A stretch of DNA of 64,000 nt from Amphibalanus amphitrite. Lineage: Eukaryota; Arthropoda; Thecostraca; Balanomorpha; Balanidae. Both the position numbers and the translations under genes were made by a program. The stretch covers positions 1,116,001-1,180,000 of the forward strand of contig NW_024881518.1 of the NCBI RefSeq assembly GCF_019059575.1. The letters are read 5' to 3'. A model generated the notes under the pieces. That model searched no databases. It worked only from the letters and a program-made list of their open reading frames with translations, and was not told where the DNA came from. Each line of letters starts with the position of its first letter. Position 1 is the first letter of the stretch. Positions 1-64,000 of this stretch are shown here, piece by piece.

Positions 1-540
1 AGAAGAAAACAACTAGCCCCAAGAACTTTAAATTATCATTTAGCATGCACCTTTTCCTTGATATGTAGAGAATTTACCATTAATTGTTAGAGAAAATTGC
101 ATTTAAAATCTTCCATTCATGCTTTTTTCATCGTTTGCACAGTATGTTCTTTTACTAAGCTAGAAACACTAATTAGAAATAGTTCCCGCATCATCAAGAA
201 CAATAGGGAAGGCTTGAAGTGAATACAATAATCTAAACGGTTTTGTAATCCATGTGAAGACACTTCTAAAATTGCCTGTAGAAATATTAAAGGCAAAATT
301 TCAACCTTTTCACAAGACTGATGGCTATAAACCTATTCAACGTGTGACAACTCAGCCGGTATTTCGTCGCCTACAGCCCAGCTTTCCCTAGTGACCGATA
401 GAGGCGCTGCTATCGATGTCCGCCCGTGCCGCCTCACGCACTGAAGTTCCCTCAGAGGTCAGTGTAGGACGCTCAAAGACCGGTGTGGGAGCTATATTAA
501 TAGCTGGGCGTGGGTTTTTTTGAGCTTCGTGACGATCGAA
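1..540. other. AT-rich intergenic DNA, nothing recognised
   Basis: The stretch has no convincing coding exon, repeat array or terminal inverted repeat. Small open frames here have no recognisable motif. Confidence 0.5.
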
Positions 541-679
541 TAATTGCCAGGGCCCCATACACCTATATGGGGGCCCATTGGTTGTTTGAGGGGGGGGGGC
601 AAATGATATGATGGCCCCCTTTATTGACCTTGGGGGGGGGGGCATGGCCCTGATGCCCCCCTCCCCGCGACCGCCACTG
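541..679. mobile_element. Right-hand end of a CAGTGGCGG-type TIR element (fragment)
   Basis: A block of G and C homopolymer runs ends in CGCGACCGCCACTG, which on the other strand reads CAGTGGCGGTCGCG, a terminus typical of non-autonomous hAT-like elements. No left partner or 8-bp target duplication was found upstream, so this is at best half an element. Confidence 0.3.
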
Positions 680-1989
680 TGTACACATTACAAACATGCC
701 TCTGAGATTACATACTAGCTCATGCAAACTCTATGCAGGCCCCGGAGTTCCCACGCTAATCCTTAAGAAACCAATCCGGCATACGGCGTCACCACCGGGC
801 TTCTGAGGTGCACAGCACCAACCCATGAGGTCTTACTTTAGTGTCTTAGAGCCAATCTCCTTTAGCAGGGCCCACCCACCACTGCCGAAGAGGGTCTCAT
901 GCCAGCCATTGCTGGGCCTACGAGAGCCTCAAGTAAACCCACGCTGATATTCCATATAAGATCCGGCCATACTCGTGAGCCGGTGCCAGCGACGCTGACC
1001 ACCAAATTGACAGAATGCGAAACTGAGCCCTCATGAGTGAAATTTACGTCCTTTGATGGCGCAAGAAAGAAAATGAAACATACAAAAAGCTTTTCTAGGA
1101 CTTTTGTTCGATCTGAAAGGTGGGGCCAAAAGATAGTATGGCCCCACCTTTCAGCACCAAAGGGGGGGCCATGGCCCCCGTGGCCCCCCCCTGGGACCGC
1201 CAGTGTGCGGGCTGCTCCCTTGGAGCGGCACCGCTGCTCCCGAGGGAGCGCACCCCGTAGCCGGGTGCAGTGAGTGCCTTGGGGCTGGGTGGCCTGTCCT
1301 CTGGACGGGCTCAGGCCCAGGGGCGCCGCCACGGATTTTTGACTGGGGGGGACGGACTGACCGACTGAAAACCCAAAAGTAGACATTCTTACCGTGGCTT
1401 TTCGGATGCATTCAACGTTTAAAGCCACTTTTAAGTTTTAACATAGGGTTTTGAACTGAAGTACCTAACAGTGTTGTAGCTTGAGGTGAGACGAGAACAA
1501 ATCAGGAGCTTTTATGGCCCAACGATCACCCTAGCCAAATATATCGGTATCGATTTTAGGTTTGAAGACTGAAGTCATTCCCATAGATTACACTTTGTCA
1601 TTCTCTTACCGAGGAATCCATTCCCTTACGGAAAAATGCTAGCCAATCAGCATTCAGCTGGTTTGAACTACGTACTATGCTTGGTCAACGCGTAATCAGC
1701 TTCCGCTGCAATACCTATAGGTAAGTAGGCCCATGGGTGTCGATTTGTATACCTTTGGGGGTGCTGCAGCACCCCCAATGCTCAAATGAGCACCCCCAAT
1801 GGTTTTCCGGGCACCCCCAATGGTTTTGTCCCTCAATAACTCCCACTAACTCTGCTTGAGGAAAATAATTGTTCTGCAGTAGTTCACTACTAAAAATAAA
1901 ACAATTACGCAATTTACAAGGCATGAAATAAAGATGTAAAGAAAAGAAAAGTTAGTTAAGAAGAAGGGCGAAAAAAAGACGTTAAGTTG
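680..1989. other. Intergenic DNA with small palindromes
   Basis: No gene is recognised. A short hairpin lies at 1113-1154 (CTGAAAGGTGGGGCC and its complement). A C/G-rich run follows to about 1200. A perfect 20-bp palindrome lies at 1757-1776, followed by three copies of a CACCCCCAATG motif. The piece at 1258-1290 resembles 4593-4625, so part of this is old dispersed repeat. Confidence 0.45.
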
Positions 1990-3075
1990 CAAAGATGGTG
2001 TGGGTCCGTCGTACACGGGTGTCGGACCCTTAGAGCTGCTGGCGCGTACCCTTTACAAGCCGGCAGGGGGCTCCAGAGACCGGCGACGGGCCCTCAGAGG
2101 CCGGCAAAGGGTCATCAGAGGCCGGTGGTACCTTCAGAAACCCTGTGGGGTCATCTTTAGAGACCGGAACGGGCTCAGGCGCTGATGGGGCCCTCAGAGT
2201 CGCCGGTGTGGGGCCTTCAAATGTCACCGGTGGCAGGGTGGCCGTCACATGCGCACTTGTGGGGCCTTCAGAAGCTACGATGTTGGGCCCTCAGAGCCGC
2301 CGATATAGGGCCTTTAGAGGCACTAGTGTGGGGCCCTCAGATATGGCAATGTGGGGCCCTCGGACTGGAGGCGCCGGTGTGGGGGCTCTCAGAGACACTG
2401 GTTTAGGGCCATCACAGGCGCGCGTTGGGCCCTCAGAACTGCTGTTACGGAACGGATCCTTCATAGGCCGACAAGAAGATATCAAGAGGTCACCGGTGCC
2501 TTCAGGAGCCTTGTGGGGTTCTCAGAGACTGGCATGGTGCGCTCAGACGCCGCTGGGACCCTCCGTGTCACCTGTGTGGGGCCGTCAGGGTCGCTGGTAA
2601 CTGTCAAGGGCCCTCAGAACCGCCCATGTAGGGTTTTTAAAGACATTGGTATAGGGCCTCAGAGTTAGGGGTGTGGGGCCCTCAGAGACGCCGGTGTGGC
2701 GCTCAGGGGCGCCGGTGAGGGCCCTCACAGTCGCCGTTATAGGGGCCCTCAGAGAAATGGGTGTGGGGCCATTACAGGCGGGTGTGCAGCTCCTAGAGCT
2801 GGCCCCCTAGAGGCCGGTTAAGACCCCCAGAGGCCGGCAAGTGGCCCTCAGAGGCTGGCTTGGGGCCCTTATGGAGATCTTAATGTTAGTACTTGTGGGC
2901 CCATGAGGTGTTCTTACGAGCCCTGTGGGGCCCTTCTGAGTCCAAATATAGCCAACGTGGACCCTCAGTGGCCAATTGGCGCCGCAGTGCCCCTCAGGCC
3001 CGAATAATCCGATGGGCCCCTGAACCTGATGGGGCGGGGGGGGGGGGCTCACGGGCCCACCTGGCTACGCCACTG
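1990..3075. repeat. GC-rich minisatellite ending in a hAT-like terminus
   Basis: A degenerate tandem array has units of about 30 bp around GGGCCCTCAGAG..CGCCGGTGTGG, with more than 25 copies. It ends in GGCTACGCCACTG; the other strand reads CAGTGGCGTAGCC, a common hAT-type terminus. The array therefore probably fills the body of a non-autonomous element whose left end is not identifiable. Open frames through the array are by-products of the repeat. A closely similar array sits inside the TA-flanked element at 57759-58934. Confidence 0.7.
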
Positions 3076-4589
3076 AGGAAAATCGTAAACCCATAAATAT
3101 CGAAATGCAATCACCTGTTATTTTTTCAGCGATTATTGTGATCGTCTGATAAACGCCAGAGCCTCGTAGCTATACCGTTGCCTCCCGCGCAATGTCCGCC
3201 CCTGCCGACCGCAGGGGCTGCTGCACCGGTGCTAATCGCGGTCATCGGTTTCTGTCACCTTATTACAGAGGTGCCGGGGCTGCTGCCGAGCTGCCGGCAA
3301 ATGTACGCGTTTTTTTCGGAAAGATGTTTATGTAATGAGGTAGCCAAGTACTAGGACGAGCAGAATGATTTTGAAGAACGTTCAACCTTTGGGAAATATT
3401 AGTGGAAATCCCGGGATTATCAGTACCTTACAATGGCAAAGCTACAATCTTTCACCCGGTGCAGGGGTTGAGCACCCCCAACCATTTTGAAAAATCGACA
3501 CCCCTGTAGCCTCTACGAAAGATGGAAAAAAGTGATGTAAAAATAAATGTAAAAACCTTTTGAAAATATTCATTATTTCCTGACCATTTTAAGTTTAAAA
3601 ACTCATAAAACTGTGCCAAAACAACTGGTTTGAGGAAAGTAGTTTAGGCATTAGGTATTTCCTTAAAGTAATGGCTATAGACCGCATTCCCACAGAGTAC
3701 CTACCTATATACACATCTGGTGTCCGATTCAGTTTGACACGGCAAAGCCTCGTGTTCTATCACGGTATAATTGCTGATGTATGCCACTAATATGATCGAT
3801 AATGCATATTGCATAGGTAGGTAATGCATGTTGCATACCCGCGTGGGGGAGGGGGCGTTGTATAGTCACAAATCTCTCTTTTTGGTTTGTGCACGAATCG
3901 GCGCGAAGCGCCGCGAAAATTGGCAAAAAAAAAACATTAGGCAAACTGCTCCAAAATACGAATTTTGCAGCCCGTGTAACAAGCTTGATACTAGAAAACC
4001 TTAGGTCAGGAAAACTAACTCAAGTAGTCAAGTCGCCTCAAAGTTTTGTGGTCCTGTCAACCGTATAGCTTATTTCTTAGAAGCTGGAAATTTAGTGTAG
4101 CGTGACTGCAGAAGTGTGGGGTCGGAGCCGGAATCAGTCGGAGTTGATTGTTTTGGCCAGTTTTGGCCAGAGTCGGAGTTGAGGTCTTCGAAAATGTTCG
4201 GATTTTGACTTCGAGGTCGGATTGGTGTTAAGTCATGTTCTTGGCTGGTTAGACGAAATATATTATGTAGGCCCGTGTTCGGCCAGTCGTGTTATACGAC
4301 ACACGTTAATCACGATATCAAAAATCGGCAGTTCCGCGATGACAGGTCGGATAAGAGCTGGAGATTTTGTTGGCCGAGGTGGCAGGGGTCAGACCAATGC
4401 ATGTAGGCCCACACCCCATATACTGAGTATCTAAACCTCCTGGATCCTCTCAGATTCGGCACCGGCCGTTCCATCTCTTCCATCCTCAGGACAGTCAAAC
4501 CCTTCTCCTCCACGCCGCAACCCCCTGCTCCGGGCTGGACGGGCAACTCTATCCCATGCGGAAATGGCTCCACTGGAGCTACATATAGT
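3076..4589. other. Intergenic DNA with decayed repeats
   Basis: No gene is recognised. A 45-bp miniature element-like palindrome lies at 3462-3506, starting CAGGGG and ending CCCCTG. A short GAGTCGGAGT-type run at about 4110-4200 resembles the array in the lipase intron at 13678-13880. Confidence 0.4.
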
Positions 4590-5432
4590 CCTTTGCCGGG
4601 TGCAGTGAGTGCCAGTGGGCTGGGCTGCCTGTTCAATTGGTGGGGTTCATCCTAAGTGGCTCACTGGGGTGGCTGCCCCGACCAATGTCTCCCACTAATT
4701 CTTTCATACTTGCGGCTCTGAAATGGTCTCATTGGACCGAAGGGCATAATCAAATTTCGAGTAGGAAAACAACCAGTAAAACGCCTTTTGGGGCGACCAA
4801 CGGAGCGAGCGAGAGGGTGGGGTGGGCCTTGCACGTGCGAAATTGCGAGGGGATACATACAACTAACTTGTGCACTGCACCCTTCTAACCGGTCCCTAAC
4901 GATGGATATGCATTGCCTAGTGGGTATACCTACCTACATGCCAACTTTCAGCGCAATCGGCCCAGTAGTTGCCGAGATATTGAAATTGTTACAAAACTGA
5001 CACCTCTTCGTTTTTCACGTGGCACGTGCATATGGGGTCACTCACATGCATCGGGAATAGTCCGATGCTCGTTAGAAGGAATGAATCTAGTGCTACCCTA
5101 CAAAAAATTACCGCATGTAAATCGGTCAAGTGAGTGAATGCTGAGATCACTTGACCGGTCACGCCTAGCAAAAGCGTGACCACGGCATACTCAGAAATTT
5201 CCGTTAACATACGAAAGACTACGCTCGCTTCGCTCGCTCCGTAATGAGTTTGGGGGGGGACGTCCCCCTTCCATTCTGAGAGTGGGGGGGACGCGTCCCC
5301 CCCGTCCCCCCCGGTGGCGGCGCCCATGGGCTCAGCCCCGGCGACTCACTAGGGTGCCTGCCCAGACCAATGTCTCCCCCTATATCCTATCATCCTCCCG
5401 GCTCTGAAATGGTCTTATTGGACCGAAAGGGC
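4590..5432. repeat. Direct repeat pair around a G-rich spacer
   Basis: About 85 bp at 4660-4745 recur at 5345-5430 (shared GACCAATGTCTCCC and GGCTCTGAAATGGTCT). The spacer holds runs of G and C at 5250-5315. Both copies look like the end of one old dispersed element. No protein similarity was seen. Confidence 0.5.
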
Positions 5433-5672
5433 CTAACCCAACAAAACAAACAGGAAATACGTCCATCTCGCGAATGTTTATCCATCTTTTGCAAAAACAG
5501 CTTAACAATGGCAACGACTAACTACCAAGACATAAACATAAACACTAAGCGTTTGGAGAAAGAATAAAAAACACTTCATTAAAAAATCAGAGCACAAAGA
5601 AATGACAGCTCTTTGGTCCGAGAATGTCACTGTCGCTCACGCCTCCACGTCCTCCCCGCCACCCGCCTCTAC

Positions 5673-8600
5673 CCACCGTCCGTGTGCCTCCGTGGCCGTC
5701 GTCACGTGCAGCACGTGGCCGGGCAGGTACAGCGGCACGTGTTCGGCACGTGCGTCCGCCAGCATGGCTCGCTCGGCCACGTCCACCAGCGACTCCTGGC
5801 GGCGGAGAGAGGAACCGGTGGTAGAACGATTACAACGTGCGGCAGGGGTACGGATACAAAGCGAGAGGGCATAAACAAAAACACCCAACGGCAAACCAGA
5901 TGCTGATAAAAAAGGACTAAATATAATCTCCATTTATGATAATAACTCGACATTCATTCATTGTAGCTGCAAGAGAAAGAAAATCAATGCCAATAAATTG
6001 CTTAAAATTTTTTACGCTTATGAAAAGCATAGTCTTATTACGTAAAACCAATAAGAATACCGCTATTCCTCAGCAGCCCCCCCCCCCCAAAAAAAAACAA
6101 CAACAAACCAACAATAACAATGATAATAAGCAACAGACCAGCCCATCACCCCACCACTCACGTAGTTGCTGCGGTCCACAGAGTCCACCAGCGGCCGGTG
6201 CACGTCAGTCTCCGAGTCTCTGCCGTCCTCCGGGGTGACCAGGTCGTGCGAGGCGCCGCACGCGCAGTTACAGCACGCTCGGTATAACAGCGAGTGCTGG
6301 GAGGAAACACAGATATACACACAGGTTACAAACATACTGCAAGACAAGCAGACATACACACAGTTACAACATGCCCGGTACAATAGCGTGTGCTGGCGAC
6401 AACAAAAGTATTGTAAATTTTCCGACATATATTCTAAACTGTCAGTTGTCACCTTACACCTATCCTAAAGTACCTGCCTAACCCCATCAACAGCTGCTAC
6501 TATAGTCCAAGTCCAGTTAACCAAGTCAACCTCATCGGCCCACTCCTAGCCGTGGTCACCCGAGATTACTTTACGTGTGTCACCGACCTTGCTGAGCGTG
6601 CAGGCGTTCAACGCATCCTCCAGCTCATTCTTGAGCTTCTCCACGGCGGCCACGGAGAGCCGGGGTACCAGGTCGTCCCCACACACCACGGACATGACGT
6701 AGGCCTGCATGTCCTCGCTCAGTGGACGGCTCACCAGGCCGCCTGCGGAGCGCGGAACGAAGCAGAGGGACGGTTAGGGTTGGAGAGGGAGTCAGTCCAA
6801 ACGTGGAGTGGACATAATGAACAAAATATTTCCACATTCCCAGAAGAGCAAACACGGAGCTAGCGTAAGACGTCACTGGTCCAGGGGATGTTTGTCATTG
6901 ACGTCCGACTGCCTGCAGCATTTCAAAATCGGCCGATATTTGATATATGTCAAATAATAGTAACCGCAATATGTAGCATAACTTGTGAATGGATATGCAG
7001 TTGAGCAGCCATCACTTGAGCCATCCCATCAAAATTTTCAACCAAGAGAGGCCACACAGACCCCATTTTCTTGTCGGTGCGCTGGTGGCGCCGCCGTCTC
7101 ACCTGGCGGCGAGAAGGCGAAACACTGGAGTCGCGGGTGGGTGGGCAGGAGCATCCGTGCTAGTAGGGCCGCCGCGCCAGCGCCCAAACTGTGGCCTGTG
7201 GAACACAATCAGAGGGCTTACAGACAGCGCACGGTAGAGATGTGATGCAGAACATTTAGGAAAATCTGGGGAACTCGGGAATGCTGTCCTGACGACACAC
7301 TCATAAATGTCAACACAAACGTGGTCAAGTCGGGGTATTAAGGTCCCGTAGGTCCCGTCCCGTTGGTAGAGCGTTGGACTCTGCGTGGTGGGAGCACACG
7401 TTCCCGGTTACAAAAGCCCGGGTTCGAAGCGCGACGGGCGCTTGACAATTATGGGCCTCCTGACAGGTATGGTTGCGGTTGGTGGCAGGCCGTAGCCAGG
7501 CGAAGTCAGTGAGGGGACCGGCCGTGCGCGGCTTTGTGCGTACGTTAAACTTTGGACTCTACTCTACATTCTGCCATAGAACTGGAATTGCGCGATCGGA
7601 GGGTAGAGGGCAGGGTCACCGCAACAAGCTTTGCTTAGCGGTGGCTCTGTCCTTGTGAATCCTTCCCATCAAAAGGTTCGGACTAAATTTATTTTTAAAA
7701 AAAATCTACTGAGAACTGAGAAGGGATGATAACATAACCCCTCAACTTACCGGTGACCACCACCGTGTAGTCGGGGTGCATGGTGACCGCCCTGTCCAGC
7801 GCCTCCGTCTCTCGCAGCGTGGTCTCGATGTAGCGAGCCGCCTGCAGCATCCCTTTGTGGGCCTGACGGAAAGCGGAGGATCAACAGTAAATGCCAGGGC
7901 TACGTGTTAGACATGCCGGTCAGACATTCGAGTTTAATGCACAAGTCAGGGTTATGGATCAGGGTTACGGATCAGGGTTAATAATGAGGGTTTTGAGTCA
8001 GGGTTACGAGCCAATGTTACGGTCCAAGGATCAGCGTTAAGGATACGGGTCGGGGTTACGGGCCAAAGTTCCAGGCCAGGCTAGGACACACAGCCGATAG
8101 ATCACGAGTCACAGCTGTGAAATTATTGCTCACGCGAAATGGAGGTTTTTGTGAATCCTGACAATCTGATAACTGATAACCAAACACGACACAATCATCT
8201 GTAACTTAGCAGTGGAAACTAAGCCGCATCACACTGGCAGTGGCAGCAATGTAGCTTATATTTTGCAACCAATCTTATCTTTCTCGCCCTCAGACAGAGG
8301 CTGTACCTACTTACCCTGTCCTGCGGCCGCCCAGTCTCCTCCACGACAGCCGAGTCCAGACAGAGGTCTGTCAGGGCGTCTATGACAGAGAGGGTACCTC
8401 GGACAGCGACCACGATACTCTCAGCGGCGTGATCCACCGCCACTAGAAACGCCACCTGGTGCAATAAAGACAGAGCACGGTCTCAATGTGTGTTATCCTG
8501 GCGCTGATTTCATAAAACGGTGCAAATTACGATTAATCTTCTATGAAACTGGCCGTGGCGATCTTAATATGACAAACAATGCATAATAGGAACGGTGCAA

Positions 8601-11600
8601 ACATCAATGCAGTGATCATAGACACAGTGCCCTTTCGCTCGGATGTACACCAATAAACGTTGTCCTTAACAATCCCAATTTAACAAGACACCTTCCCTTT
8701 GCTGGACTATAGAGCTTAAATCAGATTTTGTTCTCTTGGCCTCTGTTAGCTGCACAGGACTATCGCCAAGTAGACGTTTCCAAGGAGTACACAGTACACA
8801 CAGCTGATTTAAAGTTCCCACCGACCCCTCCCTTACCTGGTAGAGCCGGTTGACGAAGGAGACGTAGAGAAAGTCGCCGTCCTCCAGGGCAGTGCACTCT
8901 TGCAGCGCGGCGGTGTTACAGAGACAGCAGTTGTCCCCCAGAGCCAGCGACGGCTTCCCCCTGTCAGTAGTCAGCGTAAAGTCGGTGCCATTGAAGAAGT
9001 CACACCAAACCAGGTCAAGTAACCCGAATCTGACTCAGCCGCCATCCATGTCTGACCCTCTGACCGTCTCCAACACTACCGTCACTCGTGTCTGACCCCT
9101 CTATTCCTGCCGTTACCTGGACATTCTGACCCTGCCGTGATCTCTGATCTTACCGTGATATCTGATCTTACCGTGATATCTGATCTTACCGTGATATCTG
9201 ATCTTACCGTGATCTCTGATCTTACCGTGATCTCTGATCTTACCGTGATCTCTGATCTTACCGTGCCCCATGTATGACCCTTCAAGACCCATTCGACCCT
9301 GTCTGACCTGTAGTGGGCGCAGCAGATGATGCGCCGCCACAGTAGTCGCAGAGAGGACGTCAGGCGTCCGTGCACGAACCACGGCCAGCCGTACACGCCC
9401 AGCGCGTACCGCATAAAGTGGGCCGCCCGCGGCACCGTCATCCAGTCCGAGCGCGCTGCGGACGGAAGGGGGGAGGGGGGAGGTGAGTATCGAAAGAAAG
9501 GGGAGCTTGGTGACCAATCATGGATGGATGGTAATCATAGCTAAAAGTCTGCTTTTCAACCACTGTGAGGCGTGAGCGGACACAGCCGGAAGGAAGCAAA
9601 CCATTTCTTTAAAAAAGCGCAGCATTCTAAATTCTAATATAGTGTTATGGAAGCAAAACTATGTGAAAAGCACTAGCATAACACTCTAATCATCTGCAGT
9701 ATCCTCCAATCGTCGTCTCCTCCCTCCCCCTCCCATACCGTGTGTCGCCGGTCTATGCTGCAGGTGCGCCGGCGGCTCGGGCGGCCCCTCCGGCTGGTTG
9801 GCGTGCTTCTGCTGCAGCAGGATCAGCCCGGCGACAACGTCTGACGGTACCAGGTCCACCTCGCCGACCAGGGTGGCGATGTGACCTGAAGAAGCGGGTC
9901 GGGTCAGATCAAGGTAAGGCGACACAATCTATTGACCTTTCCATACACCGTTACGATGTAGTCTGCCGAGGGTTAGGTCAAATAGGTATGGGCAACATTG
10001 TAGCACGAAAGCAGCACCAGCAGCAGCACTGGTATCTGCTTTCAGGGTGATGTGAGTAGGGTGGGCTTGTGGGAGTCAACTGCATACCTGCCACGTCTCT
10101 GAGCGCCTCCGACGTCTCGTCTGTGTGTAGACAGCAGCAGAGGAACCGGAACCGGGCGTGCCACAAACTGCGGCGCAATAGACTGTAGGCAGAACGGTCA
10201 GAAGGTGTCAGATGGGGTTGGAGGAACCGGAACCGGGCGTGCCACAAACTGCGGCGCAGCAGGCTGTGGACAGAACGGGTCACATGCGGTTAGAAAGGAA
10301 TAAAACGGGGACATACGGGGTCAGAATCGATAGGGATGAAATCGGGTTTGACAGGGTCAGAATCATCGCTGAGAATATACTGAAGGGGGTGTCACATGCT
10401 AAAGAATGATCCCGTACAGACGATGCTGCTGGACTGGATAAGACGATTTCAAAATCATAGATCAAAAACGTTCAAACTTCAATTTACGCATTTTAGAATC
10501 GCTCAGAATGGAACAGACTGGGCGCCATGAGTCAGAAAACGTTCAGACGATCTATGAAACGGTGCAAAACCAGATGACAGATTACAACAAGGTAAATGAG
10601 AAGGCATGGGCCCAAATGCAATAAGTATGGGTCACACTAGTGACAGGTTACGATGAGTCGCAGAGCTAGCACATCTAAAAGACAGCAGAAGCCATTACAA
10701 AGCTGGATTATTGGGAGCAGTAATGCACTATCGATGGGAAAGATCTTCAATGTGAAACGCCCCAATTACATTAGGCCTCAAACACGTCTGGCGGGCGAAG
10801 AGGAAAATAAGATTCTTATCACCAATGACATAAACGGTAGAAATACCTAACGGTGGTAGCAATACACGATATCTTACATCTAATTATTGACGACACGTCA
10901 TCGCGATAGGAACCCCCGAGCATTCAGCAAACGAAAAGTAATAAATATTTTCATCCAGTGACGTGAGGAAAGCTCTAACCGTGCTGGTATTAAATTTCAA
11001 TGTCGCATAAAACACAGTTCGAGGCAGATCCCTGGGCAGATCCTAGCGCAAAGTGCGTGCTGGGGAAAGCTGCTAGCGAAATGAACGCGGAACACGGGAC
11101 GGGAAGATCGCACACACTGATGCTGCCAGAGGAAAATCGCTCCAGTTTAGTTCCAACAAAGGAAGATCAATCATCGGCCTGCATGAACAATCACTTCAGA
11201 TCGCGCACTGAAACTCTATGCACTGTCATAACTGAGGAAAATATCACTCAACTATGTGTCATATCAGCCACTGGAATTCCTTGCCTACAGACTCCGCTAT
11301 GTTAGCAATGCTAACTGAGCCTAACACGGATACAATAAGCTCTTGCACATTGTTCGACAAAACGCATGAAGGGGAATTTCATGTAAGCCATGTTAAATCT
11401 GTACCATAAGATGGAATTCCATGGAACTACCGAGCCTAAAAATGAGTTAAACTGAGTTTGACCGCACCTTTGTCAGGGAGTTCCACAGCTGAACAAGCTC
11501 ACAAAGCACAATGGCCCGTTCAAAGTTCGGATTGTTCCAAATTCAGCACACGACTCAGCCTCGTTTATCAATGCTGTCCCGTGTTTGTCAGTCTGTAGTC

Positions 11601-14173
11601 GGTGGTCGATGCGAAAAAGGGAGGAAAGGAAGGGGAGAAAGATAGAGCAAGAAAGGGAGAGGAGAGGGAGAGGGAGAGAGAGAGAGGGAGAGAGAGGGAG
11701 AGAGAGAGAGAGAGGGGGGAATGAGGAGATGCAGATGAAGAAACATAATAAAAGAAAAGAGAGAGCGGGAATGAATTAACCGCTGCCCCGCCGTGCCATC
11801 GCCTTTCTATACGGCCTTGCGTGATAAGACAGGAGCAGCACTGCGCGACCCTCACAGTCCTTGTGGTGAGGAAGACAACGCTCTGACTTAGTCCCGGACA
11901 CACCTGGCCTCAACAATGATGACGGGCCAGCTGTCTGAACTTTTGCTTGTGGGTTAGCATAGAATCTAAGATGCGCACACGCATTGTGGGTTCTAGGGGA
12001 CACGCTTGAGGGAATATTGGAGCCGAATGAAATGAGTCCGCAGGCTGCCTATCATTATCAACGCATCCTCACCGCATTATTTAGAGGGAAGAAACGTTAC
12101 AAGCAGATACGTTATCAAAGGACCATATCTAAAGCAGTGGGCGATAAGGTTAGATGCACATCGTTTTTTATTGTTACGGTAAACGTCTAAGCACGTCTGA
12201 GCTCTTTCTGCTCACGTTAATGTTATTAATAGCTCATATCTTCCATAACCTAACTTGTCTCACGGTAAATGCGCCCTTTGCAGGTGTGTTTGAGCTGAAT
12301 TTTCTATTTTAGCGTTGCTTTAGCCATCTTCATCCCTTCCCATCCCAACCCGCTCCCTACCTAGCCTCTCAACACCGTCGTTCAACGAGTACGTCCCCCC
12401 CCCTCCCCAGCGCCCCATCCGGGGGTGTCTCACCTCTTTTTGCGTCGTGCGCTGCTGTAGCCTGCTCCACTGAGACTGACGGAGCCAAGCGGGTCAAACA
12501 CCACTGCCAGGCCGATCAGGATGACGACAGAGCGTAGCCAGTTACAGATGACCAGAGCTGCGGGAGGGGGCGGGGGCAGGTCAGGTCATTGCAGTGTTAG
12601 GCCATTGGTCACGAGGTCATAAGAGGGTAGGAGGGAGACAGACAGAGCTCACAGAATTAAAGGTCTGGGTCTGATTCCCCTCCATTTGCTTTACCATGAT
12701 GGCCTGCACGGTAGTTGGCCTTTGTCCACCTTTCTCTGACCTTTGACTGACGTATGATGATCCGTACGATCGCTGCTGACCTATGATGACCTTAAGGATC
12801 ATTGCTGAACTGTCCCTGACCTTTGAGTGACCTTTGATGACGTTTGGGATCATTGCTGTCCTTTCTCTGACCTTTCACTGACCTATGATCTGTAAGGTCG
12901 TTGCTGACCTTTATCTGACCTTTCGCTGACTTATGACCTGTAGGATCATTGCTGACCTTCCCCTGACCTTTCACTGACCTATGATGACCTGCACGGTCGG
13001 AGAGGTGACCACACAGTGCCGAATATCCGAGCTCAGCCAGACGGAGCCCGCCACGTCCCAGCCGACAGAGAACAGGAACAGCGCCAATCTGGGGGGAACA
13101 CAGAGAGAAAACACGGTCACAAAAGGTTCAGCGCAGTAACAGCGGTGGGCACTCGGCAGTCACAGTCGACATCACACACATTAGGACAGCGGCCGCCCGG
13201 CGTCTCTAATTGTAATGGTGCAGGGCAGGTAGACGGTAAGCAAGAGTCACCTTTCATTAGCCGCAAGACCCATCAAGAAGTTCGGGGCAAGGTACCGCCC
13301 TTTCCATCCAACATACCCTTCTTAGAAAAAATATCGAAGCAAAATGTTTGCATATATCACTGAGTAATCCATACCTGCAGTACAGCGCAGACCCATCCCC
13401 ATCGACAAGCGAGGTGCAGGGACTCCCTCCCCTCCCTCCTTTCATCCCTCACTGACCTGCAGTACAGCAGTGAGGGCACGGCTCGGCGCGCCGCCGTCTC
13501 CATCACCGCACCACGTCCGCTGCAGACGATCAGAGACACCAGTAGCGGAACAGAGACCAGCAGCTGGAAGCCGCAGCCCAATATGTAGGTGGCCAGGGTG
13601 CCCCGCTGGGCGCACGTGCCGCCCGGGTCATGCGTCAGGTAGATGGTTGTCACCGCCAGAAGCCTGCAGCGGGAGCGGAAGTCAGAGTTAGGGAGTGCAG
13701 AGTCGGGGTTGAGTCGGAGTCGGTAGGAGTCGACAGTTATTCCGGAGTCGGAGTTGGAATAGATTTTTGGACGCCGGAGCCGGAGTCGGAGTAACCGAAA
13801 ATTCATCGACTCCGCAAACCTGCCAGGGCTACGGAGTCGGACACGGTTGGAGTCAGAGTTACCGGAAATTCATTCGACTCCGCAGCAATGATCAGGGTTA
13901 TAGAAAGAAGCAGGAGGTAACAGCGAGATACTCGGATTGACAAGGGCGGGATATAGAAGGAGGTTAAAGTCAACACACAATGACACAAGTCATAAATACC
14001 CCACCCCTGAAGGCTCTATCTAAGATAAATCAGCGATACTGTCGTTGAGTCGCCAGATTCCTCTTCTCGATCACTCACCAGGAATAGTTGATGACCAGCT
14101 CGAGGGCGGCAGGAAAGACAAAGTCATCAGAGGCCACTATCCACAGCCTACCAAAGGCTTGCAGTCCAGGCAT
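5673..14173 (-). CDS. DAGLB: sn-1-specific diacylglycerol lipase, DAGL beta-like (3' end missing)
   Basis: A membrane serine lipase that releases 2-arachidonoylglycerol-type monoacylglycerols from diacylglycerol. The 14 coding exons (high to low) are 14173-14079, 13663-13457, 13088-12979, 12557-12434, 10182-10088, 9885-9739, 9455-9308, 8960-8837, 8455-8315, 7862-7751, 7195-7103, 6742-6588, 6296-6162 and 5795-about 5673. Each has AG/GT borders and phases join without a stop, giving about 603 residues. The start is [11 protein letters not shown], in an exon whose acceptor is at 14224. Exons 1-4 give four membrane segments. A Cys-rich CCLCNTAAL segment precedes the lipase fold. The nucleophile is Ser437 in GHSLGAG and the acid is probably Asp489 in CGDDLVPRL. 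The candidate His592 is in LPGHVLHV. The family continues another 40-60 residues; no such exon was found at 1-5600. If the last exon were not spliced it would stop at 5637. The short C-terminus fits the beta type. Confidence 0.93.
6265..6396 (-). repeat. Duplicated acceptor and 5' end of lipase exon 13
   Basis: The 36 bp at 6265-6300, covering the exon 13 acceptor and its first codons ([11 protein letters not shown]), recur at 6361-6396 with about six changes. The upstream copy keeps a CAG acceptor and a similar frame but runs into intron sequence. Confidence 0.75.
7340..7707 (+). mobile_element. tRNA-derived SINE in a lipase intron
   Basis: An A-box-like TGGTAGAGCGTTGG at 7364-7377 and a B-box-like GGTTCGAAGC at 7421-7430 lie about 45 bp apart, and flanking CCCGTC/GACGGG can pair as an acceptor stem. 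A body of about 250 bp follows and ends in an A-rich tail near 7690-7707. The spacing and loose boxes argue for a SINE head, not a working tRNA. Confidence 0.55.
7940..8075. repeat. Degenerate GGGTTA-type tandem repeat
   Basis: Imperfect units of about 17 bp around CAGGGTTACGGAT lie in a lipase intron. There is no coding content. Confidence 0.55.
9138..9264. repeat. 18-bp tandem repeat, about 7 units
   Basis: Units of TGATCTCTGATCTTACCG alternate with a variant carrying ATATC in place of CTCTC. They lie in the intron between lipase exons 7 and 8. Because 18 is a multiple of three, the array is open in several frames, but it is intronic. Confidence 0.85.
10140..10280 (-). repeat. Tandem duplication of the lipase exon 5 acceptor region
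   Basis: The 60 bp at 10140-10199 (5' half of exon 5 with its acceptor) recur at 10221-10280, 81 bp away. Both copies keep a usable CAG acceptor and the same frame, reading [15 protein letters not shown] twice. The upstream copy then lacks the rest of the exon. The phase check uses the 10182 acceptor. Confidence 0.8.
11611..11725. repeat. Purine-rich (GA)n microsatellite
   Basis: Imperfect GAGAGG/AGAGAG repeats in the 2.3-kb lipase intron 4. The rest of that intron (10200-12430) shows nothing else recognisable. Confidence 0.85.
12690..12995. repeat. Degenerate repeat rich in TGACCT half-sites
   Basis: About five units of 55-60 bp have the pattern CTGACCTTT..CTGACCTATGATGACCT..ACGGTCGTTG. 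TGACCT (complement AGGTCA) is the nuclear-receptor half-site and occurs many times here. The array runs into lipase exon 3, which begins (as read on the plus strand) at 12979. Confidence 0.65.
13678..13880. repeat. GAGTCGGAGT-type low-complexity repeat
   Basis: Short imperfect units of GGAGTCGGAGT lie between lipase exons 1 and 2, with a duplicated segment at 13787-13820 and 13850-13885. Confidence 0.6.
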
Positions 14174-14830
14174 GATGACAGTATACTGTTACCTCCAGCT
14201 GTAACTGTCACTAGGAGATCTTGCTGAAATCAGACAATCAATTACTGCGCTATGATTCTGAAAGCGGCACCGAAACGGTTCTAGTTAGTGCCTCCCGCAC
14301 TCTTATGTCTTCAGCACAAATAGGTGAGCGGTAGTTAAGTGCTGTTTTCAGTTACAGTGTAGAAAAGAGGCTTGATTCACAGACTTCAGGCAAACAGGTG
14401 CAGATCAACAACGACTTCGAAAGTTCACAGTATATTGTAACTTCATAGCTGAAATGAAAAGAAAGTGTTAAACCAATACATTCAGAAACATGGGAAAGAG
14501 AGAATGTGTGAAAATATCTCCTCAAAAACAAATATTTTGAAGCATTATTTAACCCGTGCTACTCGACGACTTGGTCGAGGTCACACAAACACAAAACCGC
14601 TGGTCAAAGCAATTTGTGTTGAACAAACTACATCTTCCAGCAATCACCGTTCGGCATGTCAGGTCAGAAACATATTAGGATGAAAATGACTTTTGAAGGG
14701 TTGTGTTTATATAGCAGAAAGATCAGTAAACCCCAGGTAAATGCAAGATAGACAGTGTTTTTACGGTTGAGTGTGGAAAAATACACGGAAGCAACGTGAG
14801 AACGGACGTAGCACTCAAATGAGAAACCTA

Positions 14831-15471
14831 ACCTGGCGATCTGCAACATCGCGGACTCGAACGTCGCATTAGCCATGGCTCACTGGCCCACCCCAATTCC
14901 AAACCTACGCCATTGTGCCACCCCGATCCGTCGCAGAAAGAGCCAGACTCCTCCCGTACCTACCACTCGCGCGGCGCAGATATCGCCAAGTCATCCCGGC
15001 CGGCGTTGGGCACACCTTGCTCCTCCGCTCATGGGTCGCCGCGTGTCAGATCACACCCGATCACCCCAACCAGTGGCGTCAAGTGTGCGTCACCACGATT
15101 CAATGGCGCCGACAACGACCGCCGACTGGCAACAACGGAAAACAATACTAGCCGAGACGTGACAAGGCTAGCCCCGAGCGGCTGCACCCGGCTCTAACCG
15201 GACGGAACCGGATACGAACGCCGACTACCGGCACGTGCACCGGGCAACACACATCCCCTGACGACACCTCCTCGGGTTAACGAATTCTCCGTCATCATTG
15301 ACCGGGAGATATTCTCCGCCGCACTCCCCGGGGGGAATAAAACCTCGTCTGCGGATCCCGAGAGCCGTGAGTCCACCACCGTTCGCTGAGCAGGTGTCAG
15401 CCGCGTCTAGGAGGGCCCGTCTCGGCCAGTCTCTAGCGTAGCGACAGCCTCACCTCAGCAGCGGGAGCACC
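14831..15471. promoter_or_regulatory. Divergent 5' region of the lipase and sugar-transporter genes
   Basis: This GC-richer stretch separates the 5' ends of two divergent genes. A possible non-coding or short upstream exon of the lipase reads leftward from about 14880 and ends CCAG/GTTAGG near 14831. No TATA box was found. A CAG near 15455 could be a 3' splice site for a 5'-UTR intron of the transporter. Core elements here are inference. Confidence 0.4.
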
Positions 15472-16920
15472 ATGGGTCGACCGGAGGAGGCGGGTGAGAC
15501 CAGCGGGTCAGAGGGCGAGTCACCGCGCCGCAGCCGGTTCGCGCTGCAGCTGGCGGCGGCCGTGGCGGCCAGCCACGCCTGTGCCATCAACTGTTACGCA
15601 ATTGGCTGGGGTGTGACGGCCACCTGGCAGCTCCGTCAGACAGACGACGCTCCGCCGGGCGAGCTGCGCCTCAGTGACGCCGAGCGCGCCTGGCTCAACT
15701 CTGTGCTGTACCTGGGCACGGCCTTCGGCTGTCTGCTGGGCGGCCGGGCGGCGGCGCGCTTCGGGCCCCGGCTGGCGATGCTATACTCGCTGCTGCCGCT
15801 GGGTCTCAGCCAGGCGGCGGTGGCGCTGGCCAACAGCTCAGCGGTGCTCCTCGCCGCCCGGCTTCTTGTCGGTCTCACCTGCGGCGTGCCGTACGGCGTG
15901 TACGTGCTCTACATCAGCGGTACGTCATCTCCGCAGTACCGCGGGGCGCTCACCATCATGGCAGACATCGCCTGCATCTTGGCCATCATCTTCGGCGTGG
16001 CACTGGGCGAGGTGCTGAACTGGCGCTGGCTGGCGGCCATCTGCGGCATCGTCTCGGTGGTGCCCACCGGCGGTCTGCTGCTGCTGCTGCCCGACGATCC
16101 CGTCTGGCTGCTCAGCTGTGGCCGGCTCGCCGACGCCAAACGCTCAGCGGCTGCCTTTGGCGTGGATCTCGAGCTGGCAGACACCACCACCTTGGACGAG
16201 ACGCCCGGCGGCTGGCGGGCCACCCTCGGCCTGCTCACGCAGCGCAAGAACCTGATGCCTCTCGGCATCGTGATGATGCTCAACCTCTTCAGCAGCTTCT
16301 CCGGCTACATGGCCATCCTGTCCTACTCGCTCGAGTTCTTCCGCATGGCTGGCTTCCAGCTGGACGCGGCCGTGTGCTCGATTCTGTTCTGCGCGATCCG
16401 CGTGCTGGCTGTCCTGCTGACGTCTACCCTGGTGGACCGTCTGGGCCGCCGCGTGCTGCTGGTATTCAGCTGCGGCGGCGTCTCCGTTTGCTACATGGGC
16501 CTGGTGGCCTACTACCAGCTGCCGGCGCTGCACCACCTCACCGCGCTGCCCATCGTACTGCTGCTAGCCGCCGGCTTCGTCTACTCGTCAGCACTCGCCT
16601 GTCTGCCGTTCTGCCTCGCTGGTGAGATCTTCCCTCTGCGCATGCGCCAGCTAGGCGGCTCGCTGGTCACCTTCAGCTACTGCACGTTCAGCATGCTGGC
16701 CACGCTGGCGTTCCCACACACAATGGCGGCATTGGGAGCGAGCGGCGTGTTCTTCACACACGGAGTGCTGATGGCCGGCGCGTGCCTGTTCACCCTGCTG
16801 GCGGTACCCGAGACCAAGGGGCTCTCACTGGCCGCCATAGAGACGCTGTTTGACAGGGACGCCTCGAAGGAGGAGGATGGCCCGGCGACCGGCGCCGACT
16901 ACAGCAAAGGAGGAGTTTAG
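15472..16920 (+). CDS. MFS sugar transporter, facilitated trehalose transporter Tret1-like
   Basis: A 482-residue single-exon membrane carrier of the sugar porter family. In arthropods this group moves trehalose or glucose across the plasma membrane by facilitated diffusion. About 12 hydrophobic segments are visible after a short polar N-terminus (residues 1-22). Family signatures: GGRAAARFGPR at 90-100 (the loop 2-3 motif, with the usual aspartate replaced), PDDPVWLL at 207-214 (variant of the PESPRWL motif), DRLGRR at 322-327, GEIFPLRMR at 384-392 and VPETKG at 445-450. Length matches the family. The ATG sits in a good context (CACCATGG). Third codon positions are strongly G/C. No poly(A) signal of canonical form was found just downstream. 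Substrate is inferred from family only. Confidence 0.9.
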   Translation: MGRPEEAGETSGSEGESPRRSRFALQLAAAVAASHACAINCYAIGWGVTATWQLRQTDDAPPGELRLSDAERAWLNSVLYLGTAFGCLLGGRAAARFGPRLAMLYSLLPLGLSQAAVALANSSAVLLAARLLVGLTCGVPYGVYVLYISGTSSPQYRGALTIMADIACILAIIFGVALGEVLNWRWLAAICGIVSVVPTGGLLLLLPDDPVWLLSCGRLADAKRSAAAFGVDLELADTTTLDETPGGWRATLGLLTQRKNLMPLGIVMMLNLFSSFSGYMAILSYSLEFFRMAGFQLDAAVCSILFCAIRVLAVLLTSTLVDRLGRRVLLVFSCGGVSVCYMGLVAYYQLPALHHLTALPIVLLLAAGFVYSSALACLPFCLAGEIFPLRMRQLGGSLVTFSYCTFSMLATLAFPHTMAALGASGVFFTHGVLMAGACLFTLLAVPETKGLSLAAIETLFDRDASKEEDGPATGADYSKGGV

Positions 16921-17647
16921 AAGACGGAGAGTGAGAAAAGAGTTACAGAGCACCGAATGATGTAACACTCTGAGGAGTGATGCAAATAACTGTACTGTGT
17001 ACGGTCCCAGGCTGTTTCAGAATAATGATAATGTTATGTCGTCTAGACATAAAACAGGCTGTGTGATCATGGATCATTGATTCCTGATCACAAAGGAATA
17101 AGTACTGCCAGTGATTCGTTCATAAATAATGTCAATGATTGGATGGAATGTAAGATTTTGTTTGTGCTAAATTGCATATAGGGATGAAAATGTTAACAAG
17201 TGTTATGTGTATTCAATTATTGCCACCTGGCATCTACTTCGACAAATAATAGCATTTGATGGCCATAGATATCCTGCTAAAACCATCACTAACATGGTTG
17301 CTTAACTGATGCATTTTGGAAATGATAATACAAGGCACTAATTTATTGAGGTGAAAAGAATCAGTAATTTTGTGAAATGACTTGTGATTGACTTACTACC
17401 TGTATGGGACACCCATTGGCTACAGCTCATGACCCTAAAATTACAAACTATATAATGATGCAATTCTAATGATGTAGAAGCTTTGGGAACAATCAGTTCA
17501 GCCATCTTTTAGCTATGGGTTATCAAAATTGAAGCATTGCCAACATTTGCAGTTTGAACCCACAGTGGTCTGGGAAGTGGGGTACCCCTCTCACAACTGC
17601 CTCATTCACCCCTCAAGGTACCGAATGGTCCACCAAGTCAAGCTCAC
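16921..17647. other. 3' flank of the transporter gene
   Basis: AT-rich DNA, presumably including the 3' UTR. No exact AATAAA was found; weaker hexamers near 17050 and 17090 could serve. No other gene is seen. Confidence 0.4.
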
Positions 17648-18161
17648 TTAAAGGAAAAGGGTCACCTTTAACATGGGGTTTGAAACTGAGATGGCCATCT
17701 TGTAGCCCGTGTCCGAAAACCCCGAGAGTGTCCCACCTTACGGCCGACTTCGGCCTCCATTCGTATGTATCGGCAATTTTAAAAGAAAATATGCCAGGAA
17801 TGCGTCCTTATCCCAGGAATGCGTTCTTATCCTGTAATACAGCCACCCGCGGCGAGGCTTTGGTTTTTAACCAATCGGCTCCAATCAGCTCAGCTTTAAC
17901 CAATCAGCTAATCTGACACAAGCCGACGAGTCTGTCTTCTGAAGGCTGATTGGCTTGAGTGTGATGTCATCGCTATGACATCATACAGAAGGTGCGGTAG
18001 AGGGTACAAACATAGTACCAATATGTTAAATAGTTTGACATACTTTTTTTGCGAATTATGCACTTCTGGCACCAGATTTAAAAAGAACATGAAAAATAAT
18101 AATGTCAAAATGAAAAGCAACGATATCTTCATATTTCACGAAGGTGGCACTTTTCCTTTAA
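17648..18161. mobile_element. TTAA-flanked MITE (piggyBac-like)
   Basis: TTAA duplications lie at 17648-17651 and 18158-18161. Termini are AGGAAAAGGGTCACCTTT on the left and, inverted, AGGAAAAGTGCCACCTTC on the right. The TTAA target is the hallmark of piggyBac-type transposases. No coding capacity. The termini resemble those of the element at 42279-43367. Confidence 0.8.
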
Positions 18162-19082
18162 GCCAAATGGTTCAGGCTGGACATGACCATTTCCCTGAAC
18201 CAACCTGTAGTAAAGGGATCTTGATGCAGTGTGGGCCAAGCTATTAGTACAGTAATCTTGGGCCAAGCAGGGTCACTGGAGACGCCACTGCCGTGTTCCG
18301 CCCTGGCAGTTGGTCGGGCTGATGCCAATGGACACCAGGCTGTTTTGTGAGGAGATGAACACATGCTGAACACATGAAGCATTACATGAACACATGCTGG
18401 GGTGCCTCACATGGCCTTCTGCATTGCCTACACCCTACCATCACAGGCGAAGACTAACAATTTTTTCCTGGGCCCTGTTTCATCGGTGATAGCAGCACGC
18501 TGCTATTACACGTGTCAAATAGGGTTTCCATGGAAACATCAACAAGCCATGACACCGTCAATCTGTGTGATGTCATCAAATATTGCTGCTAACATCTTCA
18601 CGACGGCCGTGCGATCAAACAAATGTATCATCAAACACAATTCAACAAGACAGCAACTCTGTTCGAAACGCAGCTCACGGATCACACGAAACGTCATTAG
18701 TGACCTCATCACGTTACGTCAGCTCGCGCAATTTGATAGTAGCGTGCTGCTAGTGCTATCACCAGACCCAGTGAAACAGGGCCCTGGATCAGCTTCAAAA
18801 ATGGTTAGGTAACAGGTACTGCTGCATATTATGACCCAGACAACCTTACTGTGGGACTTCAGGATAAAATAATTTCTTAATAAGAATCGCAATTGTTGTT
18901 ATTGTTTTGGGTTAGGGCGAAGAATCGCAATCCAAATCATGGGCTATACTGATGCCTATTTTTAAAGGCCTGTGACCTGTTTCTTGGCCAGGCCAAGGCC
19001 TTCACCTTCGGAATACACTTAACACCTGAAGTTGGAACTTCAGGCTTATATGATTTCAAGCTTTTGCGACTAGACATCTAAA
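18162..19082. other. Intergenic DNA, nothing recognised
   Basis: No supported gene or element. Short direct repeats of GAACTTCAGGCTT flank the foldback at 19083-19217. Confidence 0.4.
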
Positions 19083-19217
19083 TTCAAGGTAGGTACGTTT
19101 TTCGGCTACTAGCCGTTTATTGTTTTCGTTTCGAATGTTCGACCTTCGCATCGAGGAAAACAATAAACGACTGGTAGTACTTAGTAGGTAGCCGAAAACG
19201 TAGGTACCTACCTTGAA
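19083..19217. repeat. Foldback (inverted-repeat) element
   Basis: Arms of about 55 bp, starting TTCAAGGTAGGTACG and ending with its complement, enclose a loop of about 20 bp. A second paired block (AACAATAAACG) lies inside. It could be a small MITE. Confidence 0.7.
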
Positions 19218-19665
19218 CTTCAGGCTTCATAACAAGCAAATTCAAGACCCTGAGGGTTGATCTAATAATCAAACCTCTAGGTTGAACTTAAAATATGTTT
19301 AAAAAGACATAGAAAACAACGCTACCCTCAGAGAGGTTTAACTTCAACCACTGAACTTGCACTGAACTCTATTACCGGGGTTACATGAGCGATCCGTTCC
19401 AAATACGCACTACGCTAATGCGCATCAGCTCCCCACAAACGGATCTACGGCACCGGTTACATGAGACTAATTCGTTTTATCTACGTCAAACGGATCTTGT
19501 TTGGCTCACCCGGGCTGACTCCTCGACGGCCGGTAATTCGCATCACAAACGGAATAGGATTAGCGTACAGTCATGGCGCAGTTGCGGCATTTACCGGGAC
19601 GACTATGACCTACGATGAGGTAACTGTAGCCTTAGATCTGGGTCATCCCGTTGATCTAGTTCTGT

Positions 19666-21471
19666 CAGGGGCGGATCCAAGGGGGGGGGGTCACATGGGT
19701 CATGGCCCCCCCCCCTTGAGGCCCGGGGGCCCAAAGACCTGCCAGGGGCACCACCGGCCTATCAGGGGTATCACAGTCCTGACAGGGGCACCACAGGACC
19801 GCCAGGGGCACCACAGGCCTAGCAGGGACACCACGGGCCTGGTGCCCCTGGGCCCTGACAGGACTGTAACGCCCCTGACAAGCCTGAAGTGTCCCCGGCA
19901 GGCACGTGGTGCCCCTGACAGGCCTGAGGCGCCCCTGCAAGGCCGGTGGTGCCCCTGGCAGGCCTGTGGTGTCCATGGCAGGCCTGTGGTGCCCTTGCTA
20001 GGCCTCTGGTGCCCCTGACAGGCTTGTAATGCCCCTGGAAGGACTGTGGTGCCCCTGGGCCCTGACAAGCCTGAGGTGCCCCTGACAGGCCAGTGGTGCC
20101 TTGCTAGGCCTGTGGTGCCCCTGGCAGGCCTCTGGTGCCCCTGACAGGCTTGCGGTGCCCTTGGAAGGACTGTGGTGTCCCTGGGCCCTGACAATCCTGA
20201 GGTGCCCCTGACAGGCCCGTGGTGCCCTTGTTAGGCCTGTGGTGCCCCTGGCAGGCCTCTGGTGCCCTTGCTAGGCCGCTGGTGCCCCTGGCAGGCCTCT
20301 GGTGCCCTTGCTAGGCCGCTGGTACCCCTGCGCCCGGAGAGGACTGGTGCCCCTGAAAAGTCTGAAGTGCCCCTCGGCAGGCCCGTGGTGCCCCTGACAG
20401 GCCCAAGGTGCCCCTGCGAGGCCGGTGGTGCCCCTGGCAGACCTCTGGTGCCCCTGGCAGGTCTGTGGTGCCCCTGGCAGGTCTGTGCCGCCCCTGGCAG
20501 ACCTGTGTTGACTGGTGCCCCTGCTAGGTCGCTGGTGCCCCTCACAGACCTGTGGTGCCCCTGGGCCTTGACAAGAGATGCCTGAGATGCCTGGCTATGA
20601 CAGGCTCGTGGTGCCCCTGATAGACCAGTGGTGCCCTTGCTAGGCCTGTAGTGCCCCTGGCAGGCCTCTGGTGCCCCTGCTACCCCTGCGCCCGGAGAGG
20701 ACTATGGTGCCCCTGAAAAGCCTGAAGTGCCTCTCGACAGGCCCGTGGTGCCCCTGGGCCCTGACAGGCCCAAGTTACCCCTGCGAGGTCGGTGCTGCTC
20801 CTGGCAGGCCTCTGGTGCCCCTGGCAGGTCTGTGGTGCCCCTGGCAGGCCTGTGTTGACTGGTGCCCCTGCTAGGCCGCTGGTGCCCCTCACAGGCCCGC
20901 GGTGCCCCTGGAAGGACTGTGGTGCCCCTGCCCCTAGGGGTGCTCATGGGCCCAACAGGCCCGTTGTGCCCCTGACAGGCCTGTCGTGTATACTTGCTAG
21001 ACCTGTGGTGCCCCTGCTTCCTGGCAGGCCTGTGGTGCCCCTGGCGGGCCTGTAGCGCCCCTACAAGGCCGTAGGTGCCCCTGACAGGTTTGTGGTGTCC
21101 CTGGAAGGACTTTCGTGCCCCTGACAAGCCTGAAGTGTCAAGGACAGACCCTTTAGACGCCAGGGTCAAGTTCGTCGGACTGACAACGATTTGCTTACCT
21201 GATAAGGTTCCTGGTAAGTACTCACTACTCAGCGTCCACAACATATATATACACATAGCACATTCATATATACTTGCTTACAATTGGTAAATGAGGTTGT
21301 GGCTAAGAGTTAAGATACTGACTAAAAATAAAAATAAAAATAAAAACTGAAAATGGGGGCACCACCAAAATGAAGTGGACGAAATCCGTTGAGTTTTTAA
21401 TTTTGGGTATAGGTAGGGGCACCACTTCGATTCATGACCCTCCCCTTGGAGTTATCCTGGATCCGCCCCTG
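19666..21471. mobile_element. hAT-like non-autonomous element, copy 1
   Basis: Termini are CAGGGGCGGATCCA on the left and, inverted, CAGGGGCGGATCCAG on the right. The 8-bp target duplication AGTTCTGT is perfect (19658-19665 and 21472-21479); 8-bp duplications and CAGGG-type ends define hAT. The body is mostly a GC-rich minisatellite, then about 330 bp of unique sequence. No transposase. It splits the reverse-transcriptase frame of the surrounding LINE. Nearly identical to 25778-27224, so mobilisation is recent. Confidence 0.95.
19720..21145. repeat. 20-bp GC-rich minisatellite inside hAT copy 1
   Basis: About 60-70 imperfect units of GGTGCCCCTGGCAGGCCTGT run nearly 1.4 kb. The unit on the other strand contains CAGGGGCACC, which matches the first seven bases of the element terminus (CAGGGGC). 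The many proline- and glycine-rich open frames through it are artefacts of the repeat. Confidence 0.9.
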
Positions 21472-22576
21472 AGTTCTGTTCGACTTTTCAAAGGCTTTTG
21501 ATGTGGTGCGCCATACCATTCTTCTAGAAAAACTCAGGTTAGTCGGTGTCCAAGGGCGACTTATCACATGGCTGACAGATTTCTTGGTGGGGCGTACGAT
21601 GCAGGTTCTTGTTAAGGGCACCACGAGTTCAGCTGCGGAGGTTCGGAGTGGCGTTCCTCAGGGATCGGTTTTAGGACCCATTCTTTTTCTGGTTTACATC
21701 AACCACGTTGCGTCCAGTTTGTCGTGCAGTTATAAGATCTTTGCTGACGATCTTAAAGTATTTATCAAACTAGACAACGATAAACACAACACCAGTGAAG
21801 AGGCGCTACAAAAGGATATAGACTTGCTCCACTCTACGGCAGAGTCTTGGGGTCTCAGCATGAACCTCAGGAAGTGCGCCGTCATACGATTTAGGCGACG
21901 ATTCCATGACTTCGAGCCCCGTGCATACACACTGGCTGGTGACACAATTCCCTGCGTTACGTCATGTAGTGACCTGGGTGTTATCATCGACAACGAGATG
22001 AAATTCCATGAACACTGTGCCAGCATAGCAGCGAAGGCTGGAGGAGTTGCTCACAATTTCTTGAAATCGACCAGGTGTCGCTCGCCTGACTTTATGACTC
22101 ATATACTGAAATCTCACATTCGCCCCATTCTCGAGTACGCGTCACCGATCTGGAACAGTGGCTATGTACAGGATCTCAAAAGATTAGAGTCTGTTCAAAG
22201 GCTCTGGACTCGCAATGTGATTGGGCTCCGCAATATGGAATATGGTGATCGCCTAAAGGAACTTGACCTATTCTCTGTGAAGGGACGCCTCCTTCGAGCC
22301 GATATTATCAAATGCTGGAAGATTTTTCACGGCCACAGTAAGATATCCCCGGAGATCCTCTGGGATCTGGAGGCCGACAACAGAACGCGCGGGCATAGTA
22401 GAAAGATAAAAACGTGTCAGAGTCTTATAGATGCAAGGTCACGGTTTTTCACCCACAGAGTCGTGCGCGATTGGAATGCCCTCCCAGATTGGCTGGTGAA
22501 CGAGGAGTCCCTGGTGCAGTTTAAAAAGGGACTGAAAGCCGCACTGGGCAGTAGATTGTACGAACACACAGGATAA
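21472..22576 (+). pseudogene. Reverse transcriptase fragment of the CR1-like LINE
   Basis: An open frame of about 365 codons with the non-LTR reverse-transcriptase core. FDFSKAFDVV (motif A) begins right at the hAT junction. SGVPQGSVLGP lies near 21648-21680 and FADDLKVF near 21740. Further motifs include DLGVIIDNEMKF and the C-terminal thumb region, ending in TAA at 22574. No endonuclease domain is present, since the copy is 5'-truncated. The roughly 20 residues upstream of motif A are on the other side of the hAT (19605-19665). The frame is otherwise intact, so the insertion is young. Dead as an autonomous element. Confidence 0.9.
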
Positions 22577-24700
22577 GAGAAGGCAAACGATCCACATCTC
22601 ATCCTTCATCCCCCCCCCCCCAGGTAAGCGCCCCACCCTTCCCAAGTTGGGGCGGGGTTATACGCGCCTGGGCTACCTATCATATTCCGCCCTTACCCCC
22701 TAGGTAGCTGCTGCCCGCCCTTCTCGAGCTGGACCGGGTGGACTAACCTAGGTTACCTATCCTGACCTTTCCTTCCGAGAACGTATCACATTTCGGTACC
22801 CTCTTTTCTCATTTACATAATTGATCATCTTGTCTAGGATTCTGGCACTTAAAACACGCACCAGTTTTCTTTTTTCAGTGTTTTACCAAATGCAGACGCA
22901 CCATTCCAATTCCTTGCCTGAGGTCCAGCCATCTGCCCACCCAAGGAATTGGCGCGTCTCTGCACGCAATAGGTTTCCACTCCTTCCTTTACGAGCCGAG
23001 GTTGTGGAAACCTAACAGGTGAGTTTAACAGGTGAGTTTGACTGAGCTAAATTTTAAATACTTATATCATTTGATAGGCTCAAAAACATTTAGAATTAAC
23101 ATGAAATCAAAAAATGAAAACAAAGTTTTCTTGTTTTAAGTCAGTGGGCACTGATTCGCCATGCAGCGACAGCAGGGTGGTCAGAAAAAATTATCTATCA
23201 AAATATTTCATTCATTTTATTTCACATGCAAAGACTAAACCAAAATACCAACATTTTTTTGCTATTTTCTACGAGGCAGCCAATAAAAAAAATGTTAAGT
23301 ATTTTGCATTTTTGACGCTTCCAGTCAGCAAAGAATAGTTCTTGTGAAATACGGCCCGAATCGTGTGCCTCGGACGTTTCGGTTACATGAGCGATCCGTT
23401 CCAAATACGCACTACGCTAATTCGCATCAGCTCCCCAAGAACGCATTCAGTGCACCGACTACATGAGCAAATTCGTATCAGTGACGTCAAACGGATCTAG
23501 TTTGGCTCTCGGCCCGATGCGCATTACAAACGGAATAGCATACAAATGTGGCGCACTTCCGTAGCAATAGAGGTGACTAAATTAAAAATTTATTATCTTA
23601 TGTCTTTTTTGCATTTAATCTGCTCAAAACATTCTCAATTAACTTAACAAAAAAGTTGAACATAAAGTTGTCTTGCTTTGACTCATTGGGCAATTGCCTC
23701 TCTTGATTCGTCTGTAGTGCTGTCAGAAAAATGTTTCAACTGAAATTATGTGGATATTTACTATTTGGTTTTCACTATATTTATTGTTGAAAACTTAGCA
23801 AAATACCGACATATTTTTTAAATATTATTCCAAAAGAAGAAAATGAGAAAAATACCTATTATTTTGCATTTTAATGTTTCTTTTTGCGAAGAAATAGTTC
23901 CTGTAATACGTATCTTGGTCCTATTCGCTTCTAAGCCTCTTTCTCAGCGGATTTTGTTCGGACCGCCGATTCGTATTAGCAGGTGCAGGGGGTCATCGTT
24001 TCTATGTTGCGCCATAGGGAAGGCTTTTTGGGCCAATCAGAAGGTAAATGACGTCAAAGGTCGTCCACTTTCTTTGCTGTTTTCTCAACTAAAACGGGAT
24101 GAAGTGGAACGTTTTTGGTCTCAAATGGTTTAATAAGACATTTTCTACAATACCTAAAAACTTGTAGTCTTTGAGTTCTAGCGTAGCAGTGAATTAGTTG
24201 GGAATTACGATTTATGACAGTGGTTTAAGGAATTGAAGCAGAAATTTAGCTATTTTTTACATTTATTGCGCGCGTGTTACAATCTTCTGCTTGCAAATTT
24301 GTGTATTTCAATTGACATCAATTGTTAGTTGTTATTTGATACTTTTCTGTCTGGCATTTCTGAGTTTTTTTTTCTGATTATTACCAGCAAGTAGTTAATA
24401 AGAATTATCATATACTTTTGTAAATGTAGAAATATTGGTATGTATTCCAATACCTAACAAAATTGCATGTTTGTTTGTTTTAAGTGTGGTCAATTGTCTA
24501 TAGCCTAGACGGACAAAGGAAGCTGCAATTGCTTCTGTAACTCATGTAAGCTGCCATAATTGATAAGTATCTGGACATCCACGGGGGAGCCATCCGCTTC
24601 TCTTCTGTCTTTGACAACCAGTACTTTTAGAATGAGCGAGTGCTTTGCATTACAAAGATCCGGTCCAACAGGCCTGCAGTCCGCACAGCCGGTAAATGTG

Positions 24701-24890
24701 AAGATGAAGTACAGTGAAGATAAAAAATCTAACCTGACCTAACCTTACCTACTAACCAAAAACTTTCAACCTGCCAACCTACAATCTACAAACTTACAAC
24801 CTACTAACCGAAAACCTACAATTTAAAGCCTACAATCTACCAACCTACAACTTAAAACCTACTGACTCACGTCTCACTGTACTTCATCTT
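24701..24890. repeat. Foldback element with a CCTACAA-type array in the loop
   Basis: A perfect 17-bp inverted repeat (24701-24717 and 24874-24890) encloses CTAACCTGACCTAACC followed by irregular CCTACAA units. The order matches the loops at 31763-31962 and 34930-35042. Confidence 0.75.
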
Positions 24891-25240
24891 GATCTACACA
24901 TATAATATTGCACAGCCTACACAGCTAGGCCTCAAACTTCTGTGTGCACTATGGTGTCAGGCAATTGGTGAGTGGTTTGCTGAATATTTTTAGGTGAACA
25001 GGATTCCTTTCAAATTGAAAAATAATAATTATGAATGAGTAGGTATGTTTTGTGTTCGTTTTTTTATTGGTTTTAGGGCTCATGTGTTTTCTTCAATCCT
25101 TGTTAGCGCATTGGTATGATGGAGGAGTATCACTCCAACTCCCCTAGGCCCTAGTTTGATTAGAAGAAATGTTAACTATGTTATGACAGATCATGACCAA
25201 AGTACCTGGAGCAGCGTTTAAAGTCACATCTTGTTTACAG

Positions 25241-25358
25241 TGTCCCACCGACCAGCTGTGGTGACGCCAGTCGCCAACAGCTACAGCGCTTTTCCAGGAG
25301 GCTTCAGTTATTCTGTGACTGGTGACCAAGGCACGACACATCACCCAGCAACTCACAA
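25241..25358 (+). other. Possible exon inside the 9.4-kb unit
   Basis: Flanked by a good acceptor (TTGTTTACAG at 25231-25240) and a good donor (GTAAGT at 25359). One frame is open throughout and includes VTPVANSYSAFPGGFSYS. No family recognised. Its phase does not match the open frame at 25745, so the two are not simply consecutive coding exons. Confidence 0.3.
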
Positions 25359-25777
25359 GTAAGTGAATCTGTGTGTGTGTGAGCAATGTTAATGTGCCTA
25401 TCTGTGCAGTTGTGGCAGCTCCCAAAAACAATTACCTAATTCAAAGGGGAAAATGACAATGGAGCATGGCTAATTTGCTATCATATTTAGTGCAGGCTAA
25501 GGTCAAAAGGTTGTGTCTACCGAGTCACATACAATAACAAACTGTTTTACACAGGTTGTTTGGCGAGTTGCTGACATTCATCGATTTTGGCAGCTCCTTT
25601 GCCATGGCATTTAGTGACTAAAATACAATTTTCCAAGCAAGGAAGTGACATTTTTTGTTTACTGAATAGTTATTCGTTTTACTGGGTATTATGCATCCTT
25701 CAGCCATCCTTAATTTGCATTTCATGGAAGGTTTTTGTTTTCAGTCTCGCTGGCGGAGAGTGTTGCTGAGCTGTGCA

Positions 25778-27224
25778 CAGGGGCGGATCCAAGGGGGGGG
25801 TCACATGGGTCATGGCCCCCCCCTTGAGGCCCGGGGGCCCAAAGACCTGCCAGGGGCACCACCGGCCTATCAGAGTCCGTCCTGATCAGGGCACAGTCCT
25901 GACAGGGGCACCACAGGACCGCCAGGGGCACCACAGGCCTAGCAGGGACACCACGGGCCTGGTGCCCCTGGGCCCTGACAGGACTGTAACGCCCCTGACA
26001 AGCCTGAAGTGTCCCCGGCAGGCACGTGGTGCCCCTGACAGGCCTGAGGCGCCCCTGCAAGGCCGGTGGTGCCCCTGGCAGGCCTGTGGTGTCCATGGCA
26101 GGCCTGTGGTGCCCTTGCTAGGCCTCTGGTGCCCCTGACAGGCTTGTAATGCCCCTGGAAGGACTGTGGTGCCCCTGGGCCCTGACAAGCCTGAGGTGCC
26201 CCTGACAGGCCAGTGGTGCCCTTGCTAGGCCTGTGGTGCCCCTGGCAGGCCTCTGGTGCCCCTGACAGGGTTGCGGTGACCTTGGAAGGACTGTGGTGTC
26301 CCTGGGCCCTGACAAGCCTGAGGTGCCCCTGACAGGCCCGTGGTGCCCTTGTTAGGCCTGTGGTGCCCCTGGCAGGCCTCTGGTGCCCTTCCTAGGCCGC
26401 TGGTGCCCCTGGCAGGCCTCTGGTGCCCTTGCTAGGCCGCTGGTACCCCTGCGCCCGGAGAGGACTGGTGCCCCTGAAAAGTCTGAAGTGCCCCTCGGCA
26501 GGCCCGTGGTGCCCCTGACAGGCCCAAGGTGCCCCTGCGAGGCCGGTGGTGCCCCTGGCAGACCTCTGGTGCTCCTGGCAGGTCTGTGGTGCCCCTGGCA
26601 GGTCTGTGGCGCCCCTGGCAGACCTGTGTTGACTGGTGCCCCTGCTAGGCCGCTGGTGCCCCTCACAGGCCTGCGGTGCCCCTGGAAGGACTGTGGTGCC
26701 CCTGCCCCTAGGGGTGCTCATGGGCCCAACAGGCCCGTTGTGCCCCTGACAGGCCTGTCGTGTATACTTGCTAGACCTGTGGTGCCCCTGGCGGGCCTGT
26801 GGCGCCCCTACAAGGCCGTAGGTGCCCCTGACAGGTTTGTGGTGTCCCTGGAAGGACTTTGGTGCCCCTGACAAGCCTGAAGTGTCAAGGACAGACCCTT
26901 TAGACGCCAGGGTCAAGTTCGTCGGACTGACAACGATTTGCTTACCTGATAACGTTCCTGGTAAGTACTCACTACTCAGCGTCCACAACATATATGTATA
27001 CACATAGCACATTCATATATACTTGCTTACAATTGGTAAATGTGGTTGTGGCTAAGAGTTAAGATACTGACTAAAAATAAAAAATAAAAAGAAAAAAAAC
27101 TGAAAATGGGGGCACCACCAAAATGAAGTGGACGAAATCCGTTGAGTTTTTAATTTTGGGTATAGGTAGGGGCACCACTTCGATTCATGACCCTCCCCTT
27201 GGAGTTTTCCTGGATCCGCCCCTG
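25778..27224. mobile_element. hAT-like non-autonomous element, copy 2
   Basis: Same termini as 19666-21471 (CAGGGGCGGATCCA) and a perfect 8-bp duplication GCTGTGCA at 25770-25777 and 27225-27232. It is 359 bp shorter than copy 1, mainly through loss of minisatellite units. The unique right-hand 330 bp are nearly identical in both copies. No transposase. Confidence 0.95.
25830..26885. repeat. 20-bp GC-rich minisatellite inside hAT copy 2
   Basis: Same unit as in copy 1, about 50 imperfect copies. Unit variants occur in the same order over long blocks, so the two arrays share a recent ancestor and differ by block deletion. Confidence 0.9.
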
Positions 27225-27514
27225 GCTGTGCAGCTGACCAACTCCGGCTGCTGGAGCGTTTCTCAGTCGTCGACCTCCGTAGACTGTCAGCCTCCCTGGC
27301 CTTCTGCGACTCAAGAAGGGGGTTTTTTTATCGGTGTTTACCATACAAGAGACATTTTAATCTGACGATTCGATCGGATCTGGATCATGAATCCCGAGGC
27401 GGTGTGACAGATGGTCGAGACCGGCGCGCCACGCCAGACGCCTTCTCGCGCGGGGCGTGCTCAGGTCAGTCAGGTTGCGCTGCCGGACTCTGCTCCGAGG
27501 AGAGAAGCACATAA

Positions 27515-28437
27515 GCGCAGTCAGGACGCGAGTGTGGTTGCACCGCCCCGGTCCCAGCAACCGCATGGCGGTGGGGACTCACAGCCCGGCTGATGGTTCC
27601 AGATCGTCTTAGCGCAGCTTCTTCTCCGGACCCCGGCGCGGCAGCGATGCTGGTGGTTCGGAGCCGACTGATGGAGGACAGCAAAAGAACAGCAGGACAG
27701 GACAGCACCCTAACAGTAGCCTTCGGTCATGTGGCGACAGCTGGGCCCCGGACCGGTCGAAAGGGTGCTCACTGCTCAGCTGAGTGGGTAACAGTGTCAG
27801 AAAAGTGGCCCGTTTCTAAGTTTTCTTGAACTCGGAAGATTTGTTCTGCGAAAAGTCTTGACTAAAGTAAAGCAATTTTTGTTCTGTGAGCAAATGTTCC
27901 CTAAACAGATGGCCAATGATTTTTGTGTAACAATGTACCTCTACCCATCTATGTCAGCACTTAGGCACTATCAGGCTTGATGGAGCATTTCACAATGGGT
28001 CACTTAACAAAAACCCAACCGCCTGCCCACTATGACTGATTTTTCTTCTTCAGCAGATTTAGTCATCTCTCTCCAGTCTCCATGGCTACTGAATGAAGAC
28101 CTGGACTCCTGAATAGAATGCAGTACAAACTACTGACCTACTCCCAAGAACCAGCACCGCCTGCTACTCTAAGTTCACCAGCTGACAGCTGTTGGCAAAA
28201 CTTTCACTGGTAACCTTGTCCCTCACAATAACTGGTATTAGATTGGCAGCCTGAAGCCCATCAACTGTGATGTGTTATGAACAGGTGATCTGTGAATGGT
28301 GATCACACAGTGTGTGCGTGCATTAACAATTAATCCTGTATTTTTTAATAAAAATGTTGAAAATATTGTCACTCTTTCAACATCTGGTTCAACATGTATG
28401 ATATGAATGAAGGACTACACAGCATGCAGGAGCTGGA
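27515..28437 (+). other. Region downstream of the interrupted frame, with a poly(A) signal
   Basis: CpG-rich to about 27800, then AT-rich. AATAAA at 28347-28352 follows a T run and could end a plus-strand transcript from the upstream exons. No second exon was established. Confidence 0.35.
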
Positions 28438-28815
28438 AATGGGCAATGCCCCAATGGATATGCAGACTTAACGTAATCAGGTGAGATAAACCTGAAAACC
28501 TCGATTTCATATCCATATTAGCATGCAGTGCCTACAAAGTAGTGAATGCTTTAAAAAAACTTAGCTGACAGGCAACAGCAGTTCAAGTTAATAACGTAGT
28601 CAGGTGAGATAAACCTGAAAAGCTTGATTAATTTACACGTACACTGGTCTGAGAAACAACACTACCAAGCTAGTGAGTAGTAAATGGGCAATGCCCCAAA
28701 TGGATATGCAAACTTAACGTAGTCAGGTGAGATAAACCTGAAAAGCTCAGCTTGATTAATTTACATGTACACTGTTCTGAGAAATGACACATATACCAAG
28801 CTAGTGAGTAGTAAA
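28438..28815. repeat. Tandem duplication, about 2.5 copies
   Basis: The segment GTCAGGTGAGATAAACCTGA occurs three times (near 28478, 28596 and 28722). Flanks such as GGGCAATGCCCCA and CAAGCTAGTGAGTAGTAAAT are repeated too. Units are 120-250 bp and imperfect. Confidence 0.7.
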
Positions 28816-29982
28816 TGCTATCAGAAAATTATGGGTACTGGATAAGCATATTACCCATAATACCTATATCAGCACAACCAATCCTACCTTTAAAATCACC
28901 TTCTCACACAAATCAAACCAAGGCCCTACATCAATATAGGTACCAAATCACAAAAATAACACGCGAGTCATATAGGAGACGAGTCATGAGTCTTGGCCTT
29001 TTGACGTCTAAAACACTGCCATCGCCGCACCAACAAGTTCGCTCCCCGCCCGGCTCCCTTCATAATGCAACCGGGCGCAAACTTGTTCTGGATTCTCGCA
29101 GACTATATTTGGTGTTTCCGTGGTGGCAGACTATCCCCTGGTAAAAGTTCCCAATTGCAGTAAAGTATGAAAAAATGATATCAGTAGATGTAAAAAAGAT
29201 TTTTCTTTTCAAAAATGTCAAAATTTAGCAATTTTATAACGTGTGCTGCCCATATTTTACGATAGTCTGCGGGGTCGTTCCGGGCCTGCTAAGGTCAGCT
29301 TCACTTGGATCGTTTAAGACACCTAGACATCATTCATTGCGAAACAAGGTATTGCTAGAATGGAAATTAATTGCTAAAAGTTATAGAATAGTTTTTGTTT
29401 CGTAAAAATGAGCAAAAAATGCGTATGGGGATAATAAGTGACAGCGTCTTTTGAGGTATCACCTTTTTGGTGCCGGCATAAGAGAGCTTGGACGAATTTA
29501 TGGCAAATTCTTTGTGAATAATATTAAAATGAACAAAATAAACAGTTATTGTCTTTTTGATGCCTTTTTCCCATCTGAATTACACAAAAATTGATTTTTT
29601 GTTATTTTACTCGAACTCATGGCAGTAAGATATCTTAACTTGTAATAAATCGACCGAAGGCATTATTTTGTGCTGCATATTATTCATTAAATTTTGTATT
29701 AAAATAAATTGAACATCAAAATCGTTTTTGTCATTCGGCAATGAACTTAACCAGCAACAAATACATTTTTAAAAAATAAATATATTCTCAGACTAGGCAA
29801 CGCTGTCTCGCGCGCTTTTACGCTTGCTTTTACGCGAACGCGCCGGGTTAGTCTCGAGATTTGCGTGAGTTATTGTAAATTATGGGGTAATTTAAGAGTT
29901 AAATGTTCATGTGCAATTTTTCTCGTTTTTTCATACTCAACAATACGATTTTTGTTTAAGGGCTGAGATACTGAGTCTGATA
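28816..29982. other. AT-rich DNA, nothing recognised
   Basis: No gene or complete element. A GC-richer patch at 29020-29120 has an imperfect inverted repeat (AACAAGTTCGC / GCGCAAACTTGTT). Confidence 0.4.
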
Positions 29983-31345
29983 CCGGGGTTACATGAGCGA
30001 TCCGTTCCAAATACGCACTACGCTAATGCGCATCAGCTCCCCACAAACGGATCTACGGCACCGGTTACATGAGACTAATTCGTTGTATCTACGTCAAACG
30101 GATCTTGTTTGGCTCACCCGGGCTGACTCCTCGACGGCCGGTAATTCGCATCACAAACGGAATAGGATTAGCGTACAGTCATGGCGCAGTTGCGGCATTT
30201 ACCGGGACGACTGAGCTAAATTTTAAATACTTATATCATTTGATAGGCTCAAAAACATTTAAAATTAACATGAAATCAAAAAATGAAAACAAAGTTTTCT
30301 TGTTTTAAGTCAGTGGGCACTGATTCGCCATGCAGCGACAGCAGGGTGGTCAGAAAAAATTATCTATCAAAATATTTCATTCATTTTATTTCACATGCGA
30401 AGACTAAACCAAAATACCAACATTTTTTTGCTATTTTCTACGAGGCAGCCAATAAAAAAATGCTTAGTATTTTGCATTTTGACGCTTCCAGTCAGCAAAG
30501 AATAGTTCTTGTGAAATACGGCCCGAAACGTGTGCCTCGGACGTTTCGGTTACATGAGCGATCCGTTCCAAATACGCACTAAGCTAATTCGCATCAGCTC
30601 CCCAAGAACGCATTCAGTGCACCGACTACATGAGCAAATTCGTATCAGTGACGTCAAACGGATCTAGTTTGGCTCTCGGCCCGATGCGCATTACAAACGG
30701 AATAGCATACAAATGTGGCGCACTTCCGTAGCAATAGAGGTGACTAAACTAAAAATTTATTATCTAATGTCTTTTTTGCATTTAATCTGCTCAAAACATT
30801 CTGAGTTAACTTTTCAAAAAAAAGTTGAACATAAAGTTGTCTTGCTTTGACTCATTGGGCAATTGCCTCTCTTGATTCGTCTGTAGTGCTGTCAGAAAAA
30901 TGTTTCAACTGAAATTATGTGGATATTTACTATTTGGTTTTCTCTATATTTATTGTTGAAAACTTGACAAAATACCGACATATTTTTTTAGATATTATTT
31001 CAAAAGAAGAAAATGAAAAAATACCTATTATTTTGCATTTTAATGTTTCTTTTTGCGAAGAAATAGTTCCTGTAATACGTATCTTGGTCCTATTCGCTTC
31101 TAAGCCTCTTTCCCAGCGGATTTTGTTCGGACCGCCGATTCGTATTAGCAGGTGGATACATGAGTCGGTAGTACGCTCCTGATTCGCATTAGCGGTGAAT
31201 CCGATCGTGATACGTATTTGCTTTGCTCATGTAACCGCGGATCGGATCGCCGATTCGTACTAGCAGGTGGCTACATGAGTCGGTAATGCGTTCCTAATTC
31301 GAATTAGCGGCTAAATACGTATTTACTGTGCTCATGTAACCCCGA
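29983..31345. mobile_element. Element B: intact 1363-bp TIR element
   Basis: A complete, uninterrupted relative of element A, flanked by TA at 29981-29982 and 31346-31347. The ends are CCGGGGTTACATGAGC and, inverted, TCGGGGTTACATGAGC. The interior is AT-rich. The two end regions (about 230 and 200 bp) hold several TACATGAG / CTCATGTA sites with spaced ATTCGCATTAGC-type motifs. No open frame is large enough for a transposase. It lies within an insertion in element A, so the family moved at two separate times. Confidence 0.9.
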
Positions 31346-31731
31346 TAAGTGACTCATTCGACTTCGACCATCTTCGTTCAAGGAATCTGAGGTGGGATTG
31401 TTCATGTCAATTTTTGTAACAAGCTCAGGTAGTGGTAATACTTAACATAAACCATGTGTTTTGTCTTAACTTCTCTCCTTCTTGATTATACCTTCACCTC
31501 TACCTAGGCTAAGAAACTGATATTCAAGGGTAGCTGCTTTCACACAAGTAGCCTTCTGGTGGGTTCAGATTGTTTTCTTGCATTTAGTTATGATATGTTC
31601 TTGGATTTCCCTTGTTTAAATTAGGCAAATGTGAGTATTAATATTTATATAGGTATGCATCATTATACTTGAGCAATGGCAATGTAGCCTACCTGCTTCC
31701 TATTAAGTAGATACGAGATTGCATGGGTATT

Positions 31732-31993
31732 CATTAAGCAGGCGTCTCACGAGATGCCAGATTTGAAACATAATCTAACCTGATCTAACCTTGCCTACTA
31801 ACCTACAACCTACAAGCCTAATACCTACAACCTACAAACCTACAATCTACAAACCTACAACCTACAAACACTGCCTGCCTAGGATGCCAGGATGCGACAC
31901 TGCCTAGGATTTAGGGTTCCTTACATCCACAAACCTACAACCTACCTTGCTATTGTAGACAGATCTGGCATCTCGTGAGATGCCTGCTTAATG
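31732..31993. repeat. Foldback element with CCTACAA-type array
   Basis: Arms of 31 bp (31732-31762 and 31963-31993, one mismatch) enclose a loop that starts ATCTAACCTGATCTAACC and continues as CCTACAA units. It has the same architecture as 24701-24890. Confidence 0.8.
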
Positions 31994-33294
31994 ATTACCA
32001 TTGCTTGTTGGTCATGTACAAGTGTTTCACTTTGATATATGCTGCATTTCAACAATGTCTGCCCATTATGCTAAAAAGAAACTGATATAATGCGGTAGCT
32101 GCATTAAAAATTTGGAACCATAGTTGAGTTCCAACTTTGTTCTGCGACCTTTTCAAAATTTTAGTCTGCGAACTTAGATCCCCAAACCACTTTTCTGACA
32201 CTGGTGGGTAATGTCCGCGTCTCGTTAGTGTCCCCGGCCAGGTCCTGAAGGGTAGATGAGGGCGGGATATTCTCCTTTATATAGACGCAGAGCAATGCCA
32301 GAAGAATGGTTTTGCGATCGAGTTGCATGCGCTGTCCCTGCCTGTCGCTCCTGCTGCCGCCGGCGGGGTTGGCGCTAATGGCCATTGACGGGGCTGCTGT
32401 GTTTGTAAATTAGGTTGGATGAACCCCTGCTCTCAGAGTTTTGTGTTGGTCGCTGGTAACCCATGTTTTGTGGCCAGCGTGTTACGAACCCAAGTAGTGG
32501 TTTGACCCCGTGGGGTGCTGTGAGACAGCGCGGAGCGACGCGTGGATGCTGCTGAAACACGCTGATGTTTGTGTGTACCTATCGTCATTTTGAAGTGCTG
32601 CTTGAGTTTGCTCGTTTGTTCTGTCTTACTGTTTTGTGTTTTCTACCAAGATAATGTCGATAAGATTGTTCAATAAAGTTTGAGTTGAGACTTCCAGACC
32701 GGGGAAGACTGATACGTCTGAACCGGGGCCGGCAAAGGCGTCTAAACCGGGACCGATTGAGGCAGCTGGACTGGGACCAACGAATGGCAGCCAGTTCTGG
32801 ACCGAAAGTGGTCGGGCTGCATCCGATGCGCCACCACATACCGTATCACTGGCAGCCATATGCGTTCCTGTCGCAGGCCACCGTTCACGCTTCAGTTTCG
32901 GCGCTGGTGCCCCGGCCGGGTATATGCTCTGCTCGGTATACCTAACTGTTGTGAGCAAAACCTCGTAATCGTACGTCTAATGCTATAGTTGTTGTTCAAA
33001 TCCGCGTAAATTATGACATTCTGGCAACTATGCTGACCCATAACCAAGCATAATAGGTCAATGTTGGCTCAGTCGGCTACGGTCGAAGTTACTCGTATGG
33101 TGTTTTTCCAGCCGATAATGCATCAATATAAACTCCTTCCACACTGGTTTTTGTGGCACCACATTAGCATAAACCGGTTTGCAGGTTTGTAGAAGCTGGT
33201 ATAACGTAATTTAATCGTTCAATATCGCTAAAGTCGTCTCAATTCCTAAAAACGTCCGCATATTGTACTGCATGCGGCTGCCTGATCCGTGAGG
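31994..33294. other. Right part of the 9.4-kb unit, no established gene
   Basis: A CpG-rich patch at 32160-32560 has a 74-codon minus-strand open frame (32385-32161, starting MAISANPAGG). A second GC-rich patch at 32690-32930 has short GACCGGGG-like repeats. No motif recognised; I do not claim a gene. Confidence 0.3.
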
Positions 33295-33612
33295 GTGGAC
33301 GACCTTTGACGTCATTTCGTCAGCTGAGCAAATGTAAACAAACCGCCTGACGAGTTTACCTCCTAATATACGGCCTTGAGCAGGTGGATACATGAGTCGG
33401 TAGTACGCTCCTGATTCGCATTAGCGGTGAATCCGATCGTGATACGTATTTGCTTTGCTCATGTAACCGCGGATCGGATCGCCGATTCGTACTAGCAGGT
33501 GGCTACATGAGTCGGTAATGCGTTCCTAATTCGAATTAGCGGCTAAATACGTATTTACTGTGCTCATGTAACCCCGATATATAATGACTTCAACTCTTCA
33601 ACTTTGCTTCAT

Positions 33613-33720
33613 TTTTTTTTTTTTTTTTTTTTGCTCGGTCGGCCTAGTGCCATACCCGAGCAGGGGGCAGTTACTCCGGCAATTTTCGCCGGGCAGCAAG
33701 TCTTACGTTAAACGGTTTAT
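33613..33720 (-). mobile_element. Poly(T)-headed retroposon tail (SINE/LINE 3' end)
   Basis: About 20 T's, the complement of a poly(A) tail, are followed by a compact GC-rich segment (GCTCGGTCGGCCTAGTGCC). This looks like the 3' end of a retroposed element on the minus strand. The body is too short to classify. Confidence 0.45.
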
Positions 33721-33827
33721 GTGAACCCGGTAGCAAAAACAACGTGGGATCCTATCTTAATGTGGAATCAAAGCTAAGGGAGGTACTCAGTGGCGTACCC
33801 AGGAATTTGCGAAGGACCAGGGCTGGG

Positions 33828-34170
33828 ACGAGAGGGCGCCAATCAAGGAGGGCGCCAACAACAAGGAGGGCGCCACATATCTGAAACTTGAATGTGTCAG
33901 TTATGTTCGTACACGTGCGGAACGAACATAACTGACATACTGGACAGAGGGGCGCCACCCACCATCATCTAGGAGCGCGACGCTATCGATTGGAGGGGCG
34001 CCAATACTGGACAAAGGGGCGCCACCGGCCCACCATATCGTCTAGGAGGGCGCCACTATCACCAGAGGAGCGCCAATACTGGACAGAGGGGCTTCGCCAT
34101 CAACTAGAAGCGCGCCGCTATCGACTGGAGGAGCGCCAACACTGGACAGAGGGGCGCCAGTCACTGAGGG
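33828..34170. repeat. GGGCGCCA-type minisatellite of the outer hAT
   Basis: Units of about 20-30 bp around GAGGGGCGCCAATACTGGACA. An inverted pair of CAGTTATGTTCG-type segments lies at 33897-33935. The array motif resembles that at 44595-45140 in a different element. Confidence 0.75.
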
Positions 34171-34610
34171 CGCCGGGGACGATGAGCCAAAGGGACAGGG
34201 CATGCACGGAATCAGTGTTCGCCACGGGCCGGGCCAGCCCAACGGGCCATGGGCCGGGCTGGGCTACGGGCTGGGCCGGGCCCCCAAATATCATTAGTTA
34301 ACGGGCTATGGACGGGCCGGGCCAAGAGCTTTGTGCACTATGGGTTTTGCGACTAATGTCAATTTAGGAAAATTTGGAAACTGATGCAAACAAAACCCAC
34401 TGGGAAAATACAAAAACTAAACCAAATTTAAGCAATGTGAAAGAAAACCTACTTGATATTGAATTTTGGGAATCTTGAGAATTAGGTATCCAATATCACA
34501 TCATGTCACCAGTCACACATAGGAGGGTTTTCATAAAAATTCCGCAACCAAAAAGATCAGAGAATCTCTAGCATCATTAGTTTGTTAATAAAAGTTAAAA
34601 TGTAGTCATC

Positions 34611-35577
34611 AGTTTTTTACATTAAAGAAACACAATTTTGATGATCATTTCTCCTTCTCGATGGCCAATTACAGCAAAAACAGTTTCAAAACACTTAACT
34701 TCGCACCACTTACCGAAATATAATAAAGAAATCACCCCACCTTCGATGCGCTACGCACACACTGCAGAGACGCAAAATGGCGACATTGTTTTGCCTCTGA
34801 TGCGCCAGATATGTAATTTAAAAGAATTGGATGCGACTACTAAATACAATATCCTGTAACAAGAACTATTTTCATCCTAGGGGACACTGGGAAATCGGGG
34901 TTTTTGGGTGGGGGAGGGGGGTTTTAGATTCAAACCAAATCTAACCTAACCTAACCTAACCTAACCTAACCTAACCTAACCTAACCTAACCTAACCTAAC
35001 CTAACCTAACCTAACCTAACCTAACCTAACCTAACCTAACCTACCACGTTTCCAGGGGTTTGTGCGCTAGGGACGAAAAGGAGTATATCTTAGGTAAGGG
35101 TAAATGGAAAAATGTTAGGTTAAAGAGTTCTGGAATAGGCTCCAGGCCGGCCTGGAGACAATTCCAGAACTCTTTAACCTAACATTTTTCCATTTACCCT
35201 TACCTAAGATATCCCCTATTTGTGGCCAAGGCCACATCATTGGTTCGCGTCGCTAGCAAACACGTTTCTCAATCACCTTCACCCGAAAACCTCGATTTCC
35301 CAGTGTCCCCTAGGAGGAAAATAGTCTATTATCGGCATATTGTATTTAGTAGTCGTATCCAATTATTTCAGGTTACATATCTGGCGCATCAGAGGCAAAA
35401 CAGCGTCGCCATTTTGCGTCCTGGCAGTTGACGTAGCGTGCTGACGATAGGGTGGTTTCTTTATTATATTTCGGTAAATGTTGCGAATCAAAGTGTTTTG
35501 AAGCTGTTTTTTATGTAATTGACCAAGGAGAAACAGTGAAGCATCATCAAATTTGTGCTACCTCAATGTAAAAAACT
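34611..35577. repeat. 967-bp foldback element with a telomere-type array
   Basis: Long arms (about 320 bp, roughly 34611-34930 and 35283-35577, with mismatches and indels) are inverted copies. They start AGTTTTTTACATT and end with its complement. Inside the loop is a second near-perfect hairpin (35085-35212, arms about 52 bp) and the CCTAA array. It fits a Foldback-type element. Target duplication not evident. Confidence 0.85.
34941..35042. repeat. Interstitial (CCTAA)n = (TTAGG)n telomere-type repeat
   Basis: About 20 uninterrupted CCTAA units on the plus strand. TTAGG is the ancestral arthropod telomere repeat. Its place inside a foldback element, with ordinary sequence on both sides, shows it is interstitial. 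Confidence 0.95.
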
Positions 35578-36169
35578 GAAGTATCGCCACTTACTTAGCA
35601 CTACAACTCCAAAAACTAAGAAGCCACTCAACAATGATGGGCTACAGGGCTACATTAAGTTTAACACTTATATATGGCGATAGTGAGACAATTCCAACAC
35701 AGTCTTTTTTCCTTCACCGACGGCTTTTTAACGAACAGAACCTTAAAAGGATACTCACAAAACACACTGTAAGTAACGAGGAACTCTACAGAGTATTACG
35801 CGATGAAAGCTTCTTTAAATGTCCATAAATTTGTCAAAATAAATCACAACAAGCCAGCCCCTTCTCAACAAAATAATTTGCAATCATGGCGGCGGCGCTA
35901 TGTTTATGTGGCGGCATCTAGGTAGTATACACAACAGTATATCAAATAAATACGTTTTTTAAGTAAGTATCAAGGTAAAAAACAAAACTAAACAAATAAA
36001 AAAATAAAACCTAAATCACGAAGTCTGAAAACTCGAACGAAAAACAAAACAAAAACTTGATCATATATGTTTTATTATACAATTGGTCAGAATCGCTACC
36101 TGCCGCAGCTGCGACAATCAAGAAGTGTTCGCTCATTTTCAATTGATGATGATGATGCGTAAAAGTAAG

Positions 36170-38560
36170 GCTTATGTAAGCAGCCTTCTTACATAAGATG
36201 TAAGAAGGCTGCTTTTAGGGCCATGAAGAAGGGTGCCTTTCTTGAATCAGATAGGATAAATTACAAGAAGTGTAGAAATTTGCTCAAAAAGAAGGTCAGA
36301 GCATCTAAACGAGCAAAGGAGTTAGATCTGGCAAGAAACTGTCAAGGAAACAGCAAACAATTCTTTAGCTTTTATAAATTAAATAATATCACACGAGGCG
36401 TTGGACCCCTGAAGTCGAACAACAATGTAGTATCTAGTGACAGCGAAATGACAGAATTACTAAGTACTCAGTTTCAATCGGTGTTTACCGTTGAGGACAC
36501 GGATGGTATTGAGTCACTTCTACCACAGATGGTTACTGATGCAGTGGTTGGAAACTTAGGCGATATAGGTTGTGGCTTGGTTCAACAGTATATTGAGAGA
36601 CTAAAGTCAAATAAATCTGAAGGGCCTGATGAAATATATGCAAAGGTATTAAAGGAATGTAAACAAGAGTTATCAATTCCATTAGCTATAATATTTACGA
36701 GATCCCTTAACGATGCAGACATTCCTACTGATTGGAAAAAAGCAAATATAGTCCCAATATTTAAGAAAGGCGATAAAAGTTGTGCTGAAAACTACCGACC
36801 TGTCAGTCTTACCTCCTTGGTATGTAAACTACTTGAATCGATTATTAAGGATAACATAGTTTGTTTTCTGAAGGAGAATGATATTATAAAAGAATCTCAA
36901 CACGGATTTATGAAAGGGCGCTCATGCCTCACTAACCTTTTGAAATTTCTTGATGAGGCGACAGAGACTTTTGATCAGGGTAAGCAGCTAGATGTCTCTT
37001 TCCTTGATTTCAGTAAAGCCTTCGATACGGTCCCCCATAAAAGGCTCTGCTTACAACTCAAATGTCATGGAATAGATGGTCAAATCTTAAGCTGGATTGA
37101 GAATTGGTTATCTGATCGACAACAGCGGGTAGTGCTAAATGGCACTAAATCAAAATGGAGAAATGTGCTAAGTGGGGTTCCACAGGGATCCGTCCTGGGA
37201 CCATTGCTTTTCTTAATTTTTGTCAACTCTATCGAAACTGTTGTGAATAGTGATGCGCTGAAATTTGCTGACGATCTTAAAATATTTAGGGTTATAGGGG
37301 ACGATAAGGATCATAATGAGCTCCAATCAGATCTTGATAGGCTCGTAAAATGGTCAGAGCAGTGGCAAATGAAGTTTAATTTTAAAAAGTGCAAGGTCAT
37401 GCATATTGGTAGAGAACATTATGACACTTCATACACAATGGGGGGACAAACATTATGTAATATAGACAGTGAAAAGGACTTGGGCGTGATTATTAATAAG
37501 AAGCTTTCTTCAACTGAACAAGTACAAGCAGCCAGAAAAAAGGCCCTTCGGATGCTTGGAGCAATAAACAGGAATGTTTCGTACAAAAGTGCAGAGGTTT
37601 TGCTTACGCTTTATTGTGCATACGTTAGGCCTCATTTGGAATATTGCGTTCAGTCATGGTCTCCAATGCATGAAAAAGATAGCTTGCTTTTGGAAAGAGT
37701 GCAAAAAAGGGCGACAAAGATGGTAAATGGTATGAAAGATCTGCATTATGAGGATATATTAAAATCGCTTAAGCTATTTTCTCTCAAATACAGAAGGCTT
37801 AGGGGAGACTTGATCGAGGTGTTTAAATTCGTAAATGGCCAAGCCACAGGATACCTTAAGGATATGTTTGATTTCAATTTGGAGGGCAGAAGCAGGGGCC
37901 ATCAATATAAGCTTGCCATTAAACGTAGCAGGACAAAGTTAAGGCAGTGTTTTTTCAGTAGAAGAGTGGTAGGTCATTGGAACAGTTTACCAACTAGCGT
38001 AATAAGTGCAACCTCTCTCGAAACATTTAAACATAGCCTCGACAAATACTTTACAGAGCGGGATATAGTATACAGATATAGGTGGGACTAGCCAACTGAT
38101 GTGTGCATGTGATCAATGTAAGATGTGCGTGAATTCATAGCAAAAATTATGCCTGGTATTAGGGTGCAATATGTGTGCAGAATGTTGTTGCGGGTGTTTG
38201 ATGCTGTTCCGTTGAGCTTACATGCGAATTGCTTGGAGATGCCTTGCATGGCAGTGGACTTGTGAGACATTTGGCGATGATAGTGCGTGGCCGGGGGGGG
38301 GGGGGGGGGGCAGGGAAGAGTTGTGATGAAATGATTGATGAAGTGATGAAGTGGCAAAATGTTGTGTAATGTGGGGTAGGTATGATTTATGCCTGCAATG
38401 TGTCGCTGTTTTGTGCCAACTTCACACACATAAGTTAGGGAGAAAAGCGGAAAGGTGGCACGCATTTTGACAGACCGTGCAAATGTGCAACCAAGTATGG
38501 GCCCCAGTGGCTCTTTGTTGTACTGCAAATTTATGTCTTTATGTCTTTAAGTCGCAAAAG
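36170..38560 (+). mobile_element. CR1-like LINE, 5'-truncated
   Basis: A reverse-transcriptase frame is followed by a 3' UTR of about 460 bp that ends in a short tandem tail of ATGTCTTT units (38535-38552). The CR1/L2 group typically ends this way instead of in poly(A). The 5' end starts at a small inverted repeat (36176-36191 and 36199-36214) copying the first bases of the frame, likely a scar of truncated or twin priming. It is inserted in the inner hAT. Confidence 0.85.
36223..38091 (+). CDS. Non-LTR reverse transcriptase (CR1-like), endonuclease domain lost
   Basis: An uninterrupted 622-residue frame covering the connector and the whole reverse-transcriptase domain. NYRPVSLTSLVCKLLE and the HGFMKGRSC region lie at about residues 191-235. 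Motif A DFSKAFD is near 262, SGVPQGSVLGP near 317-327 and the catalytic FADDLK near 347. The thumb region includes DLGVIINKKL, YVRPHLEYCVQSWSP and RRLRGDLIEVFK. The frame reads back to 36223, but the apurinic-like endonuclease that should precede it is absent through 5' truncation. It therefore cannot be autonomous. The intact frame suggests recent insertion. Clade assignment (CR1 versus a close relative) is inferred from the motifs and the 3' tail. Confidence 0.9.
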   Translation: MKKGAFLESDRINYKKCRNLLKKKVRASKRAKELDLARNCQGNSKQFFSFYKLNNITRGVGPLKSNNNVVSSDSEMTELLSTQFQSVFTVEDTDGIESLLPQMVTDAVVGNLGDIGCGLVQQYIERLKSNKSEGPDEIYAKVLKECKQELSIPLAIIFTRSLNDADIPTDWKKANIVPIFKKGDKSCAENYRPVSLTSLVCKLLESIIKDNIVCFLKENDIIKESQHGFMKGRSCLTNLLKFLDEATETFDQGKQLDVSFLDFSKAFDTVPHKRLCLQLKCHGIDGQILSWIENWLSDRQQRVVLNGTKSKWRNVLSGVPQGSVLGPLLFLIFVNSIETVVNSDALKFADDLKIFRVIGDDKDHNELQSDLDRLVKWSEQWQMKFNFKKCKVMHIGREHYDTSYTMGGQTLCNIDSEKDLGVIINKKLSSTEQVQAARKKALRMLGAINRNVSYKSAEVLLTLYCAYVRPHLEYCVQSWSPMHEKDSLLLERVQKRATKMVNGMKDLHYEDILKSLKLFSLKYRRLRGDLIEVFKFVNGQATGYLKDMFDFNLEGRSRGHQYKLAIKRSRTKLRQCFFSRRVVGHWNSLPTSVISATSLETFKHSLDKYFTERDIVYRYRWD

Positions 38561-39260
38561 TACCCAATGACATTTCAAGCTTACCATGTTTTCTGCTTAC
38601 GCTGCTAGCGATATCCATATCTTGAAAAGAGCCTAACATAAAATAGCAAGGAAAGTAGCAGATAGTTGTCCACAGAGATTCGGTTGACACGTGGGCATGA
38701 ATTGAAAATAGATTAAATCAGTTTTGCTGATAAATGGATGGATTTTCTCTTTTTTTGGAAGACAGTGCTAAAGTTAGTGTCACCTATTTTGTATGCTTTC
38801 TCAGGCTTTTGATATTGCAGCATCTGGAGTGAATTTAACAGCAAGGTCAATCCCAGACAGATTCATCAATTCCCATAAGTCAAGCTTTTTATGCTGGTAA
38901 GTGCTGGGAAGTATAGAGTATGTTGCAAATACTTCCTTCAAGTATGCATTAGAGTCACCAATTATGAATGATAATAATTATTCACACACATCAGCTTGCA
39001 AGATAACTTTACTCATAGAATGTAGTTAATGTAATCATGTAAACTTTTTATAGGTGTGTAATCATGACCTAATTGACTGAGGTGCTTGCTGTTACTGTTA
39101 AAATTTGTGCCATAGGTGCTTGAAATGATTATATTCATTGAAAAGAAGGGGGTCATGATTGCCATGTTAATATTCATGCAATTTGAATTGTTCTCAAAAT
39201 AGTGTAATCAATCATGCTTATTATAGCAATAGACTAAGACAATAACTAGATTGCTATTTT
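38561..39260. other. AT-rich remainder of the inner hAT
   Basis: Contains no recognised gene; it is the right-hand body of the element at 34213-39385. Confidence 0.45.
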
Positions 39261-39599
39261 TGACGGGCCGGGCCGGGCTGGGCTTGGAATATTTGCCAAG
39301 AGCGGGCTACGGGCTGGGCCGGGCTCTGAACCCATGGGCCCGGGCCGGGCTGGGCTGGGGATTTTGGGGCCCGTGGCGAACACTGCACGGAATGTCCTGT
39401 ATGTGCGTACGCCACTGGAGGTACTTACGTGTATAGCGAAAGAGCCGAGATGTCTGGAGTCGCAAACACAACAGTGGGAATGACTTTTATTAACAATACA
39501 TAATAGACATGAACACTTGTGAGCTGGTGTCAGTGTAATGGAGCCGGGAAGCTTTCATCGCACTGACAGAAGGTATAAGACCTTCTAGGCTCCAGCCCC

Positions 39600-40010
39600 C
39601 CGGCGGGGCCTTGTTGTGGGGTGTAATAGTCGGGCGAAAAAGTCCTAAATAATAAAAAACCCGACGCCTAACGCAAAGGGCAAAAACCTCGCACCTAAGC
39701 CAAAACGGCGCGAGGGAAAAAGCCCTGTAACCGCGATTAATTAGTGTGTGCGTTTGGGGGTGAGCCGGGAGACGAGGGCTCTGGTTAGCGTTTTAGGGGC
39801 GGCAGCCGCGGCCCTAACACGCTAAAGGCTCTTGATGATCCGAGCGTCGGCGAGAAAGACGAACAGAAGGTCGTGGATATCCGGATGAGTGTCGCCCAGG
39901 AGAGTCGGAAGGTCGAGAGAGAGTCCATGTGTGCTAATGTATTGTACTATATGTCTGCGGTGTTGGTGTAGGTGTGGGCAGTGGAGGAGGAAGTGTGAGA
40001 TGGTGTAGCT
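39600..40010 (-). pseudogene. 3' remnant of a second LINE type
   Basis: On the minus strand from about 40008 a frame reads ISHFLLHCPHLHQHRRHI and later FLADARIIKSL, ending near 39830. The H..HFLLHCP pattern is the Cys/His motif at the C-terminus of Jockey/I/R1-type retrotransposon proteins. About 230 bp of 3' UTR-like DNA follows toward 39600. Only the last 60 or so codons survive. Confidence 0.55.
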
Positions 40011-40939
40011 TCAACTCTTTTGTAGATTTCGTCGATTTCGTCGCAAAAATATCTACAACTATGATGCAGCTGCTACAAATAGCTGTTACAACAGCCAAAG
40101 AAGCTGCTACTAATATAAGTTTGGGTGTGGTTTGGATACCTAATGAAAAGCGATGCTAATGTATTGCAAATTGATCATCAATTAATGCAAGCTAATAAAA
40201 AGCAGCTTTCTGCTCTTCTTTTGATCTCTGAACTCAATGATTGTCATTTGATCCACATGACTGGCTCGAATGGTTAAAAAGGGATATTCTCATCGGGAAT
40301 CACAAGCCCATAATATCTGAAATGTTTGGCTGGGTCTCCCAGGCCCCAGCTGAACAGTGAACATTGACCGTTGTCTCTTACTCGCCATCCCTGCTTTGAC
40401 GTCCCTGCCCGACGTTCCCGCCCCAATACCCCTGCCCACACCTTGACCTAAACGATTTCTGCAGTCGTCTGCCGTGATGTCCCCGCCCCCCATGTTGTCA
40501 GGGGTGTAATTTTCCTAAAATGATTGTGGGTGTCCAGCTTTAGGGGCGCCAGGCCGCTATGGGACGTAGGGGCGCCAGAAGGTTACGAGGGCGCCGTGAG
40601 ATCATGACAAGGGCGCCATCCTCCCAGAAGGGCGTCAAGCGATTAAAAACGTTACATGGTCTAGGGGCGCTGAGAGGCCAGAAGGGCGCCGAACAGTCAA
40701 GGGATGCATAGGCGTAGGAACAGGGGGGGGGGGGGGCCAGGTGGGCAAGTGCCCACCCACTTTTCGAGGTGGGGGGGCCAACCATGTGTTTTGGCCCACC
40801 CACTTTTTACTTGAGGCCCCTGGTCTCGATTTGAGAGGACGTCGTCACCTTCCAGAATAAACAAACTCGGTAAAAATAACTCCCACGAATCCCCACGCAC
40901 GGACTCCAAGGGGCCGTGATGGATCCAAGGAGGCCATCT

Positions 40940-42020
40940 GTTCATACTTGTCAGTCGAAGCCCCCTGAGACTGATGGCTTGAGAGGCCCTAGTGGACCTG
41001 AGGAGGCCCCAATATCCACACTGGTCTGGGGAGGCCCCTGACACTGGCGGTCTGGGAGGCCCCTCTATCCACACTAGTCAGAGGTCTGAGACTGGTGGTC
41101 TGGGAGGCCCCTCCATCCACACTAGTCAGAATAGGCCCCTGACACTGGCGGTCTAGCCGAGGCCCCCTACCCTCACTAGTCAGAGGAGGCCCCTCTATCC
41201 TCAATAGTCAGAAGAGGCCCCTGAGATTGATGGTCTGGGAGGCCTATCCATCTACACTGTAGTCAGAGGAGGCTCCTGAGACTGATGACCTGAGAGGCCC
41301 TTATAATCACACCAGGCAGAAGAGGCCATTTGAGACTGATGGACTGAGAGGCCCTTCTATTCATATTGGCCACAGGAGACCCCCAAAACTTTCGGTCTGG
41401 GAGGTCCCTCAATCCGGCACCAGTCAGAAGAGTCTCCTGAGACTGATGGCCTGGGAAGCCCTTATATTCACACTAGGCAGAGGAGGCCCCTGAGACTGAC
41501 GGTATGAGAGGCCCTCATATTCACACAGTCAGAAGAGGCCCCCGAGGCTGATGGCTATGAGGCCCTTCTGTTCATATAACTAGCCACTGGAAGCCGCTGA
41601 AACCGGTGGCCTGGGAGGGCCCTCTATCCACACTAGTCAGAAGAGGCCCCTGAGACCGATGGTCTGAGAGGCTCTTATATTCATACTGGCCACAAGAGGC
41701 CCCTGAGACTGATAGTCAGAGAGGTCCACTCCTAATGAATCTGAGGGGGCCTTCTATCCACATTTACACTTTTCTAGGGAGGCCCCCGAGACTGATGGTC
41801 TGAGAGGCCCTTTTATTTATACTGTCCACAGGAGCCCCCTGAGATTAATGGTCTGAGAGGCTCTTCTATTTTTACCAACCAGAGGAGGCCCCTAGGATTG
41901 ATGGTCTAACAGGCCCTTCTATTTATACTAGCCAGAGGAGGCCCATGAGACTGAAGGTCTGAGAGGCCCTTCTATTCAAACTAGGCAGATGAGGCCCCTG
42001 GGCCCTGAGAATGATAGTCC
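40940..42020. repeat. About 53-bp minisatellite, some 20 units
   Basis: Units of the form GAGGCCCCTGAGACTGATGG, then TCTGAGAGGCCCTTCTATTC, then ACACTAGCCAGAG. Divergence is 10-25 percent between neighbours by eye. The array is private to the element at 40707-44586. Confidence 0.88.
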
Positions 42021-42278
42021 GAAGAGCCATGCGGCGGCAACTAGCCGTGGCCATATTTCGGCTCGGTAGGGCCCCACAGAGCTCATGAGAGCACCTCAAG
42101 GGCTCCTAAGTAGACACGCTTATCATAGGCCACAAGGGTGCCACGCCGGCTTCTGAAGGCTCCTTGTAGGCATCTAAGGGCCCTTTCCGGCCTCTAACGG
42201 CTCCACCCGCCTGTGATGGCTCCACACCAGTGTTTATGAGCGCCACACAGCGGCGCCTTTGAGGGTCATACTAGCGGG

Positions 42279-43367
42279 TTAAAGGTAGTGTGCCAGCTTT
42301 CCTGGACCGTATGGAGTTAATGGCCCAGATAAGGAGAACCGGATTTTTAGAACTTATCCATACCTTCAAAACTCATGGAAACGTCTTAAATTCTTCAAAT
42401 TTTGAGTACCCCAGTGCGAAATTCGCCCCGACGGGTTGTCGGTCGTACCCCAACCACATTTCACACCACTATGAACAATAAATGCACACACTGAGATCGC
42501 TATTACCGATATGCTCATCCAATCAAGTTTCGATAAACCCGTTCATCATCAGCTCCTGCGGTTTCGAACACGCCTGTTAGGTGGTGCGGTAGACCGCGCC
42601 CAAAGCCAGGGCCCCGGTAACGTGAGGTAGCCGAGTCAGGGCAGCGTGCGCTGACCCAAGCCGGAGCCGCGCGTCCTCCCGGTGTCATGTGATAGCCCGG
42701 GGCTGCCCGCGGGGATGCGGTAGACCGCGCCCAAAGCTGCGGCCCCGGCTTGGGTCAGCGCACGCTGCCCCGACTCGGCTACCTCACGTTACCGGGGCCC
42801 TGGCTTTGGGCGCGGCTTCTGCTCATACTTTGTGGTGCGGTGGTGGTGCGTCGGGCTGCGCGCTCTGACTTCGGCCAAGAAAAATGCGTCAGCTGATCAT
42901 TGTCCTTTCTGCCACTTGCGTGTGGTGAAATGGGGTCATAACTTATGACACGGCTTTTTCATATCAATTATTTTACATAAAATCATATTTCAAACCATAA
43001 ATAATGTTCGACAGCCAAATAAAAGAAACAGTACCAATACAGGCTTACAGTTTAAGGCTCGACATTGTGTTGTCTACGATTAGACAGCTGATAACTCATT
43101 CCCGTACGTCGTATGGTCGTAACACTATAATGACCTTTGCTTATTGTCACATGTGCGCCGCATTCGCGATTGTTGCCGACGCCTGTTTGCAGGTGAGCCC
43201 ACTACAGTTGTTATACATATCTAAAAACCGATAAACCTTTAGGCGAAAAAAAAAACACTATTCCAGGCCCATTTTTGATTTTTTTGCGATATTAGGTAAA
43301 AACAGAAGCTTCTTATCCTAGGAAAAATAAAATGGTAAATCTTTCAAAGGTGGCACACTACCTTTAA
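42279..43367. mobile_element. TTAA-flanked non-autonomous element with an internal hairpin
   Basis: TTAA at 42279-42282 and 43364-43367. Ends are AGGTAGTGTGCCAGCTTT and, inverted, AGGTAGTGTGCCACCTTT. This matches the design of 17648-18161 (AGG....TGCCACCTTT), so they are one piggyBac-like family. No coding capacity. Confidence 0.85.
42594..42815. repeat. GC-rich palindrome with 71-bp arms
   Basis: Arms 42594-42664 and 42745-42815 are almost perfect inverted copies, about 65 percent G+C, around an 80-bp loop. A direct copy of GCGGTAGACCGCGCCCAAAGC also occurs just before each arm. Confidence 0.9.
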
Positions 43368-44594
43368 ACGAGTAATCGAATGTTTTGTTTGCAGTGTTTA
43401 ACTCCGTTATGTTCATGAACTGTGAGAAAAGTTGTCGGAGAACGCTAAAATCAGAGAAATTTGGCTTTTGATGATCTATGGTGATTTTATTATTGAGCTT
43501 GCCTAAAACATGACCAGATTTCTCTGATCACGTTTGTCGCTCTTTCAAACGTCGTTCCGCTTCTCGCCTCGTAGCCCAGTAACCGAGTTAGAAGGAGGGT
43601 GAAAAGCCCACCTCTCGACTCAACGTGTTACGATAAGGCCACCACCCTGGCGCGGGTTAAGTTGGGGGAGCCTTGAGCCCCAGCAGCTCGTCCTTCTATC
43701 TCACTGATATTACCCTCGTCCTGTCTTGTGATGTTATTACAGTGCCATCTTACGATAACGGCCCTTAAATATCATTTACTTCTGTTTGATGAAAGTTGAA
43801 ACATGTCGGGCTCCGCGATGAAAAGACTTAAAAACATAGAAGCTCCAAAATGAAAATAAAGTAAATTTTCAAGAACTTTTCAAGGTAGATAAGAATAATG
43901 AGAGACGCTTTTATAGATGGCAGTTTTTTTCGTATGGAGACAGCTTTTAGGATTTACAAAAGTGGAAAAACTTACCCCGGCCGCGCCGGGGTCGGCTGAA
44001 AGTTACCCCGGCCACGGCCGGGGTGGCCGGGGCAGGTTCTCCACCCATGTCTGCAATTGATAAATGCCATGGGGGTGCATTCATAAGAAACAGGGGCGCC
44101 GGCATGGCAAAGAGAGGCGCCTTCAAGTGTCCATAAAAGAGAGACGCCTATGATAAGCGCACATTGTATGCGACAACGGGGCGACTGTGGGACATATAGG
44201 GATGTCTCTGATGACTATACATAGGGCGCTTATATGCAAAAGAGGGCGCCTATGAAGCTAATGGGGGCACCTGGGAAACGAGGAAGACATTTGTGTAAGG
44301 GTTTCCAGGGGTCATGCGCCGTTTGCGGCAAAAAGATTCTAAAAAAAAAAAATCGGAGGGGGAATAAGTTTTAAAAATGGTGCGGACTTTCCGCACTGTT
44401 CGCTTAAGCGGTTACACCCCTGGGTACATCTGCCCGATCTCAGAAGCTAGATTTAGAGGTCATACATGAAAGCAGCCAGCAAGACGAGGCAAAAGTTGGA
44501 GGCCCCTGAAACTAGGAGGCCCCCTGGAAAAGGAGGCCCCTTGACAGGGTGGCCCACCCACTTTTCATGACGTTCCTACGCCCGTGAAGGGATG

Positions 44595-45140
44595 CAAAGT
44601 AACACATGGACACAAGGGCGCGAGATGGTCAGGAGAGCGCCGTTAGACCATGAGAAGGGCGCTGTGCTGTCAAAAGGGCGCCATTCTCCCAGAAGTGCGC
44701 CAGGTGATTAAAAATGCTATATGATCCAGGAGCGCAGAGAGGTCAGAAGTGCGCCAAACAGTCAGTACCTAATGCTAAGTTGGTGGGGACGTAGCGTAGG
44801 GGCGCCAGACGGTTACGAGGGCGCCGCGAGACCATAAAAAGGGGACCCATACTCCTACAGAAGGGCACCGAGTGATTGAAAACGCTATGTGGTCACTGGT
44901 CCAGGGGCGCTGAGAGGCCAGAAGGGCGCCGAACAGTCGAGGGATGCACGGTTGACAGAGACATAAGGGCGCGAGACTTTCAGGAGGGCGCCGTTAGACG
45001 ATAAGAAGGGCGCAGTCCTGTCAAAAGGGCGCCATTCTCCCAGAAGGGCGCTGAGTGATTAAAAACGTTATATCATCCATGCGGACGGTCAGGAGGACGC
45101 CGTTAGAGCATGCGAAGGGCGACGTGCTCTGGAAAGAGCG
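44595..45140. repeat. GGGCGCC higher-order repeat
   Basis: Short GGGCGCC-containing units are organised in blocks of about 150-330 bp. Each block runs through GTTAGACCATGAGAAGGGCGC, TCTCCCAGAAGGGCGC and AGGCCAGAAGGGCGCCGAAC. One block lies left of the nested element (40540-40706), the rest here. Confidence 0.8.
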
Positions 45141-45251
45141 CTTGTAAAAGAAGACTTGTGGGTGTATTTTCATCATTGTAAGGGGGGGGGGGCATATTTT
45201 TGGATTGTTGGTGCATCTGCCCCCACAAAGAGATATAAAATTACACCCCTG

Positions 45252-46089
45252 CATGTTGATGTCCCGTCCCGTCGTTCCCGGTGTCCTGCCTCTGCCAAAT
45301 CCGGAATCCCGTAGTTCGTACCCGCGTGCCATGGCTGCCCGTTCTGCTTCTCAACGTTGTCCCCAATGCCGTGTTTGGCGTTCAGTGCCAGCGTCGCTGC
45401 TCTGCGACTATTTCTGACGAAATTTTGAGCACAAAAAAACGAAGCTCCTCCATGGAGAACTTCACCTGACCTCACTGATGTCACCGATTGGACTCTGACG
45501 CCAAAAATCAGCCGGGTACCTATAACAGTCGCAGCGTCTCATAACGTTGCACCTCCCCGTTTTTCCCACGATCTAGATCTACCTAGTGACGAAACGGCGA
45601 GGGGAGGCCGGCCGGCCATCCGTCCCCTCAATTTGATACGACGAGCGTTAACCTTCGCTCTTAGGAGGAGCGGTGAATGAAACTGAAATGCGGAAAATGG
45701 AATGTGGTAACATGAGATTACCTAACGTAGGTATATAGGGTAAGGTGCCTAATTAGCGACCCTTTCTTATTTGCGACCTACCTCTCTTCAGAAAAGCTGG
45801 CAGGAGAAATCGGGGTAAGGTCAAAAGGTAACAATGTCAAAAGGTCTGTCATACTTCGGTAGTGAAATAACCTGAGCACGAGAAATTATGCAATTATATT
45901 CATCGGATGTCAGCAACTGTTCGGCCATGAAAAGTCTCGCGGGACTTAGCGGTAGGCTTTGCACCTATAGACAATTTAGTGTTCGGCTTTATCTTCGTCG
46001 TATTAAGCTTTGAAGTGTTGAAGATGCGATCGATTTGTTGGTGCACAAGCCGGCCATGATCGTATAAAATGGCTTCAACGTAGATGCGG
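45252..46089. other. Intergenic DNA, nothing recognised
   Basis: No gene or complete element seen. The first 200 bp have short GTCCCG-like repeats. Confidence 0.4.
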
Positions 46090-46337
46090 CCCTGGTGGCC
46101 CTGGTGGCGCAGTCGGTTAAGGCGTCGACCCGCGGTGCGGGCGGTGCCGGATTCGGGTTCGATTCCCGGTTCCGCCCGTTCCGCGGGCGTCGTCCCCGGC
46201 TGTGTCACCAGGTGTGGGGTAGGCTCCCACTTCAGCCGTAGCCTGGGGGGTGGGGGAACAAGGGCCAGGAGGAGGAGGAGCCCTCCTGTAAATGGGCCAC
46301 AAGTGCCCGTTGGAGAGAGGCTTGAATAAAAAAAAGA
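46090..46337 (+). mobile_element. tRNA-derived SINE
   Basis: A tRNA-like head holds an A box (TGGCGCAGTCGGTTAAGGCG, from 46104) and a B box (GGTTCGATTCC, from 46157), as in Leu-type tRNAs. A body of about 160 bp and the tail AATAAAAAAAAG follow. Acceptor-stem pairing is poor and there is no terminator right after the tRNA part, so this is a SINE and not a tRNA gene. Confidence 0.75.
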
Positions 46338-46389
46338 TCGATTAGTTTCTGAGATATAACCGGAAATGTAAAAGTGCAAATCCTACCGC

Positions 46390-47592
46390 TTAACCCGCGC
46401 CCTGGTGGGGTCTGTTTATAACGCGACCTGGTGGGGGGGGGGGGGCTATTTTTTGCCCCCCCCCCCCCCTCGTATCTCCGAAACTACTGGACGGATCCGA
46501 AAAATTCAAACGGCGTTCGAAAGGCCTGTCAAATTTGTCGAAGGAAACCAAATTTTATTGACCTCGGGGTCACCGATGACGTCACAGGTCAGGTCAAAGA
46601 TGAAATGTTTCACCGTTCACGGGTCTTCTAGGGAATGCGCTATAACACCGAGGAAAACGCATTTTGTCGGGAATCAGCGATAGGGCGTCAGTTGCCTAGT
46701 AGATATGTTGCTGTTAGAGGTCACTGGTCATACCAGGTCAGGTCACAGGTCAGGTCACCAAAGGTCACCAAGGGTCACCACATGAACCCAACTTTACTAA
46801 GGTTATGCGATGCATGTTTTATGGCCAGTTTTTCATTTCCAACTCAATGGTGTTGGTTATAAGACCATCAGGTACGGTTTAGGTCACTTTCTGGTGGAGG
46901 TCAGGTCAAGGTCAGGTCAAAAAAGGTCAAATTTCAAAGTTGATATTTTTGCGTAAAATGGGTATTGATTCGATGCAGCTCGTCACGGGGAGTCTAATGG
47001 TGGTCTTTGTTTTGCGCTACGAGGTCTAGAATTGCTGAAAATTGAGTTTGAAAATTTGACGTCATCAATTTTGAACAGTTTTTTCGCTATAACTTGGCCA
47101 AAAAAAGAGGTATCGATCTCAAATTTGGTATTTAGATAGAAGGCGGTAAGGACTATCACATATATTCCGGTTTTTGCGAAATTCAAAAAAACTTTTTGGA
47201 TTTTCTGGCTATTATATTTAAAAAATCTATTTTTTGATTTTTAGGGGTCAAAATCCAAAAATTTCAAAAATCCGAGATAGCAGTTTTGTAGCCCTGTCTA
47301 TTCTACAGCTTTTATGTTTGTATCATTTTTCTGTATTTGCAAAGCTATAGGCCTGACAGCTCTTCCCGCGAAACCCTTTTTTGGGTCGAAAACGGCAGAA
47401 CATGACGTCACTCTGACGTCATTTTCGGCCAACCTATCATAGCCTTTGGAAAAATTTTTGGTCACAATATGTAAAATTGATGTCCGGGAGGGTACTGAAA
47501 GTTTGGTGACGATCGGCGCAGTGGTTCTGGAGATATATTGAAAAGTCTGGAGGGGGGGCAAAAAATAACCCCCCCACCAGGTCGCGGGTTAA
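46390..47592. mobile_element. TTAA-flanked CCCGCGC-end element, copy 1
   Basis: TTAA at 46390-46393 and 47589-47592. Ends are CCCGCGCCCTGGTGGGG and, inverted, CCCGCGACCTGGTGGGG, each followed by C/G homopolymers and TATTTTTTGCC. The interior carries repeated AGGTCAGGTCA (46720-46935) and TGACGTCA motifs. No transposase. PiggyBac-like by target site and C-rich ends. Confidence 0.88.
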
Positions 47593-49962
47593 TCTCGCGA
47601 GAGCCGTACCTAAATACCGGCGCATAACTTCCCGGACTCGGCTCTTAATTATGAACACTAAGCATGCAGTGCAGTTGAGTGTCTATCATATCCGTCTCAC
47701 AGCTGCCTATGAATGTGCGTCTGCGCCCGACAGACGGAGTAGTTATGTGTCGGTGTTGGTTGCATGGCAGCTGACATGCCATTGTCCCTCGCTTTGTCTG
47801 GAATGCTGGATGACTGTTTGGGAGTCCAGGCAACAGGCAAAACTGCTCGGGTTTGTCTTGTCCGGCGATCTGCTACGCATTATCCATCATCATTCGTGCA
47901 GATTTTCCTCCTGGGCGGGGCAGACGACAGGGCTTCCATTGGATATGGATTAACTTGCAACTTGCAGCTGTGGGCTGTGGCCTGGCCCGCACCCGAGGAT
48001 TGTCGACAACTGCTCAGGCGTTCGGCAAATGGAAGCAAGTTAGATCCCTACTTAAATATTTTTGCAGAATGCTTTCAGAACTTTCAAGGGAACAGATCTC
48101 ACTTTAAGTTATCTTTTTATCAATCAATCAGTCAATTAAGTATTATTGTAGACACAATTTCTAACGCATGCAATGTGGAGGTGGGGAATTTAAAGTTATG
48201 TTTGATCTTCGCCGAACCTAGAGATCAGTTTTCCCTGAGAGAGGGGGACGGGGTGAGGACTCTCCGGCCGTTTATCTGAACTAAAATGAACTAGAATTGA
48301 ACTACACGCTTGAAATAGTCGTTTGCGATATTACGAGACGTAATGATTGAGGTTTTTCTTGTGAACATTTTCGTAAAAAGGTAAAAAAACGTGATTTTTG
48401 CCCACCGTGTTTTTCATGATCCACTAGCGCTTTAATTAAATACCATATTTTTGGAAAAGGTCAAATAAGGATGTTGCCCTCAGGTCGAGGTCAGGTTACG
48501 GTCTGTCAAGTCAAGTCACGAAGCTGGTTGAAAGAGGTTATACCTACATATCGCATATACTTCTTTAGTCCATTTGGTTGTTTCTCGATTCGTTATATCA
48601 ATTCGATCGGGAATTATTGACATAAAAACACCGATGGCCCCATTGACGTCATGCCTACATAACGTCGAGCAAGGCGAGCAATGCAAAAGCGAAGCATCAT
48701 CCAATCTTGCATGAAGTGTATAAAATAACGTTTAGGTACATGAGCCTGAAATAGTCATTTATAACTTTCGGCGATACTAAATACCTAACAATTGTAAATG
48801 ATGTCATGGTTCAATAAACTGACCTGACTTGAAAATGCACTTGATGAATAAAAAACAGCCAAAAGCAAAGATCAAGTATTCCTACTTTACGCTCTCTATA
48901 CGGCTCGCACAAAATCCTGAAAAAAAAAATCGTCAGAGGGATCATGGCACCCCCCCCCCCCACCCCACCACCACCAACCGAACAAGGTTTAAGTGGCAAT
49001 CGGTCTAATCGCATGCAATGCCTCATGACTGACACTTGACAACAATAACAAGTTACGCCTTGAATTTTGCTAACACGCATTGTTACGGTTGGTAGTTTCC
49101 CCCAGCTGTCACATTGCACGGATCAGAGACCGCTGATAAGTATCGCTTTCATAACTGACACCTCCGACAGTTTCCAATTCCAAAGCATTTCTACGCTGAC
49201 CCGTTCCGGGTTTTGAAACTCGTCCTATAAATTCGTTATCTCAAGTTAGGCACATATCCGTAAACCGTTATGTAATGTGTCGGCACGTGCCATGATATTT
49301 ATTACTTCACAGTCGGGACTCGGGTCGAGATCGAAAGAATGGGTTGGCTTGTAGTTCACCTCTTGGACTTTTGGTCCGCTGCATGTCCTTCTGAACAGGT
49401 ATGAGTAATTAAATCGAGGCTGTTACGCCAGTAGGATCCCGTACTGTTGTTCCTACTTACCGCACGGCGCATATTAGTGATGTCAGTTGTCTACAGAAAA
49501 TCAGGATACCGATACCAAACCAAAACAAAAAACAAAATGGGAAAATACCGGAACCAAACCAACTTGGGAATATGAGGGAAACCCCAACTTTTTACCAAAT
49601 TATCAACCTCTTATACATTAGTGAGGATTCATATTATAACACCAACAAAATACCAAAAGCATTAGAATTGAAATACCAAATACCAATTTGGAATCGGCTG
49701 GTATCGGTATACCAAAAAGCTGGTATCCGATCGACATCTCTAGCGCACATATTCCCGTAGCTCCATCGGCACTGCTGGAATGCGGCACAGGAAAGACGAT
49801 CGCACCGTTGTTAACTGCTACTGGAACTATTTTACCTTCTGGGAGACACGTCACAGCCGTGCCCAGCCCCGTGCTGCGCTCGCTCCCCCCCCCCCTCCCC
49901 ACCCCGGTGTGTAGATACAGGAAGCTACAGGACAGTGTTGCAGTAATGCAGTCGTGCACCGG
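47593..49962. other. Intergenic DNA, no supported gene
   Basis: Three overlapping open frames at 47650-48280 have no recognisable motif, start context or codon bias. A run of C's lies at 48950-48970. CCAAAC/ACCAA-type low complexity occurs at 49510-49720. Confidence 0.4.
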
Positions 49963-49969
49963 TATAAAT
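49963..49969 (+). promoter_or_regulatory. TATA box of the Tyr/Pro-rich peptide gene
   Basis: TATAAAT, about 100 bp before the start codon at 50064. Transcription would begin near 49993, leaving a 70-nt 5' UTR. Confidence 0.6.
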
Positions 49970-50063
49970 GTGGGCTGCACTGGAGCACCAACGCACATTG
50001 GTCCAGGACACCGTCGTGACTTAGGCTCTGAGAGCTGGTCAGGGGACAGACAGTCACACAAAC

Positions 50064-51629
50064 ATGAAGGTGAGGTGGCCGGTCGTGGGGCAGAGCTGGT
50101 TAGTGATTTCAAAAACAAACGATTCTTAAAACAGACGTCGCTAGATTTTATAATTTGCTTATTTGTTCCTTGTTTAGGCATTGCTTGAGCCTTGATGAGG
50201 CTTAAATTTGAGGAGGCCTTCCGAGAAAAAATGTCGTCGCGGGTATTGATCACTTTGGTTCATAGGTACGAAGCTCTGGCTCAAATTGTGGCAAGTACCT
50301 AACGTTCGAGCTTTGCCCACCGTCAAATATTCAGGGCGTGGGCGCAATGCGTACCCTTATTAATTATTCATCGCTGTTGTTGCCAGGAACTTTCTTTACC
50401 GAGCAGTTTCACATCAACTTGATTGGCAGAAGTGCATTTTGTCCATTTGCCGTGCTTTGATGAGCTGTCAGCCAAATGCATGCACTGAACAGCCAATAGA
50501 GACTGTTAGAACCGATGTGTGCTTGGATGAAATGATACCGGCACTCCTCGCCAAACGATCATGTGGTGCTGCTCAACTGATGCAGAGGAAACATGCTACT
50601 GTTAGTCGTATAAATGCAAGAAAGAACGGAGTTAAGAGGGCGCTCAGTCATTTCTTGTGCGTTTGGATCACTGCAAAATGCAGACTAGACCGGAATTTCC
50701 CGTTCGTTTTGGGACTTGGTAGGTATAACGAAGAGACAGACATGGTCCTGGCGATTGGTGCAGTGCTCGATTTAGGCTCGAAGTTGTCATACCGTTTACG
50801 CTTGGTGGCCAGTGGACGTAGAAACAAGCCTTATAATTTGGGACATCTTGTGCTGGAAGTTAATTGTAAGCTTGCATTACTCAGTGCAAAAGAAAGCATC
50901 GACTCCTGCTATCCCCTCATCCATCAAAGACTGACACATTTGACTGTCTTTCTCCCCAGGCGGTGATTCTCCTGTGTCTGGCGGCGCTGGCGCTCGCCGA
51001 CGACCCCGTCTCCACGCCCGTCGTCAACAGCGTCGGCTACGGCGTGCCGTACCCGGTGCCGTACCCGGTGCCGTACCCGCGGCCGTACTACCGGCGGTAC
51101 TACCCGCGCGGACAGGCGTACTACAACTACAACGTCCACTACCCCTACTACGGAGCGCAGCAGGTAAACACGGCTATTTAACATTATTTTCGAAACAATA
51201 TAGTTACTGATATAGCAACGCTTGTTGCTTTTTCGTTTATCCAGTCACGACGATTTATTTCAAGGATGCAAATCATTCTTCTAAAACCAGCAACAATCAA
51301 GAGGGTGAAGCAATCTTTGGCAATTCATTTAACTAAGGTTTCTGTGTCACACCTCATCCCTGCATTGGTCCTCAGCAGGTGCCACCTTTCGTAGCATCAC
51401 TTCAGACTGATTCGACATGCGTAAAACACACGGATATGCAATGTGATATATCGTTTTAAGTCCACTTCCAATCGTGAGCACTCAATCTCTAACCTTTGAC
51501 CTGACCCTTGACCCTTTGACCTTTCCTCAGGGTAAGGAGGAGCTGATTGACTACTACGGCACCCGCGGATCGTACTACGTCAACGAGCCCTTCAGCAACA
51601 GCTACGTCTCCTACAACTACCGAAGCTAG
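50064..51629 (+). CDS. Small secreted Tyr/Pro-rich (cuticle-like) peptide
   Basis: Three exons: 50064-50069, 50960-51163 and 51531-51629, joined in phase 0 with GTGAGG and GTAAAC donors and pyrimidine-rich CAG acceptors. The product is 102 residues. The first exon codes only Met-Lys, a layout common in arthropod cuticle and secreted-peptide genes. Residues 1-15 form a signal peptide (MKAVILLCLAALALA). The mature part has three tandem PYPVPYPVPYPRPY-type steps, then a Tyr/Asn-rich stretch, and ends FSNSYVSYNYRS. Tyrosine and proline make up a large share of the mature chain; apart from one Cys in the signal it has no cysteine. No chitin-binding R&R domain is seen. A structural or cross-linked matrix role is inferred from composition only. 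Confidence 0.85.
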
Positions 51630-52074
51630 ACGGTCAAAGACTGCTTCACCGAACAGATAAATCGCCACCAGATATTTCATGAAGCCAACGTCATGAGCGC
51701 CATCAGCATTGGAGACTGGCGCTGAAAGCTAGTTATTTATTCGTTGACCTACTCGTCTGAACTAGTGAATGGTATAAGAATTGAACTGTGCTGCTCAATG
51801 ACAACGGTAGTTCTCTTTTGCAGTTGCTGGAATAATTGCATATTCGAAAAGATATATTTTTGACCGGTGTGAAGTTGTTCCGTGTTAAAAAACTTGACGA
51901 GATATTGTAATTGATTTTCGTGCAAATATAAGTAACAAATTCTCCACATGTCACGATATTTCACGCGGTGACCAGCGACACAAAACTTTTTCAAAAGTTT
52001 CGAAGGTTTAAATTTCAAGGTTACCTATCATGGTGAGCCCCTACGATTTCCGCTTCAGTTAGTATTTGGACATA

Positions 52075-52355
52075 TTAGCCGTTTTCACGACGGCCATCTG
52101 GTACACATTTGGTGCACATTTGGTGCAGATTAGGTGCGAATTCGGTCAAATTAGGTTCAGTATATCTTTTAGTAGCTATCAGCTAGGGTTGCACTAATTG
52201 CTTATATGTCTGCTTTTTCATATTATCAGAGAGTATCATCGTTTAAAACACTGAAATAAATTCATGAAATGATGATATTTGCTGTAAAAGAGATTAGGTG
52301 CAGATTTGGTCAAATTAGGTGCACTCACCGGATAGCCCGTCGTGAAAACGGCTAA
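52075..52355. mobile_element. Small MITE
   Basis: Inverted ends TAGCCGTTTTCACGACGG (left) and the complement on the right, flanked by TA. About 280 bp, with internal GATTAGGTGCAGATTTGGTC repeats. No coding capacity. Confidence 0.8.
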
Positions 52356-52411
52356 TAAATCCTCGTCGGTAAGACTATCGTAAAAGGGGCTCGGCCTGAT
52401 GGTCTATACCA

Positions 52412-54978
52412 TTAACCCGCGCATGACTGGGGGTGGGGGGCTTTACAGAGACCCCCTCCCGTTTTTCGGCAATATCATCTAAACCGTTTCACAGATCAAC
52501 ACAAAACTTGCAGTACGCTCAGCGGCATCAATTTGACACCTTGTGTTAAAATTTCAACTTTCTAGCTACTATTGTTTGGCCGTAAATGACGTCAGAGTGA
52601 CGTCATGTCGGCCGATTTTGATGCAAAATTTTGAATTACGGCAAACGCTCTCAAAAACTTAGTTTTAAAGCTAGATCCAATTTCTTTGCATCAGTGGACT
52701 ACAAATACACGTAGCTATCAAACTGCTATCTCGAATTTTCGAAATTTTGAAAATGTTGAAAAATATTTTTTTACAAAATTACAAAAAAAAATACATTTTC
52801 TGATGTTTTCAAAAAGTATGGTGGTGTGGGGTAATTTGAATATATTTTTACGTCTTCTCCGTTGTACCAAATTCCAGCTCAACCCTGGATGAAGAAAAAC
52901 TGCTTCAGTAGCGCAAGTGTCGCTTGCTTTCACCGTGCAAGCCTCATTTTTGGACGAGCCGAGCATACCTTGAATAGCATAGCCTCACTTCTTCACCAAG
53001 TCACGGTGTGTTCAAATTGCCCCACCGTGGGGTAATTTGAACATACTGTCTTTACCTGTCATAAAAACGATAGTCTCGCCAGCACCGATGTTGTTTGACA
53101 CATAAACAAATAGGCAGAACAATTCTAAACATACCTTCACTTGAAAAATCAACACAACAACAAAAATAACAGTTGCAGAGTATCAATATCTGCACGCTGC
53201 ACACCGGTCAGTTGACAGAATTCGCCTCTCTTCAATTAACAGAACGTCTATCACTTTTGCTCGATAAAAACTTTCCCAACCTTACTGCATCTGTTATAGT
53301 GGTGCCAATCGAAACCTGGACATTTGGAGTTCTGATTCTGTCCAATAGCCGATTCGGAATTGGTTGGACAAAGGTAGCAGACTGAACAACATTGGACGAT
53401 GGCTTGCTACACTTCAGCGCTTTTTATAAAGTAATCGTGCATAGCATTGATTGGCGAATGGAAAGCTTGTTAAGCTCTCAATATATTGAACACTTTTCTG
53501 CTGGTAAAATTACATTATGAGCAGTTTAAACGACAGTTTTGAGTGTTGATTTATGCGTAATTTTCGGACATATTTGGACAAATGGCTGACTTTAACATTT
53601 TTGAACGGAAATCAACAAAAATGCCGGACATTAGACGGATATTAGACGTAAGTTTTATAAAACTGGCATCACTAATCTGCTACTGCTTTGGGTCGAAAAT
53701 ATTGGCAAAAAAAAAACTGGGAGCGTTGTTTTTCGGAGCTATCCCTGTCTTCACTGAAATTCTCACACTATGTTCCAATCAGGGTACCTATATTGAATTA
53801 GGGTTCAAATTACCCCACGCTAAAAGTTATTTTGCCATATTTAAAAACAGGTTTCAAAAGCAAATTTCTTGGATTGAAGGCACTGATTAGGTCATTGTAC
53901 AACAAAAGCCGTTGCGTATTAGCCGCTAGCAATGCAAGATTGTGCGCTGCAATGAAGTTGCAATGACGTGTTTTTAGGCGTTTTTACTTGCGAAATTGAT
54001 TTTTTTACAGTGTGCGTCAACATCTTCATTCCCTGAAACTGTAAACCCCGTTCATATGATAGCCCTTTTAGCTACGATAGTTTCCCTCATTTGTCTTATT
54101 GTCATGCCACTTATGGATTTTCCGTAATTTTGTGTTTTCACACTATGTTCAAATTGCCCCACATGTTTAAATTACCCCACCCTACCCTATTTGATTTTTC
54201 GCAACAACCGGAATAAATGTGATAGAACACAGACTGATAAACTAATCCAGCAAGTTTAAGCCCAATATCCTAAAAAGGCCAAGTCATTTTCATCATTGTC
54301 AAAATTTTACAATTATATATTTTTCAAAACCATTTATTAGTACGTTTTTTGACATCATACAGCAATATAAATGGAACCATCGTGTTCCTGAGCTGAAACT
54401 GCATCGGATAGGCACCTTTTTTTTGTTGAAGAATTTCATTTTCAAAATTTGACCTTTTCTGACCTCAAATTAACCTGGCTTCCGGTAAATTCAGCTGAAA
54501 ATGACCTTAAATGACACAGACGACATTATTGTCGAAATCTACGTGTAAAATGGACCATAAAACATGCGTCACGTGACCGATACATGATATACAATTTTCG
54601 TGACCTAGGATGACCTGGCCTTGACCTGAAAAATAAGAAGTAAAAGTTTGGTACCCTCAGGGCATCTAATGCATATATCAAGGAGTGCGTAAGCCAAAAA
54701 TGAGCCTGATCAGACTTGTCAGCCGGCGGCCAGAGCCTAAATTGTAAACAAGCAAAAATGCCGATAATTTTTACTTTGACCTGACCTGTGACGTTGTCGG
54801 TGACCTCGAAGTCAATGAAAATAGGTTTCGTTCAACAGTTTTTCCAGGGCTATCAGACGCCGTTTGAACTTTGACGATCGACCCAGTAGTTTCAGAGATA
54901 GGAGGGGGCTCTGGAGAGCCCCCCCCCCCCCTTCAGTCACTCGCGTTATGGAAAATACCCCAGTCATGCGCGGGTTAT
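52412..54978. mobile_element. CCCGCGC-end element, copy 2, with a nested element
   Basis: TTAA at 52412-52415 and a mutated TTAT at 54975-54978. Ends are CCCGCGCATGACTGGGG on both sides (inverted). The interior resembles copies 1 and 3 (GACGTCAGAGTGACGTCA, then GTCAAAATTTTG-type segments). An insertion at 52819-54187 accounts for its extra length. Confidence 0.85.
52819..54187. mobile_element. TA-flanked element with GTGGGGTAATTT ends
   Basis: TA at 52817-52818 and 54188-54189. Ends read TGGTGGTGTGGGGTAATTT and, inverted, GGGTAGGGTGGGGTAATTT. Further copies of TGGGGTAATTTGAACATA, direct and inverted, lie at 53000-53050 and 54140-54170. No transposase seen. A 102-codon frame at 53582-53890 has no motif. 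Confidence 0.7.
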
Positions 54979-56010
54979 TGTGAGGTCACACGACCAGCCT
55001 GACCTCAGATGAAGGTTATAAAAAGTCCGAGTAAAGGAATACGAGTCTTTGTGGAGTGACTATCCGTAAGTTCAATCTCCCCGCGAAAGATTCCCTGGCA
55101 TTATAGGAGTGTTGCGAAGTTGGGCCTTTTTGTGACCGTATAGATTGCAGAGGTTTGTTTATGGCGTTATAGGCCAGTGACCTGACACCTGACAGGACCT
55201 AAAAATGCGATGGATGTCACAATATCGAGCTTGAATTAGAGGTCATGTACCTACGCCAATTTTCAGCCCCTTTATCAACAACTCGTTTTGAGCAATAGCG
55301 AGAAAACGTCTGTAAATGTCCCCTCCCCACGCTGGAAATGTTAAAAATAATTTTGGCATCATGGCTTAATTGATTTGACTTTTAATCATTTGCTCTGTTC
55401 AAAGTAAAAGATACACATCTTTTTCATATGGATGCTGCTACTATTAAATATTGCTCCTTGTTTTCGATTAAGCTGATGAAATTGTTACTATGAAAAGTAC
55501 CTAATAGAAATTAGTCGATATTGTTGCATGGACCTAAACGTTCACCGCTCAGATGTCTAGGCATTTATGCTGAATAGTGTGCCTACTGGCTGATCCCTGG
55601 AGAATTCAGGCTACAGCATAGGTAGGTACTTCAATTAGATATGCACACACGAACACTCGCGCACGCACGCAACGCACACACACATGTGGTCTGATTGAAT
55701 GAACCCTTCGTTCCCAATTCACAGCTGATAACAGTACAAACATACGCCAATTGTTAGTGCTTAGTTATGAATAACAAATTAAATAATGATAGATATGCTG
55801 AACAGCCACTACCAAGCGTGCGCCGCTGCGCACCGTAGACCGCATGTGACATCGAAAACACGAAACTTGTAATGTCTCTTATTTCCCTGTGGGTTAGGCT
55901 GGCAAACTTCTTTCGTTTGCTAATTCACTGCCAGTCCTTGGAGGTTCCACACAGTTCCGTCGATGTCGCAAATCAAACTAAAGGCCTCACAACACGTCGC
56001 TACTGAAGCG
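54979..56010. other. Intergenic DNA upstream of the PAN-like gene
   Basis: A short CA/GC dinucleotide run (ACACACGAACACTCGCGCACGC-like) lies at 55640-55685. No gene recognised. Confidence 0.45.
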
Positions 56011-56016
56011 TATAAA
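56011..56016 (+). promoter_or_regulatory. TATA box of the PAN-like gene
   Basis: TATAAA with a TCTAGTCACACTG-type initiator 30 bp downstream (about 56041). This gives a 5' UTR of about 250 nt before the ATG at 56294. Confidence 0.6.
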
Positions 56017-56293
56017 GGATCACACCGACCAGCCGCGGCGTCTAGTCACACTGAAAAGCAGCTACGGGCGACTACGTACAGGACAAGCTTGGCCTACAGT
56101 TTTGGGATATTTTTTTTAATTCTAAGAAGTACTGAAGGACGTTAAAAAGTTTCCGACTGCCGTTTCTGATAGTTTTAGTGAGGCTCCAAGGAGTCTAGTG
56201 GGGTCCTGTATTATTTTAGTCATCTAGCTCTGTAGACGGATCGACACCAAGACAGCTTGTGAGACGGAAAGACGGATTGAGTGTTACAAGATC

Positions 56294-57286
56294 ATGAAGC
56301 ACGCGAGGAGTCTGGTCAGGGTAGCTATTCTCTTCAGCACGCTGCTAAGCCTGGCGCTGCTGGCTGAAGCCTGTCTAGAGACGGCCTGGAGCGAGGGATA
56401 CTTGGGCGTCAACAACACCATCGAAACGGTCGTCCTCTCCTCCAGCAGCGGCTCCGGCTGCTCCTGCTGTGCTCTCTGCCACCAGAGCCCGGCCTGCGCC
56501 AGCCTCAGCTTCAGCCCTGCGACCGGAGAGTGTCGACTGCACAGCACAGTCGCCGGATACGACACCCTGACTCCGAGTAGCAGCTGGAAGTACTTTGTGA
56601 TCCCGGGCCGCTCACAGCACCACCAGTTCTGTCGGCAGGACTCGGACTGTCTGGTGAAGGGCGACTTCTGTCGGGGCCGCGTCTGCACCAATCTGGACAT
56701 CGTCACCTGCCGCACGATCTACGAAAACTTCCAGGCCGAGGGCAAGTTCGGTGAATGGGCTCTGATGTACGGATGGATTTCTAAAAGGACTTATCAGCTA
56801 TCGTGCACCATGAGACAAGGAAGTCCGGGATTTACACGGATCTTCAGAAGCGGTAATGGACTCGTGTTCAGCCCAGCAAATGTCAAAAACTACCACTCGG
56901 AGGCGCCGACACAGGACGCATACTCAATCCTCTTCCTCGCCGAAGAGATCCGCCTCTCGGGGAAGGAACCCACCTACCAAATGATTTTCTGGAGTAAGAC
57001 TCTGTCCGTGCGTTTCAGCAACATCCCCCGCTCCGAGCCTGCGGTGGCCACTTCCCCTCGTGACAGTCCCCAAGGCACCATCACCAAGAACCTCGCCGAC
57101 TCGGACCTGAAGGGGGTAGCGCTGCCGTACCTGTCTCCGACCGCGCGCGCCGAGCCTGGCTACGACCTGCTGGTGTCACGGGTCACCACCTCGTCGCCCT
57201 GGGGCGAGGTTCGCTCGCTGGCGCGAACAGACGGCCAGTTGTGGGGCGGGCGCCTGCAGGGGCTCAGTGTCCTTATCAGGGAGTAG
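56294..57286 (+). CDS. Secreted PAN/apple-like protein of unknown function
   Basis: A single exon of 330 residues. Residues 1-26 are a signal peptide (hydrophobic AILFSTLLSLALLAEA). Residues 27-105 look like a PAN/apple domain: Cys at 27, 56, 58, 59, 62, 68 and 80, with the CCALCHQSPACASLSF pattern and the end WKYFVIPG. A second small Cys knot follows at 113-139 (five Cys in QFC..DC....FC....C......C). Residues 140-330 form a region with one further Cys, rich in aromatic motifs (WALMYGW, TRIFRSGNG), which I do not recognise. PAN domains bind proteins or carbohydrates, so an extracellular binding role is likely; the ligand is unknown. The coding part is GC-rich relative to its flanks. Confidence 0.85.
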   Translation: MKHARSLVRVAILFSTLLSLALLAEACLETAWSEGYLGVNNTIETVVLSSSSGSGCSCCALCHQSPACASLSFSPATGECRLHSTVAGYDTLTPSSSWKYFVIPGRSQHHQFCRQDSDCLVKGDFCRGRVCTNLDIVTCRTIYENFQAEGKFGEWALMYGWISKRTYQLSCTMRQGSPGFTRIFRSGNGLVFSPANVKNYHSEAPTQDAYSILFLAEEIRLSGKEPTYQMIFWSKTLSVRFSNIPRSEPAVATSPRDSPQGTITKNLADSDLKGVALPYLSPTARAEPGYDLLVSRVTTSSPWGEVRSLARTDGQLWGGRLQGLSVLIRE

Positions 57287-57415
57287 CGCTAGCTGATACC
57301 AAAGGGTGCATAAGATGTCCCTGGGTGTAGCGTAGCCTCTGGTTTAGCAGGGTGTTGGTGTGCTGACTCTGTCTGTGTGAACGTCGGTTGGCTGTGGCCT
57401 ATGCTGCTGTTCTTG

Positions 57416-57421
57416 ATTAAA
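57416..57421 (+). terminator. Poly(A) signal ATTAAA of the PAN-like gene
   Basis: ATTAAA 130 bp after the stop codon, followed by a GT-rich stretch (TCGGGTGGTTTGT). Confidence 0.6.
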
Positions 57422-57758
57422 TCTGTTCGGGTGGTTTGTATAGGTTCTCATCTAGTTAAAGGTTATTCCCACGATTTGATCACGATGTTCAAGCTTCGCT
57501 AATACACTGAGCTTTGACGATATGTAAGCCAAGCAGTGTCAATACTATATGATTTCCAGACCTCGAGCAGGCATCAATACCCTGTCAAAATTCCATCAAA
57601 TGGCCCTGTTTAATTGACGTCGGTGTCGCTTAGAAACAAATGTTAAATTAACTATATTTTTGCCTTTTGCAAACCACAGGCAAGCTTGTTACCTACTTGT
57701 TAGGTCGGCTCAATTGATCATATTCTGTTGATAGAAAATGCTTGCCTCAAGGTACGTA

Positions 57759-58934
57759 GGGGAGAGTGGGGAAAGATGCCCAGGGTTTTACTATGTCATA
57801 TATTATTCGAAAATGACGATCGGAAAGCAAAAACTTGGAGTTTCAACGGAAGCCGACATCATTTTTCTCCAAAAATATCACACTTTCGTGCCTGAAATAT
57901 GATAACTTTTTTTGCTATTAAGCATTTTCCTGAAGAAGTGAAAGGGGGCATCTTACCCCACAGGGTGGGAAAGACGCCCCCTGGCGTTGGGGAAGATGCC
58001 CCCTGCACTATAAATGACATAAATGGGCACGTGAATCGCCTGAACGAATCAGTAGTCCCTTCGAGCCTGCAGTAGACACCAAACGTCATCGTAAGGGCCC
58101 TCAAAAGTAGTCGTAAGGGGCTTCAGAGGTCATCGTTAGGGCCATCATAGTCCAGCGTGGCCACACAAGCCTCCGTGGTGGCGTTCGGAGACCACTGTGG
58201 GGCCCTTATAGGTCTTCATGATGCTTGAGGGCCCTCGAGCCCATCGTGGGGACCTCAGATGCCAGCGCGGCCCGTGGAGCCAACGTGGGAGCCCTCAAAG
58301 GATGTCGTGAGGGGTCCTGGAGCCAATAATGGGGCCCACAGAGGCCGTCGTGAGGGCTCTCAGAGTCAGATGCCGCCCAAAAAGTCGCTGTGTGGGCCGA
58401 GCGACCGGCATGGGGAGCACCCGACCGTACTGGACTCTCAATAGTCCCAGATCGGCTTTTGTCTCTCATCACAAGTATGTAATAAATGATTTGACGGGCT
58501 GCTTGAAGGACAGCCTACGGATTTAGGGGGACGTCTTTCCCCATCAGGACAGGGGGCATCTTACCCCAAGGTACCGAAGTAACATTAAATCAGTACAATT
58601 TGTTAGCCATAAAACTACACCCTGAAACAAACTGTTTGGGACACAGTGCACGCATGTTGATGTATCACGACTATAGCAAGGGACGCAAATATTATCTACC
58701 TTCTTTGATATTTACAATGTTTTGACACCAAAATATTTTTTGAAAACAGCAAATAAAAAACATGCAATCACCAGCCAGCCGTTGCCCAACCGAGCTTCGC
58801 AAATTTTTGTGCAGTTAACAAGGCAGGCTTCCGCTTTACGCTAAGAACATTAATTTCTAGGTTCGATTCTTTGTTTCGCCGCTAGAGGGGGTGGGGCGTC
58901 TTTCCCACCCTGGGCATCTTACCCCACTCTCCCC
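57759..58934. mobile_element. TA-flanked element with GGGGAGAGTGGGG ends and an internal minisatellite
   Basis: TA at 57757-57758 and 58935-58936. Ends are GGGGAGAGTGGGGAAAGATG and, inverted, GGGGAGAGTGGGGTAAGATG. The phrase GGGCATCTTACCCCA recurs inside. A minisatellite at 58085-58440 has units around GTAGGGCCCTCAGAGGTCGTC. No transposase. Confidence 0.88.
58085..58440. repeat. GGGCCCTCAGAG-type minisatellite
   Basis: About 12 imperfect units of 27-33 bp. It closely resembles the array at 1990-3060, although the host elements have different ends. Confidence 0.75.
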
Positions 58935-59321
58935 TACAGATCAGTATAAATGCGTCACTGCTACCAGATTAGGGCAGACAATAATAGACATGTCAGATCA
59001 TAATAGGTCATACTCTACAAAAATATACTAGTGCTGCGTGGGACAGGTCTTATGACCAATGAACATATGTATATTGGACACAGGACAAGTAATAGTACAG
59101 AACAAGAAGTCTACGAATATGCTCGTATGTCAATCATATGTAATTGCCCTTTTTAACAAATCGTAGACTACTTGCTCTGTAGGTACTTACCTACTCGTAC
59201 CTACATTTCATGACCAGTCTCTGCTCCAAATTCGTTGGCAAGGACCTTTCGGTCATATTTGGACAGTTGCAACGGATTCCACGCCAACATGAGTTCAAGG
59301 TCGGGTCAGCAAGGTCAAACT

Positions 59322-60510
59322 TTAACCCGCGCCCCGCTGGGCTATTCAGCCATACGCGCCATGCTGGGGGGGGGGGGGCAGATTCTGCCCCCTGTCTAAC
59401 TTCCGAACCGATGGTCGTAGAAAGACGGGGAAAACGGCAATCGAAAGCTCTCAACAAGGCGGATCTTAACAGCTCAATTTTTTTGCTTAAGTAGGCCAGA
59501 GGTCAGGTCAAGGTCAGGTCAAGGGTACAAAATGCAAGCTTCTACAGTATCGGCCTTGCACCGTAGTTGCCGAAGAATGGACTGAGACTGATTGCCCAAA
59601 ACGTGTTCATAGACTACCAAGACAATATTCGTTGCATACAATGTCATTCAAAGGTCAAGGTCAAGGTCAGGTCAGTTCAGGTCAGGTCACCAAAAACAAA
59701 ATATAGAAAAGGGTATGTGCGACACATGTTTTATGGGTCATTTTACTCATAGAATTCAATAGGCACACTCAGTAAGTGATATGGACCACCTCTGGATGAA
59801 TTTCAGGTCGAGGTCAGGTCAAGGTCAGGGATTAAGTGAGGTCAAATTTTGAAGTTGGTTGTTAAGGCCTAAAAAGGTGTCTCTCTGATGCAGTTTTTTA
59901 CGACAAATCGAATGGTGCTATTTTTATTTCCGTACGAAATCTAGAACTTCCAATAAAATCATTTTTAGAAATTTTTGTGTGTCGTGACGTCATAAAATTT
60001 TGAATAACTCCCATATTTTTGAACTGATTCTTCTAAAAATTGGTATGTAGGTGCACATAGACCACTTCTCTGACATATATTCCGGTTTTTTCGATAAACT
60101 CAAAATTTTGGATTTTATAATTATTTTCCCCCAAAAGTCAGTTTTTTGAAAAAATTGGGTCAAAATCCAAAATATTCAGAAAACCGAGAGAGCCATTTGA
60201 TAGACAAAGTAGAATCACGTATAACCTTTTTGTTACGTCTTGATTCCTTTAAAAAATGAAGATGTTAGCGGCGTTTGAAATTTTGCCGTTTTTTTAGGTG
60301 AAAATGGCGAACATGACGTCACTAAAACGTCAATTTCTCAAACATTTTCTGACGGATTTCGCTCAATTTTTCAGTGAACGTGTCCAATTGATGTATAATA
60401 AGGTACTGAAAGTTTGACGTCGCTGGCGTAACGCGTTTAGATGTTATTGGCAAAAAACGGGAGGGAAGCAGATTCTGCCCCCCCCCCCCCCCCAGCGGGG
60501 CGCGGGTTAA
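59322..60510. mobile_element. CCCGCGC-end element, copy 3
   Basis: TTAA at 59322-59325 and 60507-60510. Ends are CCCGCGCCCCGCTGGG (inverted copy on the right), followed inward by homopolymers and CAGATTCTGCCCCC. The interior has AGGTCAAGGTCAGGTCA runs at 59500-59840 and the phrase GACATATATTCCGGTTTTT, shared with copy 1. No coding capacity. Confidence 0.88.
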
Positions 60511-61755
60511 AGCTGTTCTGCTATGCTGTGAAAGGTGTGTATGGTTTAGATATGTAGGCATGTCAACTGCTTAGATATATCGATCGAAACTAGTCCCAGG
60601 GAATCCAATTGGTGGGCTTGGTCTTCGAGACACGATACAGACTCTCGCTTTCGCGCGAGAGCTGCATTCCTGCCTGCTGCCAGTGTGGTCACGTGATCGC
60701 CACTCCGGAGTTTAGGCTGTCAGAGGTCGGCATTCGTATCGTTTTGTTTGCCCGTGACGGCGGACTCCATTAGGTTTCTGTTTTGGCGCAGAGGCAGTGG
60801 TAGCCAGTGTCACAAAACACGTCAGACTTTACAGACTTACACGTTTGGCACACAGGAGCGTGCCAAACTTCGACATTTACCTAATGGACGTGTCAGTTGC
60901 AGCCGCAATTTTAATTTTCTGGTAAGTTAGGTATGTTTTGACGCGCATTGGTTTAGTGGCGAGTTGGGTGTTTAAAATGTTTATCATAAAAGCATGTGAC
61001 ATAAAGTGCCAGCCGATTCCTTCTTTACGTCGTTTGTCACGCTGGTAATTAGAATATTTTCACATGTTGTGCTTTGGTCCTGATATTACGCTATTATGCT
61101 CATTACATACCAACGCATTCCGGCCCTGGCATTTTTGTTTCCGCTCTCCCACTATGCACGTAACGTTACGTCCTTCCGGACTGCCCCCTCCCTTAGGGGA
61201 TGATTCGAGTTGCCAGATGCCTGGCACACCGGTCCGCTGACCGGATGTGGACCGCGCCAAGGTGTGAGATAGAGTCCCCAGAGGTCAGATGCCTCGGGCG
61301 GTCAATGTCAGGCAGCAATGTCGCCTGGCGGTGCGCCTGGCGGTGCGCCCGGAGAGAGCTGAGAGAGAGCAGAGAGAGCGGGAGAGGGGAGAGGATAAGT
61401 GCGGTTACAGTGCTAGTGTGAGGAGTGGCGGAGTGGTGTGGTGGTGTGACCCGTGTCGCCAGACGGGACAGTTAGGTCAGTCGTGTCAGGTCAGGTCGGG
61501 TGACATACTCGGTGATCAGCGGAGACGAGATCATCGGTGGACAGGTCAGGTAGTGTGACAGGATCTCGTGGCCTGATCGCATCGATACTATGACGCATAA
61601 GATCATATGGGACCCGCTTTGATCTGACTGGAGCACTCACAAGTCGTACGACAACAAGCGAGGTGAAAATTGTGATCTGAAAACGGTCTTTGGTTGTATC
61701 AAGATCCAACAGTCGGGTCGAGATAGCCAGCTAATTCTGCAACAAGCTGCAAATC
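60511..61755 (+). promoter_or_regulatory. 5' region of the SH3BGRL-like gene
   Basis: Contains a possible 5'-UTR exon donor TTCTG/GTAAGT at 60920 and a GA/GT-rich stretch at 61340-61460. No TATA box located. Transcription start not determined. Confidence 0.35.
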
Positions 61756-64000
61756 ATGGTGGTCAAAGTGTACGTCTCTGAATACTCCGGCAATTTCGAT
61801 GTAAGTAGTAAACTGGCACCTACATACCTCAACGGCCGTGCTCCGTTTTGTTTTTGCGCACTGCACTGTGCAGTGTGCACTGCATTGCACACCAATGACA
61901 AGTGCATTGTGCAGCTGCATCAAGAATATCAACCATGCATTTGCTGGTATACGTGCATTTGGCATGCGTGACGCCAACAGGAACGCAATTGTTATCGTTT
62001 TCTGTAGACGGTCTAAATAATGAGTATGGTGAGGTTCGCCTTGGCTGCACTAGTCATCTGGGCAACGGTCATTTATATTCAATGACGACTATGTACAGGC
62101 CACATTGCACGGTGCACCGCTAGTGAATCAATCTCTGCTAAAGTCACCTTTTGTTTTGCATGTTATGTGGTAAAATGATACACGTTTTGAATGTGTTATG
62201 CTGCAGGGCTTAATCTTGTGAAAATCGTTTTGCGATCAGGAATTGACAGCGAACGGCATTGTTCGGGCGTCGATTGTCAAAGCCATACACCATAAGCAAA
62301 AACTAGAGCACTCTCGTAAAAGCATCATACATTCATACAATCATGACGATGCGATTGACTGACTCTAATGGGCTCGTGGCAACCAGTATATTTTCATCAT
62401 CTAATACTGGTGGCTTATGAGGAATATCTAGTGTGTAGTTCATCTCCTCTCATCTAACAACCGTTCCACTCAGCTCAACCAGTTCAGTTCCCTCCCCGCC
62501 GTCTCACGGCGCCACCCACACCACGCGTCTGCAGGTGAAGAAACATCAGCAGCGGGTGGAGACGGTGCTGCAGTCGGTGGGGGTGCGTCACCAGCTGGTG
62601 GACGTGTGTGCGCCGGAGCACCTCGAGCAGCGGCTCTTCATGCAGGAGACGGCGCGGCCGTTGCCCGGAGAGAGGCACCCACTGCCGCCGCAGATCTACA
62701 ACGAACAGCACTACTGCGGCGTGAGTGGGTAGCGCTCTCAGTCTCCCCAGTCTGAATAGCACGGGAGTTTTGATAGGTCCATCTGAGCATGTGGCATATA
62801 AAGCGGGAGAAACGGCGCTGCGGTATTAAATGGGACATGGCTGCCCTGATTTTGTCCCGTTACTTTTTACCAATTGTATTCCGAGAGGGTTGGTATCACA
62901 CCAAAATCTTATAAACACGGCCGGACTAATAACGGATGCCTTTTGCGATTCTGTTTCGGGCCGTTTCTGCTGTCTACCGACAGAGATTATATATGCTTCT
63001 GCTCAATGTGTTAATTCCAATTCGCATCGATTGGCTTACTGGAAGAATGTCTCTGCATAATCCAGCCAAAAACATTTGGTGTTTCCATTTTTGCTGTCGT
63101 GCAGGACTACTTTGACTTTGACTACGCCAACGAGACGGGTCAGCTGCTGCAGTTTCTACGGCTGGAGGAGGGCGACGTGCAACTTCCCGTGAGGGAACAA
63201 CCTGCTTCAACGTCCCCTCAGGTAGGGAACGGGTGGTCGAATTGGGGGACAGAGGATGACACTTGTGGAAAAACACGTAAGAGAGCCGCCACTGCTCTAT
63301 GCCTCAATCCCGAAGCGAGAGGAGTGGGATTCAAGGGTGCGGGACACACTGTTCGACTGCATACCTTCGCGAATATATTGTTTTACTTCAGTGCTCTTAG
63401 AATGCGGCCCATTCCCGTGCATAGATGCAGGAGCCTCCCAGCGCAGTCCAGGTCCTTTCAGTTCATTATTTGAGGAACAGAAACACCTGTCCCCGCCGCT
63501 GTGCTTTTGTTTATTACCGGCGACACGGCACTCCTCCTGGGAATGTACCGACTGCAGCAGCGGGCCAACTTCCTCCGCCGGAATGTGTCGGGGTGTTCAC
63601 TGCCAGGGACAATAGCGGCACCGCGACACGAGGCCAAACACTGCAGCGGCAACTGCAGGGATGATTGGACGCGGAATAATGCCACTTATTTAACGTTGGT
63701 ACCTAAATAAGAATGATAATTTAAAAAAGAACTATAAACTCTCGATGAATAATGATTTACGATTTGACCCTACATGCTCAAGAGAAAATGTTGATTTTTT
63801 TGCGAACATTTGTGATCATATAGTTAGTCTATAATTTGCTGCATCCAAAACGTTTGAACGTTGCCAATAGCCGCTGCTCTCATCATACCTATTGTTTTTG
63901 TCTAGCCGACTACTGCACCTCGACCAGCGTCTCCAAAGCCATCCTCTACTCCGGCGGAACGGCCGGGTCCGTCTCCCTCTCCCTCTCCGGAGCCGGAGAC
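61756..64000 (+). CDS. SH3 domain-binding glutamate-rich-like protein (SH3BGRL family), runs off the window
   Basis: Four coding exons: 61756-61800, 62535-62720, 63105-63188 and 63906-64000 (open at the edge). All junctions are phase 0, with GTAAGT, GTGAGT and GTGAGG donors. 136 residues are visible. The start MVVKVYVSEYSGNFD, the middle KKHQQRVETVLQSVGV and the segment LPPQIYNEQHYCGDYFDFDYA match the glutaredoxin-like fold of this family, which lacks the CXXC redox pair (MVVKVYV.. strand, then SEYSGN). The fourth exon starts a Pro/Ser/Glu-rich tail (PTTAPRPASPKPSS, then PSPSPSPEPE), as in the longer SH3BGR members, whose acidic tails follow the fold. Likely a cytosolic adaptor; no enzyme activity expected. 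Confidence 0.92.

Follow-up and report, generated by a model that had tools for sequence, protein, structure and literature searches.

Non-autonomous hAT elements of Amphibalanus amphitrite whose body is probably an array of subterminal recognition motifs

Tol2 and Ac are hAT elements with subterminal repeats. Hermes (PMC10368747) and Herves (PMC3143072), which also have such repeats, resemble the elements reported here in their 8-bp target site duplications (TSDs), short terminal inverted repeats (TIRs) beginning CAG, repeated subterminal motif and related transposase frame with a Dimer_Tnp_hAT domain; unlike in those elements, where short sites lie in the ends, here dozens of GC-rich cores, most of them 16-31 bp apart, fill the element as candidate sites. 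The inner BED sites of Hermes are dispensable (PMC10368747), which counts against reading such an array as a set of recognition sites. In Galileo and Foldback-type elements of Drosophila (P superfamily), tandem repeats lie within the ends, and those of Galileo contain functional THAP sites that act as extra transposase-binding sites (PMC3688188), a role for which the present arrays are candidates; Galileo, however, belongs to another superfamily (THAP) and has long TIRs, whereas our elements have 14-bp TIRs and an internal or subterminal array. Mosquito MULE families carry subterminal tandem repeats that vary in derivatives (PMC5225508), and Muta1 and other Aedes aegypti MULEs share with the present system autonomous elements bearing such repeats, the number of which varies in derivatives, but they are of another superfamily and their units, 9-15 bp long and repeated 9 times in Muta1, lie within long TIRs. 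Non-autonomous DNA transposons whose internal array differs in length between copies, as here, include MITEs of Xenopus (miDNA4), Donax and Porphyromonas (BrickBuilt) and the Tetris foldback element (PMC9659126, PMC12628747, PMC4596501, PMC4079207); identity between the array core and an isolated subterminal motif, found here, is not among the features that the available parts of these sources describe, in which the Tetris repeat and terminal domain have 37 bp in common.

The window, a stretch of 64,000 nucleotides of Amphibalanus amphitrite DNA, contains two copies of one element, family A, for which the coordinates given in the earlier note were exact. The marks of hAT mobility were plain, as the TIR CAGGGGCGGATCCA, which begins CAG, matched 14/14 at both ends of both copies, and each copy was flanked by exact 8-bp TSDs.

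19666-21471, plus strand: element A1, non-autonomous hAT; TIR CAGGGGCGGATCCA; TSD AGTTCTGT at 19658-19665 and 21472-21479
19743-19838, plus orientation: left units of the A1 array (CAGGGGCACCACAGGCC)
19841-21140, minus orientation: main A1 array, about 62 units of 20 bp, core GGTGCCCCTG
20502-20848: 347-bp block missing from A2, with a 27-bp exact repeat at its bounds
21141-21471, plus strand: array-free A1 right arm, homologous in part to the A1 left arm and in part to the T97 right end (see below)
21356-21365, plus strand: isolated core GGGGCACCAC in the A1 right arm, no variant in aligned copies
21416-21425, plus strand: second isolated core GGGGCACCAC in the A1 right arm, no variant in aligned copies
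25778-27224, plus strand: element A2, family A; TIR CAGGGGCGGATCCA; TSD GCTGTGCA
25961-26884, minus orientation: A2 array, about 44 units

The array unit is GGTGCCCCTGGCAGGCCTGT (20 bp), with CAGGGGC in its complement. A1 and A2 were 99.1% identical (13 substitutions in 1425 aligned bases, plus indels), and their largest array indels were of 347, 27 and 15 bp, with an exact repeat at the bounds of the first (27 bp) and of the second (15 bp). Five frames of at least 150 aa lie in or over the two copies, whose body is the array; the one frame scanned of the five (A2, 26392-27012, minus strand) matched no Pfam family. Family A lacks a transposase gene and is a young, non-autonomous, non-coding hAT family. 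A1 is inserted in a LINE reverse-transcriptase frame, which becomes continuous when the flanks are joined.

Further family A copies (39) were fetched from the genome with a query that included array sequence; both TIRs were present in 36/39 and exact 8-bp TSDs in 35/39. Copies ranged from 1421 to 2770 bp (n = 38). The miniature size of MITEs is under about 0.6 kb, a limit that family A exceeds. The 347-bp gap with the end points of A2 occurred in A2 only among the 38 copies; therefore, the block was lost by A2. Array length differed among copies mostly by whole units or by 20n+6/7 bp, and the junctions of these unit-number changes were usually homologous, a pattern that supports misalignment of units as the probable source of length change. 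The earlier note had proposed that array length differs among nearly identical copies, which the 38 copies support, and that arrays might grow by repair slippage from end-like sequence, of which length change by unit misalignment agrees with the data and the seeding from end-like sequence found no support.

The same observations fit a neutral passenger minisatellite of GC-rich sequence, which would have originated within a hAT element, would gain or lose length through misalignment, mostly in unit steps at homologous junctions, and would be dispersed by element movement, its core having no role; tandem-repeat MITEs are known (reviews PMC9659126 and PMC12628747). Substitutions point the same way: variable sites among the 38 A copies were about as frequent in array cores (80/430) as in spacers (123/689; p = 0.75), so that array cores in A copies show no recent constraint and vary as freely as spacers. 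When cores and spacers were compared between duplicated blocks within single arrays, with one block pair per array, the values were p = 0.88 for A and, for other arrays of the window listed below, p = 0.85 (C), p = 0.09 (E) and p = 0.035 (F, favouring core constraint), with no such block in the H array. Both right-arm GGGGCACCAC cores were intact in 38/38 copies, and the comparison for the isolated cores (0/20 variable sites versus 45/274) was marginal (p = 0.052). We nevertheless consider a passenger array rather unlikely, given that five array families occur in this one window, each repeating one core, and that the core also stands alone outside the array. The five are not fully independent, because F and H have sequence in common.

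33788-39417: element C; TIR CAGTGGCGTACCCA, TSD GAGGTACT (8/8); interrupted by nested D
33834-34175, plus strand: C array of GGGCGCCA cores, mostly 16-31 bp apart, with unlike spacers and a single orientation
34213-39385: element D, nested in C; TIR CAGTGTTCGCCACGGG, TSD CACGGAAT
40499-45251: element E; TIR CAGGGGTGTAATTTT, TSD 7/8; split in two by the insertion of F, each half with AGGGCGCC cores, often at 19/22 bp spacing
40707-44586: element F, nested in E; TIR CAtaGGCGTAGGAAC / CAcgGGCGTAGGAAC, TSD AAGGGATG (8/8)
40813-42000, plus strand: F array of GAGGCCC cores, mostly 25-28 bp apart
44498-44541, plus strand: three isolated F cores GGAGGCCCC in the F right arm
1960-3075: array H; GGGGCCCTCAGAG within a unit of about 23 bp; right TIR CAGTGGCGTAGCC at its end

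A left end and TSD were sought for array H and not found. The top 7-mers exceeded the maxima of 200 dinucleotide-matched random sequences in C (GGCGCCA, 8 versus 4), E (AGGGCGC, 13 versus 5) and F (GAGGCCC, 26 versus 8), and showed no such excess in the TSD-flanked element at 27792-32203 (10 versus 11) or in three background stretches (8 versus 8, 6 versus 7 and 5 versus 7). Ten of the 16 stop-to-stop frames of at least 90 aa between 27792 and 45251 were scanned and contained no hAT domain; one further frame of the 16 is a reverse transcriptase. Two weaker element candidates were seen at 48762-51731 and 53297-53674, and two further pairs inside an array were taken as chance. Helical phasing of cores, considered as proof of iterons, was dropped, the results being mixed: cores were in phase in two families (p = 0.002 for E and p = 0.0002 for H), C gave p = 0.09, and those of F were in antiphase.

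A second reading takes the units to be duplicated pieces of the TIR, and CAGGGGC is indeed common to the A TIR and unit. Units were compared with the TIR of their own family against 600 shuffles per cell, with hand-entered representative units for the families other than A. The match gave p = 0.05 for A and 0.037 for C, values that lend this reading some support, and p = 0.64 for E and 0.46 for H; for F, p was 0.99 against the TIR as observed and 0.043 when an ancestral TIR was guessed. Moreover, the units of A, C and F all scored 7 against the A TIR. Thus the 7-bp echo of the terminus claimed earlier exists in A and is weak and not family-specific; the elements at 33788, 40499 and 40707 proved TSD-flanked and their private arrays held 7-mers above random, but the echo was not general. 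The five families tested already speak against terminus seeding as a general rule, we regard it as very improbable, and it was dropped as the origin of the unit.

The better match of the A unit is not the TIR but the isolated subterminal cores. GGGGCACCAC occurs twice in the 317-bp A right arm, and the F right arm has three isolated cores in 148 bp, counts reached by 0/20000 dinucleotide-matched random sequences in either case. In each of A, F and T97, the last a transposase-bearing relative, the isolated subterminal core equals the core of the element's own array, and the motif is repeated in both ends, a feature of hAT subterminal repeats.

C9:1466306-1477700, minus strand: T97, a hAT element related to family A, 11,395 bp; exact TSD ATAGTGTT

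T97 has a frame of 879 aa with DUF4371 and Dimer_Tnp_hAT domains, in which no DNA-binding domain was called at E 0.001; together with the TSDs and TIRs, this relative bears out the hAT assignment of the earlier note. Its right TIR matches that of A at 14/14 positions and its left TIR at 12/14, yet its unit lacks CAGGGGC, which again argues against seeding from the terminus. The T97 array lies inside the left end and has a 21-bp unit with the core GGGCCTCC, of which T97 holds 39 exact occurrences (1 in the left arm, 36 in the array and 2 in the right arm); the 36 compare with 0.4 expected and a maximum of 3 in 500 random sequences. GGGGCACC occurs 0 times in T97, and A copies contain 28-40 of their own cores and 0 T97 cores (n = 38). 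Aligned with the A right arm, the T97 left arm scored 91, whereas the control of 2000 random sequences run for this first alignment reached at most 46, and the core differs at the corresponding position; the right ends of the two align with the core likewise changed. Two homologous isolated positions thus carry GGGCCTCC in T97 and GGGGCACCAC in A; a third isolated core of T97, in the right arm, lies outside the A-aligned part. Array core and isolated cores therefore differ together between T97 and A, as expected of a transposase-recognition motif and contrary to a passenger array. In this changed form, in which the counterpart of the core is an isolated subterminal motif and not the TIR, the earlier suggestion of transposase-binding iterons gains indirect support from the sequences, although the array cores show no recent constraint.

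Gene conversion could also produce concerted cores without selection, if array units and isolated arm motifs exchanged sequence; repeats inside one element can convert each other, and units are often gained and lost. The sequence on either side of the isolated cores, however, still aligns between the A and T97 arms, so that conversion tracts would have to be about 10 bp, and we give this explanation little chance.

Nine comparisons of units for homology gave p = 0.002 for F and T97 and p = 0.042 for C and A; similarity between the T97 and A units was not significant (p = 0.12), and their homology is not claimed. A transposase gene on C4 (42% identical) has a TIR-like CAGTGGCGTATC at its end and three GGGCCCTTT in the right arm (0/20000 random sequences). 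For T98 and T99, a left end or TSD was looked for and not found. No helper with the A core was found, and T97 is without that core.

Several leads were set aside. A consensus pattern for CTCF-like sites matched 11 times in the window (7.1 expected) and never in A1 or A2. Relatives in viral contigs gave no match with two patterns; two 16-mers gave 19 loci, and because 0/19 combined a TSD with a matching second TIR in the DNA examined, these matches were taken as chance. A literature search for a paper containing the A TIR found none.

We favor the interpretation that the body of family A is probably an array of subterminal recognition motifs, its length changing by repeat misalignment. The array core CAGGGGCACCAC, which is also the motif found alone twice in the right arm, would be the docking site of the DNA-binding part of the transposase, and the body an expanded field of such motifs. 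A hAT transposase from the T97 lineage, or one closely related to it, would mobilise family A in trans, and the helper of A itself would have a matching specificity; the A array may descend from an autonomous array like that of T97, and many docking sites may help a copy to recruit transposase. A broader view is possible but doubtful: whole hAT lineages of this genome might carry arrays of tens of transposase-recognition cores as a standard organ, with a recognition code that shifts jointly in array and arms at lineage splits, and non-autonomous copies such as those of A would be little more than docking arrays competing for a helper by site number.

Related hAT pairs have homologous ends and a repeated core that differs throughout, and therefore sequence comparison could reveal the code that links core and transposase, which would then be open to direct tests. 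The natural length variants would provide a test of whether a non-autonomous element benefits from additional sites, and the system suggests how minisatellites may originate within transposon ends and be dispersed with them.

Searching the window for 8-bp direct duplications around inverted ends yielded the TSD-flanked elements listed below, not counting two weaker candidates or two pairs that fall within the array; H, a further array, is listed with them.

19666-21471: A1, copy 1 of the non-autonomous hAT family A; TSD AGTTCTGT, 14-bp TIR CAGGGGCGGATCCA.
25778-27224: A2, copy 2 of family A; TSD GCTGTGCA, 14-bp TIR CAGGGGCGGATCCA.
27792-32203: B, TSD-flanked, without an array.
33788-39417: C, TSD-flanked, with an array; holds the nested D.
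34213-39385: D, TSD-flanked, nested in C; top 7-mer a TTAGG-type run.
40499-45251: E, TSD 7/8, with an array; holds the nested F.
40707-44586: F, TSD-flanked, nested in E, with an array.
1960-3075: H, an array with a right TIR at its end; no left end was found.

The search recovered exactly the positions that an earlier note had given for A1 and A2, and the arrays which that note had placed in the elements at 33788, 40499, and 40707 are present (C, E, and F), so that arrays occur in 5 of these 7 TSD-flanked elements, both A copies counted. The insertion site of A1 is the reverse-transcriptase frame of a LINE fragment, and this frame is unbroken across the joined flanks when one TSD is removed. 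The body of A1 and A2 is a 20-bp array, with a few plus-orientation units adjoining the left end and the rest (about 62 units in A1 and 44 in A2) in minus orientation. In C, E, F, and H, 7 to 12 bp cores (short motifs recurring in the array units) repeat mostly every 16 to 31 bp and the spacers are less similar, a comparison that is descriptive because the core score is inflated by seed anchoring. F (42048-42265) and H (2722-2954) have 235 bp of array sequence in common at 69% identity, inverted, and are therefore non-independent cases; their ends differ. Several other repeats were seen in the window. The run within D consists of AACCT ×22 (TTAGG on the opposite strand) at 34933-35043, the arthropod-type telomere repeat. 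An element-like stretch at 57740-58940 has long inverted ends, GGGGAGAGTGGGG and AAGATGCCC; its internal array (∼22 bp) contains GGGCCCTCA cores that resemble those of H. At 1158-1208 lies CACTGGCGGTCCC, a right end accompanied by a G-run palindrome; it has 83% identity across 52 bp to the left end of A and is perhaps a diverged relative. A repeat family containing GGTTACATGAGCGATCCG is represented by pieces at 19373-19604, 23040-23985, 29981-31347, and 33379-33579, the piece inside B having 97 to 100% identity to the other three, and AGGTCA clusters, often spaced by 10 to 11 bp, occupy 12301-13200, 46501-47100, 54301-55200, and 59401-60000.

The array unit had been proposed to echo the terminus. 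When the best ungapped match was compared with 600 shuffled units, this proposal kept a weak 7-bp match between the A unit and the A TIR (p = 0.05) and lost its specificity, as the C and F units matched the A TIR equally well. The C unit matched its own TIR (p = 0.037), the F unit matched a guessed F TIR (p = 0.043), and the units of E, H, and F (observed TIR) showed no match to their own TIRs beyond the 600 shuffles. In A, the array-free right arm contains two occurrences of GGGGCACCAC, and in F the right arm contains three of the F core, GGAGGCCCC; in either case 0 of 20000 random sequences with the same dinucleotide make-up reached that number. The array core fits these isolated subterminal motifs better than it fits the TIR.

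The genome (807.6 Mb, 2644 contigs) was searched with the left end and first array part of A, and 40 of 1871 first-look candidates were scored, all with 99 to 100% identity to this query. We fetched 39 of the 40 (A1 excluded), copies selected by a query that includes array sequence. Both TIRs were present in 36/39, with an exact TSD in 35 of these 36 (L052 lacked one), and no TIR pair was found within the fetched stretch for L038, L047, and L059. The 36 copies with A1 and A2 formed a set of 38, of 1421 to 2770 bp, each with at least 98.2% identity to A1 over aligned bases; the right arms, outside the query, had 96.3 to 98.8% identity to that of A1. The apparent youth of the copies is partly due to selection because the best-scoring ones were taken.

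Array length differs among these near-identical copies through both deletions and insertions, the variation that the earlier note had proposed to test. A1 and A2 have 99.1% identity over 1425 aligned bases; in A2, a 347-bp gap is flanked by an exact 27-bp repeat and a 27-bp gap by an exact 15-bp repeat. We counted 26 distinct array deletions of at least 10 bp among the 38 copies and tested 21 at their junctions: 8 lengths were multiples of 20, 9 equaled 20n+6 or 20n+7, and 4 were neither. Junction homology had a median of 11 bp, with just 0 to 3 bp at 3/21 junctions; random positions at matched lengths gave means of 0.7 to 5.1 bp. Units were gained by insertions of 20, 40, and 100 bp. Insertions of 309, 810, and 921 bp (in L033, L042, and L050, respectively) are other DNA; GACTCC repeats abound in the first and the second has the ends CCGGGTGGCCCA. 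One deletion set is common to L030, L034, L041, and L066 and another to L044, L045, and L064, each at different TSDs, so copies with shortened arrays continued to transpose.

A genome search with the Pfam hAT dimerisation domain gave at least 149 matches, with 150 of the 554 candidates scored. Of 30 loci cut out, 2 contained the A TIR as far as its 12th base, and a transposase-bearing relative of A, T97, was delimited.

C9:1466306-1477700, minus strand: T97, 11,395 bp; left TIR 12/14, right TIR 14/14, exact TSD ATAGTGTT.

T97 has a stop-free 879-aa frame with DUF4371 and Dimer_Tnp_hAT (a predicted transposase), and the genome holds two more copies of its gene at 98 to 99% identity. Of these two copies, T98 has the right TIR and T99 has none within the stretch examined. 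Upstream of the main frame (locus L097), a repeated block of 406 bp, built from 30-bp units, overlaps open frames that lie 5′ of the transposase and may be a variable-length coding repeat. T97 starts with a G-run palindrome resembling that of A (48-bp alignment), followed by an arm with one core and then a 21-bp array with the unit CCTGCACAGAGGGCCTCCTAG; 47/72 core-to-core spacings in the first 2600 bp are exactly 21 bp.

Exact GGGCCTCC occurs 39 times in T97 (left arm, 1; array, 36; right arm, 2) and GGGGCACC never, whereas each of the 38 A copies contains 28 to 40 GGGGCACC and no GGGCCTCC. Part of the right arm of A is homologous to the left arm of T97 (score of 91 versus a best of 46 among 2000 random sequences), and the right ends of the two share a 58-base alignment. 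In each of these alignments the isolated core is GGGGGCCTCC in T97 and GGGGCACCAC in A; the other right-arm core of T97 lies outside the part aligned with A. If the array were a passenger minisatellite, motifs outside it would not be predicted to change along with it. Our literature search, with Repbase and most subscription journals outside its scope, returned no hAT core arrays changing in concert with isolated subterminal cores, a silence that is no proof of novelty. The A and T97 units were not significantly alike (p = 0.12), and the genome search for hAT transposase genes found no helper with the A core. The F and T97 units were alike (p = 0.002, one of nine comparisons); their TIRs differ. 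A distant transposase gene (42% identity) has one in-frame stop and is followed by a TIR-like end (left end not seen); on its right side a different core, GGGCCCTTT, occurs three times in a stretch of 60 bp.

Outside the query part, variable sites in the 38 A copies numbered 80/430 in array cores versus 123/689 in spacers (p = 0.75), and single array cores of A show no sign of recent constraint, which is compatible with redundant inner units or with no function. Both isolated cores of the right arm are exact in 38/38 copies, with 0/20 variable sites versus 45/274 elsewhere in that arm (p = 0.052). Blocks duplicated within single arrays favored the core in F alone (p = 0.035; E, p = 0.09; A, p = 0.88; C, p = 0.85; H had no such block).

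Besides the TIR, or in place of it, hAT transposases recognize short motifs in the subterminal regions. For Herves transposase this is one motif shared by the two element ends (PMC3143072); for Hermes, the BED domain binds repeats scattered along the element ends, its inner sites being dispensable (PMC10368747). The Galileo authors suggested that many sites may offset a length cost (PMC3688188). The family core is probably such a subterminal motif, docked by a hAT transposase, and the A array an enlarged field of that motif. We infer that this array descends from a T97-like array and that its probable source is a T97-type autonomous lineage.
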